The notes beneath the pieces are model-generated. The model was not told where the DNA came from, searched no databases, and saw only the letters and a list, made by a program, of their open reading frames with translations. Of a stretch of 64,000 bases of DNA, positions 1 through 64,000 are shown one piece after another. The stretch lies in assembly GCA_013122435.1 (NCBI GenBank), contig WYDT01000036.1:1-64000 (forward strand). Reading direction: 5' to 3'. Source of the DNA: Chloroflexi bacterium AL-N1. Lineage in GTDB: Bacteria > Chloroflexota > Chloroflexia > Chloroflexales > Roseiflexaceae. Made by a program: the position numbers and the translations under genes. Within the stretch, counting starts at the first letter, position 1; each line of letters starts with the position of its first letter.

Positions 1-236
1 CATGTGAATAGTTTACGACTTGTGTGAACTGTTCCTGGGAAAGTGTCATGACATAGCTATTCCATACATTGCGGTTTTCCGTGAAGTGGTAGTCGTAGAA
101 ATGACGAAAAGCGTGTGCATTCATATCGTGACTTCCTCCTGTGTTGTAGGTAACTGGAGGTATTATAGATCAAGTGTTCTAATGAAGCTACAGGATATAC
201 TATCTACCCTCCTAAATAAGCTGTACCCACGTATAT

Positions 237-1031
237 TCAATCATGAAAACAGGCTTCGATTGAGTCTTTCAAATACTTCACAAGTGCATCGATCTCTTCC
301 TCTCGACCTTCCCACTCATCTTGGCGTTCGCCAAGATAGGCCCGCCGTGCCAGATCGAGCGGTGCCTGATGTTCCTGCGGTAATCTGCTAAGAACCCAGG
401 CTGCCGCAACGTCTTTGGGCACAATGTCACCTGTTGACAGTGTCATCCACATGCGGGCAAGCGTCAAGAGCACATTACGCTCATCACCCCTCAGATCACC
501 AATAAGTGCAGGGAGCGAATCAGCCATTGCGCGACGTAGATCCTCCACTGGCACAGGATCGAACAGTTCTTGAGCAGGAGGACCAGCCAGGGCGATGCTG
601 TTATCTCTTACTTTCGTGAGTACAATCGCAAGATCAGAATTAGCTTCGGGCTGGGAGATGTTGTTTTGCTCGAATTCTTCTCTGAGCCACTCACCGTAGA
701 CAAGTTCGTTGCTAGGTGGATAACGCCAGGGAACCACATCAGCGAGGTACAACACAGTAAGCTCAAGGGGCCGAGCAGGTCCATCCTCTGCTTGCTTTCC
801 AGATATTTTCATCAACTGTGCGACCAGATCTCTGCGCGTTGTTTCAGTCAACTGCTCTTTCACAACGACCAGAAGGTCTAGATCGCTTTTGGGACGGAGC
901 CCACCAACCACTGCCGAACCAAACAGATAGACGCTTACAACCATATCGCCGAGCAACTGTTGAACGATGTTGAAAGCCTGTATTACTTCTCGTGGAAATT
1001 GCTGCTCATTTGAGTTATCTATAGGTGTCAA
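237..1031 (-). CDS. AadA-like aminoglycoside nucleotidyltransferase
   Basis: 264 residues, the usual size for AadA/ANT(3'')-ANT(9) enzymes, which transfer AMP to a hydroxyl of streptomycin or spectinomycin. Seen: an N-terminal nucleotidyltransferase fold with the signature GSAVVGGLRPKSDLDLLVV (Gly38-Ser39, metal-binding Asp50 and Asp52), followed by an all-helical C-terminal half of the kind found in the AadA family (DUF4111-like). The start is a TTG: a perfect GGAGG sits 6 bases before it and no better ATG lies upstream. The gene stands alone, with a decayed gene upstream and no integron attC or cassette context visible. Family membership is well supported; whether it confers resistance, and to which drug, cannot be read from the sequence. 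Confidence 0.85.
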   Translation of the reverse strand: MTPIDNSNEQQFPREVIQAFNIVQQLLGDMVVSVYLFGSAVVGGLRPKSDLDLLVVVKEQLTETTRRDLVAQLMKISGKQAEDGPARPLELTVLYLADVVPWRYPPSNELVYGEWLREEFEQNNISQPEANSDLAIVLTKVRDNSIALAGPPAQELFDPVPVEDLRRAMADSLPALIGDLRGDERNVLLTLARMWMTLSTGDIVPKDVAAAWVLSRLPQEHQAPLDLARRAYLGERQDEWEGREEEIDALVKYLKDSIEACFHD

Positions 1032-1113
1032 TGCAAACCTCCATTATTGCTCTAACTGTATTGAGTTGAGCTGGTTCTTTCTACAGCAAATGCTGTTGAT
1101 GACTAACTTTCAC

Positions 1114-1356
1114 TCAGGTTCTTTTCGTGCTCTGCCCAACGAATAGTACCATACCCACGATAATAGCTGTTACTGCGTCCTCGTCTTTGATCGCATTGGG
1201 TCGCTTGCCAATACAAAGTCCAAATTCCACAAAGGCATATCCCTGAGCAGTAATGACGTTCTTATCCTCGACCAGTGCTTGTTGCCGAAAGCCAGTTTCC
1301 TCTCTAACAGGTATGTAACAAGTGCTGTTTTTGACATGATGGTGTAGGGAGCGCAC
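1114..1356 (-). pseudogene. DJ-1/PfpI-family C-terminal fragment
   Basis: An 80-codon open stretch whose residues about 14-51 look like the C-terminal part of DJ-1/PfpI (class I amidotransferase-like) proteins: YIPVREETGF, then a strand-turn-helix NVITAQGYAFVEFGLCIGK, the conserved 'vITaqG..a.eFal.i' block of that family. The N-terminal Rossmann part and the nucleophile elbow Cys are missing, and the tail after residue 55 no longer resembles the family, so this is read as a gene remnant. No ribosome-binding site is evident. It lies between the AadA-like gene and the polysaccharide-lyase-like gene. Identification rests on motif recognition over about 35 residues only. Confidence 0.5.
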
Positions 1357-1458
1357 AAATCTTAATCGTAAGCGACAACTTTCCCTGAAAAGAGTTTTTT
1401 AATTTTTGTTTGGTGCCAGATACAGGGCGTTGTGTAAGATTATGCCACACCACAGTCA

Positions 1459-1487
1459 GAGGGTTAGGTGAAACCCACCTAACCCTC
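1459..1487 (-). terminator. perfect 12-bp hairpin, possible terminator
   Basis: GAGGGTTAGGTG (1459-1470), a 5-base loop AAACC, then CACCTAACCCTC (1476-1487): a perfect 12-bp stem. It lies 82 bases downstream of the polysaccharide-lyase-like gene on the minus strand. No T-run follows on either strand, so it may be a processing or pausing hairpin rather than a classic Rho-independent terminator. Confidence 0.4.
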
Positions 1488-1568
1488 CAATCCTGTATAT
1501 CATTCCTGCGCCATCACAATCAGCAGGTGCAACGGCGTTGCTTTACTGGAATGAGTGTGCGCCTGTTA

Positions 1569-2582
1569 TTATGTATTATGTCCACATGCGTTGGCTGATG
1601 GACCAGGGTAGCCAATGCGCGAATGCGACACAATAAATTCGTCAAACCAGGCGTGCTCATCTTTCTTGGCCTGCCAGATGGGGCTGCTGCTGCCGCCAAA
1701 GAAGGTGCTGGAAAACACCCAGGCAATCTTGGTTGATCGGGTGGGCGCATCCCGGAAGTAGAAGTTCGGGTAACTGGCCGCCTTGACCCCATCGAACCAA
1801 CCTTCCATCAACCCATTATATTGGCCGGGTGTGTTCAAGCGCATGCGAATCTCGATGTGATGCCAGCGTCCGGGGACGAAGGTTGCCTGGAAACCCTCAG
1901 TGTTCCACCAGAAACGATCACCTGGATCAAAGTTGTTTTCTTTGGGGACATGGACGTAGAATTCCACTTTGCCGTCCTCACGCCACATAAGACGCCCCGA
2001 CCACTCGTGAGTCCGATCTTCATAGGAGACTGCACCGCCAAACCCAGGCAGCTTACCACCGAGCACAAAATCGAAATCTTCGTCAAAGCGCACCCAGTAG
2101 CTCATGTACAGATCTTCATACTCGCCCTTCAGATCGATGAACCACTGTGCACCACTGTTTTTGGATTGCTGACCACCTTTGGGATACAGAATTCGTGTTG
2201 ATTTGCCGCTTCCACCGTAGGCAGTCTGGCTGTCCACTACAACCCGCCCTTCGTCTGGCCCGTTGGCCCACTTGGTCCCCGGCCACAACGCTTTCCATTC
2301 ATCATCGTCCTTCGGGCCAGTGGGAAAGGAGTTCATTGTCTCGCGGAAGACGTAGGCAGATGCTGCTTCACCTTCGGAATTGGTGGGACATTCATCAAAT
2401 GCTATGTGAGCCCGAGCGTTGTGTGCTGGTTGGTTGATATCATCGGTTGTTGAAGCGTACACATTCCCATGATGCGGGTTAACACTAGCCACACTAACGA
2501 GCAATAAACCAACCACCGTAAAGATAATCATCCGTTGCAGTCTGGAAATGGCTTTATTGCGAGCATTCTTTGTTGTTAACAT
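1569..2582 (-). CDS. secreted polysaccharide-lyase-like (PL14-type) protein
   Basis: 337 residues. An N-terminal basic stretch and hydrophobic segment (about residues 17-35) followed by an Ala-containing site indicate Sec export. The mature part has the jelly-roll signature of PL14-type lyases and related concanavalin-like proteins: YMSYWVRFDEDFDF, GGKLPGFGG, RWHHIEIRMRLN, a segment describing a small displaced ligand loop, and AWFDEFIVSHSRIGYPG near the C-terminus. Such proteins depolymerise alginate- or glucuronan-like polymers by beta-elimination, but most bacterial members are uncharacterised, so substrate is unknown. A good ribosome-binding site (GAGGTGG) precedes the ATG by 6 bases. It is one of four secreted carbohydrate-active proteins in the window, in keeping with a predatory or saprophytic life style. 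Confidence 0.7.
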   Translation of the reverse strand: MLTTKNARNKAISRLQRMIIFTVVGLLLVSVASVNPHHGNVYASTTDDINQPAHNARAHIAFDECPTNSEGEAASAYVFRETMNSFPTGPKDDDEWKALWPGTKWANGPDEGRVVVDSQTAYGGSGKSTRILYPKGGQQSKNSGAQWFIDLKGEYEDLYMSYWVRFDEDFDFVLGGKLPGFGGAVSYEDRTHEWSGRLMWREDGKVEFYVHVPKENNFDPGDRFWWNTEGFQATFVPGRWHHIEIRMRLNTPGQYNGLMEGWFDGVKAASYPNFYFRDAPTRSTKIAWVFSSTFFGGSSSPIWQAKKDEHAWFDEFIVSHSRIGYPGPSANACGHNT

Positions 2583-2666
2583 TGTTCCACCTCAAGCTAA
2601 AAAGGCTGAGATACCACAGGAAAAATGTTCATATGTGCACCCTTCCCTCCATAAGGAGAGTGCCCC

Positions 2667-2798
2667 ATGAACCAAACGGTTTGCGTTAGCAGCCAGCGGG
2701 ATTTAGCAGGATTACCTTCAAATGAAGCAAAGACTGCAGAAATCGAGTTCTTCGTCTTGGAATATGCTTACCCACGTGCTGCACCATTGTTTGGGTAG
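2667..2798 (+). CDS. possible 43-residue small ORF
   Basis: An ATG-initiated reading frame of 43 codons preceded by AAGGAGAG, 6 bases from the ATG. The peptide (MNQTVCVSSQRDLAGL...) has no hydrophobic segment and matches nothing I know. The only support is the ribosome-binding site; it could equally be chance or the start of a decayed gene, because the following 600 bases hold no other credible frame. Confidence 0.22.
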   Translation: MNQTVCVSSQRDLAGLPSNEAKTAEIEFFVLEYAYPRAAPLFG

Positions 2799-3389
2799 CT
2801 TTACGGAATGCCGGACTTCGAGCCGAAACCCCGCCCCTGCTATAGTACGGACCATTGCTTTTTAGGAATGGCCAGAAACAACCACGCTGATTTTAGAAAG
2901 CCAACGTACCGCAAAGCGACTTTGACAGCCAAAGCTGACTCATATGATGGAAATGAACTGATTTGAACTGCTATGGACCATAACTCAGATAATCTGTACA
3001 GAAACTTGAAAACTACATCCATCATTATAATAAAAAGTTAACCACTTTAACAATAAAAAATTGTGGCAATTTTGGCCTTCACGAATCGGGGCAAAGAAGA
3101 AGCGATCTTTCCACATACCATCACATCAAGACCCTATCCAGGCGATATAGCTGAAGACGGCACCTTACCATAGACCGCCTTCAGCACTTTTAACATTCTA
3201 TCGGTTGCCGCAATTGTCCTGAACGAGATATGTGCTATATAGTTGTCTGGAATTACGTATCACATATTGGTCTGTAGACAAAAGTATATCGGTATGTCTC
3301 ATAAGAAACTCAGGTACTGTATACGTACTTTGCTATGCAAAGCTGTTGCTGGCGGAAGCACCTTGCCCATATGGTTGCCAATCTCCCCT
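2799..3389. other. 591 bases with no credible gene
   Basis: No reading frame with a ribosome-binding site or recognisable motif was found; only short frames on both strands. The one structure is an imperfect hairpin, GCTGAAGACGG (3150-3160) against CCGCCTTCAGC (3175-3185), 14-base loop, one A-C mismatch, followed on the plus strand by CACTTTTAAC. It resembles a weak plus-strand terminator, but no clear plus-strand gene precedes it apart from the 43-codon frame at 2667. Confidence 0.4.
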
Positions 3390-3860
3390 TTACCCAATCC
3401 ATTCTTTCCACTGATTCGTAAATTGTTTTTCCAGCGCTTTCAGGTAAATACTGGCTTTCGCATAGAAGATCAAGAGTGCTTCGTGATAGATCTGGAACTG
3501 TACGTAAGGGGAAGCCATAAACCCCTGCCCTCGGTCAATCTGCTTATTATGGACATCGTCTTCTGATAATTCGCTTAACACCTTGTACAGTTCTGCATCC
3601 AGCTTTTTGTACCAACCGTTAAGACTCGCCACGCTGTTCGTCGTTTCTGGCTGCGAGGCACGATATTCCCAATCCTGCCTGAAAGTCTTGAAGGAATGGA
3701 TGTACACCTGTTGAATGTAGCCCATTTCCTCACATAATTCGCCTAAAGTTGCGTTATGGCCGGGGAGCTTGTAGGCCAGATCCTGGTCAGAGATCAGGTC
3801 CATGAGTTGGTCGCGCAGGTCTTGCGTTCCCGGAAGCTCATGTTCGATAATGCTGTTCAT
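3390..3860 (-). CDS. DinB-like family protein
   Basis: 156 residues, typical for the DinB/YfiT four-helix-bundle superfamily of putative metal-dependent enzymes (several members are thiol-S-transferases). Visible helix patterns: an N-terminal helix with repeated Leu and Asp, a central segment YIQQVYIHSFKTFRQDWEY with a candidate metal-ligand His, and a C-terminal helix QFQIYHEALLIFYAKASIYLKAL with a second His. The ATG is preceded by GGAGG at 7 bases. The gene is monocistronic. Function is unknown; family assignment is moderately secure. Confidence 0.6.
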   Translation of the reverse strand: MNSIIEHELPGTQDLRDQLMDLISDQDLAYKLPGHNATLGELCEEMGYIQQVYIHSFKTFRQDWEYRASQPETTNSVASLNGWYKKLDAELYKVLSELSEDDVHNKQIDRGQGFMASPYVQFQIYHEALLIFYAKASIYLKALEKQFTNQWKEWIG

Positions 3861-4253
3861 CTTTTTCCTCCAAAGGTATATGAGATAGTGCGATAATAGT
3901 ACAAATGTTCTTTATGTGCAAGGTATAGTAATGATTGTGAAGTAAGTGATAGATGGGTAGCGATGTTCTTTTGGGAGGCAACATTAGCGGGCCATCAGCT
4001 CATCGGCATAATTGGTTTTACTATCGTTCAAGTTTGAGGCAACAAGGCCCTGAAGATGGTTGAGAGGAAGCTGTGTAATGCAATAGTGATGGGAACGTCT
4101 ATCGGTGCTGGGGAAATATAAATGGATGGTTGATCGGAAGCCAGAACTCTCTTCATCATAGTAGTGCTTGTAAGATTATCGTTGGATTTTGCACGAAACG
4201 ATTTAACATTTCTTCCAGCGTTTCGTTATGGCTCGTTGGTTGTTCTGACCAGC
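3861..4253. other. 393 bases between DinB and pip, nothing recognised
   Basis: Both neighbours are on the minus strand, so this holds the upstream region of the DinB gene and the downstream region of the peptidase gene. No gene, strong hairpin or convincing promoter was identified. Confidence 0.4.
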
Positions 4254-5210
4254 TTAAGGTATGTTCCGAAACGTATCTAAAGCAACCATCATTGCTTCAG
4301 GAAAGCCGATACCTCCATGTCCTGCATCATCCAGAATATGCAACGCGCTCGCTGGCCAGGCACGATGTAAAGCCCATGCTGTGTTCAGAGGACCAGAAAT
4401 ATCCCACCGACCATGGATGAGCACAGCGGGAATATTCTTTAATCTGTCCATTCCAGCCATTATTTCGTTATCAGCCAGAAAGCACCCATGACTCCAGTAG
4501 TGTGTTACCAGACGAGCAAAGATAAGGCGAAACTGTGGGTCTCGGTAACGCGGATCTGGCTCCCAACCGGGCATTAAGGAAACATGTGTATCCTCCCATT
4601 GACACCATTCAAACGCTGCACGTTCATATATCTCGGGATCAGGATTGGCTAACAGGCGAGCATATGCCGCAGATACGTCACCATTTTGCTCAACCTCTGG
4701 TACGAGATGAATAAAACGCTCCCACTCGCGGGGGAAAATACGCCCCATGTCTCGGGTGATCCAGGCGATTTCACGTCGTGTTCCGGCAGTGATGGCGCCA
4801 AGCACCATAGCCCTTACTCGCTCAGGATAACGCTGGGCATACACCAGACCAAGTGTTACTCCCCAGGACACTCCTACAACCACCCAGCGTTCAATACCTA
4901 GATGCTGACGCAAAGCTTCAATATCAGCTATAAGATGATTGGTAGTGTTCGTATTGAGATTAACATCAGGCTCAGAGGCAAGGGGACGGCTGCGCCCACA
5001 ACCTCTTTGGTCAAAAAGGACGGCGCGGTAAGCTTTAGGGTCAAAATTGTGACGTGCGCCAATACTGCAACCACTTCCAGGTCCACCGTGGAGATAGATG
5101 GCAGGTGTGCCTTCAGGGGAACCAACCTGTTCCCAATAAAGTTCATACCCATCCCCAACCTCAAGAGTGCCTGAGTCAAAGGGTTCAATGGCTGGATAAC
5201 GTTTCGTCAT
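4254..5210 (-). CDS. pip: proline iminopeptidase
   Basis: 318 residues, standard length for MEROPS S33 proline iminopeptidases, alpha/beta hydrolases that release N-terminal proline from peptides in the cytoplasm. Seen: the family block HGGPGSGCS at 41-49 (oxyanion region), FDQRGCGRS at 67-74, the nucleophile elbow GVSWG with Ser115, the acid in HGRWDISGP (Asp270) and the catalytic His in DAGHGG (His298). The N-terminus YPAIEPFDSGTLEVGDG is characteristic of the family. GGAGA lies about 8 bases before the ATG. There is no signal peptide. It is separated by about 110 bases from the gene upstream and is probably transcribed alone. Confidence 0.9.
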   Translation of the reverse strand: MTKRYPAIEPFDSGTLEVGDGYELYWEQVGSPEGTPAIYLHGGPGSGCSIGARHNFDPKAYRAVLFDQRGCGRSRPLASEPDVNLNTNTTNHLIADIEALRQHLGIERWVVVGVSWGVTLGLVYAQRYPERVRAMVLGAITAGTRREIAWITRDMGRIFPREWERFIHLVPEVEQNGDVSAAYARLLANPDPEIYERAAFEWCQWEDTHVSLMPGWEPDPRYRDPQFRLIFARLVTHYWSHGCFLADNEIMAGMDRLKNIPAVLIHGRWDISGPLNTAWALHRAWPASALHILDDAGHGGIGFPEAMMVALDTFRNIP

Positions 5211-5320
5211 GCTTGTCTCCGTATGGCGTATATTCAGGTAGAGACCCGTTTCTATTGTAATAGAAACGGTTTAGAACGATCTATGTCTACAATAGTATCA
5301 CGAGATGATGAGTCACTGTT

Positions 5321-6583
5321 CTAGGTGATGACCGAAACACCTGTCTTCTGTATATGATTCTTGATGTGGATACGCATATTGGTTTGTAATGCTGCCACAT
5401 CGATGCGTTCAGCTTCCAAGAATGTCGTAAACCGCAACAAACCTTGTGCCAAAGCCTGATGAAATGAAATTCCACCAGCAAACCAGGGCTCTTGCCACAA
5501 TCCGTTGAGCAAGAGCGTTTTTGTATCGCGCTCTAGTTTCATATCAATTCTTGCTACTAACCTGTCTCCAAATAAAACTGGCATCGTGTATGGCCCATAA
5601 GAGCGTTTAGCAGCAGGCTTGTAGATCTCCCAAAGGTAATCAAAATCAAAAAGCTCTTTTGCTCTTCCACGCGCACTGACATATTCGAGTGGCGACAGGA
5701 AAATGACCTCTTCTGTTGCCGAATGTAGTGGTTGCCAACTCTCTGGCAGGATTTGTTGTGACAATGCCTCAAGACATGGCCAATCAGCTGCACGGAGATA
5801 CAGCGATGGCTTGCTTCCCTCCAATTGAACCGATGTAAGCTGATTGGCCTCCAGCATGTCGCGCAGTTTTGTTTTAGCCTCTTGTGCGCTAACCGGGCGG
5901 TCGCTCACAGACTTGAGGATACGGCGAAAATCACGTTCGGTGACAAGCCCAAGCTGAGCTATTGATTTATGCACAAAATAGTCGATTGTGTCGCTTTCGG
6001 ATGCTGACCACTGCACATTCGCTGGTGCAACGTGTTCCAGGAAATCATAGATACGCTCCGTTCCTTTGCGGCTATACGTCATCAACTCGCCGGTAAACCA
6101 CAGATAGTACAGCGCGACCCCCGTGTCTTTGCTCCCTCGATAATGCTCGGTTGCTTTCCCCTCTATGTCCCTACTTCTCAATGGACCCTGTGCACGAATT
6201 TCCTGTCTGACTCTGTCCAGAAGTGTTGGGTTAGCCTGTGCAAATTCATACCAACGCTTTTCAGATTTGCGTCGTTCCATCATGACACGCCAGTATGGAA
6301 GTTCCTCGATGGGGTAAATCATTAGCCCACCGCCATAATCGAAGAAACGTCGGTCGGTGTACAAAAGCTTTGTCAAATATGAGGGGGTATAATCCTGAAC
6401 TCGGCCCCACAGGACAATGTCGGGGCTGGAGGCGACGATTGAAACCGGATCGATCTGGACCGCTTCAACTGTGCGTAATGCCTCGGCGGTGCCTTCTTTA
6501 CCAGCCCAGCGTCTGCCTGGCCATAGACCTTGTTTCCCGAGTATAAAACGGCGTTGAATAGTTGTATTGATAGAATGTGTCAT
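5321..6583 (-). CDS. YcaQ/AlkX-type DNA glycosylase
   Basis: 420 residues of the HTH_42 (AlkZ/YcaQ) superfamily, winged-helix proteins that unhook interstrand crosslinks or excise bulky alkylated bases. The N-terminus RRFILGKQGL leads to TVEAVQIDPVSIV; Gln43-Ile44-Asp45 is the QxD catalytic motif of the YcaQ/AlkX branch, as opposed to the QxQ of Streptomyces AlkZ that protects azinomycin producers. Downstream blocks LWGRVQDY, YGGGLMIYPIEELPYW, LFDFDYLWEIYKPAAKR and YTMPVLFGDRLVARID are typical. A crosslink-repair enzyme in a genome rich in secondary metabolism could serve self-resistance, but here it is 19 kb from the NRPS operon, so a housekeeping repair role is more likely. Confidence 0.85.
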   Translation of the reverse strand: MTHSINTTIQRRFILGKQGLWPGRRWAGKEGTAEALRTVEAVQIDPVSIVASSPDIVLWGRVQDYTPSYLTKLLYTDRRFFDYGGGLMIYPIEELPYWRVMMERRKSEKRWYEFAQANPTLLDRVRQEIRAQGPLRSRDIEGKATEHYRGSKDTGVALYYLWFTGELMTYSRKGTERIYDFLEHVAPANVQWSASESDTIDYFVHKSIAQLGLVTERDFRRILKSVSDRPVSAQEAKTKLRDMLEANQLTSVQLEGSKPSLYLRAADWPCLEALSQQILPESWQPLHSATEEVIFLSPLEYVSARGRAKELFDFDYLWEIYKPAAKRSYGPYTMPVLFGDRLVARIDMKLERDTKTLLLNGLWQEPWFAGGISFHQALAQGLLRFTTFLEAERIDVAALQTNMRIHIKNHIQKTGVSVIT

Positions 6584-6644
6584 GTTGGTTGTTCTGCTAG
6601 ATCAAAATGCAGGTCATATGTATTCTTCAAAGAGGATTATCGCT

Positions 6645-7226
6645 CTAACTTGTGCCTGAAGCACGCTTGTTTTGAGCAGCGAGTTCGGCCACTTCTTTGA
6701 TCCGTTTGGCGCGTGTCTCGGGCTTCTTCGCCAGCTTGAGCCAGCGCAGCATATCACGCTTGGCTGAATCAGGAAATGTTTCGTAGTTCTGCAAAGCAGG
6801 TGGGTGCTGTTCTAACGCTTCGATCAGATCAGCGGGTTTGATCAGCGCATCTACATCATTCATAAAGTCCCACAGCCCAGTCGCTTTGGCCAATTCCACC
6901 GCCTTCAATCCGGCCTCATGCATCCGTCCTTCGGCAGTCAATCTAGCTACGTGGTCTTTGTAAGTCTGTGACCAGTGCTGAGTCTTGCGAGGTGATAAGA
7001 GTTGCATGGTCCGTTCGTCATCGAGCTTCATGCGCCGTCCATCTATCCAACCAAAGCATAGCACTTCGTCCAAAACTTCTTGAATGGACACATATTTATC
7101 AGGAACATTTTTCTTATAGGTGACCAGCCAGATGGATTCCTGTTGTGTGTGATGTTCTTCAAACCATGCGCGTAACTCTGCGACGGATTGTACTTCGACT
7201 CGGGGGAGTTCGTGCATCTTTGTCAT
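6645..7226 (-). CDS. YdeI/OmpD-associated family protein
   Basis: 193 residues. The N-terminal half carries the YdeI pattern: an Ala-Trp-Phe/Leu-x-x-H helix (ELRAWFEEHH), SIWLVTYKK, then VLDEVLCFGWIDGRR and the LSPRK.Q.WS block; the C-terminal half contains the PADLIEALEQHPPALQNYETFP segment. Members have been linked to bacteriocin or peptide tolerance and to OmpD-associated phenotypes, but the biochemical role is unknown. The start is uncertain: no ribosome-binding site is seen at Met1, and Met4 is an alternative. Encoded between the glycosylase and a toxin-antitoxin pair. Confidence 0.75.
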   Translation of the reverse strand: MTKMHELPRVEVQSVAELRAWFEEHHTQQESIWLVTYKKNVPDKYVSIQEVLDEVLCFGWIDGRRMKLDDERTMQLLSPRKTQHWSQTYKDHVARLTAEGRMHEAGLKAVELAKATGLWDFMNDVDALIKPADLIEALEQHPPALQNYETFPDSAKRDMLRWLKLAKKPETRAKRIKEVAELAAQNKRASGTS

Positions 7227-7295
7227 GGGTCAATCTCGTTGAGCGAAACGTAATGTTGGGGGCGATACTTGATTGTAGTAAGTGCTTTGGAAAGC

Positions 7296-7559
7296 TCATT
7301 TGATGAGATGGTTATAGTCAGCGTGAGAACCAATCCAAAACCAGGCGATGGTGTCATCTTCAAGAAGTCCCAGAGCACGCCATCCAAGACCGACACGAAC
7401 CGAATATATTAGCTCTGTTTGGTGGACACGCTTAAATTGAAGACTTGGATGTCTAGGATTTTCACGCCACAGACGATAATTCTTACGTGCTACCTCCTTG
7501 ACTGCGTCAGGTAAGTTGCGGAAATGGACGAGAAAATCCTCGGTGAGTACTGATTTCAC
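7296..7559 (-). CDS. RelE/ParE-superfamily toxin
   Basis: 87 residues with the compact RelE/ParE fold pattern: an N-terminal helix (FLVHFRNLPDAVKEVARKNY), LWRENPRHPSLQFKRV, then strands with the conserved Arg and Trp residues (YSVRVGLGWRALGL) and a C-terminal WFWIGSHADYNHLI strand in the place of the usual catalytic His/Tyr. Such toxins either cleave ribosome-bound mRNA or poison gyrase; the sequence does not decide which. It starts at GTG overlapping the antitoxin stop by four bases (GTGA), the antitoxin-first arrangement usual for this class. Confidence 0.8.
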   Translation of the reverse strand: MKSVLTEDFLVHFRNLPDAVKEVARKNYRLWRENPRHPSLQFKRVHQTELIYSVRVGLGWRALGLLEDDTIAWFWIGSHADYNHLIK

Positions 7560-7774
7560 AATTCGTCAAATCCCGTATTCGTAATTCTGCCGACCCGCAT
7601 ATCGGCCCGTGCTTTGGCTGCGAGTTCAGCAAGTGTATCTTGGGATTGAGCAAAGGTTGTATCCCACTTTAGATCATCTGCTAATTCTTCAAGGATAAGT
7701 GATGCGATAGCGTCCTGTTTTTCCGGTGGAAGCTCTTGCACTGCCGCAATTGCCTTATCTAGGAGTTCAGTCAT
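7556..7774 (-). CDS. antitoxin of the RelE/ParE pair
   Basis: 72 residues: a helical N-terminus (LLDKAIAAVQELPPEKQDAIASLILEELADD) as in small DUF-type antitoxins paired with RelE/ParE toxins, then a short acidic and flexible C-terminus that would wrap the toxin. GGAAGGA precedes the ATG by 7 bases. Translationally coupled to the toxin by a 4-base overlap. Autoregulation by the complex is expected from the family, but no operator was identified. Confidence 0.75.
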   Translation of the reverse strand: MTELLDKAIAAVQELPPEKQDAIASLILEELADDLKWDTTFAQSQDTLAELAAKARADMRVGRITNTGFDEL

Positions 7775-7775
7775 C

Positions 7776-7908
7776 TTATGTCCTTCCGTGTTGATTTTTG
7801 CCCGTATCTTGCTCTACAGCTTTGCCAATAATCTCGATTGCTGACACTCATAAGATAGTTTGTCTCATCTAAAATGTGCTGCAAGTACTCACGCGCTGAC
7901 CGTGACAT
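7776..7908 (-). pseudogene. decayed HEPN-domain (DUF86) toxin partner
   Basis: Directly after, and overlapping the end of, the MNT gene, an ATG opens MSRSAREYLQHILDETNYLM, the N-terminal helix of DUF86/HEPN proteins. After SVS the frame loses similarity, and one frame over the sequence continues AIEIIGKAVEQ, the characteristic C-terminal HEPN helix (family consensus 'raf.rsieiIGeAvk'). The central part, which holds the catalytic Rx4-6H motif, is missing, so this is a HEPN gene with an internal deletion and a frame change. It ends 2 bases before the next antitoxin's ATG. Confidence 0.65.
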
Positions 7909-8200
7909 ACGTTACCTCACGCAGGATGTTAGGGCCAATATGCGGACTGAGTGATTCGGGTGTGACAATATCAACTTTGCGCCCCAGCACATCTTCCAGA
8001 AAGAAGGCCAGTTGCATAAAGTGCTGAAAATTCTTCTGGTGTGGTTCGAACTCAATGAGCATATCTACGTCACTTTCCGTGTTCTGCTCATCTCGCACAA
8101 ACGAACCAAAGAGTCCATAGCGACGCACACCTAGTTGATGCAGTTGTGCATGATGTCTTTGTAAAACAGTAAAGATCTGTTCTTTGGCCATGACCTGCAT
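7889..8200 (-). CDS. MNT-type minimal nucleotidyltransferase (antitoxin)
   Basis: 103 residues from the ATG that has GAGGT 5 bases upstream; an ATG nine bases further in (MAKEQIF) is an alternative. Seen: GLFGSFVRDE with Gly32-Ser33, and SDVDMLIEF with metal ligands Asp44 and Asp46, followed by the short C-terminal helix GRKVDIVTPE. MNT proteins AMPylate and silence a HEPN RNase encoded immediately downstream. Here the HEPN partner is reduced to a remnant that overlaps this gene's 3' end, so the antitoxin is orphaned. The catalytic motif is intact, so it may still be expressed or act in trans. Confidence 0.75.
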   Translation of the reverse strand: MQVMAKEQIFTVLQRHHAQLHQLGVRRYGLFGSFVRDEQNTESDVDMLIEFEPHQKNFQHFMQLAFFLEDVLGRKVDIVTPESLSPHIGPNILREVTYVTVSA

Positions 8201-8416
8201 ACGGCACCTCACTGGTTCAGGATGATACTCTATTAAGTATACCACGCACGGATGGTGCCGACCAAAACCATTTCCTCTGATATATTTGGAGAATAGTGTT
8301 TATAGCTTTAGGTCAATGTGTGCCGTGTGCGTACTTACCACAATGTTTTCGTTGACTCATTCACAAAGACGGCGCAACACTAAATCCATGTGGGTGAACT
8401 TACCTAAAAAACAATG

Positions 8417-8920
8417 TTAATGCTTTGTACCATTGATGTATTCGCTAATTTGCTTCTGCCAACTTTGCGCTGACTCAAGGTTAAATTTTTCAACCTGACC
8501 ATTTGTCATTCTTACTCGCAAAGTCCTATCTGAATTATGCTCTGAGTTATCATCCATAAAATCGTTGATCTCGTTTAGTGGTAAGGTCAAGTCTCGTTTG
8601 CGACTACTGACACCATGTGACTTGAAGCGCAGATATTGATTTGTTAAAAAGAGCCATCCTCCAGCATCCTTAAATGTATCACCATGAACAGCAAGGCTTT
8701 CACGCAGTATGGTTTCATCAACCTGCAAATCAGGTTGTCTACGTGTTATAACAGGAATAGCTTGAATAAGTCCACCCAAAGTTGCAGTGGTTGCAAAACC
8801 CACGATGACTGCAACAATGAATTGGCCGAGGTGCTCGGCACCAAATATGACAGCGTATGCTACGCCAAAAAGCACACCAATAAGTCCAAGTTGTATTGAA
8901 ACACGAATGACTGTCTGCAT
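8417..8920 (-). CDS. membrane-anchored GRAM/PH-like protein, function unknown
   Basis: 167 residues. Two hydrophobic segments (about residues 7-27 and 31-55) place the N-terminus in the membrane; the remainder is a soluble domain reading like a GRAM/PH-type fold: a conserved opening (ETILRESLAVHG), GGWLFLTNQYLRFKSHG, LPLNEINDF and a final helix. Such domains bind phospholipids or partner proteins. AGAAGG lies about 9 bases before the ATG. It is monocistronic. The GRAM call is based on pattern only and could be a generic PH-like domain. Confidence 0.45.
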   Translation of the reverse strand: MQTVIRVSIQLGLIGVLFGVAYAVIFGAEHLGQFIVAVIVGFATTATLGGLIQAIPVITRRQPDLQVDETILRESLAVHGDTFKDAGGWLFLTNQYLRFKSHGVSSRKRDLTLPLNEINDFMDDNSEHNSDRTLRVRMTNGQVEKFNLESAQSWQKQISEYINGTKH

Positions 8921-8996
8921 TATATGATGCCTTCTGACTAACGTTTGAATTAAATCGCGCTGTGTTTTGCAGTTTGGCGTTGAATGGTGCCAGACA

Positions 8997-9614
8997 TTAT
9001 CTCTTAGAATGAATTGCCTGCCAAATCATTAAATAGTGATTCGCGATGAGATCAAATGCCTTTTCAAGATCGAGAACTGGGAAGTTGCAATCTTTTTTGA
9101 AGCTCTCATCAAACAAAGGCTTCAGGCTTTTGCCATGTGTATCAAAACTAGTGACTCGGTAGATAAAATATAGTTCCTTAAGTCTATCACCATCGTCATT
9201 CTTGAGCGATGCGAGCATACTATTTATGTCTTTGGGCCTGAGTAATGATGCCCAAGATACATCGGGTGGTTCTAACTGATCTTTGTATGGAAGTAATAAT
9301 GGTTCTTTATAGAGTTTGTTGTACTCAATCTTGAAACCATTCAAAAGTTCATCGAACCTTTGGTTCATGGTGGTTGGATCGTCAAAAATATAGAGAAGCC
9401 AGAAATAGTTTTCAAACAATGAACGTGCAAGAATATGCGTGATTATTCTGCTGTCGATATTTTGCTTTGGGTTTGGAAAACTCTTGATAATTGTCCCTGC
9501 TATAGAGTGGAATCGTAAAACTTCGCTCACGAAATAGCTTTCTACGCTACTTGTAGGAACATATTGTTTTATAACAGAAAGCTCTGCTTTAAGGATTTCA
9601 AAATGGTTCAGCAT
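8997..9614 (-). CDS. DUF5677-like hypothetical protein
   Basis: About 205 helical residues without signal peptide or membrane segment. The block RSLFENYFWLLYIFDD and the later YRVTSFDTHG resemble DUF5677-type proteins, which have an Arg-x-x-x-Glu helix and a C-terminal His helix and are sometimes related to HEPN folds. Two ATGs lie in tandem after AGGAGG; the second (9614) has the better spacing. No function can be assigned. Base composition is visibly more AT-rich than in most neighbours, consistent with an acquired accessory gene. Confidence 0.5.
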   Translation of the reverse strand: MLNHFEILKAELSVIKQYVPTSSVESYFVSEVLRFHSIAGTIIKSFPNPKQNIDSRIITHILARSLFENYFWLLYIFDDPTTMNQRFDELLNGFKIEYNKLYKEPLLLPYKDQLEPPDVSWASLLRPKDINSMLASLKNDDGDRLKELYFIYRVTSFDTHGKSLKPLFDESFKKDCNFPVLDLEKAFDLIANHYLMIWQAIHSKR

Positions 9615-9786
9615 CATGCCTCCTGAATTGAAATCTGACTACATGTAGTATAGCATTGTGTGGAACAGACCACAAAACAACCTGTTGAAGTCTTAGTTCT
9701 TGCAATAAGTGTAGAAGCTATGAAGTAGATGAAGTGCAGCGACTTTACTGATCCTTGATTAATATCTGAGGCTGCTTCAAGAGGTA

Positions 9787-10512
9787 TTATGTACGGGCTA
9801 AAAAGTCCTTTTTTTCTGGCCCACTCAAATCGCGGATTGCATACGAAGTAATGGTTTTAGATACGTTTTGTCTTCTTAAATGAAGAACATAGTCTAAAAT
9901 TCGCTCTTTATCTGAACGCATTAAATCTTTTAGTGCCCAGCCAACGCCTTTTTGAACCAGTGCTTCTGGTGCGTAGATGAGGTTGTTGCACATCTCCAAA
10001 GCAAAATCGTTGAATAACCCCGAACTGGCAATTTTGCGCGTGAAAAGGACGACACTGGTACGTCTAAGCCATTGATCTGCATCCTGATTCCACGTTCGTA
10101 CTACTGTGGGAAAGGTATCAGGATTTCTAAACAAGACATCGCGCAACAAAGAACCTGTAAACTCATCAACTTTACTCCAGCCATACAAACAACGAACGAG
10201 TTCATCTAGCTGATGGAAATTGTATGATGAGTAGTGGGACGCAAGTGGCTCAAGAATACGTAACCCCAGGCTTTGCTGTTCACCAAACTTTGACTGGATA
10301 AGCTGTTCAGCCAGACCAATTTGTTGCTCGTGTTCAAGTTTGCGGATCAGTGCACGATACTTCTGAAAAATCTGCTGCTTGCCACTGGCCCGCACACCAT
10401 ACGCTTTATAGCGCGGGTCTGGCTCATTCGCGTCCGCAGCATAGGCACTGATCTTCCCGGCTTCTTCCAGATCCTGCACAATGTGAGTATATAAGTCGTC
10501 TACTGTATTCAT
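9787..10512 (-). CDS. DNA alkylation repair protein, AlkD-like
   Basis: 241 residues from MNTVDDLYTHIVQDLEEAG, the typical start of this family; an upstream in-frame extension of 32 residues is hydrophobic and unlike the family and is left out. The protein is a HEAT-like helical repeat: YGVRASGKQQIFQKYRALIRKLE, LGLRILEPLA, VDEFTGSLLRDVLFRNP, WLRRTSVVLF and KGVGWALKDLMRSDKERILDYV. AlkD excises 3-methyladenine and 7-methylguanine and bulky adducts by trapping the DNA without flipping the base. Its key Trp and Asp are represented by WLRR and LVQKGVGWALKD-type positions, but activity needs testing. Transcribed in the same direction as the DUF3224 gene 92 bases upstream. Confidence 0.7.
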   Translation of the reverse strand: MNTVDDLYTHIVQDLEEAGKISAYAADANEPDPRYKAYGVRASGKQQIFQKYRALIRKLEHEQQIGLAEQLIQSKFGEQQSLGLRILEPLASHYSSYNFHQLDELVRCLYGWSKVDEFTGSLLRDVLFRNPDTFPTVVRTWNQDADQWLRRTSVVLFTRKIASSGLFNDFALEMCNNLIYAPEALVQKGVGWALKDLMRSDKERILDYVLHLRRQNVSKTITSYAIRDLSGPEKKDFLART

Positions 10513-10604
10513 TCCGTAGAACCAGGTTGACTTCATGGAACATATGAACGAGAGTATACAACATATTGTACCGCACAAAGCAAGCACTCCTCTCCCCCAT
10601 CCCA

Positions 10605-11006
10605 TCAATCAAAGCCATACTCCAGCGTGATCGGGTACTGCTCCTGATGGCCGGTGATATCGATCACCCCTGAGCCATACAACCCCTGCAACTCATCAGT
10701 GCCTGAGTTCGGCACCACCGACACGTTGGTCTTGACCGATGGCCCCTCAAATGTCCCGTGGTGTTGCAGCACAAAGCTCCCCTTGCGGCCACCCACACTC
10801 CCGACGATGTGCTCGATGCCAACAAAACTGCCCGAGCCATCTTCCCGAGAGTACATCAGATATTCCAGCGTACTCTCACCCGTGATATCGCCCTGGAAAG
10901 CATAACTGACGCTGGCACGCGTACACTTGCCCCCGTGCTCCATTTCCAAATAGGCCGCTTCCTCCCAGCGTTGTATCGCGAATGTTGCCTGTGCCTGAGT
11001 GCTCAT
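10605..11006 (-). CDS. DUF3224 domain protein
   Basis: 133 residues starting at MSTQAQATFAIQRWEE, chosen over an upstream codon because AAAGGA lies 7 bases before this ATG. The protein has the single beta-barrel pattern of DUF3224 (allene-oxide-cyclase-like): ATF.I..WEE at the start, then GDITGESTLEYLMYSR, FVGIEHIVGSVGGRKGSFVLQHHG, PNSGTDELQGLYGSG and a final beta strand YPITLEYGFD. No enzyme activity is established for the family. It is transcribed divergently from the AraC-type regulator, from which it is separated by about 150 bases, so the regulator may control it. Confidence 0.85.
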   Translation of the reverse strand: MSTQAQATFAIQRWEEAAYLEMEHGGKCTRASVSYAFQGDITGESTLEYLMYSREDGSGSFVGIEHIVGSVGGRKGSFVLQHHGTFEGPSVKTNVSVVPNSGTDELQGLYGSGVIDITGHQEQYPITLEYGFD

Positions 11007-11157
11007 GATCGTTCCTTTCATCAGTCATTGTTTGGTGTAAGCTACCGTCAACTATAGCATCGGCAAGCGCAGGAATATTGTAAAAACGCGACATGGAAGA
11101 AAGTTTGTGCTAAGATGTTGTGTAGAAAATGGAACAAGCAATCGGTCGGTACCTGCC

Positions 11158-12042
11158 ATGCAATCGAAAACCACAACAACCAGCGGCATCCTGCATCCCC
11201 ATGCGGGATTCGCAAAGTTTCAGCTCGCACGCCATCAGCCAGCGCCTGATCTGCGCTATTTTGTCGAGCGCTACTGGCACATCACCTGGGACCTGCGTGG
11301 GCAGCCATCGCATGTGCAAGAGACCCTGCCACATCCCTCGGTCAACCTGGTCTTTGAGCACCACACTGCCAATGTGTATGGTGTGGTCACTGGCAAGTTC
11401 TCACGACGCCTGGCTGGTCAGGATCGGGTGCTGGGTGTCAAGTTCAGGCCAGGTGGCTTTTATCCCTTTGTCCAGTCCTCCATGGCACGCTTGACCGATC
11501 TGTCCGTGGGGCTTGGTGAGGCGTTGGGCTTCGACAGCCACACGCTCGAGCAAGCCGTCCATGCCTCGGCACATGCCGCAGCAATGATTGCTCAGATCGA
11601 GGCGTTTCTCCGCACACGGCTGCCAGCACAGGATGCTCAGGTCGCGGTCATCAACCAGATGGTGAGCCGTATCATCGCAGATCGCAGCATCACCAAAGTC
11701 GATGATGTGGCAGCGCTGTTTCACCTCAACAAACGCTGGCTCCAACGCGTCTTCAACTGCTACGTTGGCGTGAGCCCCAAGTGGGTGATCAAGCGCTACC
11801 GTCTTCAGGAAGCCGCCGAGCAATTGGCTAACGACACAACTGTAGATTGGGCCCGGCTCGCGCTGGACCTGGGCTACTTCGATCAGTCCCACTTCATCAG
11901 AGATTTCAAAACCATCGTAGGCAGCACACCTGTCGAGTATGCACGCATGGTGGGGCAAAGTCTTAAGAAACCGCTAAGTGTTTACCGAGCTACTGACGAA
12001 ATCACACCCCCCCATGTTTCGCATTCCCAAGAGCCTCCCTGA
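11158..12042 (+). CDS. AraC-family transcriptional regulator
   Basis: About 294 residues; ATG at 11158 is preferred over an upstream in-frame ATG because the sequence before it is not conserved-looking. N-terminal sensing domain of the DUF6597 type (LRYFVERYWHITWDL, HPSVNLVFEHH, GVKFRPGGFYPF), then two helix-turn-helix units: SITKVDDVAALFHLNKRWLQRVF and a second with WARLALDLGYFDQSHFIRDF, ending in the usual F..IVGSTPVEYAR block. Proteins of this subtype often regulate adjacent small genes. Divergent from DUF3224, which shares the intergenic region and is the best candidate target. Confidence 0.85.
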   Translation: MQSKTTTTSGILHPHAGFAKFQLARHQPAPDLRYFVERYWHITWDLRGQPSHVQETLPHPSVNLVFEHHTANVYGVVTGKFSRRLAGQDRVLGVKFRPGGFYPFVQSSMARLTDLSVGLGEALGFDSHTLEQAVHASAHAAAMIAQIEAFLRTRLPAQDAQVAVINQMVSRIIADRSITKVDDVAALFHLNKRWLQRVFNCYVGVSPKWVIKRYRLQEAAEQLANDTTVDWARLALDLGYFDQSHFIRDFKTIVGSTPVEYARMVGQSLKKPLSVYRATDEITPPHVSHSQEPP

Positions 12043-12068
12043 TAAATCATATCAATCTGTGGTACAAC

Positions 12069-12097
12069 TTGACGCCTTTTTTGCGCTCATCTATAAT
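12069..12097 (+). promoter_or_regulatory. strong sigma-70 type promoter
   Basis: TTGACG (12069-12074) and TATAAT (12092-12097) separated by exactly 17 bases, one base off the consensus. Transcription would begin near 12104 and read into the TIGR00725 gene at 12196. This is the best promoter match noticed in the window. Confidence 0.7.
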
Positions 12098-12107
12098 AGC
12101 ACTGCTC

Positions 12108-12212
12108 ATGAACCCGTACTCAAATGCACTTGTGCGGCATCTCTGTGAGCAATTACGTGACACCAGTCTAGGAAGAGTCTGGTCCTCGATTACATATGTC
12201 GGTCTTGCGTAG
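12108..12212 (+). CDS. possible 34-residue leader peptide
   Basis: ATG at 12108 opens MNPYSNALVRHLCEQLRDTS... and stops at 12212, 17 bases inside the next gene. The expected transcript start is only about 4 bases upstream, so it would be almost leaderless. The next gene lacks a clear ribosome-binding site at its ATG, so translational coupling through this small frame is conceivable. No homologue is recognised. Confidence 0.25.
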   Translation: MNPYSNALVRHLCEQLRDTSLGRVWSSITYVGLA

Positions 12213-12675
12213 TACACAAATTATGATGGCTGTCTGTGGGGCGAGACACTGTGACGCTGAGTTGGCAGCATTGGCGGAGATGGTGGGGCAAAAGATTGCG
12301 GAAGCCAATGCAATGCTGATCTGTGGCGGTCTTGGGGGAGTTATGGCAGCGGCGTGCCGTGGTGCACGATCTGCCAATGGTGTGACAGTTGGTGTGCTGC
12401 CGGGTGCCGATCGTTATGCAGCAAACCCCGACATACTCATCCCACTTGCGACGAATATGGGGCAAGCTCGGAACGTCATAATTGTCCAGACGGCTGATGT
12501 AGTGATTGCTATCGGGGGTGAATATGGGACATTATCGGAGATTGCGCTGGCGCGGAAACTCGGTCGTGCGGTGATCGGGCTACGTAGCTGGGCGCTGGGA
12601 GACGAGCATACAATTGTCGCAGATAATCCAGATGAGGCGGTTGCTCTGGCACTACAGCATGCGCTTCATCATTGA
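12196..12675 (+). CDS. TIGR00725/LOG-like Rossmann protein
   Basis: 159 residues of the TIGR00725 family, related to the lysine-decarboxylase-like LOG/DprA/SMF Rossmann proteins. Seen: MMAVCGARHCDAE, LICGGLGGVMAAACRGA with the nucleotide-binding glycines, GVTVGVLPGADRYAANP, ARNVIIVQTADVVIAIGGEYGTLSEIALA (the conserved GGxYGTLSE block) and a final KLGRAVIGL. Related LOG enzymes hydrolyse nucleoside 5'-monophosphates, but the TIGR00725 branch has no agreed activity. The gene is served by the promoter at 12069 and probably monocistronic. Confidence 0.85.
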   Translation: MSVLRSTQIMMAVCGARHCDAELAALAEMVGQKIAEANAMLICGGLGGVMAAACRGARSANGVTVGVLPGADRYAANPDILIPLATNMGQARNVIIVQTADVVIAIGGEYGTLSEIALARKLGRAVIGLRSWALGDEHTIVADNPDEAVALALQHALHH

Positions 12676-12863
12676 TCATAGTGTATTCATTCCACCACTT
12701 TCCATCCCACCTACTCCTACACTATGTGTTCGAATCAGCTATCTATCAGGAATGTCTCAGATGCACATCAGTAAGCGACTGGTAACTGGAGATATGCCGA
12801 TTCGTTCAATTAGCAGAGAACCATTTGAGCTTCGTTACATAACCAAACAACTAGGAGTTTTTG

Positions 12864-14642
12864 ATGTTCAGACGTGCTTTTGCTGCTCTACTTGCACTTA
12901 CAATTTTGGGAAGTCTTGTGTTGCTTCCTCAATCCGGCCAGGCGGCACCATCATCGCCTGATCAAGTGCCGGAAACCCGCCCACCATTTACCGCCCGCTT
13001 CTACGAAGAAACTGGTCATACTGCCCGCAATTCGTTCCATGTTTTCTGGCAGAACACGCCAAATGCCCTGTTTGTGCTGGGGTTTCCTATCTCTGAGCCA
13101 TTCATCGAAGAGAGCTTTACCAACCCAGGTGAGTACTATCGTGTTCAATATTTTGAACGTGGCGTCCTTGAAGAGCATCCCGATAACTACGGCACACCCT
13201 TCTACGTTCAGGGTCGCTTGATGGGGAATAAAATCAGTGAGGGGCGTGGCAATGAAGAACCATTCCAGGAAGTCTCCGACCCTGGTGATGGCACCTATGA
13301 CGCGGCTACTGGCCATACGCTCCGCAACAGCCCGGCACCTTTCCGCACCTTCTGGCAGAACAACGGTGGTTTGGCCGTCTTTGGTCGCCCACTGTCTGAG
13401 CAGTTCCAGGAAGTCAACGAGGCCGATGGTGAGACCTATTGGGTCCAGTATTTTGAGCGACAACGGATGGAATGGCATCCCGAGGAGCCAGATCCACAAT
13501 ATCGTGTCCTGCTTGGTTTGTTAGGTAATGAGTACCGCGATGCGAACCACCAGGCCAATACCGCGTTTGATCGCACCACAGGACCTGCAGTAGAACAACC
13601 CTCTGGCAACTTTGCTTATGGGTTTAATGCGGTGCTGTATGGTCAGGGAAGCCCCTGGCAGGATCGTCAACGGGTTCTGAAACTCTCCAAGAATGCTGGT
13701 GTCTACTGGATTCGTCAGCAGATCCGCTGGATGGATCTCCACGACCGTTCAGGTCAGATCTTCTGGGGGGAACTTGATCAGATTGTTGCAGACTCCGATA
13801 GAGAGGGGGTAAACCTGCTGCTGAGTATTGTTGCTGCACCAAGCTGGGCCACAGCCAACGGGCGCAACGGCATGCCAGCACCAGAGCACTTCGACGACTT
13901 CAACTATTTTATGGGTGAAATGGCTGCACGATACGAAGGCAGAGTACAGGCATATCAGATCTGGAACGAACAGAATCTGGCCTGGGAGAACGGCGGTCGT
14001 GTTGCCAGCGCAGACCTCTACATGGACATGCTGGTAGGTGCTTCACAAGCCATCAAGTCCGCTGATCCAGCTGCACTGGTCGTATCTGGCGGACCTGCAT
14101 CGACCGAAACAAACCGAGCGGATATTGCTCTGAGCGATATTACCTTTGCTCGCCAGATGTTCTCCGACCCACGTTTCCGTCAGCATGTCGACATCGTGAG
14201 TGTGCACCCTGGTGGCGCCTCCAACCCACCACGCACCATGTGGCCCGACAACCCCGGTCCTGGACCAACCTTCGTGACCAGCCGTGAGTTCTATTTCCGA
14301 CGTGTCGAAGACATTCGTGCCGTCATGGTTCAGCAGGGCCTGAGTGACATGAAAATCTGGATTACCGAGTTTGGTTGGGCCACCCGCAACAACACGCCTG
14401 GCTACGAATTTGGCAACAATATCTCGTTTGATGAGCAAGCAGCCTGGATTGTTGACGCCTTCCAGATGGGCAGCCGCGAGTACGATTACATCAGTGGCAT
14501 GTTCCTCTGGCAGCTGAACTTCGCTGTACCATGGCGCTATGAGGGTAACGAATTGCACGAACAAGCCTCATATGGCGTCATAAATGGCGACTGGAGTCCC
14601 CGGCCTTCCTACTATGCTATTCAGGGAATGCCGAAAGACTAA
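12864..14642 (+). CDS. secreted glycoside hydrolase (clan A, GH39/GH5-like) with two N-terminal repeats
   Basis: 592 residues from the ATG at 12864 (AGGAG 6 bases upstream; the TTG just before it is too close). Residues 1-27 form a signal peptide ending GQA. Two tandem modules of about 110 residues follow (FYEETGHTARNSFHVFW... and a second with GHTLRNSPAPFRTFWQNNGG), the FW/LGFP-type repeats common in Chloroflexota exoproteins, possibly wall-binding. The C-terminal TIM barrel has the clan-A acid/base in YQIWNEQNLAWENGG (Glu near 367) and nucleophile in WITEFGWATRNN (Glu near 501). Substrate is unknown; xylan- or glucan-like polymers are plausible. A paralogue follows 215 bases downstream. Confidence 0.75.
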   Translation: MFRRAFAALLALTILGSLVLLPQSGQAAPSSPDQVPETRPPFTARFYEETGHTARNSFHVFWQNTPNALFVLGFPISEPFIEESFTNPGEYYRVQYFERGVLEEHPDNYGTPFYVQGRLMGNKISEGRGNEEPFQEVSDPGDGTYDAATGHTLRNSPAPFRTFWQNNGGLAVFGRPLSEQFQEVNEADGETYWVQYFERQRMEWHPEEPDPQYRVLLGLLGNEYRDANHQANTAFDRTTGPAVEQPSGNFAYGFNAVLYGQGSPWQDRQRVLKLSKNAGVYWIRQQIRWMDLHDRSGQIFWGELDQIVADSDREGVNLLLSIVAAPSWATANGRNGMPAPEHFDDFNYFMGEMAARYEGRVQAYQIWNEQNLAWENGGRVASADLYMDMLVGASQAIKSADPAALVVSGGPASTETNRADIALSDITFARQMFSDPRFRQHVDIVSVHPGGASNPPRTMWPDNPGPGPTFVTSREFYFRRVEDIRAVMVQQGLSDMKIWITEFGWATRNNTPGYEFGNNISFDEQAAWIVDAFQMGSREYDYISGMFLWQLNFAVPWRYEGNELHEQASYGVINGDWSPRPSYYAIQGMPKD

Positions 14643-14663
14643 GCAGCAGATCACGATCGTGAA

Positions 14664-14702
14664 CCAGGGGCCAATGCTTTGTTAGAGCAAAGCGGCTCTT
14701 GG
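14664..14702 (+). terminator. Rho-independent terminator
   Basis: CCAGGGGCC-AAT-GCTTTG, loop TTAGAG, CAAAGC-GGCTCTTGG with G-T wobbles and a 3-base bulge, followed by TTTTCG. It lies 22 bases after the stop of the first glycoside hydrolase. Confidence 0.6.
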
Positions 14703-14857
14703 TTTTCGTATCTTATGCACATAACTGGATCTGCGTTGCTCAAAGTCTTTATCATAAAATAAGCAATCCTTCAGTATCGCCTCAGACTGGTATCTTTATC
14801 GTTGTGTGTACTTTCGTGTACAATAACAACGTTGGATCAAAAAATCTACGATAGCTT

Positions 14858-16207
14858 ATGAATAAGGAGAATGTGATCGTGAACATACGTTTTGCACACC
14901 TACAAACAGCCGCACTGCTTGGTGTGCTCATATTGTTACTGCCAATTATTGCAGCTTGTAGCGGTGATTCTACTGCCGAAAATCCAGATACATTGCCCAC
15001 TGCGGATGTTGTTACAGCAGTGACTGAAGAGGAAGTCACACCAGAAGAGGAGAATACCGCAGAACCAGATGCCTCAACTGATAATGAACCACCCGTCACT
15101 GCGGATTTGACCTTCCCCTTGCGTACACCTTATCTCGAAGTTGGTGTCGTGAGCCACCTGTACTACACTGATCGTGAGCGGATACTCACCCTGGCAGATG
15201 CCGCAAGCTTTGACTGGGTGCGCCAGCAAATTTCGTGGGCTGATATCGAAGGGCCAAACCCTGGTGAGTATGCCTGGGATGTGGTAGACAACATTATTAA
15301 CGATGTAGCAGCCCATGGTGAGCTCAAGTTGCTTGTCAGTGTGGTTCGTTCGCCGGACTTTGAAGCACCATTGTACAATCCAACCGGTGGATTGCCTGAT
15401 GACCCGACCGCCTTTGGCGACTTTATCGAGGCTATGGCAGAACGGTACGGCAACAAAATCGATGCGTATGAGATCTGGAATGAGCCAAATCTGGCGTGGG
15501 AAAACGGCGGCAGTGTAGTTCCCGAGGATGCTGGCACCTATGTTGAACTGCTCATCGAGTCCTACAATCGCATCAAGGCCGTTAGCCCTGAGGCATTCGT
15601 CATTGCTGCGCCACCGTCTTCCACAGGAGTAACTGATTCTGCAACAGCAGTAGCGGACGAGACCTACTTCCGCGAAATGTATACATATCGCGATGGTATC
15701 ATCAAGGACTATTTTGATGCACAGGGCGTCCATCCTGGTGGTTCAGCCAATCCACCCGACACACTCTTCCCAGACAACCCCAGCACCGCCGATGGCTGGA
15801 CCACCGATCCAACATTCTATTTCCGTCACATCGAAAATATTCGGCGTTTTATGGTTGAAGAGGGTGTTGGTGATCACCAGATGTGGGTAACAGAGTTCGG
15901 CTGGGCCACTGAAAACAACACACCTGGCTATGAGTTTGGGAATCAAACATCGCTTGAAGAACAGAACGAATATATCCTTGGCGCTATCGAACGCACTTTC
16001 ACAGAGTATGTCGATGAAAATGGTGAGCCATGGGTCGGCGTTATGTTCTTGTGGAATATGAATTTTGCGGTGTTAAAAGGTGCTGAGGGCGAGCCACTTC
16101 ACGAGCAAGCCTCTTTCGGCATCCTCAACCCGGACTGGAGTCCACGCCCATCCTTCCTTGGTTTGCAGGGCTATCTCCCGCAACTCCACGAGCGGCAAGG
16201 CCGTTAG
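14858..16207 (+). CDS. lipoprotein glycoside hydrolase, paralogue of the preceding gene
   Basis: 449 residues. Signal peptide with a lipobox ending AAC (Cys near residue 34), then a Thr/Glu/Pro-rich linker of about 50 residues that would hold the enzyme off the membrane, then a TIM barrel closely related to the upstream gene: YEIWNEPNLAWENGG (acid/base Glu near 207), VHPGGSANPP, and WVTEFGWATENNTPGYEFG (nucleophile Glu near 345). It lacks the two FW/LGFP-type repeats. The pair therefore represents one catalytic domain delivered in two ways: one free or wall-bound, one lipid-anchored. AAGGAG lies 1 base before the ATG at 14858 region's second in-frame start, so the exact start within the first ten codons is uncertain. 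Confidence 0.75.
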   Translation: MNKENVIVNIRFAHLQTAALLGVLILLLPIIAACSGDSTAENPDTLPTADVVTAVTEEEVTPEEENTAEPDASTDNEPPVTADLTFPLRTPYLEVGVVSHLYYTDRERILTLADAASFDWVRQQISWADIEGPNPGEYAWDVVDNIINDVAAHGELKLLVSVVRSPDFEAPLYNPTGGLPDDPTAFGDFIEAMAERYGNKIDAYEIWNEPNLAWENGGSVVPEDAGTYVELLIESYNRIKAVSPEAFVIAAPPSSTGVTDSATAVADETYFREMYTYRDGIIKDYFDAQGVHPGGSANPPDTLFPDNPSTADGWTTDPTFYFRHIENIRRFMVEEGVGDHQMWVTEFGWATENNTPGYEFGNQTSLEEQNEYILGAIERTFTEYVDENGEPWVGVMFLWNMNFAVLKGAEGEPLHEQASFGILNPDWSPRPSFLGLQGYLPQLHERQGR

Positions 16208-16232
16208 TACGTACAATAACTACTCATAAAGC

Positions 16233-16262
16233 ACAAGGGACGTTCCATCAAACGTCCCTTGT
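16233..16262 (+). terminator. strong Rho-independent terminator
   Basis: Perfect 12-bp stem ACAAGGGACGTT / AACGTCCCTTGT with loop CCATCA, followed by TGTTATTTTG. It ends the lipoprotein glycoside hydrolase transcript 25 bases after its stop and lies just ahead of the HD-domain gene, which must therefore use its own promoter or read-through. Confidence 0.8.
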
Positions 16263-16285
16263 TGTTATTTTGTATGGTTGGTATT

Positions 16286-17296
16286 ATGACACATATGGAC
16301 ACACAAACGTTACTGGAAATTATCACAACAAGCCTGCAACAACAGGATCTGGAACAGGTCCGTGACAAACTGTGCAGTGACGTATTTGCACAGGCCGACA
16401 GTGCTACCCGGCTACGCGTACTTGATGAGGCTGGTGTGCTAACACAAATTATTCCTGAATTGGAACCAGCACGCACAACGGACCAACCGCGCATTCATTT
16501 CTTGCCAGTTCTGGCACACTCGCTGGAAGCCGTGGCAGCCATCGATTGGCTCTTTGGACAACTACAGATGGATGGACATGATCAGTCTACCCAATTGCCG
16601 ATTGCGCTACAGCATTTTGCTGAACTACGTTACGAAAGTGCGTATGCAGGTCCTTTGTGCAAGCATTTTGGTGAGACATTTGACACAGGTCGTATACGGG
16701 CTGTTGTATTCAAGTTTGCCACGTTACTGCACGATATCGCCAAACCTGAAACAAAGCAAGCGAAACCTGATGGTGGTGTAAGTTTTCATGGTCATCAAAC
16801 GATTGGGAGTCATACTGCACGTGATATCGCACGACGTCTCGGCTTTGATGAGGCTGAAATTGCCTATATCGGGATGATTGTGCATGAGCATATGCGCCCG
16901 GGGCAACTTGCACATATGGATGAAATTTCGGCACGTGCCGTACGACGTTTCTTTCAATCCACCAACGATGCTGGGCCAGATGTGTTACTCCATATGCTCG
17001 CTGATCATATGGCAACACGTGGGCCGCTGCTCGATGTGCACAACTGGCTTACACAGGCGGTTTGGGTTGATGCAATGCTGCACTCCATCTGGGGAGATAC
17101 CATGGAGCTATCTGGGCCACCACTCGTTGATGGCAATGATCTTATGCAGGCCTTGAGTCTTCCACAGGGGCCATTGGTGGGCCAATTGCTCAAAATCGTT
17201 GATGCGGCACACACACGCGGCGATATTACCTCACGTGAGGAAGCACTGGCCCTGGCGCGTCACACGCTTCGAGCACCCCCACACCCTGATGACTAA
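16286..17296 (+). CDS. HD-domain phosphohydrolase (CCA-enzyme C-domain-like)
   Basis: 336 residues from MTHMDTQTLLEI; upstream in-frame codons lie inside the terminator and are rejected. The N-terminal third (VFAQADSATRLRVLDEAGVLTQIIPELE) resembles the helical RNA-binding linker of tRNA nucleotidyltransferases; the centre has the HD signature FATLLHDIAKPETK (His/Asp near 149-150), FHGHQTIGSHTARDIARRLGF and IVHEHMRPGQL, giving the H...HD...H...H metal pattern. The polymerase head domain of CCA enzymes is absent, so it is a free-standing HD phosphohydrolase acting probably on a nucleotide or RNA 3' end. Substrate cannot be told. Confidence 0.75.
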   Translation: MTHMDTQTLLEIITTSLQQQDLEQVRDKLCSDVFAQADSATRLRVLDEAGVLTQIIPELEPARTTDQPRIHFLPVLAHSLEAVAAIDWLFGQLQMDGHDQSTQLPIALQHFAELRYESAYAGPLCKHFGETFDTGRIRAVVFKFATLLHDIAKPETKQAKPDGGVSFHGHQTIGSHTARDIARRLGFDEAEIAYIGMIVHEHMRPGQLAHMDEISARAVRRFFQSTNDAGPDVLLHMLADHMATRGPLLDVHNWLTQAVWVDAMLHSIWGDTMELSGPPLVDGNDLMQALSLPQGPLVGQLLKIVDAAHTRGDITSREEALALARHTLRAPPHPDD

Positions 17297-17314
17297 ACAT
17301 GTGCGCTAGCTGAG

Positions 17315-17464
17315 TTACACATCCCGTTTCACGTGGATTTCTTCCGTGGGGCGACTGGGTTCTTCTCTAAGAATACTGTTATCACGGTCTAGATGTGGCA
17401 ACAATATAATCGTTATCACTATCATTAAAAAGAGAAAGACACCGGACAAACTACCCAAAAGCAT
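17315..17464 (-). CDS. 49-residue single-pass membrane peptide
   Basis: A short frame starting MLLGSLSGVF, with AGGAG 6 bases before the ATG. Residues about 4-23 form one hydrophobic segment (VFLFLMIVITIILL), followed by a charged C-terminal tail (LDRDNSILREEPSRPTEE...HVKRDV) that would face the cytoplasm or outside. It lies convergent to the HD-domain gene, whose stop is 18 bases away, and downstream of the response regulator. Function unknown; the ribosome-binding site plus the membrane/charged-tail organisation are the support. Confidence 0.5.
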   Translation of the reverse strand: MLLGSLSGVFLFLMIVITIILLPHLDRDNSILREEPSRPTEEIHVKRDV

Positions 17465-17607
17465 GACACGCTCCTACTCATGATCAAACGACAACCAGAT
17501 ATCGGTACACTTCTGTGAAGAAGTGTATCTAGTTTACCGTTCGGGTACAATGACGAAAGAATGATAATAATCTGAGATATGTACATGAGGAAAGGCCATA
17601 GAAAATA

Positions 17608-17640
17608 AAGCACCGTACTGATGCAAAACCAACGGTGCTT
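17608..17640 (-). terminator. Rho-independent terminator of the response regulator
   Basis: AAGCACCGT (17608-17616) and ACGGTGCTT (17632-17640), 15-base loop. Read on the minus strand the stem is followed by TATTTTC. It lies 22 bases downstream of the response-regulator stop, so the small membrane peptide further on needs its own promoter. Confidence 0.6.
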
Positions 17641-17662
17641 CTCTCTACGCATGTGTGATCCA

Positions 17663-18046
17663 TCAATTGAGGACGTCGCGTACAATTTGTTCTAGACGGT
17701 CAAGCGGAAATGGTTTGGGAAGATAATAATCCACCCGCTGTTCACGTGCGCGCTTTTCTAGTTCTGGTGTGGCATATGCAGTGATCAGAACTACGCGTGT
17801 GTCTGGCGACGTTTCTTTGATGGCTGCAGTAAGTTGTAGCCCATTCATACCAGGCATATTATAATCAGTAATGATGAGAGGCACAGGCCGCAACGCAATT
17901 TGTGCCAGTGCTTCAGCACCGCCATTGACCGTCACAATATCATAACCGCCGGTCAGATCACGCATAAGGCGATGGAGAATGATCAAAATGTCTGGCTCAT
18001 CTTCGACAAGGATGATTGCCGGGTTATGGGTAAATTCTTCGGACAT
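17663..18046 (-). CDS. single-domain response regulator (CheY-like)
   Basis: 127 residues from MSEEFTHNP, chosen because AGGAG lies 9 bases before this ATG. It is a receiver domain only: acidic pair Glu15-Asp16 in ILVEDEPDI, phospho-acceptor Asp61 in ITDYNMPGMNG, the Thr switch in VVLITAYATPE, and Lys111 in LPKPF. No output domain follows, so it acts by protein contact, like CheY or Spo0F. The 704-residue histidine kinase at 21 kb is the nearest possible partner but is not adjacent, so the pairing is a guess. Confidence 0.9.
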   Translation of the reverse strand: MSEEFTHNPAIILVEDEPDILIILHRLMRDLTGGYDIVTVNGGAEALAQIALRPVPLIITDYNMPGMNGLQLTAAIKETSPDTRVVLITAYATPELEKRAREQRVDYYLPKPFPLDRLEQIVRDVLN

Positions 18047-18242
18047 AGTAGGCGCTCCTATGTGATGACGATGTAGTTCTGACGACACCATCGGCACAAT
18101 TCTATCACACAGCGCCCTAGTGGGCAACTTGACCTGAGATTATAGGATACAATTGATATGAGAAGCGTTACGGGGAATAGTACGGTAGTTAGGGTCTTTG
18201 AAACTTTTTGAAATAAACAAATTGAAAGCAATAACGATACGT

Positions 18243-18950
18243 ATGACACGATCACAGACCATACAGCACGACCTGGAAGAAATAACACCGAACCGATTTC
18301 TCATCCATAATTCGCGTATCCGGGGATTATTGAAAGGAGAAGGCGAATTTGAAGGACAGATTTTTGTACTCACAACCTGGCGCCGCGATGGGTTAATTGC
18401 GCGGCTGCGAATGCGTAAGTTTGGTGTGTATACGCTCACTGATAAGATCGAACAGTTACCTAAACTGCCCAAGGCACCAGTTATCGGTGAAATCGGGTGG
18501 CGACCGTTTGCCACAGCCATAGAACGCTATAGTCGTTTTGACCTGAATACGATGAGTTGGCAACCACTCGATGCCGAGGACCGTGATGGAACTACAGGGG
18601 TGAGTGTTCGCACAGGTTGGGTACTGCGACGGCGCAAAGGGCGCGGTGCGGCCTCTTTCCACGTGGCCATAGCAGAACGTAATGGGGTGATAGGCCTACG
18701 CAATCTTGATGAAACCACTGCTGTTTTGACCGGCTATGCACAGGCAAGCATGCGTACCAAACGACGCCTGACTGCCAAACGCGTTGATGAGGGGTATAGC
18801 CTGACCCGTATCGAATTGCCACAGCCTTACCGAGCCCTGCTGGATCACATTGGCACTCCACACGACGACGGTTGGCAACTGAGCGAGTTGGCATGGCCCC
18901 TAGTGCAAGCACTCTTTGAACGCTTGGGTGTGCAGTTGGGGAAACGTTAG
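18243..18950 (+). CDS. hypothetical protein, unrecognised
   Basis: 235 residues from ATG at 18243; a TTG at 18198 would add 15 residues and cannot be excluded, as no ribosome-binding site is clear at either. No signal peptide or membrane segment. The sequence is rich in Arg and beta-strand patterns: FLIHNSRIRGLLKGEGEFEGQ, a central WVLRRRKGRGAASFHVAIAERNG and a C-terminal ELAWPLVQALFERLG helix. No family recognised. Codon use is like its neighbours, so it is probably a real, lineage-restricted gene. A lipoprotein gene follows 51 bases downstream, possibly co-transcribed. Confidence 0.6.
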   Translation: MTRSQTIQHDLEEITPNRFLIHNSRIRGLLKGEGEFEGQIFVLTTWRRDGLIARLRMRKFGVYTLTDKIEQLPKLPKAPVIGEIGWRPFATAIERYSRFDLNTMSWQPLDAEDRDGTTGVSVRTGWVLRRRKGRGAASFHVAIAERNGVIGLRNLDETTAVLTGYAQASMRTKRRLTAKRVDEGYSLTRIELPQPYRALLDHIGTPHDDGWQLSELAWPLVQALFERLGVQLGKR

Positions 18951-19001
18951 TGTCATATTCGTTGTACCAGGAAAAGATATAGTATAAACGAGAGAGAACA
19001 G

Positions 19002-19412
19002 ATGAAACTGCGTCTACTGCAAATCATACTGTGTATCAGCGGTGTAAGTGTTCTAGTAGGATGCACACAACCGAGTATACCAACAACATCAGTTTTAGGT
19101 ACCGATCTATTTCTTACCCAGACCTCATCGAATATTAGCTATGAACTGCATGTGTCTGAGCCAGCCAAAGTGAGCCTGACTTTGGATAGAGAGGCTCGTT
19201 CCACTGAGATGACGTTGTTTGAGTGTTCAACCATTTCTCCTGCAACATCTGAGAAAGTGTGCGTGATCAGTGGCATGTTTGACAAACTTGGCATATCAGA
19301 GCAGGGAACTCTCAGCTCACAGATCAATCTATCTGATGATCCTGGCACCAATCAAATCAGAGCTATCCGTTTGCAGGCCAATAACTCTGGTCGCATTGAT
19401 TTTAATTCTTGA
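19002..19412 (+). CDS. small lipoprotein, function unknown
   Basis: 136 residues. N-terminus MKLRLLQIILC..., hydrophobic core and lipobox VLVGC (Cys near residue 21) predict lipidation and anchoring to the outer face of the membrane. The mature part is short, Thr/Ser-rich and predicted to be beta-strand-rich, with two further Cys residues (ECSTIS and KVCVIS) that could form a disulfide. No family recognised. It lies 51 bases after the hypothetical gene on the same strand and converges with purA. Confidence 0.65.
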   Translation: MKLRLLQIILCISGVSVLVGCTQPSIPTTSVLGTDLFLTQTSSNISYELHVSEPAKVSLTLDREARSTEMTLFECSTISPATSEKVCVISGMFDKLGISEQGTLSSQINLSDDPGTNQIRAIRLQANNSGRIDFNS

Positions 19413-19480
19413 TAGTATTACGTGGAAAGCAGCCACGCGCTACTGACAACTTTAGGACTTACGCAGTTGCGAAAAAACAG

Positions 19481-19518
19481 ACCCTAAAGGTTTTTATCGC
19501 CTCTTAAACCTTTAGGGT
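19481..19518 (-). terminator. terminator of purA
   Basis: ACCCTAAAGGTTT (19481-19493) and AAACCTTTAGGGT (19506-19518): perfect 13-bp stem, 12-base loop. On the minus strand it is followed by CTGTTTTTTCGC, a classic T-run, 10 bases after the purA stop. It may also act weakly for the convergent lipoprotein gene. Confidence 0.8.
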
Positions 19519-19528
19519 TGAAGCGTAG

Positions 19529-20821
19529 CTACAGGACCGGATTAACTTCAATAATCTGTTCGCGTTCCGGACCAACCGAAACCATGCCAATCCGTACGCC
19601 GATCAACTCGCACAACCGCGCCACGTATGCTTGCGCCTCTTTGGGCAGATGCTCAAAATAACGAATGTCGCTAGTTGGCTGCATCCAGCCTGGAAACTCC
19701 TCATAAATTGGTTCGACCTGGCTCAATGTAGTTGGATTCCCTGGTGGATAGTCAAGTTCGGTGTCGTGCATACGGTAGCCGGTACACACCTGAATGGATG
19801 GCATGGTATCGAGCACATCCAGTTTGGTAATGGCGACAGTATCTACACCGTTAATCTGTGCCGTATAACGGGCAAGCACCGCATCAAACCAACCGACACG
19901 ACGTAGGCGCCCGGTAGTAGTACCAACCTCCGCCCATGGCTTGCCGATCTGCCGTAGCACATCGGCGGCATCGCCCTCAAGCTCAGTGGGGAATGGCCCT
20001 TCCCCAACACGAGTGCTATATGCCTTGTACACGCCGATCACCGAATGCATCTGGGTAGGACCAATTCCGGCACCCTGACATGCCCCTGCGGCTCCCGGTG
20101 CCGAAGAAGTCACATAGGGATAAGTGCCATGATCAATGTCCAGCAATGCTCCCTGAGCACCTTCTAACAAAATGGGGACATCTTTTTCGAGTGCTCGATG
20201 AATAATAGGATGCGTATCAGCAACATAGTTGGCGAGTTGTCGACCATAGTTCAAATATTGCAGATATATCTCATGAAGCGACAATTCTTGCGTTTTATAA
20301 AGGGACGTGAGTAGTCGATTTTTGTTTTCAAGGATAAACTGCAACCGTTTGAGGAGTACATCCTCTTGGAGAAGATCGCCAACACGAATACCTATACGTG
20401 ACATCTTGTCGGCATATGCAGGACCAATACCACGCCCGGTCGTCCCAATCTTTTGATCACCTCGTAACATCTCATCCAGCTGATCCTGCAAGACATGGTA
20501 GGGCATAATGACCTGTGCGCGATCACTGATAAATAACTTATCTGTGTTAATCCCACTTTCATGCAAATCAGCGATCTCTTTAAGCAAGACACCGGGATCA
20601 ATAACGACCCCACTACCAATAATATTTACAGTACTCGTGTCAAAAATACCAGATGGTACAAGATGAATTTTGAAAGTCCCGTACTGATTGATGACGGTAT
20701 GTCCGGCATTATTGCCACCACCATAGCGAATCACGAGTCGAGCTCGATCTGCTAATACATCAACAATACGGCCTTTTCCTTCGTCGCCCCATTGAGCGCC
20801 GATCACCGCTACGACCGGCAT
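19529..20821 (-). CDS. purA: adenylosuccinate synthetase
   Basis: 430 residues, the normal PurA length, starting at MPVVAVIGAQWGDEGKGR with GGAAGGGG 7-10 bases upstream; a 75-residue in-frame extension upstream is non-homologous and rejected. The enzyme makes adenylosuccinate from IMP, aspartate and GTP, the first committed step to AMP. Seen: the P-loop GDEGKG, YGGGNNAGHTV with the catalytic His, IGTTGRGIGPAYADK, the switch LLEGAQGALLDIDHGTYPYVTSS, TTTGRLRRVGWFDA and ITKLDVLD (guanine-specificity NKxD-equivalent). Monocistronic, ending in a strong terminator. Confidence 0.98.
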   Translation of the reverse strand: MPVVAVIGAQWGDEGKGRIVDVLADRARLVIRYGGGNNAGHTVINQYGTFKIHLVPSGIFDTSTVNIIGSGVVIDPGVLLKEIADLHESGINTDKLFISDRAQVIMPYHVLQDQLDEMLRGDQKIGTTGRGIGPAYADKMSRIGIRVGDLLQEDVLLKRLQFILENKNRLLTSLYKTQELSLHEIYLQYLNYGRQLANYVADTHPIIHRALEKDVPILLEGAQGALLDIDHGTYPYVTSSAPGAAGACQGAGIGPTQMHSVIGVYKAYSTRVGEGPFPTELEGDAADVLRQIGKPWAEVGTTTGRLRRVGWFDAVLARYTAQINGVDTVAITKLDVLDTMPSIQVCTGYRMHDTELDYPPGNPTTLSQVEPIYEEFPGWMQPTSDIRYFEHLPKEAQAYVARLCELIGVRIGMVSVGPEREQIIEVNPVL

Positions 20822-20997
20822 AGTGTACCCCTTCCTGCTTGATTGATTGTCTGTCGCGTTCACCGCCACCAGTTGCTTTCGTGGAGTTTGTATTATAGCG
20901 TATTTATCTTCTTTTCGTGTATCGATATGACATATAGTGATGAACGTATTGCGACTCCCTACAACAAAAGATGCAATAGTACACGAGCCTTTCAGAG

Positions 20998-21025
20998 TTG
21001 ACATCGCTTTGTAAAGCACTACAAT
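20998..21025 (+). promoter_or_regulatory. promoter of the histidine kinase gene
   Basis: TTGACA (20998-21003, perfect) and TACAAT (21020-21025) with 16-base spacing, 64 bases ahead of the histidine-kinase ATG. Confidence 0.6.
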
Positions 21026-21088
21026 TAAGCATGTTGGGAGATACATACAAATCTATGTCATTGTAGTAGAAACGCCACCAATCGCATC

Positions 21089-23203
21089 ATGTTGGTATCA
21101 CACACAACACATCAGCTTTCACCGACACTGTTGACAGCGCTAGCACATGTGCTTTCGGGGGAATATGCATTTGTGGCACGTGTGCATAAGATGTTTGAAT
21201 TGCTTCAGCAGGCAGTACCATTCTATGATGGCCGTCTGTTGTACCAGTCCCAATCACATGGATCTGAGCCATTGTATGAACAGATCAACACAGCTAGTCG
21301 TTGGCCAATGCCGTGGAATGAAGAGCAGACGCGACAGGTCATGCATAGTCGCATGGCAGTTCAGTCTGCTGATGCCCTCGACGATGCAACTGATATATCA
21401 AACGTGACCACCTTGAGTGTACCTGTGGTGTGGGCAGAACAACTGTGTGGTGTGCTGGAGTTGCGTGCCGAAGGGTCAGATGTGTTTGCAGCTCCTCATC
21501 AGACCTTTATTGCAGCAATGCTCCCCCTGCTTGCGGCTGCTGTTGTTGCAGAAGCAGATAAAACATATGCTCTGGCAGCCCATCCACAGGCGCATACACT
21601 CATGCAACGCCAGGAAGATGCCCTCAACGATCTGTATGAGGAATTTGGCGCACCCTATGCCCTCAATGAGTTCCTGACGATGCTCCTACGCTGGTCGCTT
21701 GATGCAACTGGTGCCGAGGCAGGCATGATCAGCCTGGTAGATCACGATAAGAAACAGTTAGTTGCACAAGTCTATCAAGGCTATCCACAAGAACCCTTAA
21801 GCCGCGATATCTATGGAGAACCACGCCGACGTTGGAGTTGGGACATGGGCGTGTCGGGCGAGGTTGCACGGAGTGGTCGACCGTTGCATATACGCGATGT
21901 TGCCAGAAACAGCCATGCCTCGTTGTCGACCCCAGATATACGGTCCGAATTAGCAGTGCCGATCTTTGTCGATGACCAGGTCGTGTGTGTGATGGTGCTC
22001 GATAGCCCTCGTTCTCTCGCTTTTGGGGATAGCGAGTTGTCGCTGATTCAGGTCGTGTGCGATGCTGCGACACCACCGCTGCGACGAGCACTGTGGTATC
22101 AACAAACCTTAGAAACCAGCACACAATTGGGCCAGGTGTTTTCGAGCATCCCCGATGGTCTGGCATTACTTGATAATGAGGGTCGTGTGTTGCGACACAA
22201 CCCCGCATGGTTAGGTGTCTGGGGGCTCAATGGGGACATTCTGAATGGGGCTTTTCATGTCCCGTGGGATCTGGTACCACACTTATTGCCTCGTCTCCAC
22301 GATCCGCTGGGGTTGAGCGATTTTTGTGCGGTGGGGCAGAGCAGCCCGACCGAGGTACAAACAACAATGGTTATCCTGCGCGATCCACACCAGGAGTTGC
22401 ACGTCCTTTCGACACCCACCCGCGATAGCCTCGAGCAACTCACCGGGCGTTTATGGGTTGTTTCAGATGTGACCCGTGAGCGAGAGGCAGATCGCTTGAA
22501 GAATGAGTTTATTTCTATTGTCTCACATGAGTTACGTACGCCGCTTACATCCATTCTTGGCTACACAGAGCTATTACTGGCACGTGATTTTGGCCGCGAT
22601 GAACAACGCGAGTTTGTGCAAACCGTCTATGATCAGGCTAATCATCTCTCGAAGATTGTTGAGGATTTGCTGGGTGTTTCACGACTGGAAGCAGGCAAAG
22701 TCAAACTCAATCTGTGGGTGGTTTCACTGCGTCAACTCATGGCTGAAATGACCGCACAATTAAGTCCGCATCTTTCGAGTCGGCACCGCGTTGTGATTGA
22801 TATTCCCCAACAGATCCCCCCAGCCTATGTTGATCGCGATAAGATCAAGCAAATATTGATCAATTTGTTGACCAACGCAGTCAAATACTCGCCGCGTGGT
22901 GGTGAAGTCATATTGAAAGTGCGGGAAGCTTTTACACTGCCCCTCGATCATCCTGAGGGGGATTTTCTCATCCTTAGTGTGCACGATCAGGGTCTGGGCA
23001 TTCCCGAAGACGATCTGCCACATATCTGGGAGCGCTTTTACCGCGTTGATAATTCTAACACCCGTCGAATCGGTGGCACCGGGCTTGGTTTGTCGATTAC
23101 CAAAGCACTCGTTGAGCTACACGGTGGCCGGATCTGGGTCGAGAGCATAGTCAACGAAGGAAGCACATTCTTTTTTACCATTCCAATGGCCGTCGAACCC
23201 TGA
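21089..23203 (+). CDS. cytoplasmic sensor histidine kinase (GAF-PAS-HisKA-HATPase)
   Basis: 704 residues without membrane segments or signal peptide, so a soluble sensor. Order: a degenerate GAF-like region (about 1-165), a clear GAF domain (about 190-325, GMISLVDHDKKQLVAQVYQGYP ... RSELAVPIFVDDQVVCVMVLDS in pieces), a PAS-like domain (about 335-460, IPDGLALLDNEGRVLRHNPA), HisKA with the H-box VSHELRTPLTSILGY (phospho-acceptor His near 480) and HATPase_c with N-box ILINLLTNAVKYSP, G1 VHDQGLGIP and G2 GGTGLGLSI. All kinase motifs are intact. No response regulator is adjacent; the receiver-only protein at 17.7 kb is a possible partner. Ligand unknown. Confidence 0.92.
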   Translation: MLVSHTTHQLSPTLLTALAHVLSGEYAFVARVHKMFELLQQAVPFYDGRLLYQSQSHGSEPLYEQINTASRWPMPWNEEQTRQVMHSRMAVQSADALDDATDISNVTTLSVPVVWAEQLCGVLELRAEGSDVFAAPHQTFIAAMLPLLAAAVVAEADKTYALAAHPQAHTLMQRQEDALNDLYEEFGAPYALNEFLTMLLRWSLDATGAEAGMISLVDHDKKQLVAQVYQGYPQEPLSRDIYGEPRRRWSWDMGVSGEVARSGRPLHIRDVARNSHASLSTPDIRSELAVPIFVDDQVVCVMVLDSPRSLAFGDSELSLIQVVCDAATPPLRRALWYQQTLETSTQLGQVFSSIPDGLALLDNEGRVLRHNPAWLGVWGLNGDILNGAFHVPWDLVPHLLPRLHDPLGLSDFCAVGQSSPTEVQTTMVILRDPHQELHVLSTPTRDSLEQLTGRLWVVSDVTREREADRLKNEFISIVSHELRTPLTSILGYTELLLARDFGRDEQREFVQTVYDQANHLSKIVEDLLGVSRLEAGKVKLNLWVVSLRQLMAEMTAQLSPHLSSRHRVVIDIPQQIPPAYVDRDKIKQILINLLTNAVKYSPRGGEVILKVREAFTLPLDHPEGDFLILSVHDQGLGIPEDDLPHIWERFYRVDNSNTRRIGGTGLGLSITKALVELHGGRIWVESIVNEGSTFFFTIPMAVEP

Positions 23204-23322
23204 GCATTTTGTCATCCTCTCTGGAACCTACCAGAAAAATCTCACCCACTCCGTTGAGCTACATGCAATAGTCTGGAGAGACTATGCAACAGTTACCAAT
23301 ACAATGCTTAACGGAGTACACA

Positions 23323-25542
23323 ATGAATACATATCGAAGTATACACTGGGGCATGTTCCTGACTTTGTTGGGTGCTCTGGTGTTTGGTAACATATGGCAT
23401 CCCACAACAACGCACGCTGCGACAACGATCAATGTCACCACAACCAATGATGAACTTAATAACGACGGCGATTGCTCGCTGCGTGAGGCAATGCACGCCG
23501 CGAATCTCGACAAAGCCGTGGATGGCTGCCTCGCCGGTGATGGCTCAGATATCATTGATGTGCCAGCCGGAACCTACAACCTCTCTGACGACGCACTGCG
23601 TGCGACGGAAAGTGTACAAATACGTGGTGCCGCTGCAGAAGAAACGATTATCAAAGGCAACAACAACACACCAGTCTTTATTATTCAATATGATGAGTTA
23701 CTGGTTTGTGATGCCACCAATAATGCTGTGCACCGTTTTAATCCGTATCAGGGCGATTTTATCAAAACCTTTGTGTCAGCAGGCAGCGGGGGCCTCAAAA
23801 ATGCCGGGGGTGCGATACGTGGTTCTGATGGCGACCTCTATGTTAGTGGGTTCACCAGTGGTGTTCATCGCTATAATGGTAAAACCGGGGCATTCAAAGA
23901 GCTGTTTGTGGCCCCAGGAAGCGGTGGGTTGCTTGGTCCGACCGATCTTGTGTTTGGCCCTGGTGGGAGTGGTGCTGATGCTCCTGACACCAATCTTTAT
24001 GTCACCAAGTATCAGATCGATGGTGGTGTCTTGCGTTACCAACGCACGAATGGCGATTTCATCGATGAGTTCGTGGGAGGTGGCTCCCTGACACCCAACA
24101 GTATTGTCTTTGGCAGAGATAAAAAACTTTATCTTACCGATGCTGCGTCTGACTCGGTCAAGCGCTACAATGGTGAAACCGGCGTCTTGATTGATACTTT
24201 CGTATCAGCATTTAGTGGTGGTTTGGAGACACCGCGTGGGCTGACGTTTGGCTCAGATCAACACCTCTATGTTTCCAGCGAGAGCAATGACCGTGTCTTG
24301 CGTTATAACAAAGATACGGGCGCTTTTATGAATGCGTTTGTTAGCACTGGCAGCGGTGGTCTCGATAAACCAACCGATCTTGCCTTTGGGCCAGACGGCA
24401 ACCTGTATGTCATCAGTAAGGGAAGCAAATCAATCTTGCGCTATGATGGCGAGACGGGAGCATTTATCGACGAAGTGATAGCTTCCGGAAGCGGTGGGAT
24501 GGGGCTACCTTCGTGTCTGCTGTTTGTGCCGGGGCTTGGCAATGGTCCGAACGTTCATCTCATCGACATGACGATCACCGAGGGAGGTTCTGGCGGTGTG
24601 TATGTGTCGCCTAAAAGCTCACTTTCGTTGCGGCGCAGTGTTGTGACCAACAATACATCGCTGACGGGTGGCGGCATTATCAATAATGGATCGACATATA
24701 TCTACGATAGTACCATTAGTGACAACGAGGGTGGTGCGCGGGGTGGTGGGATTGCCAACGCTGAAGACTCATTCATGAAAATGATCCGTAGCACAGTGAG
24801 TGGCAACGAGTCAACCGGCGGTGGTGGGATTACCAATAGCGGTCGTCTCGAAATGATCAACAGTACCGTGAGTGGTAACGTAGCACGGCGCGGCGGTGGT
24901 GGCTTTACGAATACGGGGTTGCTCTACATCGCAAGCAGCACGATCACCGATAATGAGGCGAATGGGTACAAAGCGGGAAACACTGATGCTGTTGGCGGTG
25001 GCATTAAGAACACTGCAAGTGGAACAGTGTACATCTGGAATAGCATTCTGGCAGACAATCGCAATAACTACTCAAAAATCAGTGATTATTATACACCTGA
25101 TTGTTCCGGTGATATACGGACCGAGCGTTACAACATCATTGGGGATGGCAGCAACTGCAACATTGATGATGGATTTGCGACTGGCACTCCCTTTGACCAG
25201 ATCGGTAATGCCGACAATCCCATTGATCCGCACATCTTCCCACTCTCTGACAGTGGTGGACCAACTCAGACCCATGCCTTGCGCTCCGACAGTCCGGCTA
25301 TCGACGCGGCACGCAACGCGGCTCCCGGCAACCTGTTTGCCTGCGAAGAGGCGGATCAGCGTGGTGCGCCTCGACCAACCGATGGCAATAACGATGACGA
25401 GGCACGGTGCGATATTGGCGCATACGAATTGAACTCAAGTGTACCAATTGTTGCTCCACCAGGTACTCCAACACCGACGCCAGCACCTAATCCTGGTGAG
25501 CCTGATGCTTTTAAGATTTTCCTGCCAATGCTGATGCGGTAA
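23323..25542 (+). CDS. secreted CSLREA beta-helix protein with inserted beta-propeller
   Basis: 739 residues from the ATG with GGAG 6-9 bases upstream. Signal peptide (about 1-33, ending THA). A CSLREA-type domain follows (NDDGDCSLREAMHAAN-like, about 40-75). Then the expected right-handed beta-helix is interrupted: six repeats of about 40-45 residues (patterns DGDLYV...GVHRYNGKTGAF...LFV..GSGGL) read as an NHL/SMP-30-like beta-propeller (about 115-405). Beta-helix coils resume (LIDMTITEGGSGGV, STVSGNESTGGGGITNSG), ending with a 'DSPAIDA' block, a Pro/Thr linker (PGTPTPTPAPNPG) and the terminal IFLPMLMR tail often seen on Chloroflexota surface proteins. Probably a cell-surface adhesin or glycan-binding protein; function not shown. 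Confidence 0.75.
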   Translation: MNTYRSIHWGMFLTLLGALVFGNIWHPTTTHAATTINVTTTNDELNNDGDCSLREAMHAANLDKAVDGCLAGDGSDIIDVPAGTYNLSDDALRATESVQIRGAAAEETIIKGNNNTPVFIIQYDELLVCDATNNAVHRFNPYQGDFIKTFVSAGSGGLKNAGGAIRGSDGDLYVSGFTSGVHRYNGKTGAFKELFVAPGSGGLLGPTDLVFGPGGSGADAPDTNLYVTKYQIDGGVLRYQRTNGDFIDEFVGGGSLTPNSIVFGRDKKLYLTDAASDSVKRYNGETGVLIDTFVSAFSGGLETPRGLTFGSDQHLYVSSESNDRVLRYNKDTGAFMNAFVSTGSGGLDKPTDLAFGPDGNLYVISKGSKSILRYDGETGAFIDEVIASGSGGMGLPSCLLFVPGLGNGPNVHLIDMTITEGGSGGVYVSPKSSLSLRRSVVTNNTSLTGGGIINNGSTYIYDSTISDNEGGARGGGIANAEDSFMKMIRSTVSGNESTGGGGITNSGRLEMINSTVSGNVARRGGGGFTNTGLLYIASSTITDNEANGYKAGNTDAVGGGIKNTASGTVYIWNSILADNRNNYSKISDYYTPDCSGDIRTERYNIIGDGSNCNIDDGFATGTPFDQIGNADNPIDPHIFPLSDSGGPTQTHALRSDSPAIDAARNAAPGNLFACEEADQRGAPRPTDGNNDDEARCDIGAYELNSSVPIVAPPGTPTPTPAPNPGEPDAFKIFLPMLMR

Positions 25543-25561
25543 GATGGGAATGAAATGACTG

Positions 25562-25587
25562 AAAGGGCGTTCATGTGAACGCCCTTT
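25562..25587. terminator. bidirectional terminator
   Basis: AAAGGGCGTTCA / TGAACGCCCTTT, 12-bp perfect stem with minimal loop, followed by TTGTTGTGG on the plus strand and preceded by TTTCAGTCATTTC on the minus. It sits between the convergent CSLREA gene (stop 25542) and the last NRPS gene (stop 25602). Confidence 0.8.
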
Positions 25588-25601
25588 TGTTGTGGTATGT
25601 T

Positions 25602-28600
25602 TTAGGTCTGGGCTGCGGTTGGCACTGACGAAGTAACAACATGTGGGTTATCGTGTGGCTCGGATACAAGCAACTCATCGGGGTTGGCATCAGGAATTTC
25701 ATCCTCCAGCCGCCACAATCGTGGATAGACGTAGCCAACAAGCGTGACCAGTACGGTCAGGAAACCAACCACGATAAACAGCAACCCAATGCCACGACCT
25801 GCGCCCACACCGATGAATCGCCCAACATTATCAGCCAGCAAACCACCGGGCATGAGCAGCGGCCCAAAGATCTGATCTGACAGCGGGCCTGCCAGCGCAA
25901 AGCCGAGTGGCATCGTGGAAAACGCGATCATCTGATTAAGCGCAAACACGCGCCCATGCAGCAGATGCGGCACCTTGGTCTGGATCAGCGCGGTGTAGCA
26001 GCCGTTGCTCAGTGCGAGCGTAAGCGTGAAACCAAAGAACCCCAGCGCAATAAACGGCAGCGAAGGTTGTACCCCGATCAGCATAATACACAGACCACTG
26101 AGCACGGAAAAGCCCAACAACCCGGACATCAGCCGCTTGGGGCCACCCCACACACTCATCGCCAACCCGCCAACCAGCATACCCGCTCCGCCGACAGCCA
26201 TCACCGAACCGAGGGTAGTGGTCGAATCAAGCGATTGCAGCACCAGCGGTGTGATCAACACCGTCATAATCGCGAGAAGGACGTTGGTTGCGGCAGCGTG
26301 TAAGAGCAACCCAACCATGCCACGATGCGAGGTGATATAACGCCAACCATTCACGATTTCCTGCATCAACGGCTCTTTGCGCTGCCATGGCAACGAGTTG
26401 GGGAAGCGCACCAGGAGGAGCGTCGTAATGGCAAAGAGGAAAGTCACAAAATCGATCAGAATAACGCCATACAATCCAATCGTTACTACGAGTGCCGCAG
26501 CAACAATAGGCGCAAGAACCTGGCTACCCGCCTCGGTCATCTGCACAATACCGTTGGCTTGCCAGAGATAGCGTTTGGGTACAAGCTGCGGAATCGCTGA
26601 TGCATACGCTGGTCGCTGGAAGGTATTACAGATCGAAGTCCAGGTCAGAATGACATAAATCAGCCAGATCTCTAGCTGACCAGTCCATAGCAAAAGGGTA
26701 AGCGCCAACGTGCCAAGACCCGCCCCCAGATCGCTGCAGATCATCACCTTTCGTCGGTCGGAACGATCAATCACGGCACCAGCAAGCGGCGAGAAGATAA
26801 TTCCTGGAAGCATCGCAAAGACTGAAATGAGGGCAAATTGAGTGACTGAGCCGGTTTGCAGATAGACCCATACCCCCAATGCAAAGCCCGTTAACCCCGA
26901 TCCGACAAGCGAGACAAACTGGCCTGCCGCGACGATCAGAAAGACACGCAACGTTGGTAGGAGCCCTGCCTGCAACGGAGGCGTGCAGGTCTGCGTTCGC
27001 TGTTTGAACGGAGATACATGATCCTGCTTTATCGCTTCTGTTGTAGTAGTTTTCTCTACGGTCGGGAGTGGTGCTGTGAGCAGATCTGCTACTTCAGCCG
27101 CGCGATGTTTGATAAAGTAATGACCAGCACGTGGCAAGACCTTCAAATGCACATGGGGGCTAAAGAATTCCCACTCTGTGTAGCGTTCCTGATAGTACTC
27201 GGTGAGTGGGTCCTTATCGCCCACAATACACACAATGGGGGCAGAAAGCGGTGTGTACTCTTTATCGGCGAATGAATAGGTAAAATAATCTTCGGCATCG
27301 CGCGAGTCCTGCCGTAGATTTTTGATGATCTGTCTGACTTCCCGATCATCGACAACATCGGCAAAACCTCCCAGTGATTTGAAGAATGTCTCATAGGTGC
27401 GGTCGCCTGACAGGCGGTCGATCTGCAGGTTATTCGCCAGAAACTCAAACAATCTACCGGGTATACGCACATTGGGGAAAGTTCCACCAAGATACACACG
27501 CTCGACGTTCACTCCATCCGCCTCCAGCAAGCGAGTGACTTCAATCGCCATCGCACCCCCAGCGCAGTGGCCGTAGATCACCAGCCGCCCCATAATGGTT
27601 TGCCTGATCTCTTCCGCACATGCCCTGGCAACCTCATGAAATAGCGCGGACTCTTCGTCTTCGCGGGTAAAATCGTGGCCTGGGAGTGCAACGGCGTAAA
27701 GCGAGTGTCCACGTGGTAGTGCGCGGGCCAGCGGCTGGTAGCTGATGGCGCTGCCACCACCATAGGGAAAACACACATACGACACAATGCGTTCCTGTGG
27801 CGATAGCGCGGGAGTGAGTTCCTGCAATAGCGCATGTTCGTCGGTACGTTCTTCGCTGAGGGCGGCCGCAAGCGCACGGATCGTGGGATGCTTAAAAATA
27901 GCGAAGACCCGCATTGCAGCGCCAAACTTGCGTACCACCCGAATGCTCTTGAAGGAGTCACCACCGAGATCGAAGAAATCATCGTCGATGCCAACGCGCT
28001 CAATGCCCAAAACCTCCATCCAGATCTGGGCTAAACATTCTTCCAGCTCGGTTTGGGGTGCGGCGTAGGTTGTGCCAAGATCAAGGCTGATCTGTTCTGG
28101 TGCTGGCAACGCAGGACGGTCAACTTTGCCGTTGGTGGTCAGTGGTAGTGCATCTAATACCACAAACGCAGTCGGAATCATCGCGTCGGGCAGAAAATCT
28201 CTGAGGAAGCCCCGCAGATTGCTGATCGAGGGCGCGGCGGTCTCGGCGACCAGATACGCCGCCAGTCGTCCTTCGCCGCTACCATGCTGGTGATAGGTGA
28301 CGGCAGCACGCTGCACGTCAGGATGCTGATTGAGCACCGCTTCTATCTCGCCCAATTCGACCCGCACGCCCCGAATCTTGATCTGATGGTCGATCCGTCC
28401 ACGCAATTCGATAGCCCCATCAAGACGGTAGCGCGCCACATCACCGGTGCGATACAGCCGCATACCAGGGTGCATGCTGAACGGATTGGGTAGAAATTGT
28501 GCGGCGGTGGCAGCGGGGCGGTTGAGATAGCCATCGGCCAGACCAGGACTGCTGATATAGACTTCGCCATACACACCGATGGGCGTGGGATGCAACTGTT

Positions 28601-31127
28601 CGTCGAGCATATGGATCTGGGCGTTGTCAATTGGTCGACCAACAGGCACATGGCTCTGTTCAGGCAATAGCGCATTTACCGGATAGTAGCTCGACGTCAT
28701 CGTGCATTCGGTAGGACCATACTGGTTGACCAGTTGCACCTGTGTGCCAAAGAGTGTTTGAGCACTACGACAATCGTCCGACCGTAAGTTCTCACCACTC
28801 AGCAACATGAGTCGTATGGAGGGAATTATCATCGGTGGCTCAGCGGCTTCCACCAGCCCTCGCAGCAGGGTTGGCACGATACTCAACAGACACGTGACAC
28901 CCTGCCACCGCATGGTCTGGAGCAGTGCCGACGGATCTTTAGCATCCTCTTGCTCGACCAGCACGACTTTGGCACCAACCGACAATGGCCCAAGCAGATC
29001 GCGTACAGACGCATCAAACGAGAGTGTGGCAATCTGCAATACCGTATCTGACACGCTGAGTGCATACTGTTCTGCGAGAAAGGCCAGGTAATTGGTCGCA
29101 CCACGGTGCGTGCTCAACACACCCTTGGGCTGGCCCGTCGACCCAGACGTGTGGACAATGTACGCCAGATTTTCCGCTGTGGCAGTCGTAGGCAGATTAC
29201 TTTTATCCTCTGCACCCCACAGTTCTTCATCGCGATCAAGGCATATTTTTTCACCTACAAAAGGGGGCAGTCGTGTCTCAAGCGTCTGTTGCGTCAGGAT
29301 CAGGTGTGACTGAGCGTTTGCGAGGATGTAGGCGAGACGGGCCGATGGATAATCCAGATCGAGCGGGAGGTAGGCACCACCGGCCTTGAGTACAGCCAAC
29401 ACACTCACGACCATCTCGAAGGAACGCTCCACACAAATGCCCACACGCACTTCTGGCCCGACACCACGCTGCTGCAACACCCACGCTAGTTGGTTTGCAC
29501 GTTGGTTCAGGGCAGCGTAGCTCAACTGTTGGTTGTTCAGGACTAGTGCGGTGGCGTCAGGAGTGCGCTCGGCCTGCTCCTCGAAGAGTTGATGAATACA
29601 CCAAACCTGTGGGGCGTTTGTCGCAGTGTCATTCCATGTGCGGAGCAGATCTTGTTCATCAGACGTGAGCAACGAGACGTCGTATACATGTTGTGTGGGA
29701 TTTGCACTGAACTGCGCTGCCTGAACGCAAAAGTGTTCTGCCATGCGCTCAATCGTCGCTGCATCGAAGAGATCGGTGTTGTACGTAAACAGGCCAATAA
29801 TGCCGTCGGCAGTTTCTTCCATCGAAAGCGAGAGATCGATTTTGGTGATATGAAAATCAAATCCGATGCTGTGCGACGTAATACCTGAGAGTTGCAATGG
29901 TGCGGTTGGAGCATTGTGCAGCGTGAACATCACCTGAAAGAGTGGGGTATACCCAAGGTTGCGTTCTGGCTTTAATTCCTCGACCAGACGCTCAAAGGGC
30001 AATTCCTGGTGTGCAAATGCGCCTAACGCCATTTCGCGTGTTTGTCGCAAAACCTCCTGAAAAGTCGGATTGTCTGTAAAACGTGTTCGCAGCACCAGTG
30101 TGTTCAGGAAAAAACCGATCAAGTCCTCAAGTTCCGCGTGGTCACGCCCTGTAATGGGTGAACCAACGAGGATATCACGTTGGCCACTGTAGCGTGCTAA
30201 CAGCGTGGTATATATCGCCAGTAAAGCCATAAAAAGCGTACACCCTTCGCGCCGTGCGATGTCCTGAAGTTGTTTGGTCATTGCGGCAGAGAGAGTGAAT
30301 ACGTGATGTGCGCCGCAAAAGGTTTGCACGGGTGGACGCAGACGATCCGTTGGAAGATGCAGAATCGTTTCGACATCGGCAAGTTGCTCTTTCCAGTACA
30401 CCATATGCTGGTTGAGTCGTTCGCCTTGCAACTCACGCCGTTGCCATGCCGCATAATCTCCGTATTGAATGGGCAACTCAAGCAGTGATGGGGATTTGTT
30501 TGCAGCAAAAGCATTGTAGAGGGTTGAAAGCTCTTTGAAAAACACACCACCTGACCAGCCATCCGAGATAACGTGGTGCATCGTCACCAAAAGCACATGG
30601 TCTTGTTGATCAAGCCGTACCAGACAGATACGCAGCAGCGGGCCGCGCGTCAGGTCAAAAGGGCAGGCAGCCTCCTCAGCAGCCAATTGTGCGGTGGCCG
30701 TTTCACACGCATCACTGGGAAGGCCGCTGAGATCGTAGAGCACCAGCGTGGTTGTCGGCTTTGATGCGACGACCTGAACCGGCTGTTCGTCGACCTCGAC
30801 AAAGGTGGTCCGCAGAATCTCATGCCTGTGCAGGATCGTGTTGATGGCCCGCTCGAACACAGAGATAGTGAGATCGCCAGAGAGACGGAGCGCGTCGGGC
30901 ATGTTGTAGGCGGCATTCGCGGGTTCGAGCTGATCGAGAAACCACAATCGTTGTTGTGAAAATGACAGCGGCGCCGGATCGTCTGTGCCTCGTCGTGGAA
31001 TAGTCACCGTTTCCGCAGTCAACGTTGCATTTTTCGTTTTCGCACTTCGCAGTCGTTGCTCGAGCAAGGCCCGTTTGGCTGCAGAAAGCTGAGTAGCTGT
31101 TTTTTTATCCTGGGGCGATTGGGTCAC
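25602..31127 (-). CDS. terminal NRPS module fused to an MFS exporter (C-A-PCP-TE-MFS)
   Basis: 1841 residues; GTG start with AAGGAGG 5 bases upstream overlapping the stop of the preceding NRPS gene. Domains: C about 50-490 (HHVISDG 184-190, intact); A about 510-1005 (TSGSTGQPKG, YRTGD, NGKVDR; specificity residues read D-A-R-S-L-S-Q-M-T, which I cannot assign); PCP about 1025-1090 (LGGDSF, Ser1058); thioesterase about 1110-1350 with nucleophile elbow GHCAG, so Cys1188 instead of Ser, with Asp1304 and His1336; then about 40 linker residues and a 12-TM MFS transporter (about 1390-1810) resembling EntS/DHA3 exporters. Third gene of the NRPS operon: it adds the last residue, releases the peptide and probably exports it. 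A transporter covalently joined to a megasynthase is rare and would tether assembly to the membrane. Confidence 0.9.
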   Translation of the reverse strand: MTQSPQDKKTATQLSAAKRALLEQRLRSAKTKNATLTAETVTIPRRGTDDPAPLSFSQQRLWFLDQLEPANAAYNMPDALRLSGDLTISVFERAINTILHRHEILRTTFVEVDEQPVQVVASKPTTTLVLYDLSGLPSDACETATAQLAAEEAACPFDLTRGPLLRICLVRLDQQDHVLLVTMHHVISDGWSGGVFFKELSTLYNAFAANKSPSLLELPIQYGDYAAWQRRELQGERLNQHMVYWKEQLADVETILHLPTDRLRPPVQTFCGAHHVFTLSAAMTKQLQDIARREGCTLFMALLAIYTTLLARYSGQRDILVGSPITGRDHAELEDLIGFFLNTLVLRTRFTDNPTFQEVLRQTREMALGAFAHQELPFERLVEELKPERNLGYTPLFQVMFTLHNAPTAPLQLSGITSHSIGFDFHITKIDLSLSMEETADGIIGLFTYNTDLFDAATIERMAEHFCVQAAQFSANPTQHVYDVSLLTSDEQDLLRTWNDTATNAPQVWCIHQLFEEQAERTPDATALVLNNQQLSYAALNQRANQLAWVLQQRGVGPEVRVGICVERSFEMVVSVLAVLKAGGAYLPLDLDYPSARLAYILANAQSHLILTQQTLETRLPPFVGEKICLDRDEELWGAEDKSNLPTTATAENLAYIVHTSGSTGQPKGVLSTHRGATNYLAFLAEQYALSVSDTVLQIATLSFDASVRDLLGPLSVGAKVVLVEQEDAKDPSALLQTMRWQGVTCLLSIVPTLLRGLVEAAEPPMIIPSIRLMLLSGENLRSDDCRSAQTLFGTQVQLVNQYGPTECTMTSSYYPVNALLPEQSHVPVGRPIDNAQIHMLDEQLHPTPIGVYGEVYISSPGLADGYLNRPAATAAQFLPNPFSMHPGMRLYRTGDVARYRLDGAIELRGRIDHQIKIRGVRVELGEIEAVLNQHPDVQRAAVTYHQHGSGEGRLAAYLVAETAAPSISNLRGFLRDFLPDAMIPTAFVVLDALPLTTNGKVDRPALPAPEQISLDLGTTYAAPQTELEECLAQIWMEVLGIERVGIDDDFFDLGGDSFKSIRVVRKFGAAMRVFAIFKHPTIRALAAALSEERTDEHALLQELTPALSPQERIVSYVCFPYGGGSAISYQPLARALPRGHSLYAVALPGHDFTREDEESALFHEVARACAEEIRQTIMGRLVIYGHCAGGAMAIEVTRLLEADGVNVERVYLGGTFPNVRIPGRLFEFLANNLQIDRLSGDRTYETFFKSLGGFADVVDDREVRQIIKNLRQDSRDAEDYFTYSFADKEYTPLSAPIVCIVGDKDPLTEYYQERYTEWEFFSPHVHLKVLPRAGHYFIKHRAAEVADLLTAPLPTVEKTTTTEAIKQDHVSPFKQRTQTCTPPLQAGLLPTLRVFLIVAAGQFVSLVGSGLTGFALGVWVYLQTGSVTQFALISVFAMLPGIIFSPLAGAVIDRSDRRKVMICSDLGAGLGTLALTLLLWTGQLEIWLIYVILTWTSICNTFQRPAYASAIPQLVPKRYLWQANGIVQMTEAGSQVLAPIVAAALVVTIGLYGVILIDFVTFLFAITTLLLVRFPNSLPWQRKEPLMQEIVNGWRYITSHRGMVGLLLHAAATNVLLAIMTVLITPLVLQSLDSTTTLGSVMAVGGAGMLVGGLAMSVWGGPKRLMSGLLGFSVLSGLCIMLIGVQPSLPFIALGFFGFTLTLALSNGCYTALIQTKVPHLLHGRVFALNQMIAFSTMPLGFALAGPLSDQIFGPLLMPGGLLADNVGRFIGVGAGRGIGLLFIVVGFLTVLVTLVGYVYPRLWRLEDEIPDANPDELLVSEPHDNPHVVTSSVPTAAQT

Positions 31128-31137
31128 TAGTTCCTCC

Positions 31138-34100
31138 TTAGTAACGTTCGCTCAAAAGTTGTTCGGCTTCTTCCTCAGACAACTCCTCCAATTCCGCAAG
31201 GAGTACCTCTTCGACCACCTCAGCTAACTCGAACACAGTGGTGGCTTCAAACAGGCTGCGTAGGGGCAGTTCAATCTCAAAGGCATCCCGAATACGCGAC
31301 ACAACGCGCATAGCCAGCAACGAGTGACCACCCAGATCGAAGAAGTCATCGTAGACACCGACCTGATCGACACCAAGCAGGGTAGACCAGATCTCAGCAA
31401 CGACTTCCTCAGCGGTCGAACGAGGCGCGACGTAGTCAGCCGCCAGCTCGGGGCGAGTGCTGTCAGGGATGGGGAGTGCCTGTCGATCCAGTTTGCCATT
31501 GACGTTGAATGGCAGTGCGGCCAACGGTACAAATGCAGACGGAAGCATATAATCAGGGAGTTGTTGGCGCACAAAATCGCGCAACTCACTCGATGAAGGT
31601 GGACCGTTATACGTGACGATGTAGGCAATGAGACGTTTGTCACCTGGCACATCCTCGCGGTCCACCACTGCGACATCAGCCACATCAGGGTGTTTGCGGA
31701 GCACTGCTTCGATTTCGCTTAGCTCAATGCGGAAACCACGAATCTTGACCTGGCCATCGCTGCGCGCGATAAACTCAATGGTGCCATCGGGCAGGTAGCG
31801 CGCACGGTCACCTGTCTGATAGAGCCGAGCACCTGCATCAGTGCTGAAGGGGTGCGGCACACATCGTGCAGCAGTCAGCGCAGACTGGCCCAGGTAGCCA
31901 CGGGCCAGACCAACGCCGCCCAGATAGAGTTCACCAATCACCCCTGGTGGTACGGGCTGCAGTTGTTTATCGAACACATAACTCTGTGTGCCTGCGAACG
32001 GGCGGCCAATCGGCACCAGTCGATCATCAGAAACCATCACATCAGTGGGCTCAAAATAGGTACTATCAATCGTCGCCTCGGTCAATCCATAGGAACTCAC
32101 CAACCGTGTTTCCGACCCACATAATTGGCGTAGTGCACGGTATTCACGCATAAACCACGTGTCGGAACCGACTGCAAGCACCCGAAAGGTGTCGAGTCGC
32201 TGGCTAGTTTCGTCGAGATATTGCATCAGGTTGAGTATCACAATCGGCACAAACTCGGCACAATCGACCTGATGCTGTATGATGAGTTGGTAGAGTTGTT
32301 TTGGATCAAGCAGGAATGTCGGTGGACAGAGCACTAGCGTGGCCCCCGAACAGAGCGCACGCACGATATCGCCCGTACACACATCAAAGGCGATGCTGGC
32401 CATTTGCAGATGACAACTGGTTGCGCTGCGTAGTTGGTACGCTGCCTCCCATGCCTGATAGGCGTTGGCGAGGCTCTCGTGCGTAACCATCACGCCTTTG
32501 GGTTGGCCGATCGACCCCGAGGTGTAAATGATATACGCCAGGTTGTGACCTGTCACACTGTTTGGCAGGGCCTCATCGCTATGTTGTGCAATCGTCGGCC
32601 AGTCCTGGTCAAGTGCAACCATATTGGTGCTCTCGGGGAGGCTGACACGATGACCGTGCAACGTGAGCACGAGATCAACCTTGGCATCATGCAGCATAAA
32701 CGCCAGCCGCTCACGGGCATTGTTGGGGCTGAGTGGCACATACGCACCTCCGGCTTTGAGCACCCCCAGCAACGCGACGACCATCTCTACCGAGCGGTCG
32801 AAGCAGAGGCCCACCCGCACCTCAGGACCAACCCCACGCAGACGCAGGTAGTGTGCCAACTGATTTGAGCGCCGCTGCAGCATGACATAAGGCATCTCAC
32901 AGTCCTCGTAGACCAGTGCAATCTCATTCGACGGATGCATGACCTGTTGTTCAAATAGCTGATGCACCAAGCCTGTCAACGGTAACGGGATGGACGAGGC
33001 ATTCCATTGCTCAAGAATCTGCGTTCTTTCGGTTTGTGTGAGCAAGGGAAGATCGCTAATATGCTGGTCGGGATGCGCGACGATGCCTTCAAGCAAGTTC
33101 TGGAAGCAGGTGGCCATGCGCGCTATCGTGATCGTATCGTACAGATCGGTGTTGTACTCCAACCAGCCATACAGTTCCTCATCAGTGTCGGTGACACCAA
33201 GCGTCAGGTCGAACTGGGTCGTGCCATTGCTCAGCCACATTGGGCTCACCTGGAGTCCCGGAAGCCCCAAAGCTGCCACCGGGTCGCGCTGGAGCATAAA
33301 GAAGACCTGGAAGAGCACATTGCGGCTCATATCGCGCGTTGGTTGGAGTTCCTCCACAATCTTCTCGAAAGGCAGGTTTTGGTGGGCATAAGCATCTAAA
33401 GCGGTCTCGCGCACCTGCCACAGGAGCTTCCGGAAGCTCCCCCCGGAACATCGCGAACGAAGCACGAGTGTATTCACAAAAAAGCCGATCAGCGCTTCAA
33501 CTTCGGAGCGGTCGCGGTTGGCAATCGGTGAGCCGACCACAATATCGTTTTGACCGCTGTAACGAGCCAGCAAGACCTGGAAAGCAGCCAGCAGGATGAT
33601 GAAGAGGGTGGCATCTTCCTCCTGTGCCAATGCCTTCACCTGGTGTGTCAGTGTAGTCGGCATAGTGAAGTTGAAAGTTGCGCCGTTAAACGTCTGTAGC
33701 GGCGGGCGCGGGCGGTCGGTTGGTAGCTCCAGCGCCGTTGGCGCATCAGCAAGCTGGTTGCGCCAGTAGGCTATGTGGTGGTCGAGTTGTGCGCTATCGA
33801 GCCATGCGCGCTGCCATACTGCGAAGTCGGGGTATTGAAGGGGCAGCGGTAGCAATGGTGACGGCTTACCAGCACAAAACGCACCATATAACTCGGTCAA
33901 CTCTTTGCTTAATAGCTCAATGGACCAGCCATCCGAGATAATGTGATGCATCGTGAGCACCAACACGTGATTGGTCTGGTTCAAGCGTAGCAAGGTTATG
34001 TAAAGCAATGGGCCGCGCGTCAGGTCAAAGGGTCGGCTGACACACTCCTGTAGAAGAGCTTCCGGAAGCTCACTCAGATCAAGTATGGATAGTGGAATAT

Positions 34101-37100
34101 TTATTTGATCATGAATAATCTGCTGTGGTTGACCATCGGTGGCGTCAAAGGTTGTTCGTAGCGCTTCGTGCCGCGCAACGATGGTATCAAGACTCTGTTG
34201 GAGCACCGCAACGTTGAGTGGCCCCTCCAGGCGTAATATCAGGGCGATGTTGTAGAAGGGGCTCTGAGGCATAAAGCGGTCGAGGAACCACAGCCGTTCC
34301 TGAGCAAACGAGAGCGGCAGTGCCGCCGTACGATCTGCTGGTTGAAGCAGCGGGACCCTCTCAGCAGGCGATTGAAGTGTCTCAAGTTGTGGAGCAAGTG
34401 CGGCGATGGTGCGCGCCTCAAAGAGCATGCGTAGGGGCAGATCGACGCTGAGTTCGTCGCGGATGCGCGAGAGCACCTGCATTGCCAGCAGCGAATGACC
34501 GCCAACGTGGAAAAAATCATCATAGATACCGACCTGCTCTCGCTCCAGAATCGCTGACCAGATCTGTGTAATGGTCTGCTCCATCTGCGAACGGGGTGCA
34601 ACATAACGCTGTGTCATGTCATGTTCGACTCTGTCTGGCGCGGGCAATACACGGCGGTCGATCTTGCCGTTGGGTGTCAATGGCAGCGTTTGTAGTGGAA
34701 TAAAAGCTGATGGCACCATATACTCAGGAAGTTTTTGTTGCAAAAAGGCACGTAGCTCTGATGTCAATGGCAGATCACCTGCGCCACTCTGCACATACGC
34801 AACAAGCTGTTGATCGCGGCGTTGCGTGGTGTGTGCAACGACCACCGCTTGCTGGATAGCAGGATGCTGACTCAAAACGGTCTCGATCTCACCTAGCTCG
34901 ATGCGGTAGCCACGCACCTTGACCTGATGATCGAGCCGCCCCAGGTACTCGATGCGGCCATCGGCCCGGTGGCGTGCCAGATCGCCAGTGCGGTACATGC
35001 GTGCGTCAGCTTGTGTGCTAAATGGGTTCGGCAGAAAGCGCGCAGCCGTGAGATCAGCCCGATTACGATACCCCCACGCGAGGCCATCGCCACCAATATA
35101 CAATTCACCCGGTATGCCGATGGGAACTGGTTGGAGGTGCTCGTCAAGAATGTAGGTCTGTGTGTTCGCAATCGGGCGTCCAATCGAGATGGCATCATCG
35201 GTAACTTGGTCCATGGTTGACCAGATCGTGGTTTCGGTAGGGCCATACATGTTCCACACGGTTCTGGTGCGTGAGATCAGTGCACTGGACACATCGGAAG
35301 GCAGAGCTTCGCCGCCACAGAGGATGGTGAGAGCAGGATCGCCCTGCCATCCGGCACTAAGCAGCAAACGCCACGTTGCGGGCGTCGCCTGCATCATAGA
35401 GGTGCGGGTGCGCTCCATTGTCGCAGCTAGCTGGATACCATCGGTCGCCGTCACACGGTCGATCAGCACCATGCGTGCTCCGGTCAGTAATGGCAGATAC
35501 AACTCCAGACCAGCAATGTCAAAGGAGACAGTGGTCACAGAGAGCAGCGTGTCTTGTGCATCCATCCCTGGTTTCGCACACATTGCCGTGAGGAAGTTGA
35601 CCAGTGCGCGATGCGGAATCTGCACGCCCTTGGGTTGGCCGGTCGACCCCGAGGTGTAGATGATATAGGCGAGGTAATCCGCTGTGATAGGTACGATGGG
35701 TGGTGTCGGTGCTTCAGTGTGATAGGTTACCGCATCCAGACACACGACCTGAGTTTGCATATCTGACCAGGGTGTTTTGAGATGTGTCTGGGTTAGGACA
35801 AGTTTTACCTGAGCATCATTCAACATCCCTGCCAAGCGTTCGGTGGGATAGGTGGAGTCGAGTGGGACATACGCACCACCAGCCTTGAGCACGCCCAGCA
35901 GCGCAATGACCAGATCGGGAGAACGCTCGACGCACACGCCAACCAGATCAGCGGGTTGGACTCCCAACTTCTGGAGATACCGCGCCAGTTGGTTGGCACG
36001 TTGGTGTAGTGTTTTGTAGGTGAGTTGTATTGATCCATATTCGAGCGCAATAGCATCGGGAGTACGATCAGCCTGTTCCTGCAGTAATGCGTGTACAGGT
36101 TGCTCCCGTGGGTAGGATTTGTTCGTCCTGTTCCACTCGATGAGCACCTGTTGGCGTTCGGTGACTGGTAGCAGTGGCAGGTCATCAAGCCGCAGATCAG
36201 GGTTGTCGGCGATGCTTTCCAGCATAGTCAAGAAATGATCGTGGAAGCGACTGATGGTTGACTCGTCAAATAGATCGCTGTCATATTCAAGGGACACTTC
36301 TCTGCCATAAAAACCAAGCGTCAGATCAAACTTGGACGTGCCGGGATTCAATTCCTGGACAAACTGGATAGCTCCATCAGATATCTCTGCAGTACCAGTT
36401 TGTACGGTTGGCAGGCTAAACACCACTTGAAAAAGCGGGTTGTGACTGAGATTCCGTTCGAGGTTCAGCGTTTCGATCAGTTTTTCCAGCGGCAGATCCT
36501 GATGTGCATAGGCTTCCAGCGCCATATGTCGTACACTACCGATGAAAGCGCTACATGATAACTCGCCATCCAGCCGGATGCGTAGTGGCAATGTGTTGAT
36601 AAAGCAGCCGATCAGCTTTTCGACTTCCTGACGATGTCGTCCCGCAACTGGTGTGCCAATGACCAGATCGGTTTGCCCTGAGTAGCGATATAGTAGCGTG
36701 TAGAATGCGGCGAGCACGGTCATAAACATCGTGGCATGCGCCTGTCGGCTTAATTGATCCAGCCTGGCATGGAGTGCTGTAGGAAAAGGGCGTAACTGTA
36801 CCGCACCGTGATACGCTTTCACCGCCGGGCGTGGGCGATCGGTGGGCAGGTCGAGTAGGGGCACAGGATCTTTGAACTGAGCTTGCCAGTAGGCGAGATG
36901 ATGTGCCAGTATGTTCCCGTCGAGGTGTTGGTGTTGCCACGTGGCGAAATCAGCATACTGAATGGGCAGCGCAGGTAGCGCAAGCGTTTGATCGGTAAGC
37001 AGTGCATTATAGATCACGCCTAACTCTTCGACAATCACGCTGATCGACCAGCCATCGCACACGATATGATGCATCGTAATCAGCATCTGGTATGACTCAT

Positions 37101-38826
37101 CGGCGACGCGCAGCAGCAGCACACGCAGCAGTGGCCCCTGGTCTAATGCAAAGATTTGACGGGCGTGTTCTAGTAGCAACGTGGTCTGTTGTGCCTCCGA
37201 TTGGTCACGTGTATCGACCATCTCAACAGGGATGTACACGTTTGGTTGGATGACCTGTTGTGGTTGGCCATCCCTCAGCACAAAGACTGTTCGCAAAACT
37301 TCATGGCGCAGCACAAGCATGTGGACACTTTGCTCCAGAAGTGCTCCATCGATTGCTCCAGAGAGGCGAAAGAGCGCTGGCAGGTTGTAAAATGGGTTGG
37401 CAGAGTCAAGCTGGTTGAGAAACCAGAGACGTTCCTGCGAAAACGACAGCGGAAAAGCCAGCGTGGCACTACCGCGCGCCACAGCAGAGATGGGTTGCTG
37501 CCCAGTGAAACCATTGCCACGCTGGCGGAGTTGCAGCATCAGCAGTGCCCGTCGTTGTGGTGAAAGTTCTGCAACAACCTCCAGGATAGCCTGCTTCTGC
37601 AGCACCTGATCGGAGGACTCATCGTTGGTAGGCTGATCGCCGATGTGTGGTGCAGGCGCGAGATCCTGAAGATAGTTTTCAAAGGTGTCGATGCTCAGAC
37701 CACCGACAAACGCAAGCGCAGTATTCCGTGACTCGTCCGAGAGTCGCTCATACAACACGCGGTTGGACAACACGTTCTGTAGCGTTTTTTGCCAAGGCTC
37801 AATGTTTTGTGGTGGAATGATTGGCACAGGCAGACTGCGTACATCGAATTGTTCTTCATACTGCTGGATCGGCTGGACTGGCAGGGTGTAATCAACACCA
37901 AGTTTAGCTTCAGGGAGGCCACCCACGTGACTGGCCAGCACAGGAACACCACGCAGCATGGCGTCGATCACGACCTGGCCAAAAGACTCACCCCACAGTG
38001 AGGGAACCACCAGAACACGTACCTGTGCAAACAATGCATTCAAGTCGTCCATGGGTGGAATAATCTGCATGTTGGGGAGTGCTCTGAGCGCGGCCAGATC
38101 TGCGTCGGTCGTGGCCCAGGTTGGCACAGCGGCGAACGGTGTGGCAGGAAACAGACGGGCCAGCGCAAGAAAGATCGAGATACCTTTGATCGCCGAAGGG
38201 TTGATCATAGTGACAGCACCTGCATCAAAGCGCGCCAGATGAGGGAATGGACCATTACCATAAGAGGGAAACGGTATCACCGTCGAGTCGAAGCCGCCCC
38301 AGCGTTTGATGTAATCCTGGAGGTAACGGCTCACCGCAAGAATGCCCGCTACCCGATGCAGAAGTTGGGTCTTGTCAGGATCGACATAGAAGCTTGCGGG
38401 TCCAAACGGCAGTGTCGCCTGGGAATGCGCTATGAGCACCACACGTGAGGGGGTGGCTTCCAGCGCAAACTCAACCAGCAGAAAGGTACGATCCTCCGAA
38501 ACCAGCGTCCAAGCGGGTCCAAACTCATGGATAAGATGAAAGAGCATGCGGGTGTACACCTGAAAGTCGCTGAGGATGGCATACACCTTGACGCCCCTGT
38601 GTATGTAGACGACGACATCTGGATTTGCTTCTAACACCTCGATCCCACGGGCGTCGAGTTCGGCCAGCAATTCGGGGTGGTTCGTAATAGTGCCGCTTGT
38701 GCCTGGAGCAACCACCCAGCAGGTATGCCCCCGTTCAACCAACCCCTCTGCGAGCAGTCGATTGGCTTTATGTGCGCCCCCTGATGACAACAGATAGGTT
38801 AATGTTTGAATAAGTAGGATCTTCAT
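31138..38826 (-). CDS. GT4 glycosyltransferase fused to a two-module NRPS (GT-C-A-PCP-C-A-PCP)
   Basis: 2562 residues. Residues 1-395 are a GT-B glycosyltransferase of GT4 type: the GGAHKANRLLAEGLVERGH donor-side loop, SAIKGISIFLALARLFP, VPSLWGESFGQVVIDAM (E-x7-D in place of E-x7-E) and HVGGLPEA. Then C1 (about 455-890, HHIVCDG at 586-592), A1 (about 905-1395; code D-I-L-Q-L-G-M-I-W, glycine-type), PCP1 (GGHSLL, Ser1444), C2 (about 1505-1935, HHIISDG 1627-1633), A2 (about 1950-2450; code D-V-G-E-L-V-S-I-D, resembling ornithine/basic codes; core A3 reads TSGSIGQPKG) and PCP2 (Ser2502). No epimerase or methylase domain. Middle gene of the operon: 17 bases after the loading gene and 10 bases before the terminal one. 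The GT presumably glycosylates the peptide; sugar and site unknown. Confidence 0.9.
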   Translation of the reverse strand: MKILLIQTLTYLLSSGGAHKANRLLAEGLVERGHTCWVVAPGTSGTITNHPELLAELDARGIEVLEANPDVVVYIHRGVKVYAILSDFQVYTRMLFHLIHEFGPAWTLVSEDRTFLLVEFALEATPSRVVLIAHSQATLPFGPASFYVDPDKTQLLHRVAGILAVSRYLQDYIKRWGGFDSTVIPFPSYGNGPFPHLARFDAGAVTMINPSAIKGISIFLALARLFPATPFAAVPTWATTDADLAALRALPNMQIIPPMDDLNALFAQVRVLVVPSLWGESFGQVVIDAMLRGVPVLASHVGGLPEAKLGVDYTLPVQPIQQYEEQFDVRSLPVPIIPPQNIEPWQKTLQNVLSNRVLYERLSDESRNTALAFVGGLSIDTFENYLQDLAPAPHIGDQPTNDESSDQVLQKQAILEVVAELSPQRRALLMLQLRQRGNGFTGQQPISAVARGSATLAFPLSFSQERLWFLNQLDSANPFYNLPALFRLSGAIDGALLEQSVHMLVLRHEVLRTVFVLRDGQPQQVIQPNVYIPVEMVDTRDQSEAQQTTLLLEHARQIFALDQGPLLRVLLLRVADESYQMLITMHHIVCDGWSISVIVEELGVIYNALLTDQTLALPALPIQYADFATWQHQHLDGNILAHHLAYWQAQFKDPVPLLDLPTDRPRPAVKAYHGAVQLRPFPTALHARLDQLSRQAHATMFMTVLAAFYTLLYRYSGQTDLVIGTPVAGRHRQEVEKLIGCFINTLPLRIRLDGELSCSAFIGSVRHMALEAYAHQDLPLEKLIETLNLERNLSHNPLFQVVFSLPTVQTGTAEISDGAIQFVQELNPGTSKFDLTLGFYGREVSLEYDSDLFDESTISRFHDHFLTMLESIADNPDLRLDDLPLLPVTERQQVLIEWNRTNKSYPREQPVHALLQEQADRTPDAIALEYGSIQLTYKTLHQRANQLARYLQKLGVQPADLVGVCVERSPDLVIALLGVLKAGGAYVPLDSTYPTERLAGMLNDAQVKLVLTQTHLKTPWSDMQTQVVCLDAVTYHTEAPTPPIVPITADYLAYIIYTSGSTGQPKGVQIPHRALVNFLTAMCAKPGMDAQDTLLSVTTVSFDIAGLELYLPLLTGARMVLIDRVTATDGIQLAATMERTRTSMMQATPATWRLLLSAGWQGDPALTILCGGEALPSDVSSALISRTRTVWNMYGPTETTIWSTMDQVTDDAISIGRPIANTQTYILDEHLQPVPIGIPGELYIGGDGLAWGYRNRADLTAARFLPNPFSTQADARMYRTGDLARHRADGRIEYLGRLDHQVKVRGYRIELGEIETVLSQHPAIQQAVVVAHTTQRRDQQLVAYVQSGAGDLPLTSELRAFLQQKLPEYMVPSAFIPLQTLPLTPNGKIDRRVLPAPDRVEHDMTQRYVAPRSQMEQTITQIWSAILEREQVGIYDDFFHVGGHSLLAMQVLSRIRDELSVDLPLRMLFEARTIAALAPQLETLQSPAERVPLLQPADRTAALPLSFAQERLWFLDRFMPQSPFYNIALILRLEGPLNVAVLQQSLDTIVARHEALRTTFDATDGQPQQIIHDQINIPLSILDLSELPEALLQECVSRPFDLTRGPLLYITLLRLNQTNHVLVLTMHHIISDGWSIELLSKELTELYGAFCAGKPSPLLPLPLQYPDFAVWQRAWLDSAQLDHHIAYWRNQLADAPTALELPTDRPRPPLQTFNGATFNFTMPTTLTHQVKALAQEEDATLFIILLAAFQVLLARYSGQNDIVVGSPIANRDRSEVEALIGFFVNTLVLRSRCSGGSFRKLLWQVRETALDAYAHQNLPFEKIVEELQPTRDMSRNVLFQVFFMLQRDPVAALGLPGLQVSPMWLSNGTTQFDLTLGVTDTDEELYGWLEYNTDLYDTITIARMATCFQNLLEGIVAHPDQHISDLPLLTQTERTQILEQWNASSIPLPLTGLVHQLFEQQVMHPSNEIALVYEDCEMPYVMLQRRSNQLAHYLRLRGVGPEVRVGLCFDRSVEMVVALLGVLKAGGAYVPLSPNNARERLAFMLHDAKVDLVLTLHGHRVSLPESTNMVALDQDWPTIAQHSDEALPNSVTGHNLAYIIYTSGSIGQPKGVMVTHESLANAYQAWEAAYQLRSATSCHLQMASIAFDVCTGDIVRALCSGATLVLCPPTFLLDPKQLYQLIIQHQVDCAEFVPIVILNLMQYLDETSQRLDTFRVLAVGSDTWFMREYRALRQLCGSETRLVSSYGLTEATIDSTYFEPTDVMVSDDRLVPIGRPFAGTQSYVFDKQLQPVPPGVIGELYLGGVGLARGYLGQSALTAARCVPHPFSTDAGARLYQTGDRARYLPDGTIEFIARSDGQVKIRGFRIELSEIEAVLRKHPDVADVAVVDREDVPGDKRLIAYIVTYNGPPSSSELRDFVRQQLPDYMLPSAFVPLAALPFNVNGKLDRQALPIPDSTRPELAADYVAPRSTAEEVVAEIWSTLLGVDQVGVYDDFFDLGGHSLLAMRVVSRIRDAFEIELPLRSLFEATTVFELAEVVEEVLLAELEELSEEEAEQLLSERY

Positions 38827-38843
38827 GTATTTCCCATCATCAT

Positions 38844-41800
38844 TTATGCCAATTGACCAACATCCGCCAAGGCAGTCTGGACTTCCGCATCCGTCATTGT
38901 GTTTATTTTTTGCAGAAATGGCCTAATCTCTTCAACCGCCGTTTGCTCGATAGAAAACAGTTCAATCGCTTTCGCCGTTTCGGCAACCGTGGGTACAACG
39001 CTCATCAACACGGAGAGTGGCACCTCAACGTGCAGGCTGGTGCGAATCCGTGAGACGACCTGTGTGGCCAGCAGTGAATGCCCACCGAGTTCGAAGAAGT
39101 TATCGTGGATACCCACCGCCGGGAGTTTCAGCACCTGTGCCCATACATCACCCACCAGTGTTTCGACAGGTGTGCGTGGTGGCAGGAAGGTACCTCGGTC
39201 GGGCCGGGTGCGATCCGGTTTTGGCAAAGCACGCAGGTCGATCTTGCCATTTGGTGTGCGTGGTAACGTGGGAAGCACCACAAAGAACGCAGGTACCATG
39301 TAGCTCGGAAGCTGTTCCTGAAGCATAGTCCGCAACTCACGGATTAGCTCTGTCTGTGTGCTTGATTGTCTGTCAGATGCACTCGGCACAACATACGCCG
39401 TGAGACGAGTATCATCAGTAGCGTCTGTATGGGCCACCACCACCGCCTGCTGCACGGCTTCGTAGCGCTGTAGAGCGCTCTCGATTTCGCCCGGTTCAAT
39501 GCGGTACCCACGGACTTTGACCTGTGTGTCAAGGCGTCCCAGAAACCCAATAGTGTCATTCGACAGTCGGTATGTGCGATCACCGGTGCGATACAACCGT
39601 TGCCCTGGCCGTTCACTAAACGGATGGGGGACAAAGCGTTCGGCGGTCAACGCCGGGCGCTGGAGGTAGCCGCGGGCCAGTCCAACGCTGCCGATAAACA
39701 GCTCTCCTGGTATGTTGGTTGGCACAGGCTGCATATGTGAGTTGAGTAGATAGACCTGGGTATTGTCAATCGGGTGGCCAATAGAGATAGTTTCTTCTAA
39801 GACGGCGTCTGGTGTCAGCGTGGCACATACGGTGGTCTCTGTCGGACCATATGCATTCACAAAGCGCCGATTGGTCGACCAGCGCGCCACAATATCTGCG
39901 GTGCATGCCTCACCTGCTGAAACAATGGTGTGGAGCGCAGGATAACCAGCGTCGGGAAGGATGGCCAGGACGGGGGGCGGCAAGGTCACAGCGGTAATGG
40001 CATAGGTCTGAAGCAGGTTCACCAGATCTGGTCCGGGCATGAGCGCGGCCTGTCGTGCCAGAACGAGAGTTGCCCCGACACCAAAGGTTGTGCAGACTTC
40101 CGAGACCGTTGCATCAAAACTAAATGAAGCAAATTGCAACACGCGACTATCAGAACTGAGTTGGAACGCACCGATTTGTGCCTGCGCCAGGTTGCCTAAT
40201 CCCCGGTGTGCAACCGCTACACCCTTGGGTTGCCCGGTCGATCCTGAGGTGTAGATAACATACGCCAGATGATCGACAGCGCAGTGTTGCACTGGATTGT
40301 AGAGCGCCTCCTGTACAAGCGCCTCCTGCTGCTCATCGAGCACGATGATGTGGTTACCCTGCAAAGGTAGCCGGTCACGCAGATGTGCTTGAGTCAATAG
40401 CACCGTCGTCTGGGCATCATCGATCATATAGGCGATGCGGTCAGTAGGATACGCCGGATCAAGCGGAAGATAGGCACCACCAGCTTTGGCTATCGCCACC
40501 ATACCGACAATCATTGCTGGCGAACGCTCGACACACAGCCCGACAATCGTCTCAGGTGTTACCCCTCGCTTGGTGAGGTAATGCGCCAATTGATTGGTCT
40601 GTGTGTTGAGTGTCTGATAGGACAGCACTGTATCCTCAAAGACCAACGCGATGGCATCGGGCGTTCGTGCGGCCTGTGCTTCAAATAGAGCAGCAAGAGT
40701 TTGTGGTCGGTAGTCACGCTGTGTGTCATTCGTGGCATACACAAGGTGGTATTGTTCTGCGTCGGTAAGAATTGACTGTTGTACCAACGGACGATCTGGA
40801 TTAGCCATCAGACTACGGAGAAAAACGAGATAGTGGTCACGTAGCTGGTCCATGGATGTTGGGTCTAATGTGGCAGTGTTATAGTGCCAGACTGCCTGTG
40901 TCGCCTGTTCATCAATGACGAGCACGAGTTCGGCATCAGCAGGCGGTTGCGCTGTACCGTCGGTCCATGCGACGTGCACAGGTATAGCGGTGGATGTGTC
41001 GCGTAGTACGGGGTAGCGCAGGACCATATCGCGGAGAAATGTTCGATGCTGATTTGTGCTGCTGATTGCCTGCTTAACCGCTTCGAGGGACTCAGGCCAC
41101 ATGTGCTGGCTGTCTAACTGCACATGCAACGGCACAATAGGTGTAAAGACGTTTGAGAGGATCGCTTCTGGAAATCGTTGAACTGGTCCATGGAGACCAA
41201 GGTCAAACGTGCAGGTATCACTCAATCGTGCGAGGAAGGTGGCAAAACTCGCAGTCAGTGCACAAAAGCGTGCCTCGGGCTGATGGTATGGTGCCAAGAA
41301 TGCCAGTAGCGTTGCATCTTCACTATAATCGATATGTTGATAGCTGCCTGTCTCTTTCGTTTTACGATATGTGGCAGATGGTATCGTGATGGGCTCCAAT
41401 GCCGACAGTCGTTGTACCCAGAACGCCTCAGATCGACATACGGCTTCGTGGGTGGCTGTCAGCCGCTCCATAATCGCTGGGTCTGGTTGCGGTAGCTGGT
41501 TACCTTCGTGCAACATGTATTGTTCTGCCATCTCGTGCAACGAGAGAGGGTGCCCTGCGATGGTGGCGACCTGGTGGATCACAGCCTGGCCGTCGGTGGT
41601 GGCAATAACAAGTTCATCAGCGGTCAGGCGTATGATCGTGCCAGGCGGTACGTCGACAGGCTGCGCTTGTACAGAAAGCTCGCGTACAATCAGTGCATCA
41701 TCACCCACCATCAGCTTTGGTAACCCAATGAGATTGGGGTAATCTCCAAAGTCGAGTGCGCGTACGAGCGCAGCAATCTCGCTGGTGGGCCGATCCCACT

Positions 41801-42425
41801 GTAACGCACAGATCGCCTGAGGCCGTTGTCTATTGCGAAAAAAAGAACGCTTGGTGAGATCTTGTGCGAGGGGAGTAATCTGATCTGTTGCTAGATCACC
41901 TATCAGCGCAGAAAACGACTGGATGGCCGCGTCGTAGCATTTCACGTTTAGGGTTTGTGATGTTTCAGTGGGATCGACGGGAATGATCGTTTGTTTCAGC
42001 ATGTTCCCCGCATCAACTTTTTCTGCCATCTCATGCCAGCTAATACCGTGTTGCGTTTCCTGGTGAAACAAAGCCCAGAAGGTCGCATGGCTACCCGCAT
42101 AACTCGGCAATAGCGCATCGTGGTAGTTGATCGCGCCCTTGAGTGGTAATGTCAGGATACCTTTGGGCACAACGAAAGGATAGGCAATGCTGAAGAGGTA
42201 TTCGAACGGTTGTTGCTGAAGAAAGGCCACCACATCGTCGTCTGGCGGCATGGAAGGTATATCGTGTTCTTCGGCCCACCTATGCAGCGCCCGGTCATGC
42301 GAAACGATGCCACATAACTGATGTCCGTACTGTAACAACATCTGTGCACAATGCATTGACAGTGTGCCTGAGCCAAAGATAACACAGCGAAATGACGGCA
42401 ATATTGAGTTCATGCTTTGTGCCAC
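38844..42425 (-). CDS. NRPS loading protein: formyltransferase, truncated C, A, PCP
   Basis: 1193 residues (GTG start; ATG four codons later is an alternative). Residues about 10-300 are a formyltransferase of the methionyl-tRNA formyltransferase fold (CVIFGSG, INYHDALLPSYAG with Asn100/His102, EKVDAG with Asp138), as in the F domain of LgrA. Residues about 325-555 are only the C-terminal lobe of a condensation domain; the N-lobe with HHxxxDG is absent. A domain about 570-1070 (TSGSTGQPKG; code D-A-S-T-V-A-A-V-C, aromatic, Tyr/Phe-like), PCP about 1090-1160 (GGHSLL). With no functional C domain this must be the initiation module, producing an N-formyl aromatic aminoacyl-PCP from a formyl-folate donor. 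First gene of the operon; promoter probably within 42426-42870. Confidence 0.9.
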   Translation of the reverse strand: MAQSMNSILPSFRCVIFGSGTLSMHCAQMLLQYGHQLCGIVSHDRALHRWAEEHDIPSMPPDDDVVAFLQQQPFEYLFSIAYPFVVPKGILTLPLKGAINYHDALLPSYAGSHATFWALFHQETQHGISWHEMAEKVDAGNMLKQTIIPVDPTETSQTLNVKCYDAAIQSFSALIGDLATDQITPLAQDLTKRSFFRNRQRPQAICALQWDRPTSEIAALVRALDFGDYPNLIGLPKLMVGDDALIVRELSVQAQPVDVPPGTIIRLTADELVIATTDGQAVIHQVATIAGHPLSLHEMAEQYMLHEGNQLPQPDPAIMERLTATHEAVCRSEAFWVQRLSALEPITIPSATYRKTKETGSYQHIDYSEDATLLAFLAPYHQPEARFCALTASFATFLARLSDTCTFDLGLHGPVQRFPEAILSNVFTPIVPLHVQLDSQHMWPESLEAVKQAISSTNQHRTFLRDMVLRYPVLRDTSTAIPVHVAWTDGTAQPPADAELVLVIDEQATQAVWHYNTATLDPTSMDQLRDHYLVFLRSLMANPDRPLVQQSILTDAEQYHLVYATNDTQRDYRPQTLAALFEAQAARTPDAIALVFEDTVLSYQTLNTQTNQLAHYLTKRGVTPETIVGLCVERSPAMIVGMVAIAKAGGAYLPLDPAYPTDRIAYMIDDAQTTVLLTQAHLRDRLPLQGNHIIVLDEQQEALVQEALYNPVQHCAVDHLAYVIYTSGSTGQPKGVAVAHRGLGNLAQAQIGAFQLSSDSRVLQFASFSFDATVSEVCTTFGVGATLVLARQAALMPGPDLVNLLQTYAITAVTLPPPVLAILPDAGYPALHTIVSAGEACTADIVARWSTNRRFVNAYGPTETTVCATLTPDAVLEETISIGHPIDNTQVYLLNSHMQPVPTNIPGELFIGSVGLARGYLQRPALTAERFVPHPFSERPGQRLYRTGDRTYRLSNDTIGFLGRLDTQVKVRGYRIEPGEIESALQRYEAVQQAVVVAHTDATDDTRLTAYVVPSASDRQSSTQTELIRELRTMLQEQLPSYMVPAFFVVLPTLPRTPNGKIDLRALPKPDRTRPDRGTFLPPRTPVETLVGDVWAQVLKLPAVGIHDNFFELGGHSLLATQVVSRIRTSLHVEVPLSVLMSVVPTVAETAKAIELFSIEQTAVEEIRPFLQKINTMTDAEVQTALADVGQLA

Positions 42426-42871
42426 TCACTTTCCCAATAGCTTCAATCCATAACATCCCGATACACCAAAGACACAAAGAATTACCTGGTACACAAACAT
42501 GAGCACCACATACTGAATGGAGAAATCACCAAAGCGTATACCAATGGATTTTACGAATCGTTTTGCTCAATACCTGAAGAGGAGTACTGTTTTTGTGGAT
42601 AGGCCACTGTCCAGCTAGCTGAAACATCTTGCCACAATCTTTCTAATTCACTCAACTTCAATCAGTATCACAATTACTGAAAAATTGCACGACCATGCTC
42701 GACATCTCGCAATAGCAGCTTTCAGCCTGGAGAGCACATGATCCTTTACAGCATACCTTATGGTGAAGCTGGATGCTCTGGTACTCCGTCGTGGACGCTA
42801 TGGCTTGGTAGTGCATTCTCTGAACCACAAGCATTGATTAACTTTATTTCAATAAAAACGCTTGAATGTGT
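42426..42871. other. upstream region of the NRPS operon
   Basis: 446 bases between the NRPS operon start and the amylopullulanase terminator, both genes on the minus strand. No gene is seen. It must contain the NRPS promoter, but I found no convincing -35/-10 pair or operator; composition is AT-richer than the flanks. Confidence 0.5.
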
Positions 42872-42907
42872 GACACACATGCAGAGAAATAACTCCGCAT
42901 GTGTGTC
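42872..42907 (-). terminator. terminator of the amylopullulanase gene
   Basis: GACACACATGC (42872-42882) and GCATGTGTGTC (42897-42907), 11-bp perfect stem, 14-base loop, 28 bases after the stop on the minus strand. A T-rich stretch (GTTTTTATT) follows some 14 bases later rather than immediately. Confidence 0.55.
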
Positions 42908-42934
42908 GTGTGTACCATAGCTATTGCTATGGGT

Positions 42935-45900
42935 TTATCTGGCAGCAAAAACTGCTGTTGTGCGTGCAGGGACCGTAAATGTTCCGGATGTACGATCAAA
43001 TGTTGCGGTACGTACCGTCTGGTCTGCAGAGCGACGTTGCAATGGATGTAACCCAAAGCGCTGTCCCTGCAATGAGTCGTCTGTGAACTGCTGCTCTGTA
43101 TTACTTGCATTGAATACAACAATAATACGAGAGTACCAGCGATCCAGATTTGCGCCTACCGTATCATCAAGACTCATCACGATTACGCCAGGTGTCTGAT
43201 CAGGACCACTGCTGAGGAAACTGACGCGCTGCTGGACATCCTCTGCTGTGCGTAGACGGAACAGTGGTGAACTCTTACGCAGCAACAACATTTCGCGGAA
43301 ATGCGTTGCGTTGGTCAGGATATCCGCACGATCCGGCTGCAACGCAGGGTTCGCCAGGATCGGCTGCATGACCGGCCAGTTGGGAGAGTTTTCGCCCGGC
43401 GGTAAGCCGACGCCCCAGTTGTTCGACTCGTAGGTGAAGTCCAGTCGGTTGAACCAATCGCCCGAGTCGTAGCTGTTGCGGTCAAGCGACTTCGAACGAA
43501 GCATGTCCTGACCAGCATGGAAGAATGGCACACCCTGTCCCAGCATAACGATGCTAATACCCATGTTTTGCATTCTGACACGGTCTGCCATCGGGAGATC
43601 CATCGGTGCCTTGAGTTGTAGCGCATCGAAGAAGGTTTCGTTGTCGTGCGCTGCAATATACGTAATGTCCTCCTGCGGATCACTCGTGTATCCGGTGGGT
43701 GAGCCGTTGTAATCAATGTCGGCACCTGTCACCAGATTACCATGGCGATCCACCAATTGGTATGCGCTCAGGTTTCCGGTCAAGCCAACCTTGATGCGAT
43801 CCATATGTTGGAGCAACAGATTCCGCTGTGCATCGGGAGTGCCCTGGTCAGTGTCATTGGGATCGTAGTAGAGCCCGGTAGCGAAACCTTGTTCCTGCAA
43901 ACCACTGAAGGGACCACCCCCACGTACGGCGTCGCGCAATCGGTCGTTGAAGACACCAATGCCAGTGCCGCCCATGTTCAACTGAGTGGCGTTGACACCA
44001 CGCTGGTTGTTCTCGACCTCGCCAAAGTTCCACCCCTCACCGTAGACATAGATCTGTTTACCGTCGACACCATGCTCCTCAATGGTCAGCGCATCAAGCG
44101 CCTCACGAACTTTGATCATGTCGTCCTTCATGTGATGACCCATCAGATCGAAGCGGAACCCGTCAACCTTGTAAGCAGTCGCCCAGGTGACCAGCGAGTC
44201 GATCATCAGTTTTTCCATCATCGCGTGTTCAGTGGCAGTATTCTCGCAGCAGGTACTCTTGGCAACATTGCCTTCCTGATCGAGTCGGTGATAATACCCT
44301 GGCACCACTTTGTCGAACACCGAGTTGTCACCCTGACCACTGGCGTTGGTGTGGTTGTACACGACATCCATCACCACCCGCAGTCCGGTACGGTTGAGCG
44401 AACTCACCATCTCGCGGAACTCAACGATACGCGTTGGGCCATCAGGATTTGTCGAGTAACTACCCTCTGGGGTTGTGAAGTGGAATGGATCGTAGCCCCA
44501 GTTGAAGCCATCACGATTGCGTACTTCTTCAGTAGCCCGCTGTTGTTCGTCTGAGTCTGGTGGATAGGTTGCGAGGAGATCGTAGTCGGGTGTTTCCCAC
44601 GTCGATTTGTCCTCGTTGACAGTAGCAATGTCAAAGGCCGGGAGTAGGTGAATATGCGTCAATCCAGCTCTGGCAAGCGATTGCAAATGCCGCATACCAT
44701 CGCTGCGTTGAGTAAAGGCTTTGAAGGTGCCACGATATTCCTCGGGGACCGTCTCGTCATTGATGCTAAAATCGCGCACGTGCAACTCGTACAGCACAAT
44801 GTCTTCGGGAGCCTCAAGCACAGGTTTGCGAACCCGATCCCAGCCACTTGGTTTGAGATTGACATCGTTCAGATCGACAATCTGGCTGCGGGTGCTGTTC
44901 ATCGACAGGCTGACTGCGTAGGGGTCGGTGACCAGGTTTTGTTCAACCTGGCCTGTCGATGGGACATAGACTTCGACCTCGTAAAGGTAGTACTTCCCAT
45001 CCCACGCCGCATCACCGAGGATGCTCCATACACCATTTTCGGCGTCCCCATCCATCTCATAAACGGTGCTAGTGGTATCCGGGTTTGAGTCATCAAAGAT
45101 GTGAAGTTTGACTGAGCGGGCAGTAGGTGCCCAGACTTTTATCGTGGGGATACCACCATCGTAAATGACACCAAGCTCGCCATCGTATGTATAGAGCGCG
45201 TCCAGCACTCCAGGGATTTGCAAACTCGTCGCATCGACCATCACATCATTACTGTTGGTGGCTGAGACGGCGATCTGTCCCTTCAAAATGTCCGGTATCT
45301 TGTCCAGATCAGCAGCGGCGATCTTAAGCGCAGTCAATTCCGCCAGGTGGGGGAACCGCTCACGCAATTCGTCGCTGAGACCAGCCGCATCATAGGTGAG
45401 TTCAATCGATGCACCACCAGCGATGACGCCATCCTCAATTGCCAGGGCCCCATCGGGGTCGTAGTGGAGGGCGTAACTATTGGCCGCACCATCCTCGATG
45501 GGCCATGCAATGGTGTCTTCAGAGACCCAGTGAGCACGTTGCTTGGAGAGATCGCCCTGACCGCCTGTATCACAATCTGACGAAATCGGCAGGAGATAGC
45601 TCGGGGTTGCCTGAATAACCCAGATCTCGTTGCCATAGGTTTCCAGATTGAGTTCCTGATCTTCCGGCAGGTCTTTTTCATCACCACGATGGAGAATATA
45701 GCTCAGTGTTGTTGCATTATCTGCCAGTGGCACCTCGAAGTAGACGCCGAAACGGTCGGTACCGGCTGATTTGATCGGTTGGTTCCACTCGGTTGGCTCA
45801 GCAGCACCTGACCAGACGTGCAAGCCCCAATAGTCGGCAAAATTATCGCTCTCAAAATCGCCATAATCCCCGTCAGGTCGGTGATAATGAATAATGGCCA

Positions 45901-48805
45901 GACCTTCCGCAGCGCCACGGGTGGTATAAACTGCTTCATCGCCTTGTTGCAACCAAATACCAGCGGTGTCGCCTGGCACAAAGCTACGGTCACCACCAGG
46001 CTCACGTGTATCCGGTACTGTATCTCCACTTGGTGTATGTACAATGAAATTCACAGGTTGACTTGCGTCCTTTATCGGTACATTGAAGTACGCTCCATAG
46101 TCATCGAATCCATCGGGTTGGCGTGGCTCACTCCATTCCGTTGCGACACCATTGGCAATCGCATCACCCCAGAGATGTAAACCCCAGTAGTCGTTATCTT
46201 CGACTGAGCCATAGTCACCATCAGGTCGGTTGTAACGAATAGTCACAAAGCCCTGTGCTTCAGCAGCGGAAGTATAGTTGGTGGCATCATCCTGCTTGAG
46301 CCAGATCTGTGGTCCTTCTGCCGGAACAAAACTGCGATCATTGGGGGTGTCTTTTTCATCACCCTTATGGATAATAAAGTTGACTGGTTGGGTAGCATCC
46401 TGCAGCTTGATGAAGGCAAAGACACCATACTCATCCTCACCATCAAATGGTTTGGCATCAGTCCACTCGGTCGCCTCAGCGGGATCGATAGCATCGCCCC
46501 ACAGGTGTAAGCCCCAGCCATCATAATCGCCATCTGGTCGATTGTAGTGCATAATAGCATATGTTGCCGCGGGACACACCCCACCACCATGGTCATTTTC
46601 ACCAACAACCGCGCCAACCATGGTCGAGTTGAGGTTGCCAGACAGGTCATTGACAATCGCCTTAAAGGCTAGTGGTGTACCTGTATCGAGATCGCTGGCA
46701 TCATAGAAAACACGATACGGCGCATTGTTGTCCGTGCCAATAACTGTGTATTCCTCAGCATCGCCAACCCGGACAGCAAAGGTAACTTCGGCGAAGACAT
46801 CGGCATCAAGGTTGGCCCCGACCTCAAAGCGTCCAGTGACCTCTGCATCCTGCTCTGGTGCACGCATCGTAATGGCTGGTGCGGCATCACTGGCAGGTAA
46901 AGCACTATCGGCTTTGTATACGGCAAAACTCAGTGCCGGTACAGTCACTGTAAGTTCAGCATTGGCATCAGCAGTGAGCGTTGCGTTATCGGTTGGATAG
47001 ACAGCGGTAAAGTCGGTATTGGGCAGGTATGTTGCAAATGTGGCACTCTGCTCGGTTTCAGCATTGTTGAACGCCACTACATACTCAACCTTTTCATCAC
47101 GCTCGATACGGGAGAACGCATAGATACCTGACTGATCGGTGCTGTAGCGGTGGATCTGTGCACCACGGCGAAGGGCCGTATGTTCGCCAAATACTGCGCT
47201 GAGTTCGCCAATCGTCTGGTAGATTGGATGCGTTGCATCGAAGTTGTCATCGGCGGTGGTGGCGTCGGTGCCAATCAGATCGTTATCGTTGTATGAGTCG
47301 ACCACGCTGGGGAACATATTTTCACGGGCATCTTTGTCGCCACCATCCCCAGTGAAGCCTTGCTCATCGCCATAGTAGACCACGGGCATGCCCCGCGCAA
47401 AGAACATCAACCCGTGAGCAAGTTGTGAGCGGGCCAACAGTTCTGCATCGCTGGCATCGGGGTTGTCCTGATTGAGGAACAGCCCAAAGCGCCCCATGTC
47501 GTGGTTACCAATAAATGTCGGTAGGCTATACGCATTACTATCGGCGTCGGTATAGTAGTCATCTGCGGCAAAGAAATCGCGCAGATTATCGGTTGGTGCA
47601 CTCTGTGATGCAAAGCCACGTGTGTTACCCTGGAAGGCAAAATCCAACACCGCAGGGAGTCGGCCCTCAGTCGAGAATTGGCTCAGTTCCGTGACATCGC
47701 CGCTGAAGACCTCGCCATACATAAAGAAGTCGTTTTTGCCCTCAGCCTCAGCATGCGCCATAATCTCTGGACCAAAACGCTGCCAGAATTCAATATTGAC
47801 ATGCTTAACGGTATCGATACGGAAGCCGTCGATGCCAAATTCGCTGATCCAGTATTTATAAATATCAATCATGCCGTCAACAACATCAGGATGTCCGGTA
47901 AACAGATCATCCAGGCCAAAGAAATCACCATAGAGTGAGCTTTCCCCGGCAAAGGTTGAGTCGCCACGATTGTGGTAGTAAGTACGATCATTAAGCCATG
48001 CCGGCTGTTTCACTGTGGCATCTTCTGGTGTACGGAAAACTGGTATCTGGGCAAAACTTGTTTCCGCATCGAGTTCCGGGAAGGTGTCTGTTCCGGCGAA
48101 ATCTCTATCGTCGAAAATATTACCGTCAACATCACGGAACGGGTAGTCGGTCTTGTTGCGATAGGTGTATTCATCGCCTTCATAGGCAATCACGTCAGCA
48201 GTGTGGTTGGTAATAATATCGAAGAAGACCTTCATCCCACGGCTCTGGGCTGCGTCGATCAGTTCAACCAGTTCATCATTCGTACCCAGATGTGGGTCGA
48301 CCTGGGTGAAATCGGTGATCCAATAGCCATGGTACCCGGCTGACGAATTGGCAATCGTACCGTCGCCCTGTACCGGGCGATTCTTGAAGATAGGCGTCAT
48401 CCAAATCGCCGTAACGCCCAAGTCTTCGAGATAATCGAGCTGTGAGCGCAGCCCAGCAAAATCGCCACCGTGATAGTAGCCATTGTTTTCGGGAAAGAAG
48501 CCATGGCGGAGAATATCTGCATTGGTGCTCCCACCTGCATCATCACCAACATCGTTGCTGGTGTCGGCATTTGCAAAGCGGTCGGGTAGCACAAAGTAGA
48601 ATACTTCGTCTTGAACCGGATGTTGTAAGCTCTCACGAACGAGCTGTTCATCCTCAGCTAGATTTTGTGTTGTAACAGTAGAGCGAGAGAGGTCAGGGGG
48701 GAGTTCGGCCTGTACAGCCGATACGTTTGGCAGGACCAACATCGTGAGTAGCACTGCGAGTACAGTTGTCACAGATACCCAACGATAGCGGCGATGGTCG
48801 ATCAT
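42935..48805 (-). CDS. secreted two-headed amylopullulanase (GH13 - 3 x PUD/CBM41 - pullulanase)
   Basis: 1956 residues, about twice a normal pullulanase. Signal peptide 1-33. First GH13 alpha-amylase barrel (about 60-640): FDIITNHT, GFRIDT (Asp331), GEVF (Glu365) and FIGNHD (Asp436). A short Ig-like stretch, then three PUD/CBM41-type starch-binding domains starting near 755, 855 and 972, each opening with (Y/H)x RPDGDY and WGLH(L/V)W. Then the pullulanase N-domain and CBM48, and a second GH13 barrel with VYNHTNASG, GFRFDL (Asp near 1550), YGEGW (Glu near 1590) and AAHDNE (Asp near 1722), and a C-terminal beta domain. It would hydrolyse alpha-1,4 and alpha-1,6 bonds of starch, glycogen and pullulan outside the cell. 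AAGGAG lies 7 bases before the ATG. Confidence 0.9.
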   Translation of the reverse strand: MIDHRRYRWVSVTTVLAVLLTMLVLPNVSAVQAELPPDLSRSTVTTQNLAEDEQLVRESLQHPVQDEVFYFVLPDRFANADTSNDVGDDAGGSTNADILRHGFFPENNGYYHGGDFAGLRSQLDYLEDLGVTAIWMTPIFKNRPVQGDGTIANSSAGYHGYWITDFTQVDPHLGTNDELVELIDAAQSRGMKVFFDIITNHTADVIAYEGDEYTYRNKTDYPFRDVDGNIFDDRDFAGTDTFPELDAETSFAQIPVFRTPEDATVKQPAWLNDRTYYHNRGDSTFAGESSLYGDFFGLDDLFTGHPDVVDGMIDIYKYWISEFGIDGFRIDTVKHVNIEFWQRFGPEIMAHAEAEGKNDFFMYGEVFSGDVTELSQFSTEGRLPAVLDFAFQGNTRGFASQSAPTDNLRDFFAADDYYTDADSNAYSLPTFIGNHDMGRFGLFLNQDNPDASDAELLARSQLAHGLMFFARGMPVVYYGDEQGFTGDGGDKDARENMFPSVVDSYNDNDLIGTDATTADDNFDATHPIYQTIGELSAVFGEHTALRRGAQIHRYSTDQSGIYAFSRIERDEKVEYVVAFNNAETEQSATFATYLPNTDFTAVYPTDNATLTADANAELTVTVPALSFAVYKADSALPASDAAPAITMRAPEQDAEVTGRFEVGANLDADVFAEVTFAVRVGDAEEYTVIGTDNNAPYRVFYDASDLDTGTPLAFKAIVNDLSGNLNSTMVGAVVGENDHGGGVCPAATYAIMHYNRPDGDYDGWGLHLWGDAIDPAEATEWTDAKPFDGEDEYGVFAFIKLQDATQPVNFIIHKGDEKDTPNDRSFVPAEGPQIWLKQDDATNYTSAAEAQGFVTIRYNRPDGDYGSVEDNDYWGLHLWGDAIANGVATEWSEPRQPDGFDDYGAYFNVPIKDASQPVNFIVHTPSGDTVPDTREPGGDRSFVPGDTAGIWLQQGDEAVYTTRGAAEGLAIIHYHRPDGDYGDFESDNFADYWGLHVWSGAAEPTEWNQPIKSAGTDRFGVYFEVPLADNATTLSYILHRGDEKDLPEDQELNLETYGNEIWVIQATPSYLLPISSDCDTGGQGDLSKQRAHWVSEDTIAWPIEDGAANSYALHYDPDGALAIEDGVIAGGASIELTYDAAGLSDELRERFPHLAELTALKIAAADLDKIPDILKGQIAVSATNSNDVMVDATSLQIPGVLDALYTYDGELGVIYDGGIPTIKVWAPTARSVKLHIFDDSNPDTTSTVYEMDGDAENGVWSILGDAAWDGKYYLYEVEVYVPSTGQVEQNLVTDPYAVSLSMNSTRSQIVDLNDVNLKPSGWDRVRKPVLEAPEDIVLYELHVRDFSINDETVPEEYRGTFKAFTQRSDGMRHLQSLARAGLTHIHLLPAFDIATVNEDKSTWETPDYDLLATYPPDSDEQQRATEEVRNRDGFNWGYDPFHFTTPEGSYSTNPDGPTRIVEFREMVSSLNRTGLRVVMDVVYNHTNASGQGDNSVFDKVVPGYYHRLDQEGNVAKSTCCENTATEHAMMEKLMIDSLVTWATAYKVDGFRFDLMGHHMKDDMIKVREALDALTIEEHGVDGKQIYVYGEGWNFGEVENNQRGVNATQLNMGGTGIGVFNDRLRDAVRGGGPFSGLQEQGFATGLYYDPNDTDQGTPDAQRNLLLQHMDRIKVGLTGNLSAYQLVDRHGNLVTGADIDYNGSPTGYTSDPQEDITYIAAHDNETFFDALQLKAPMDLPMADRVRMQNMGISIVMLGQGVPFFHAGQDMLRSKSLDRNSYDSGDWFNRLDFTYESNNWGVGLPPGENSPNWPVMQPILANPALQPDRADILTNATHFREMLLLRKSSPLFRLRTAEDVQQRVSFLSSGPDQTPGVIVMSLDDTVGANLDRWYSRIIVVFNASNTEQQFTDDSLQGQRFGLHPLQRRSADQTVRTATFDRTSGTFTVPARTTAVFAAR

Positions 48806-48840
48806 CGTTTGCTCCTTCGCATACTAGCCATTCACAACCT

Positions 48841-48882
48841 GGTAACGGGCAGCTTGATTACTTATTGGGTGTGCCGGTTACC
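48841..48882 (-). promoter_or_regulatory. inverted repeat upstream of the amylopullulanase gene
   Basis: GGTAACGGGC (48841-48850) and GCCGGTTACC (48873-48882), 10-bp arms with one mismatch and 22 bases between. It lies 36-77 bases upstream of the start codon, so it could be a repressor operator or a 5' leader hairpin. No match to a specific LacI/MalR operator is claimed. Confidence 0.35.
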
Positions 48883-49248
48883 GATAGTACGGCATTCCTA
48901 TAATGATTTTGTGTATGATAAAAACATGCTTTCCTGATTGCAGTGAAGTATAACATCGCCAACTAAACCGGTCAAGCAAAATACTGCTTGAATGAATAAA
49001 TTGTGATGTAGTGAGCGCAAATGGCAAGACAAACATGTTTTTTTCGTCCAGGAGCCTTGCAGGTCATTTCTTTGGCTTTTTTACCTTCGTTGCAAAAAAA
49101 TGGCTAAAATACAATAAAAAACCTCATAAAGCTTTCGTAAAGTTTACTTCTAAAATTAACAACTCATTACATTCTTGTTTGTTAAAAATATAAATAAACC
49201 CACAAAAGATGAAAGCGGTTGCAGAAACAGCCATTTTTATCGCCGTAT
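48883..49248. other. 366 AT-rich bases without a gene
   Basis: Upstream of the amylopullulanase gene and downstream of the PhyH-like gene. Very AT-rich from 49060 to 49200 with short A- and T-runs and no credible reading frame. It probably holds the amylopullulanase promoter and the end of the PhyH transcript; nothing more specific was seen. Confidence 0.4.
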
Positions 49249-50088
49249 TTAATCATGTGCAGCAGGATCGACAACTTCGTAGCCTTGTACATCGATCATT
49301 GGTGTCCCATCTTTCTCGACCCACACACCGCAGCGCGCCCCATCAGCACTTTGCTCAAGCACCAGTGGCGTGCCATCCATCTGCAAGACCGGACGATACC
49401 AATGCGCCACTTTTTCGGCGGCACCTTCGATATAGTGTCCGATCAGCGCGCGTCGAAAGCGATCTGTTGTGGTGTTGGGGTAGCTACCGTGGACCAATGA
49501 GCCGTTGAAGAACAACACATCTCCTGCTTCCATCACAACGGGCAGCACGTCCATCTGCTCAGGAAGCGGCACGGTGACATCGGTAAAGCTTTCGGCGGTA
49601 TTAGCTTTGGTCGTACAGAGAATTGGCCATGTGTGACTCCCCGGAAGCACTTTGATGCACCCATTATGCTCATCGCAGGGATCAAGTGCAAGCCATGCGG
49701 CCATACAGGTGCCGGGTTGCACCCGCAGATAGTAGTTGTCCTGATGGAGGGCCTGTCCGCGTGCGCCAGGTGGCTTAAAGTAGAGCATGGTTTGCACCGC
49801 ATATGGCTCACGACCAAGCAGCCCGATCAGAATTTCGTTGATCCGTGGGTCGAGCATCCAGTGCAGGCTGAGTTCATCCCAACGGTGCATGTGGATCATA
49901 CGGGGGTAGCGTTTGAGCGGGTCGGTCGCCGCACTGTCGATTCCTGCATCGTCACCGGGGTAGCTACCCGCAGCCCGCAGACGCATAAAGTGATCGGTAT
50001 ATCGGGCTACCTCGTCTGCTGTAAAAAGCTGTTTGACCACGACATAGCCGTTCTCGGTGTACCGGCTTTGCTCTTCAGCGCTAATCAT
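49249..50088 (-). CDS. phytanoyl-CoA dioxygenase family protein
   Basis: 279 residues of the PhyH family of Fe(II)/2-oxoglutarate oxygenases. The N-terminus (YTENGYVVVKQLFTADEVARY) is typical. Iron ligands: His and Asp in HQDNYYLRV and a distal His in SLVHGSYPN; RFRRALIGHY provides the Arg for 2-oxoglutarate. DPCDEHNGCIKVLPGSH is the family signature. Members hydroxylate lipids, amino acids and natural products; PhyH-like enzymes often occur in biosynthetic clusters, but here the gene is separated from both assembly lines by unrelated genes, so a link is speculative. GAGAGGT lies 6 bases before the ATG. Confidence 0.85.
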   Translation of the reverse strand: MISAEEQSRYTENGYVVVKQLFTADEVARYTDHFMRLRAAGSYPGDDAGIDSAATDPLKRYPRMIHMHRWDELSLHWMLDPRINEILIGLLGREPYAVQTMLYFKPPGARGQALHQDNYYLRVQPGTCMAAWLALDPCDEHNGCIKVLPGSHTWPILCTTKANTAESFTDVTVPLPEQMDVLPVVMEAGDVLFFNGSLVHGSYPNTTTDRFRRALIGHYIEGAAEKVAHWYRPVLQMDGTPLVLEQSADGARCGVWVEKDGTPMIDVQGYEVVDPAAHD

Positions 50089-50323
50089 GGCATACCTCTC
50101 TGTGATTCTGGTTATGTGACGTGGTCTATGATAGATGGTTGATCAGGCTTTGTCCAGTAAAGAGAGGATAAAGTTGTTCTTCCGTTCTCAGTTATTGATG
50201 GTCACTATGTTAGCAGGTGAATATCAAACTGTTTTCGCAATTTTTCAAACAGACTATCGTCATATATTTATCAACAATACATCTTCAATTTGCCCCGGCC
50301 ATCATACTTTAAGGAAGGAGTTT

Positions 50324-50560
50324 ATGATGTCAAAACGCCTTTTACGTGACACACAAAACGAAAAGATTGCCGATGTTTGTAGTGGCATCACCCATCGATT
50401 ACAACTCGATCCTGTGCTTATTCGCCTCATGTTTTTGGGGTGGATGTTTCTGGGTTTGCTTGGATTCATAGGAGTAGTCGCAGGTGGTCTCTCCATCATC
50501 AGCTACATTATGCTCTGGATTGTGATGCCAGACGATAGGCGACATTCTATAATAGAGTAA
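50324..50560 (+). CDS. PspC-domain membrane protein
   Basis: 78 residues from the first of two adjacent ATGs after AAGGAAGGAG (the second at 50327 has equally good spacing); the upstream in-frame extension is non-homologous. PspC domain: LLRDTQNEKIADVCSGITHR, LDPVLIRLMF, then a hydrophobic segment (about 38-66) and a short charged tail DDRRHS. PspC proteins are small membrane proteins tied to envelope stress in Proteobacteria; in Chloroflexota such stand-alone copies have no known partner. No PspA or PspF gene is nearby. Confidence 0.85.
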   Translation: MMSKRLLRDTQNEKIADVCSGITHRLQLDPVLIRLMFLGWMFLGLLGFIGVVAGGLSIISYIMLWIVMPDDRRHSIIE

Positions 50561-50627
50561 AAAGTCCCATATAATGCATAGTGGGCAATCCAACCAAGAA
50601 CTTTCACTACAGCAAAGGAACAACACC

Positions 50628-50930
50628 ATGGCGCTAGAGATGCTCGTTGGCTTACAGATCGTTGATGATGCAGCGTATCAGGCATATCGCGAAGCAATGC
50701 TGCCGCTTTTGCAGCGGTATGGTGGTGGATTTGGCTACGACTTTAAGATTGCTGAGGTGCTGATATCGAGCACAACCGATCCCATCAATCGCGTTTTCAC
50801 AATCTATTTCGCAGACAAAGCTGCGATGGAGGCATTCTTCACAAACAAGGAATATCTCACGATCAGGCAAAGATATTTTGAGTCATCAGTGGCTCACACA
50901 ACGATCATTGCGACATATGAGCGTGGATAG
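50628..50930 (+). CDS. DUF1330-like ABM-fold protein
   Basis: 100 residues from MALEMLVGLQIVDDAAYQAY, chosen because AAAGGAAC lies 8 bases before this ATG. A dimeric alpha/beta barrel pattern of DUF1330 type: beta strand, helix Y..YREAMLPLLQRYGGGF, strand DFKIAEVLI, IYFADKAAMEAFFTNKEY and a last strand HTTIIATYERG. The family is uncharacterised. It follows the PspC gene by 68 bases on the same strand, possibly in one transcript, and converges with the GNAT gene. Confidence 0.65.
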   Translation: MALEMLVGLQIVDDAAYQAYREAMLPLLQRYGGGFGYDFKIAEVLISSTTDPINRVFTIYFADKAAMEAFFTNKEYLTIRQRYFESSVAHTTIIATYERG

Positions 50931-50940
50931 TGTAGCTTCT

Positions 50941-51402
50941 CTACACCAGCATTTTTTCGAGTAAAAAATTCTGTAGTAACTGACTACCAACCACAACGTG
51001 CTGCTCTTTCACTCGGTAGAACCCGCGCTGCTCGTACAACCCTACTGCAATGAGGCTGGCCTCGACATACAGCCGGGGTTTGCCAAGTGCGCGGCAAACT
51101 CGCTCAACGTGATCGAGCAATAGCCCACCGACACCACGCCGATTCCACGTGGAATGCACATAGTGACAATCGATATGGCCATCCGGATCGAGTTCGATAA
51201 AACCGACGGCGGTGTCGGCGTCACAAACAATAAAGGGGCGCTTTAGCTCACAACGATAATACCATCTATCATAGCCGATAGGGTAGGGTGCCCAGGCATG
51301 TACTTGCTCTGAGGTATATTGCTGTGTCGCAACAGTATGGATGGCGTCGTAAAAGATGTCGGCAATGCGACGGTAGTCGCCGTTGTAGTGTTGTACATGC
51401 AT
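50941..51402 (-). CDS. GNAT family N-acetyltransferase
   Basis: 153 residues from MHVQHYNGDYRRIADIF; an upstream in-frame start would overlap the preceding gene by 86 bases and is rejected. Gcn5-related fold: helix 1-2 with a QQYTSEQVHAWAP block, strand CDADTAVGFIELDPDGHI, the acetyl-CoA loop RRGVGGLLLDHVE (Q/RxxGxG/A signature) and LYVEASLIAVGLYEQRGFYRV. Enzymes with the QvhAWAP pattern acetylate small amines or protein N-termini, so substrate is open. Twenty bases downstream of the YbgC-type gene, probably co-transcribed. Confidence 0.85.
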   Translation of the reverse strand: MHVQHYNGDYRRIADIFYDAIHTVATQQYTSEQVHAWAPYPIGYDRWYYRCELKRPFIVCDADTAVGFIELDPDGHIDCHYVHSTWNRRGVGGLLLDHVERVCRALGKPRLYVEASLIAVGLYEQRGFYRVKEQHVVVGSQLLQNFLLEKMLV

Positions 51403-51421
51403 ACCGTGCTTCCCGCTATGG

Positions 51422-51805
51422 TTATGGTACCCTGTGAAATGGCTCGGGGAACTCCCGCAAGTTGCGGCTGCCATCAAGACAGACGATTTCGACATCCGCC
51501 TCGACAATGAGATCTGTCACGCGCTCGATACGCTGCCGAAACAACCCTCGATATGCCGATGGGAGTTCAAACGCTGACACCACATCAACGGTATCGCCTA
51601 ATTCGGCTGGCTTGCGAAAGCGGATCGTCATAGCATAAACTACAAAATTATACCCGTCCTTATTCCAATCACGAATATCGCGCCCCAAACTTCCCACGAA
51701 CTCGGTGCGTCCACGCTCCAGGTACTTGAGATAATTGGCATAGTAGACGACACCAAGGCTATCTGTATCCTCATAGTAGACCTTGTAGGCTACGCGTTGC
51801 TCCAT
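51422..51805 (-). CDS. YbgC/FadM-type acyl-CoA thioesterase
   Basis: 127 residues, hot-dog fold. The diagnostic block VYYEDTDSLGVVYYANYL includes the catalytic Asp15, followed by YLERGRTEF, a middle strand MTIRFRKPAELGDTVDV and the C-terminal ADVEIVCLDGSRN. YbgC-family enzymes hydrolyse short-chain or hydroxybenzoyl acyl-CoAs and sit beside tol-pal genes in Proteobacteria; here the neighbour is a GNAT gene. AAAGGAG lies 11 bases before the ATG. First gene of a two-gene unit. Confidence 0.88.
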   Translation of the reverse strand: MEQRVAYKVYYEDTDSLGVVYYANYLKYLERGRTEFVGSLGRDIRDWNKDGYNFVVYAMTIRFRKPAELGDTVDVVSAFELPSAYRGLFRQRIERVTDLIVEADVEIVCLDGSRNLREFPEPFHRVP

Positions 51806-52003
51806 GGCTTGCTATACTCCTTTAATGCAAGGGTAAACACGCACCGAGTATACCATGGCTGAGGTTAGATACATTTGCGGTATCGTTGTTACAATATTGG
51901 GCATAGCGCGTTATGAAGTATCGTATTGACCAAAGACTAAAAGTAGATACAACTCTGGTGCACAAATGTTTGCTCAGAATTGTCTTTTCTCTATCGAGGT
52001 GTG

Positions 52004-52409
52004 ATGACTGATCTGCTCCAATAGACCCTTGCAACTATCAGTACTAAACGGCCCCATTTCGCCGATAGTTGTGCTCTGGTCGATCAATTGCTGAACATAT
52101 ACGGTGAAAACAATCTGGCCAATCATCTCTATAGCGATATTCCCAAGACGGTAAGCTGGGAACTGATAGTTGATCTGTTTAACATCTTGCAGTGGAGTAC
52201 CCGTGACAATGGCCATACGCTTATACGGTCGACTGATACATGATGGAACGAATCTTCGCCGCATTATGATTGCACTGCATCTAGAGAGTTTCCCATTTCG
52301 GGACAAAGCTAAGATGGAGCAGATACTGAGTAAGTTGGTTACGCGTCACCCTGGGGTTCAAGAGCGCTGTTACGAACTTATTGCTGCACGGAATGCGCTT
52401 GGTGAGTAG
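52004..52409 (+). pseudogene. broken gene of unknown family
   Basis: From ATG 52004 the frame reads MTDLLQ, then a TAG at 52022, then continues with good coding character: RPHFADSCALVDQLLNIYGE, NNLANHLYSDIPKTVSWELI, VDLFNILQWSTRDNGHTLIR, and stops at a TGA near 52233. One frame over, the sequence continues LRRIMIALHLESFPFRDKAK and ends RCYELIAARNALGE at 52409. The pieces fit together as one soluble helical protein of about 135 residues interrupted by two stops and a frame change. No family is recognised. Confidence 0.5.
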
Positions 52410-52752
52410 GGTTGTTTCCTGGCGCTGCTAGGCTGCCGTCGGACACGGTGTATATCGAACCCAGCCCGCCGTACTACTCCCACATGCCAGCACTGCTCAT
52501 CAGCCGTGTGGTCCGTAAAAATGGTTGGTGATCGACAAGAAGCTAGATCGCCAGTGGCTGCCGAGCCCACCTAAGCACGACCCAACTACCCACTATCCAG
52601 CGATCTGCTGGACCAGCCTCGGTGAACACTGGTCTCAGCGTCTCTTCCATCAACGCTGGTCAAGCCCTGCTGACTCATATGCGACCAATAATCTACGGCT
52701 AGCTCCAGCAATAATGACATCTACAAATCAGCAATTGATCTCAACACTCAAG
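52410..52752. other. 343 bases of degenerate sequence
   Basis: Between the broken gene and the IS3 left end. Two frames look once-coding (DTVYIEPSPPYYSHMPALL, then VIDKKLDRQWLPSPPKHD... one frame over), but there is no start, family match or intact frame. Possibly the remnant of another mobile element. Confidence 0.3.
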
Positions 52753-52819
52753 TGAGATTGACCCGCTTTCACGAACACCTGATGGTATGATAGGAGCAAG
52801 ACCGCCATGAGGAACCATG

Positions 52820-53092
52820 ATGGGAACTCGAACACCCTATGCGGACGAATTCAAACAGGAAGCTATCAAATGCGTGATCGAGCAGGGCTTGTGGCACAGC
52901 TAGATCGCCCATGAGCGGGGGAACAATCCGCAGACCCTGCGGTGCTGGCTGCATGCCGCCACCACAACAGACGCTCCCATCGCGCCAACGGCGGGCGAAT
53001 TGGCACGGCTCCGGCGCGAGAACGAGCAATTACGCATGGAGCGCGACATCGTACAAAAAGTGGTTGACACCTTCTCGCACCTGCCCCACTGA
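52820..53092 (+). pseudogene. IS3 orfA with an in-frame stop
   Basis: MGTRTPYADEFKQEAIKCVI starts the HTH transposase domain; at 52901 a TAG interrupts it (LWHS*IAHERGNNPQTLRCW), after which the frame continues through the leucine-zipper helix (LARLRRENEQLRMERDIVQK) to a TGA at 53090. A single substitution would restore it. Confidence 0.8.
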
Positions 53093-53802
53093 GCCAGCGC
53101 TATCAGTTTATCGCCGCACGCGCGCAGGCGTACCCCATCAGCACGTTGTGTCGCATGCTCGGAGTAGCCCGCAGCGGCTATTATGCCTGGAAACGTCGTC
53201 CGATCAGTGTCCGCACCCAGCAGGATCAGCAGATGACGGCCCAGATTCAGACCATCTTTCAGGCCAGTCGTCAGACCTATGGCAGCCCACGGGTGCAGGC
53301 CGAGTTACAGGCCCAGGGGGTACCGCGCACACGCACACGCGTGGTCTAGCTGATGCGGCAGGCCCAGTTGGTGGCGCGACGACGGCGGCGGCGCGTGCGA
53401 ACGACCACCAGCCAGCACGGGTGGTCGGTGGTCCCGAACCATGTGGCGCGGCGCTTTACTGCTGAAGCACCACACCGCGTCTGAGTGGCAGATATCATGT
53501 ATCTGCCGACCCGTGAGGGCTGGTTGTGCCTGGCTATCGTGCTTGGCTGTGGTTGCCCGGCGGGTGGTCGGGTGGTCGATACAGCCGCCTCTGGAAGGGA
53601 ATTAGTGTTGGCCGCGTTACAGGATGCCTGTCGGCGGTGCCAACCCCCAGCTGGCCTGCTGCACCACCATGATCAGGGGCCATCAGTATGCCAGCGCCGA
53701 CTATCGGGCGGCCCTGCATGCCTACGGCATCACCGCCATTCGACCCTCGACTATCTTCGTCCGGTGGAGTATGAACAACAACATACCGACCAATGGGCAT
53801 GA
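53089..53802 (+). pseudogene. IS3 orfB (DDE transposase), interrupted and deleted
   Basis: Frame continues from the end of orfA: SQRYQFIAARAQAYPISTLC, RMLGVARSGYYAWKRRP, QTYGSPRVQAELQAQGVPRT, then TAG at 53347. It goes on to AEAPHRV*VADIMYLPTREG where TGA replaces the usual Trp, keeps the first catalytic Asp (ADI), changes frame near 53545, shows QYASADYRAALHAYGIT in another frame and jumps directly to HSTLDYLRPVEYEQQ. The part holding the catalytic Glu is deleted. Confidence 0.8.
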
Positions 53803-53828
53803 CGACCTGTCCATGAAAGTGAGTCAAG

Positions 53829-54403
53829 TCCATCATCCACCTGTTCTGTACCGTGGACGATAAACTGACAGATGGCAAGCGCCATCCGCAAACGTTGCGC
53901 CACCCAAACGAGATTGTTACGATTGACCCAATCTAAGCCAAGGGGGCACGTATCGCGCATATTACGGTGGTTGTGCTGGCATTGGCGGCATGTCTTTCCT
54001 CATCTACCAGAATTGTGTCGTTTAAGACGATGATTGGGTCAGTATCGTTCGTTGACAGATAGTTTTTTGCGAAAGCTTTCCTTTTTGACCATAATGGATA
54101 GTTGTGGGATTGCAACCATACATCCCATACGGGAAGGGCGACTGTGATCAGGGTGGTAAGAAAGGGTCATCAAATCATCGAGGGATTAGTGGCGAAAAAC
54201 GGGGTCCATGCAACAACAATCGCGGAGCACGTATTGATAGGGACTGGACACCGACGAATGAACCCAATCATATCATGCGACCTGTTGCTAAACAACATGA
54301 CAGTACAACCATGAGGTTAGGCAACAACGGCTTCAATACAGCAGATGCACCGCCCAGTACCGTAAAATATGTGTGCGAGACCCATGGAATGAGCGAATGC
54401 TAA
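53829..54403 (+). pseudogene. second decayed transposase (IS4/IS982-like)
   Basis: Immediately next to the IS3 right end, fragments in several frames read IIHLFCTVDDKLTDGKRHPQ, LRHPNEIVTI, then (after a TAA) GGTYRAYYG, CNHTSHTGRA, and GGKKGSSNHRGISGEKRGP ... DRDWTPTNEPN ... GNNGFNTAD. This succession matches the order of blocks in DDE transposases that carry 'IHPIREGRS..QIGKKG.SNHRWI.GEK' near the second Asp. Stops and frame changes make it non-functional. Family attribution between IS4 and IS982 is uncertain. Confidence 0.6.
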
Positions 54404-55344
54404 TTGAAACCGTGCATAGTATCAGAACAACGCTCTTGCACGGAAAAAAGACATGTCAACGTGCATATAGCTACATTGAAGCATGATTATCAGATATGAC
54501 AGCGTTAATCAACATATTATTGCTGTTAACTGGTGGAGTGTTACCATGTACTGATTTTACACTCTGATCTACCAGCAACAATGGTTATTAGACAGTCACT
54601 ACAACTTTCGATAGCTTTTACTGGAGGTCATGAAAAGTGGTTATCCGTATATTGTATCATACAATAATGTGTCACGATCTGAGTTTATCTAGACTAAATC
54701 ATGAGACTAATTAAGGACAATTGTTAAAGCGAAAGGCGATCCATTGGGTTGTGCAGAATTATAGTTGAGCATCTCTTAAATAGTGCTTTGCTATCAAGAA
54801 TTGCTTTTTATTATTCACCATTTTTGGCCTGTATTGTTCTGGATAAATGAGGATTTGACAAAAACAGGTGCATCTTTTATTATCTTATTAATGTTCATTT
54901 AATTTTAATGACGTATTTTACGTTGGTGTTCTCAGAATAAATATATTAACAAGCTAAAACCCATAAAGTATGTGAAAAGAAATAGTATGTCAAAATTCAT
55001 ATAATACTTATCAATGATAGCATGCTACAGCACTGGTTTAAAAAGATACGGATACCTGTTATCTATACATATCTAAGCTTTTTTGATGCTTTTAAGCCAG
55101 TTACGCACAAACACTCTCGTTTTTCCTGCTATATCCTACGAGATTTCATGCTTCACTCTGAATGATATAAGCATATCTTGGTGGTTGAGGTAGGTTTCGG
55201 GTGCGGCGGTGATGATGGTATATCAGCCATACAAGCTTTAGGCGCTTATGTAGTAATTCTGCGTGACATCTTGCTTATATAGTGATGTTACTTTAGAACC
55301 AAGTCTGTTCAGATTGGCTTGCTGTTTAAGTGAGGGTATCTTTA
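54404..55344. other. 941 AT-rich bases without genes upstream of the lipopeptide locus
   Basis: No reading frame with a ribosome-binding site and no family match on either strand. Composition is markedly more AT-rich than upstream DNA, with stretches such as 54860-55030. It presumably contains the promoter of the fatty acyl-AMP ligase gene, and marks the boundary between the IS scar and the PKS-NRPS locus. Confidence 0.5.
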
Positions 55345-57120
55345 ATGATGACAGAAAGAGATAAGATTACGCCCGTCGCCTGGGGATCATTTGTTGATCT
55401 TGTTCAATGGCGGGCATCTCAGCATCCTGAGCGTCAAGCGTATACATTTTTGCACAGCAGTAATAAGATTCCTAACATCACGTATGGAGAGTTAGATCGG
55501 CAAGCTCGTGCGATCGGTGGCTGGCTCCAAAGTTTTGTTGCTTCTGGTGAGCGTGCTTTACTGTTGTATTCCCCGGGTATTGAGTATATTACAGCATTCT
55601 TAGGTTGCTTATACGCAGGAGTTATTGCTGTCCCTGCATATCCCCCTCATCCTAATCGTCCGATATCACGCATATTGTCTATTTTAGATGACTCAGACAC
55701 CAAATTGTTGTTATCGACTTCATCCATTCTTGCAAATATCGAGCAATTTCTAGAGCAACATCCAGAACTAACCACAGTACGGTGTTTATCAACTGACGAG
55801 GTGCCCAAAGATAGTGAACATGTTTGGAAAATGCCGACCATAAATGGTGAGATGATAGCATTCTTACAATACACTTCTGGTTCGACAGCCACACCTAAGG
55901 GTGTCATGGTTAGTCATGATGCCCTGTTACACAACCAAAATATGATCACGCAGGCGTTTGCTCACACCGAGCAGACAACTCATGTAAGTTGGTTGCCACT
56001 TTATCATGATATGGGCTTAATCGGTAATGTGCTAGGGAGTCTCTATGCTGGCTCACAGGCTGTTTTGATGTCCCCAATGACTTTTCTCCAGCGCCCTATT
56101 CGTTGGTTACAGGCGATTTCGCACTACAAAGCTCATACAAGTGGTGGACCAAACTTTGCCTATGATTTATGTGTTAGCAAGATTACACCCGAGCAGTGTG
56201 AGACATTAGATCTTAGTAGCTGGCAGCGAGCATTTAATGGATCTGAACCTGTTCGTGCTATGACTTTACAGCGGTTTACCGAGAAGTTTGAACCGTACGG
56301 CTTCCACCATACGGCTTTTTATCCATGCTATGGATTAGCAGAGGCTACATTATTTGTTTCAGGTAGGACGCAAACAACTATAGCGCCAAGGGTACGGCAA
56401 TTTCGCTCTGATATGTTAGAGCAGGGGCAGGCAGTGGAGGCAATTGAGACCAACACATCAGCCAATGTATTTGTTAGTTGTGGACAAACGTGGTTAGAAC
56501 AGGACATTGATATTGTAAATCCAGAAACTGGTGCACGTTGCCAGCCCGGTCACGTCGGAGAGATCTGGATTAGTGGACCAAATATAACACAGGGATATTG
56601 GAACCGTGCTGAAGAAACTACCCACACGTTTCATGCCATGGTAGCTGACAACATGCAGGAGCGTGTTTTCCTCCGTACCGGTGACCTTGGATTTATCTAC
56701 CAAGACGAGTTGTACGTTGCAGGACGCATCAAGGATCTTATCATTATTGAAGGTCGAAACCACTACCCACAAGATATTGAACTTACAGTTGAGCAGTCTC
56801 ATGAGGCTATCCGCACTGGATGTGTGGCTGCATTTGCTGTTGATACCAGTGATGGTGAGCAGCTTGTTGTGGTTGCAGAGATACATCGGCGATATCAGCC
56901 ACAACAGGTGAGTCCAACCAGTGACGCTACTGAAATTGTTAAGATGCTTACAAGAGTTGTTCGACAAGCGATTGCTCAACATCACGACATAAAGACCCAC
57001 ACGATTAAGTTGCTACAATCTGGCAGCATACCTAAGACATCCAGTGGAAAGATTCAACGCCATGCCTGTAAAAAACAGTATCTCAATGAGACGCTAAATA
57101 TATGGCATCCAAAAGTTTAA
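55345..57120 (+). CDS. fatty acyl-AMP ligase (FAAL)
   Basis: 591 residues from the first of two adjacent ATGs (GAGGG about 10 bases upstream). FAALs activate a free fatty acid as acyl-AMP and load it on an ACP, feeding PKS/NRPS lines. Seen: the P-loop LQYTSGSTATPKGVMVSH, FAAL-type WLPLYHDMGLIG, SGGPNFAYDLC, FNGSEPVRAMTLQRF, YPCYGLAEATLFVSG, the hinge LRTGDLGFIYQDELYVAGRIKD in pieces, and IIEGRNHYPQDIE. The C-terminus keeps PKTSSGKIQRHAC with the adenylating Lys. Stand-alone rather than fused, as in puwainaphycin-type loci. The partner ACP is expected to be the first domain of the next gene, 237 bases downstream. Confidence 0.92.
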   Translation: MMTERDKITPVAWGSFVDLVQWRASQHPERQAYTFLHSSNKIPNITYGELDRQARAIGGWLQSFVASGERALLLYSPGIEYITAFLGCLYAGVIAVPAYPPHPNRPISRILSILDDSDTKLLLSTSSILANIEQFLEQHPELTTVRCLSTDEVPKDSEHVWKMPTINGEMIAFLQYTSGSTATPKGVMVSHDALLHNQNMITQAFAHTEQTTHVSWLPLYHDMGLIGNVLGSLYAGSQAVLMSPMTFLQRPIRWLQAISHYKAHTSGGPNFAYDLCVSKITPEQCETLDLSSWQRAFNGSEPVRAMTLQRFTEKFEPYGFHHTAFYPCYGLAEATLFVSGRTQTTIAPRVRQFRSDMLEQGQAVEAIETNTSANVFVSCGQTWLEQDIDIVNPETGARCQPGHVGEIWISGPNITQGYWNRAEETTHTFHAMVADNMQERVFLRTGDLGFIYQDELYVAGRIKDLIIIEGRNHYPQDIELTVEQSHEAIRTGCVAAFAVDTSDGEQLVVVAEIHRRYQPQQVSPTSDATEIVKMLTRVVRQAIAQHHDIKTHTIKLLQSGSIPKTSSGKIQRHACKKQYLNETLNIWHPKV

Positions 57121-57357
57121 CAAAAGCACTATATGATTTTATGAAATATTAATAAAACGAGCATATAATATACGCCTATGAAGAGAAGCTGTACGGATTT
57201 TTCAAAGTAGTGTGAATTATATGAATTTTAGTTAAGACATGCTTATTTGGGATCTGTTTCTAGTATTCCCATCTGCTATAGGGTGAATCAATGTTTGTGT
57301 GCCTTATTTTTGTATGGCTTTCAGACACTTTTATGCCTAGAATTAAAGGAATACATT

Positions 57358-60300
57358 GTGGGCAATCAACGGTTTGGAGATGATAGTTTACACAGCATTT
57401 CTTATGATAGGATAGAAAGTTGGCTTATTCAACAGATTGGGACTCAACTGGGTCTTGATGTGAATGACATCAATGTTGATGAACCATTTGATGTTTATGG
57501 TCTGTCGTCACGAGATCTCGTAACTCTTTCAGGTGATATTGAAGAGTGGCTACACGTGACACTATCGCCAACGGTTGCTTACGAATATGTAACGATAGCA
57601 GATCTTTCTCAATACCTGTTGAAACTACTACAGGAAACCTCTTCTGCTAACGTGGTGGAAGAGGATAGAAGTGTTCTGGAGACACCTGATACCTTTTCTG
57701 AAGAAGCTACTGACGACTATGTTGATGATCATGCTATTGCTGTTATCGGCTTGGGTTGTCGGTTTCCTGGCGCATCAAATGTAGAGACCTTTTGGAAATT
57801 GCTTTCTACAGGTGTAGATGCTATACGTCATATATCGTCCCAAAGGCAAGACACACAGATAACTCGATTCCCCAAAAATGGAGAGCATGTCCAGCCAATC
57901 CAGGAGGGCGGTTTTCTTGATTATGTTGATGAATTCGATCCGCATTTTTTTAATATATCCCCACGTGAAGCCATCCGCATGGATCCACAGCAGCGTCTGC
58001 TGTTAGAGGTAGTATGGGAGTCTTTTGAGAATGCAGGTATTGACAGTAAGCAATTGTCTGGATCGTCAACTGGCGTGTTTATAGGTATTTCTACGCAGGA
58101 GTACAGTACACTTCAGTTTGAGGATGACACCAGTGTCGATGTGTATGCCGCTACTGGTAATGCGTCAAGTATCGCTGCTAATCGTTTATCGTACCTCTTC
58201 GATTTGCGTGGTCCAAGTGTTGCGGTAGATACCGCGTGTTCTTCATCCTTGGTTGCCGTGCATTTGGCGTGTCAGAGTTTACGTACAGGTGAGGCTTCTC
58301 TTGCGCTTGCAGGGGGGGTTAATGTTATCCTTGATCCGGATTTGACAAGTGCTTTTGCAACTTCGGGTATGTTGTCTCCTGATGCCCGTTGTAAAACATT
58401 TGATGCTAGTGCAAATGGCTACGTCCGTGGAGAAGGATGTGGGGTGGTAATCCTCAAACGTCTTTGTGATGCACAGCGCGATGGTGATACAATCTTCGCT
58501 CAGATCCGTGGTTCTGCTGTTAATCAAGATGGTCGAAGCAATGGGTTAACAGCACCTAATCAATCTTCTCAAGAAGAAGTCATTCGTCGAGCTCTGGCTG
58601 TTGCTCAGGTATTACCGAATCAGATACAGTATGTCGAAGCCCATGGAACTGGCACGGAACTTGGCGATCCGATAGAGATGGAGGCGCTCAAACGGATTTA
58701 CGCTCAAGATCGCTTGCATGATCAACCATGTGTCATTGGTTCGGTGAAAACCAATATAGGCCATTTAGAGTCTGCTGCTGGCATTGCAGGGCTCATTAAA
58801 ACAATCCTTGCACTAAGACATCAGGAAATTCCATCCCATCTCCATCTTAAAAACCTCAATCCACACATTGATCTTACGGATGTGCCTTTTGTCATTCCAA
58901 CTCAACCACATTCATGGCTACCTGGTCACAACCGTCGGCTTGCTGGCATTAGTTCATTTGGTTTTGGGGGAACCAATACCCATGTAATAGTCGAAGAAGC
59001 TCCACCACCACTGCTGTCAACCCCCGGGAGATCATGGCAGTTACTGACGTTTTCTGCAAAAACCAGCGAGGCGTGTAGACAAGTTGTATCTCGATTAGCC
59101 GAGTATCTTGAGCAACCGCAAGACCTTGGAGATGTAGCATATACACTGCACGTTGGCCGCACACGCTTTAAATACGGTGGTATGGTGGTGGCACATAATG
59201 AAGAAGAAGTGGCACATCTTTTAAGAACGCCTGATGCCAAACGCGTTCTCCTTGATACGCAGGAACCACGTCTCTGCAAAATCGTGTTCTTATTCTCTGG
59301 GCAAGGCTCACAGTATGTACGTATGGGTCGTGATTTATATGAGACTGAGCCGGTGTTTCATGATATTGTTGATTATTGTGCTGACACATTGCGACCATAC
59401 CTCGATGTCGATTTGCGAGATATTGTCTATCCCAGCGTGGGAGAAGAAGAACCGTCCCAATTGCTGGAGCAGACGGCTGTAGCGCAACCAGCCCTGTTTG
59501 TGATTGAATATGCGTTGGCGAAGTTGTATCAGTCGTGGGGTATTCATCCGGATGTGATGATTGGGCATAGTATTGGTGAATATGTGGCAGCGTGCTTGTC
59601 AGGTGTATTTACCCTTGATGATGCCCTTGCTTTGGTCGCTCAACGTGGACGATTAATGCAGTCTGTGGCACCTGGGTCTATGTTATCGGTCCCGCTTGCT
59701 GAGGCGGATATACGCCCGCTCCTACCCGACGAGCTTTCTCTTGCTGCCATCAATGCTCCCAGACGATGTGTTGTTTCTGGCCCATCTGAAGCGATTGATT
59801 CATTCTCAAAACGCCTGATGGAAGACAACATTCTTTCCCGGAAGTTGCATACCTCGCATGCGTTTCACTCATCAATGATGGACAACATTATTGATGAGTT
59901 TACCAGTCACGTTAAAAAGACACAGTTGCAAGCTCCTGCCATACCGTATGTTTCAAATGTTACTGGTACCTGGATAGACCCACAACAAGCTACTGATCCT
60001 ACCTATTGGGCTGACCATTTACGACGCCCGGTACGTTTTGTCGATGGATTGGGACTTCTTACACGTGGACATGCCTGGACATGCTTGGAAGTTGGCCCTG
60101 GACAAACCCTGCATTCGTTTACGCAGCAATACGCGGAATACGAAGGTATTAAGAACTGGCATATTTTATCATCATTGCGTCATCCCCGCAGTCAGCAACC
60201 TGATATACCATTTCTTCTGACTACTTTAGGAAAGTTATGGTTAATTGGTCATCAGATCGACTGGTCGGCATTTTACGCTGGACAGCGCCGTCAACGAGTA

Positions 60301-63300
60301 ATGCTACCAAATTATCCCTTTGAACGTCAGCGTTACTGGATTCAATCAACCCCGCAAATTGACGACAGAAAGGAGATAGCATCTATGTCCATGTCTCAAG
60401 AAGAAACGAACCACAACAATACCCTACGACAGGATATTGAATTACAGGTACGAGACATCATCTCTACTTTACTTCAAAGTTCACCTGATTATATTGACCT
60501 ATACACACCCTTTCTTGAAATGGGTGCCGACTCTATTGTACTGGTTCAGGCGATCCGTGCTATTGAGCAGACCTTTAGTGTTGAGATCACTATTCGCCAA
60601 ATTTTTGAAGAGCTTACCACTATTGATGACATCGTAGGTTATGTTGAGCAACAGACACCAGCTAATTGGAGCTATCGGGCAGCTTCCTCTTCAATTACAG
60701 CGGGTGAACAAACGACTCAACAATCTATCACAGAAACCGCTGGTATGGCAGCATCTGTAGGAAATATGACCGTACCGGCACTATCTTTCGGTAGTGGCAA
60801 TCAGCCAACTGCTGATTTACAGTCAATGTTTGCTCAACAACTGAATGTGTTGACACAAATGACACAGGTCATGGCACAACAACTTGCTGTTGTTGGTGGC
60901 CAGGTCGATTCAGCGCCGCCTCTATCTGAAATGCCCCGCTCAAGTTCTGCAAGAGCCATCAATCAAAGCACTGCTGTTGTTCGATCAAATGGAAATACAG
61001 AAGAGAAATCATCAACCCAAAACACGACGTTTGTCCCTTACCAGCCAATTCGTGCCGGGTCTCGTTTTGATCCTTTGAGTGGCTTAACAGATCAGCAACG
61101 TCAATATCTGGAGGATTTTACTGCACGATACACCCAGCGTACCGCACGATCAAAACAACAAACCCAATCTTATCGATCCGTTTTGGCAGATAACCGTGCA
61201 TCCGTTGGTTTTCGTTTCTCTACGAAAGAGTTACTTTATCCCATTATCAGTGACCGTTCTTGTGGTTCACACTTGTGGGACATCGATGGGAATGAGTATA
61301 TCGATTTGACAATGGGTTTTGGGGTGACCCTGTTTGGTCATCAGGCTTTGTTTATTCATGAAGCCGTTCGTCAGCAACTGGAGCAGGGTGTACAACTTGG
61401 CCCACAATCTGATGTTGCCGGAGAAGTTGCCACACTCATTCACGAGTTAACAGGTGTAGAGCGTATTACCTTCTGTAACTCAGGCACTGAAGCAGTGATG
61501 ATGGCATTGCGGCTCGCTCGTACGACAACCGGGCGGTCAAAAATTGCACTTTTTGCTGGTTCCTATCATGGGTCTAGTGATGGAACGCTGGTTGTAGGAG
61601 AGTCTATTGATGGTGCTTCATCATCCTTACCTATGTCTCCCGGTGTTACCCCTGGCATAGAAGAGAACGTTATCGTCTTAGAGTATGGTTCCGCACAGGC
61701 CATTGACACGGTTCGCGAGCACGCTCACGAGCTTGCTGCAGTTCTAGTTGAACCGGTTCAGAGTCGTCGTCCAGATCTGCAACCAAAAGAGTTTCTACAC
61801 GAGTTGCGTGCCCTGACTGCTGAAACCGACATTGCCCTTATCTTTGATGAAATTATTACAGGTTTTCGTATTCATCCTGGTGGTGCTCAGGCATGGTTTG
61901 ATGTTCAAGCTGACATGGTTACGTATGGCAAAATTGTGGGTGGAGGATTCCCGATTGGGATTGTGTGTGGTAAAGCAGCCTATCTTGATGGTATTGATGG
62001 CGGGTTATGGCAGTATGGGGATTTGTCATATCCATCTGCTACGACAACTTTTTTTGCAGGTACCTTTTGCAAACACCCCTTGACGATGGCTGCATCGCGT
62101 GCAGTATTACAACATCTCAAGGAAGCAGGACCAACGCTTCAAGAACAGTTGAATGCACGAACAACTGATCTTGTGAAGACACTGAATCAATTTTTTGAAT
62201 CAGAAAGTGTTCCTATACGAACGGTTCAGTTTGGTTCATTATTCCGTTTTACCTTCACAACGAATATGGATTTGTTTTTCTACCATTTAGTGGCGAAGGG
62301 GTTATATATTTGGGAGGGCCGGAATTTATTCCTCTCAACTGCACATACTGATGATGATATTGCTGCAATCATTCGCATAGTTCGAGAGAGTGTGATGGAG
62401 CTCCGAGAAGGGGGCTTTCTTCCTGAAAAGCCGCCATCTCCCACAGATCCAGAAACACCGCCGGATAGTGCGGATTCGCCCAACGGTTTTAAAAAAAAGC
62501 CTAAAATAGCTGATGTAAATGACAATGGTACACTATCTACCGTACCATTGAATGATGCACAGTATCAGCTCTGGGTCGCAACGCAACTCGAAGATGGCGC
62601 ACTTTGTGCCTATAATGAGGCATTGGTGCTGGCTTTGCGGGGTTCTCTGTCACTACAGACTTTGCAGTATGCAATCCAACATGTTGTTGACCGTCATGAA
62701 GCATTACGCATAGTGATCAACTCTGACGGAACAAGTCAGCAAATCTTCCCCTCATTAACGGTGGATGTCCTATTAGTGGATTTTACAACTCTTCAGGGGG
62801 AGGCATCGCATCCATCCGTACAGATGTGGCTTAGTATAGAACAGCAACGACCTTTTGATCTTACAAAGGGGCCACTGTTCCGCTGTACACTGCTCAAACT
62901 GACTGATGCCACCTACCTGTTAGCGCTCACAGCACACCATGTTGTTGTTGATGGTATGTCACTCACACTGCTGGTTCAAGAAGTAAGTGCTATTTATTCT
63001 ACGGTTATGCAGGGAGAGGAGCCTCAGCTTGAGACTCCAATATCATTCCGAGACTTTCTAACATGGCAGAACCAGCGTGTTCATGACGAGGCAATGCGTG
63101 TTCACGAAACATACTGGCTGGACCAATTTGCTCGTCCCGTCATCCCATTAGATCTTTTGACCGCCAAACCACGCCCAAATACATTTTCATACATAGGTGG
63201 CCGTCAAACAATACGCTTGATGGAGTCATTGCATGAAAAGATAAAAGCTATTAGTCGCACTCAGCATAGTACACTCTTTATGACCCTTCACGCTGTCTAC

Positions 63301-64000
63301 GCTATATTACTGCATCGTTTGAGCTTTCAAGAAGAGTTAGTGGTTGGTATTCCAATTACATTACGTGGGATGGTCAGTGACAGGCCCTTAATTGGCTATA
63401 CTTTGAATCTGCTTCCTATTCGTAGCACATTTCATGCCACAGCTAATTTTCGGGATTACCTCACCAATCAGAAACGAGTCCTGATTGATGCGTTTGAACA
63501 TAGTGAATATCCCTTGGCGTGGCTGCTTAATCGGTTAAATTTACCACGTGATACGAGTCGCCCCCCGCTCTTCAATGTCACATTTAATCTAGATCGTGTT
63601 CCCGACATTCCCCAAATGGGAGATGTTGATGTCCAATTAGTTGCTCTCCCACCACAATATAGCAAGTTTGATATAAGTTTAAACATTGTGGAATTCTCAA
63701 ATGAACTGTATCTAGAGTGTGATTATAGTACTGGACTTTTTGAACAAACGACTATTGAACGTATGTTAGAACAGTTCAGTATTCTCCTCGCGGGTATTGC
63801 GAACGATATTGATCGACCATTGCACTCTGTGCCGCTGTTGAGTATTGAAGAACAACAACAGATTTTGGTTGATTGGAACAACACGGTCAATGATCCATGT
63901 CCCAATACAACAGTGACAAGTTTGTTTGAGCGTGTATGTAGTCACTATCCAGATGCTTGTGCGTTGGCTACTGATACAGGCATATTAACCTATCAAGCGC
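57358..64000 (+). CDS. PKS-NRPS hybrid with aminotransferase: ACP-KS-AT-ACP-AMT-C-A (partial)
   Basis: GTG start at 57358 with AAAGGA 8 bases upstream; open to the window end (over 2,214 codons). Order: ACP (57400-57620, DVYGLSSRDL); KS (57730-59010; DTACSSS with Cys294, EAHGTGT, NIGHLESAAG); AT (59280-60200; GHSIGEY with Ser738, HAFHS as in malonyl-specific ATs); ACP (60430-60650, MGADSI with Ser1059); Gln/Met-rich linker; class III aminotransferase (61060-62420; FDEIITGFR, PLP Lys1525 in YGKIVGGGFPIG); C domain (62530-63870; HHVVVDG); start of an A domain. This is the mycosubtilin/iturin plan: the fatty acid loaded by the FAAL is extended once with malonyl-CoA, the beta-keto group is transaminated, and the resulting beta-amino acid is joined to an amino acid. 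Unlike MycA/ItuA, the AT is in cis. No ketoreductase is present. Confidence 0.92.
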   Translation, partial: MGNQRFGDDSLHSISYDRIESWLIQQIGTQLGLDVNDINVDEPFDVYGLSSRDLVTLSGDIEEWLHVTLSPTVAYEYVTIADLSQYLLKLLQETSSANVVEEDRSVLETPDTFSEEATDDYVDDHAIAVIGLGCRFPGASNVETFWKLLSTGVDAIRHISSQRQDTQITRFPKNGEHVQPIQEGGFLDYVDEFDPHFFNISPREAIRMDPQQRLLLEVVWESFENAGIDSKQLSGSSTGVFIGISTQEYSTLQFEDDTSVDVYAATGNASSIAANRLSYLFDLRGPSVAVDTACSSSLVAVHLACQSLRTGEASLALAGGVNVILDPDLTSAFATSGMLSPDARCKTFDASANGYVRGEGCGVVILKRLCDAQRDGDTIFAQIRGSAVNQDGRSNGLTAPNQSSQEEVIRRALAVAQVLPNQIQYVEAHGTGTELGDPIEMEALKRIYAQDRLHDQPCVIGSVKTNIGHLESAAGIAGLIKTILALRHQEIPSHLHLKNLNPHIDLTDVPFVIPTQPHSWLPGHNRRLAGISSFGFGGTNTHVIVEEAPPPLLSTPGRSWQLLTFSAKTSEACRQVVSRLAEYLEQPQDLGDVAYTLHVGRTRFKYGGMVVAHNEEEVAHLLRTPDAKRVLLDTQEPRLCKIVFLFSGQGSQYVRMGRDLYETEPVFHDIVDYCADTLRPYLDVDLRDIVYPSVGEEEPSQLLEQTAVAQPALFVIEYALAKLYQSWGIHPDVMIGHSIGEYVAACLSGVFTLDDALALVAQRGRLMQSVAPGSMLSVPLAEADIRPLLPDELSLAAINAPRRCVVSGPSEAIDSFSKRLMEDNILSRKLHTSHAFHSSMMDNIIDEFTSHVKKTQLQAPAIPYVSNVTGTWIDPQQATDPTYWADHLRRPVRFVDGLGLLTRGHAWTCLEVGPGQTLHSFTQQYAEYEGIKNWHILSSLRHPRSQQPDIPFLLTTLGKLWLIGHQIDWSAFYAGQRRQRVMLPNYPFERQRYWIQSTPQIDDRKEIASMSMSQEETNHNNTLRQDIELQVRDIISTLLQSSPDYIDLYTPFLEMGADSIVLVQAIRAIEQTFSVEITIRQIFEELTTIDDIVGYVEQQTPANWSYRAASSSITAGEQTTQQSITETAGMAASVGNMTVPALSFGSGNQPTADLQSMFAQQLNVLTQMTQVMAQQLAVVGGQVDSAPPLSEMPRSSSARAINQSTAVVRSNGNTEEKSSTQNTTFVPYQPIRAGSRFDPLSGLTDQQRQYLEDFTARYTQRTARSKQQTQSYRSVLADNRASVGFRFSTKELLYPIISDRSCGSHLWDIDGNEYIDLTMGFGVTLFGHQALFIHEAVRQQLEQGVQLGPQSDVAGEVATLIHELTGVERITFCNSGTEAVMMALRLARTTTGRSKIALFAGSYHGSSDGTLVVGESIDGASSSLPMSPGVTPGIEENVIVLEYGSAQAIDTVREHAHELAAVLVEPVQSRRPDLQPKEFLHELRALTAETDIALIFDEIITGFRIHPGGAQAWFDVQADMVTYGKIVGGGFPIGIVCGKAAYLDGIDGGLWQYGDLSYPSATTTFFAGTFCKHPLTMAASRAVLQHLKEAGPTLQEQLNARTTDLVKTLNQFFESESVPIRTVQFGSLFRFTFTTNMDLFFYHLVAKGLYIWEGRNLFLSTAHTDDDIAAIIRIVRESVMELREGGFLPEKPPSPTDPETPPDSADSPNGFKKKPKIADVNDNGTLSTVPLNDAQYQLWVATQLEDGALCAYNEALVLALRGSLSLQTLQYAIQHVVDRHEALRIVINSDGTSQQIFPSLTVDVLLVDFTTLQGEASHPSVQMWLSIEQQRPFDLTKGPLFRCTLLKLTDATYLLALTAHHVVVDGMSLTLLVQEVSAIYSTVMQGEEPQLETPISFRDFLTWQNQRVHDEAMRVHETYWLDQFARPVIPLDLLTAKPRPNTFSYIGGRQTIRLMESLHEKIKAISRTQHSTLFMTLHAVYAILLHRLSFQEELVVGIPITLRGMVSDRPLIGYTLNLLPIRSTFHATANFRDYLTNQKRVLIDAFEHSEYPLAWLLNRLNLPRDTSRPPLFNVTFNLDRVPDIPQMGDVDVQLVALPPQYSKFDISLNIVEFSNELYLECDYSTGLFEQTTIERMLEQFSILLAGIANDIDRPLHSVPLLSIEEQQQILVDWNNTVNDPCPNTTVTSLFERVCSHYPDACALATDTGILTYQA

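Follow-up and report, generated by a model that had tools for sequence, protein, structure and literature searches.

The locus described here raises the question of when, during the assembly of a nonribosomal peptide, formyl and sugar groups may be added if the enzymes adding them are built into the synthetases. In the window (the whole stretch of 64,000 nucleotides that was analysed), three genes encode a nonribosomal peptide synthetase (NRPS) line that, in our reading (to which we give a probability of about 0.6), would decorate its starter with both groups while this is still carrier-bound, that is, before the first condensation.

Organization of the locus and of its three proteins

The three genes (25602-42425) all lie on the minus strand, as do all the features listed below, with spacings of 17 and 10 bases; the ribosome-binding site of gene 3, in TAAGGAGG, falls on the stop codon of the preceding gene. 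The open frames and the sequence agree in this with an earlier note on the same DNA. Its domain order was likewise recovered by Pfam and motifs, with the addition of a remnant in the loader: formyltransferase (F)-(condensation remnant)-A-PCP, then GT4-C-A-PCP-C-A-PCP, then C-A-PCP-TE-MFS.

Gene 1 (38844-42425, 1193 residues) codes for the loader, in which Formyl_trans_N, Formyl_trans_C, AMP-binding and PP-binding exceeded the Pfam cut-offs. Aligned with ArnA, the catalytic domain of F (41826-42395; 67 bits) retains the N-x-H motif and the distal D; behind it lies the formyl transferase C-terminal subdomain (41511-41825); the protein is thus a loader of the LgrA type, i.e., an F with catalytic N, H, and D fused to A-PCP. 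The approximately 250 residues separating F from A (40731-41471) resemble the C-terminal lobe of a condensation domain (22.7 bits, below the Pfam cut-off of 30.6); the motif scan found no HHxxxDG in this remnant, which is presumably inactive. A1 (39231-40691) has the Tyr-type code DASTVAAVC and precedes PCP1 (38946-39155).

Gene 2 (31138-38826, 2562 residues) matches GT4-type families and two copies each of Condensation, AMP-binding, and PP-binding over the cut-offs. Its glycosyltransferase domain (37627-38826) is assigned to GT4 by Pfam, the alignment, the structural model (pLDDT 89.4) and Foldseek, with a GT-B fold and conserved donor-site residues; His134, Lys214, and Glu280 are invariant across the GT alignment. 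At the junction with the first condensation domain (36112-37461), the helix profile places a pre-condensation helix, LSPQRRALLMLQLRQRG (37516-37566). Then follow A2 (34657-36090; code DILQLGMIW, Gly-type), PCP2 (34387-34581), the second condensation domain (33007-34326), A3 (31507-32952; code DVGEAGSID, Orn-like, two positions apart from the by-eye reading DVGELVSID) and PCP3 (31207-31416).

Gene 3 (25602-31127, 1841 residues), with Condensation, AMP-binding, PP-binding, Thioesterase, and MFS_1 over the cut-offs, embeds the third condensation domain (29640-30983), A4 (28119-29591), PCP4 (27843-28037), a thioesterase with a Cys nucleophile in the motif GHCAG (27078-27797), and an MFS transporter domain (25848-26942). 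No residue was assigned to the A4 code, DARSLSQMT, which is identical in another genome (G001).

The frames are uninterrupted across 16.8 kb, the four carriers possess the Ser motif and the three full condensation domains the HHxxxDG motif; the line has the C, A, and PCP core motifs and the terminal TE of an NRPS, with one substitution (T to I) in the A3 core motif, TSGSIG. Promoter- and terminator-like sites at the locus were not commoner than in shuffled sequences. The earlier note had placed formylation, glycosylation, release, and export on the synthetases, with no separate tailoring gene; the Pfam domains support the former, and no tailoring gene was found among the flanking ORFs of the window tested by Pfam, the flanks appearing unrelated.

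The codes were extracted on a GrsA ruler. The Tyr code strings were not found in the open literature searched; we take the codes of the window and of its relatives to have the presumed meanings Tyr-type, Gly-like, Orn-like, and Asp-like. Within this frame, the aromatic, Gly-like, and Orn-like residues proposed previously are supported, and the aromatic starter can be sharpened to Tyr-type.

Distribution of the glycosyltransferase slot

In the window, the GT4 stands behind the starter carrier and ahead of the first condensation domain. The earlier note knew of no described pathway with this organization, and a description of an NRPS with such a slot was not found in the open literature searched; nevertheless, the search for the ordered domain set revealed that the layout is neither isolated nor peculiar to this locus, since the family recurs in the Herpetosiphon group and in Paenibacillaceae, the slot occurring across five phyla and the TE-MFS end across three. 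All six Herpetosiphon-group genomes (with a free GT of 442 residues and a loader of 653-682 residues) and 10 Paenibacillaceae lines harbor the minimal form, A-PCP / GT4 / C-A-PCP-TE-MFS, and in four more Paenibacillaceae lines an FkbH-PCP start replaces A-PCP. Because other genomes contain both fused and unfused forms, chance and mis-assembly were ruled out as the source of the layout. Judged by its domain content, the window line represents the family in an F-extended, GT-fused form with four modules.

The GT4 lies directly behind the starter carrier in 33 lines, with a GT1 in between in G001. Moreover, an unrelated GT1-type enzyme fills the slot in all seven sister lines fetched out of at least nine further Paenibacillaceae TE-MFS lines. 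As to the other end, the window line terminates in a C-A-PCP-TE-MFS protein with a Cys thioesterase, and the Cys nucleophile was found in 32/32 TE domains read from fused TE-MFS lines. Among 60 relatives, the eight full-length TE-MFS matches correspond to the eight GT4 loci, the remaining matches covering the MFS part only. In 394 Paenibacillaceae genomes, at least 22 TE-MFS loci were counted (lower bounds, as only three or four candidates were scored per genome), nine of which belong to lines other than GT4; TE-MFS alone was thus discarded as a GT4 marker.

Free GT genes account for 34 of the 45 GT entries, and the 11 fusions (11/11) all place the GT ahead of a condensation domain. Thirteen of the 45 have no carrier-ending protein directly upstream, three of these being fused GT-C proteins (L077, at a contig edge, L080, and L084). 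On the GT tree, from which L083 and L088 (fragments of less than 300 residues) were left out, the fusion state changed at least seven times; the starter type changes twice, versus a mean of 8.3 and a minimum of five in 200 shuffles, a difference inflated by near-copies.

Free GTs terminate in a helix like that usually found ahead of condensation domains. It was detected at the C-terminus of 25/27 free GT4s behind a carrier, 2/10 free GT4s lacking a carrier, and 5/6 GT1s tested (five of the seven sister GT1s and that of G001 were scored), whereas none of the 22 control GT4s, taken from among the other GT4 proteins encoded in related genomes, has it. The profile was built from 23 helices, including that of the window and others of the same families; hence, it measures likeness to a pre-condensation helix and not independent origin. 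A first profile, based on ten sequences of Paenibacillaceae, proved too restrictive (some tails passed, but no GT1), and the broader one took its place. Gene fission may have left the tail helix behind as a relic.

Additional tailoring genes shared by the family were rejected from a comparison of flanking ORFs across groups, in which a PPTase and some families of a general kind were what remained once NRPS-internal antisense frames had been removed. In L116, a galactokinase-like gene and a sugar nucleotidyltransferase gene were observed behind the line.

A possible course of assembly and its alternatives

From the gene order, the domains and their catalytic motifs, the recurrence of the slot, and the helix on free GTs, we infer the following course for substrates, timing, sugar transfer, release, and export. 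A1 would activate Tyr and load it onto PCP1, the fused F would formylate the amino group of the bound Tyr, and the GT4 heading the second protein would glycosylate its phenol at the expense of a nucleotide sugar, giving an N-formyl-O-glycosyl-Tyr starter. The condensation domain behind the GT4 would then join Gly to this finished starter; next would come an Orn-like residue and a fourth one without assignment, and the Cys thioesterase would release (or cyclise) the chain beside the fused MFS exporter.

In favor of this scheme speak the recurrent slot, the position of the fusions, the agreement of starter type with the GT tree, the helix on free GTs, the GT1 of the sister lines, the sugar genes behind L116, the GT fold, and the retained F residues; against it speak the GT entries lacking an upstream carrier, the helix on some free GT4s without a carrier, and the altered A3 motif. 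The starters of the family also bear on it. They could be read in 30 of the 33 GT4 lines with an upstream carrier, 20 being Tyr-type, nine FkbH, and one Ser-type, and a hydroxyl is predicted on each. For the minimal two-module lines, whose sole further residue has an Asp-like code, this places the predicted hydroxyl on the starter. The GT1 sister lines, with starter codes that are without assignment (6/7) or Gly-like (1/7), break a strict hydroxyl rule. FkbH proteins, an assignment confirmed by NCBIfam in the five out of five tested, would load the carrier directly from a glycolytic intermediate, as glycerate; these glyceryl loaders replace the Tyr-type A domain ahead of the slot in the nine lines and are absent from the window line itself.

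In principle, the GT might be an ordinary tailoring enzyme that works on the peptide after release, in which case its operon position and its fusions would be historical. Sugars are usually added to nonribosomal peptides late and in a separate step, and most GT genes of the family are free; however, the slot is conserved with every fusion ahead of a condensation domain, free GTs carry the pre-condensation helix, and an unrelated GT1 occupies the same position, so that we regard this explanation as rather unlikely. Glycosylation of the starter before loading, on free Tyr or another free acceptor, with A1 picking the glycosylated form, would agree with the small free acceptors used by the fold relatives MshA and BshA; yet FkbH starters, loaded as stated above, need an on-carrier step and A1 retains an ordinary Tyr-type code, which makes it very improbable. 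Most improbable, in our opinion, is a degenerate line, inactive or yielding a shorter product through a recently added F or the altered A3 motif: the substitution in A3 speaks for it, as does the detection of a fused F in at least one of the 301 Chloroflexota genomes searched (a lower bound, with only three or four candidates scored per genome), whereas the open frames, carrier Ser residues, HHxxxDG motifs, and F residues are all intact.

Decoration of the carrier-bound starter, our preferred reading for the window, may be extended to the whole family, although we put this forward tentatively and at slightly less than even odds. According to it, NRPSs would possess a general glycosylation slot, filled by glycosyltransferases recruited at least twice from unrelated families (GT4 and GT1), which dock through a borrowed pre-condensation helix and glycosylate a carrier-bound Tyr, Ser, or glyceryl starter before any peptide bond is formed. 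The sugar might then be what gives access to the first condensation and to the Cys-TE-MFS end.

Comparison with known systems

A locus of H. aurantiacus, NRPS 4 (Haur_03313-Haur_3318), was listed in 2011 as a predicted, uncharacterised dipeptide locus (PMC3368417). With its two NRPS modules and about 13 kb it resembles the three-gene form, and, going by module count and gene number, it is probably L059, the copy of that form found in H. aurantiacus; in the passage that lists it, neither a GT nor a product is named. Differently from the window line, this copy has two modules, a free GT, and no F domain. If the built-in slot is real, the combination of starter carrier, GT with a pre-condensation tail, and C-A-PCP-Cys TE-MFS would represent a signature for genome mining, and the slot family could provide a docking tag for on-line sugar addition; the timing of glycosylation is testable with two small Herpetosiphon proteins, the free GT and the A-PCP loader.

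The linear gramicidin synthetase LgrA has, as in the window, a formyltransferase fused ahead of the loading A-PCP; to our knowledge, it has no GT or MFS. The F of the window is closer to ArnA (E about 1e-18) than to LgrA (4.6e-7 to 2e-6), from which it also differs by the Fmt C-terminal subdomain and the condensation remnant behind it. The GT4 shares the GT-B fold with MshA, BshA, and PimA (model and Foldseek), whose acceptors are free acceptors or lipids, and has 9-18% identity with the best 50 Foldseek matches. Finally, Cys thioesterases occur in NRPSs, e.g., in obafluorin synthetase, with Cys replacing Ser in the nucleophile motif as in the window; unlike them, the thioesterase of the window is fused to an MFS transporter, which raises the question of whether release is coupled to export.

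Anatomy of the window line

The three minus-strand genes form a real assembly line, with open frames and Pfam domains that read F-FmtC-A-PCP in gene 1 (38844-42425, minus; 1193 aa), GT4-C-A-PCP-C-A-PCP in gene 2 (31138-38826, minus; 2562 aa) and C-A-PCP-TE-MFS in gene 3 (25602-31127, minus; 1841 aa). They lie head-to-tail with intergenic gaps of 17 and 10 bases, and a ribosome-binding site overlies the second stop; both the co-directional layout and the domain order proposed in the earlier note were confirmed by frames, coordinates and Pfam. It is from the short gaps alone that we infer a single transcript; promoter- or terminator-like sites around the line did not rise above shuffles. The genome (8.16 Mb, 50 contigs) is 100% complete, with 5.46% contamination.

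Motif reading revealed HHxxxDG in all three C domains, Ser in all four carriers and a TE motif GHCAG, with Cys at the nucleophile position. The third A domain (31507-32952, minus), which has an Orn-like code, harbors TSGSIG compared to the usual TSGSTG. The stretch between F and A of gene 1 resembles the C-lobe of a condensation domain, with a Pfam score below the cut-off, and lacks HHxxxDG. The F domain retains the N-x-H...D motif and is closer to ArnA (E about 1e-18) than to LgrA (best 4.6e-7). Among 301 Chloroflexota genomes searched, with three or four candidates scored per genome, the fused F domain occurs in the window genome only, and genome G667 harbors a 358-aa relative; the domain looks like a private addition of the window lineage.

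Directly upstream of the line, a 1956-aa secreted alpha-amylase/pullulanase-like protein (42935-48805, minus) was seen in translation only. A second line on the opposite strand (55330-57120 and 57232-64000, plus; extending to the contig end at 68925) encodes a fatty acyl-AMP ligase-like protein, then ACP-KS-AT-ACP-aminotransferase-C-A..., which we take to resemble the start of iturin/mycosubtilin-type lipopeptide synthetases.

Distribution of the glycosyltransferase slot

Probing 60 relatives with the window GT domain retrieved strong matches from the window genome, G001 (of the same family), all six Herpetosiphon-group genomes (g11), G041, G046 and G048. Scanning named genomes brought up 32 GT loci, spread over Chloroflexota, Bacillota, Acidobacteriota, Myxococcota, Actinomycetota and Planctomycetota; in Planctomycetota no NRPS accompanies the GT, so of these six phyla the slot proper, behind the starter carrier and before the first C domain, is seen in five. 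At E <= 1e-60, matches occur in at least 16 of 394 genomes from the family of Paenibacillus curdlanolyticus and at least 8 of 400 from the window's phylum.

We inspected 46 regions for line organisation. The Herpetosiphon group has A-PCP (653-682 aa), a free GT (442 aa) and C-A-PCP-TE-MFS; this minimal form, with an A-domain starter and an intact GT frame, is found in 16 lines (six Herpetosiphon-group, 10 Paenibacillaceae). L088 (Anaerolineales; 9980-11255) is a minimal line with a broken GT frame and a last gene also in several frames, which may reflect decay or sequencing error. According to our own FkbH profile, FkbH-PCP replaces A-PCP in four Paenibacillaceae lines (L116-L119). G001 has FkbH-PCP / GT1 / GT4-C-A-PCP / C-A-PCP-TE-MFS. 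GT-C fusions account for 11 of 45 GT rows, the GT preceding the C domain in all 11.

Tandem GTs occupy the slot in L063 (P. curdlanolyticus; GT4+GT4) and G001 (GT1+GT4), perhaps for a disaccharide. L063 and L072 have an internal C-FkbH-PCP module ahead of the GT; L063 opens with a fatty acyl-AMP ligase, so a unit joining lipid, glycerate and sugar can be envisaged. In the Actinomycetota lines L081 and L082, the C-A-PCP-TE-MFS protein is followed by a short stand-alone carrier, encoded by ORFs of 165 and 117 aa, and then GT4.

With the window TE-MFS as query, the 394 Paenibacillaceae genomes yielded at least 22 loci, from at least 16 genomes. Of the 22 retrieved, 13 sit in GT4 lines and nine outside; all seven of the nine that were inspected (L139-L145) have A-PCP / GT1-type glycosyltransferase / C-A-PCP-TE-MFS. 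Pfam assigned four of these GT1s to EryCIII-like_C and Glyco_transf_28, and phmmer matched the others to them. Cys is present in all 32 TE motifs read in fused TE-MFS lines (23, L081, L082 and the seven sister lines), and Ser in TEs lacking the MFS fusion (L070, L078, L080).

Starter residues and the glycosyltransferase

A-domain codes were taken from an alignment in which GrsA served as the ruler for the code positions. The window codes predict Tyr, Gly, an Orn-like residue and a last residue of unknown specificity, whose code is common to G001; at code level this bears out the series previously proposed (aromatic, Gly, Orn-like, unknown). A carrier lies directly upstream of GT4 in 33 lines (with GT1 in between in G001). 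The starter is readable in 30, being Tyr-type (DAST[VI]AAVC) in 20, FkbH in nine and Ser-type in one, and not in L074, L081 and L082. FkbH scored above the NCBIfam cut-off in all five proteins tested (G001, L061, L063, L072, L075). The second-residue code of minimal lines is DLTKIAHVS or a close variant, presumably Asp-like, and the predicted hydroxyl would therefore sit on the starter.

The likeliest mechanism, to which we assign a probability of roughly 0.6, is that the starter would be glycosylated while carrier-bound; this is chemistry predicted from sequence. Two observations count against this reading: 13 of the 45 GT rows lack a protein ending in a carrier immediately upstream, and the sister-line starter codes (DVWQFCLVF, of unknown specificity, in six of seven) include one Gly-like code (DILQMGMVW), which is at odds with a strict hydroxyl rule. 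The C-terminal helix of free GTs (e.g., LPAEQRALLAQRLKQRR), a putative docking tail, resembles the pre-C helix of the following protein (LSPERRALLAQRLRQRQ). We built a profile on 23 helices, from pre-C positions and GT-C linkers, and set its cut-off so that 99.5% of 4300 shuffled tails scored below it. Among free GT4s that follow a carrier, 25 of 27 passed; the two that failed were L083, a piece at a contig end, and half of the interrupted L088 gene. The profile also matched two of the 10 free GT4s that do not follow a carrier, five of six GT1s tested and none of 22 control GT4 proteins.

In the GT tree, in which near-copies inflate clustering, the window GT clusters with six Herpetosiphon-group GTs (support 97/97), and that of G001, though from the window's family, falls in the opposite half with most FkbH lines. 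The Tyr/FkbH label changes twice over 28 rows (shuffle mean 8.3, minimum 5; 200 shuffles) and the fusion state seven times over 45.

Neighboring genes and relation to described systems

Three genes lie downstream of the L116 FkbH line: one without an assigned function, one resembling galactokinase and a short one for a sugar-1-phosphate nucleotidyltransferase, the latter two assigned below NCBIfam cut-offs. L117 has ORFs of similar size and order, and the nucleotidyltransferase is common to L116, L117 and L119. A PPTase gene adjoins the Herpetosiphon line, L062, L066, L073 and L124, and was not found among the window flank ORFs tested.

The AlphaFold2 model of the window GT (24 relatives in the alignment; pLDDT 89.4, pTM 0.87) gave glycogen synthase, sucrose-phosphate synthase, PimA, MshA and BshA as top Foldseek matches, with 9-18% identity across the top 50. 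Literature searches turned up no account of such a line, and the portions consulted of PMC4902038, PMC3368417 and PMC6210107 describe neither a GT within the line nor its product. PMC3368417 lists 'NRPS 4, Haur_03313-Haur_3318' (two NRPS modules, a dipeptide, 13.3 kb), which we infer is probably the H. aurantiacus copy of the line. The stand-alone new organisation that the earlier note had proposed is not supported, as the slot recurs across five phyla; going by its domains, the window line most plausibly belongs to a GT-slot NRPS family, as the most elaborate of the members inspected.
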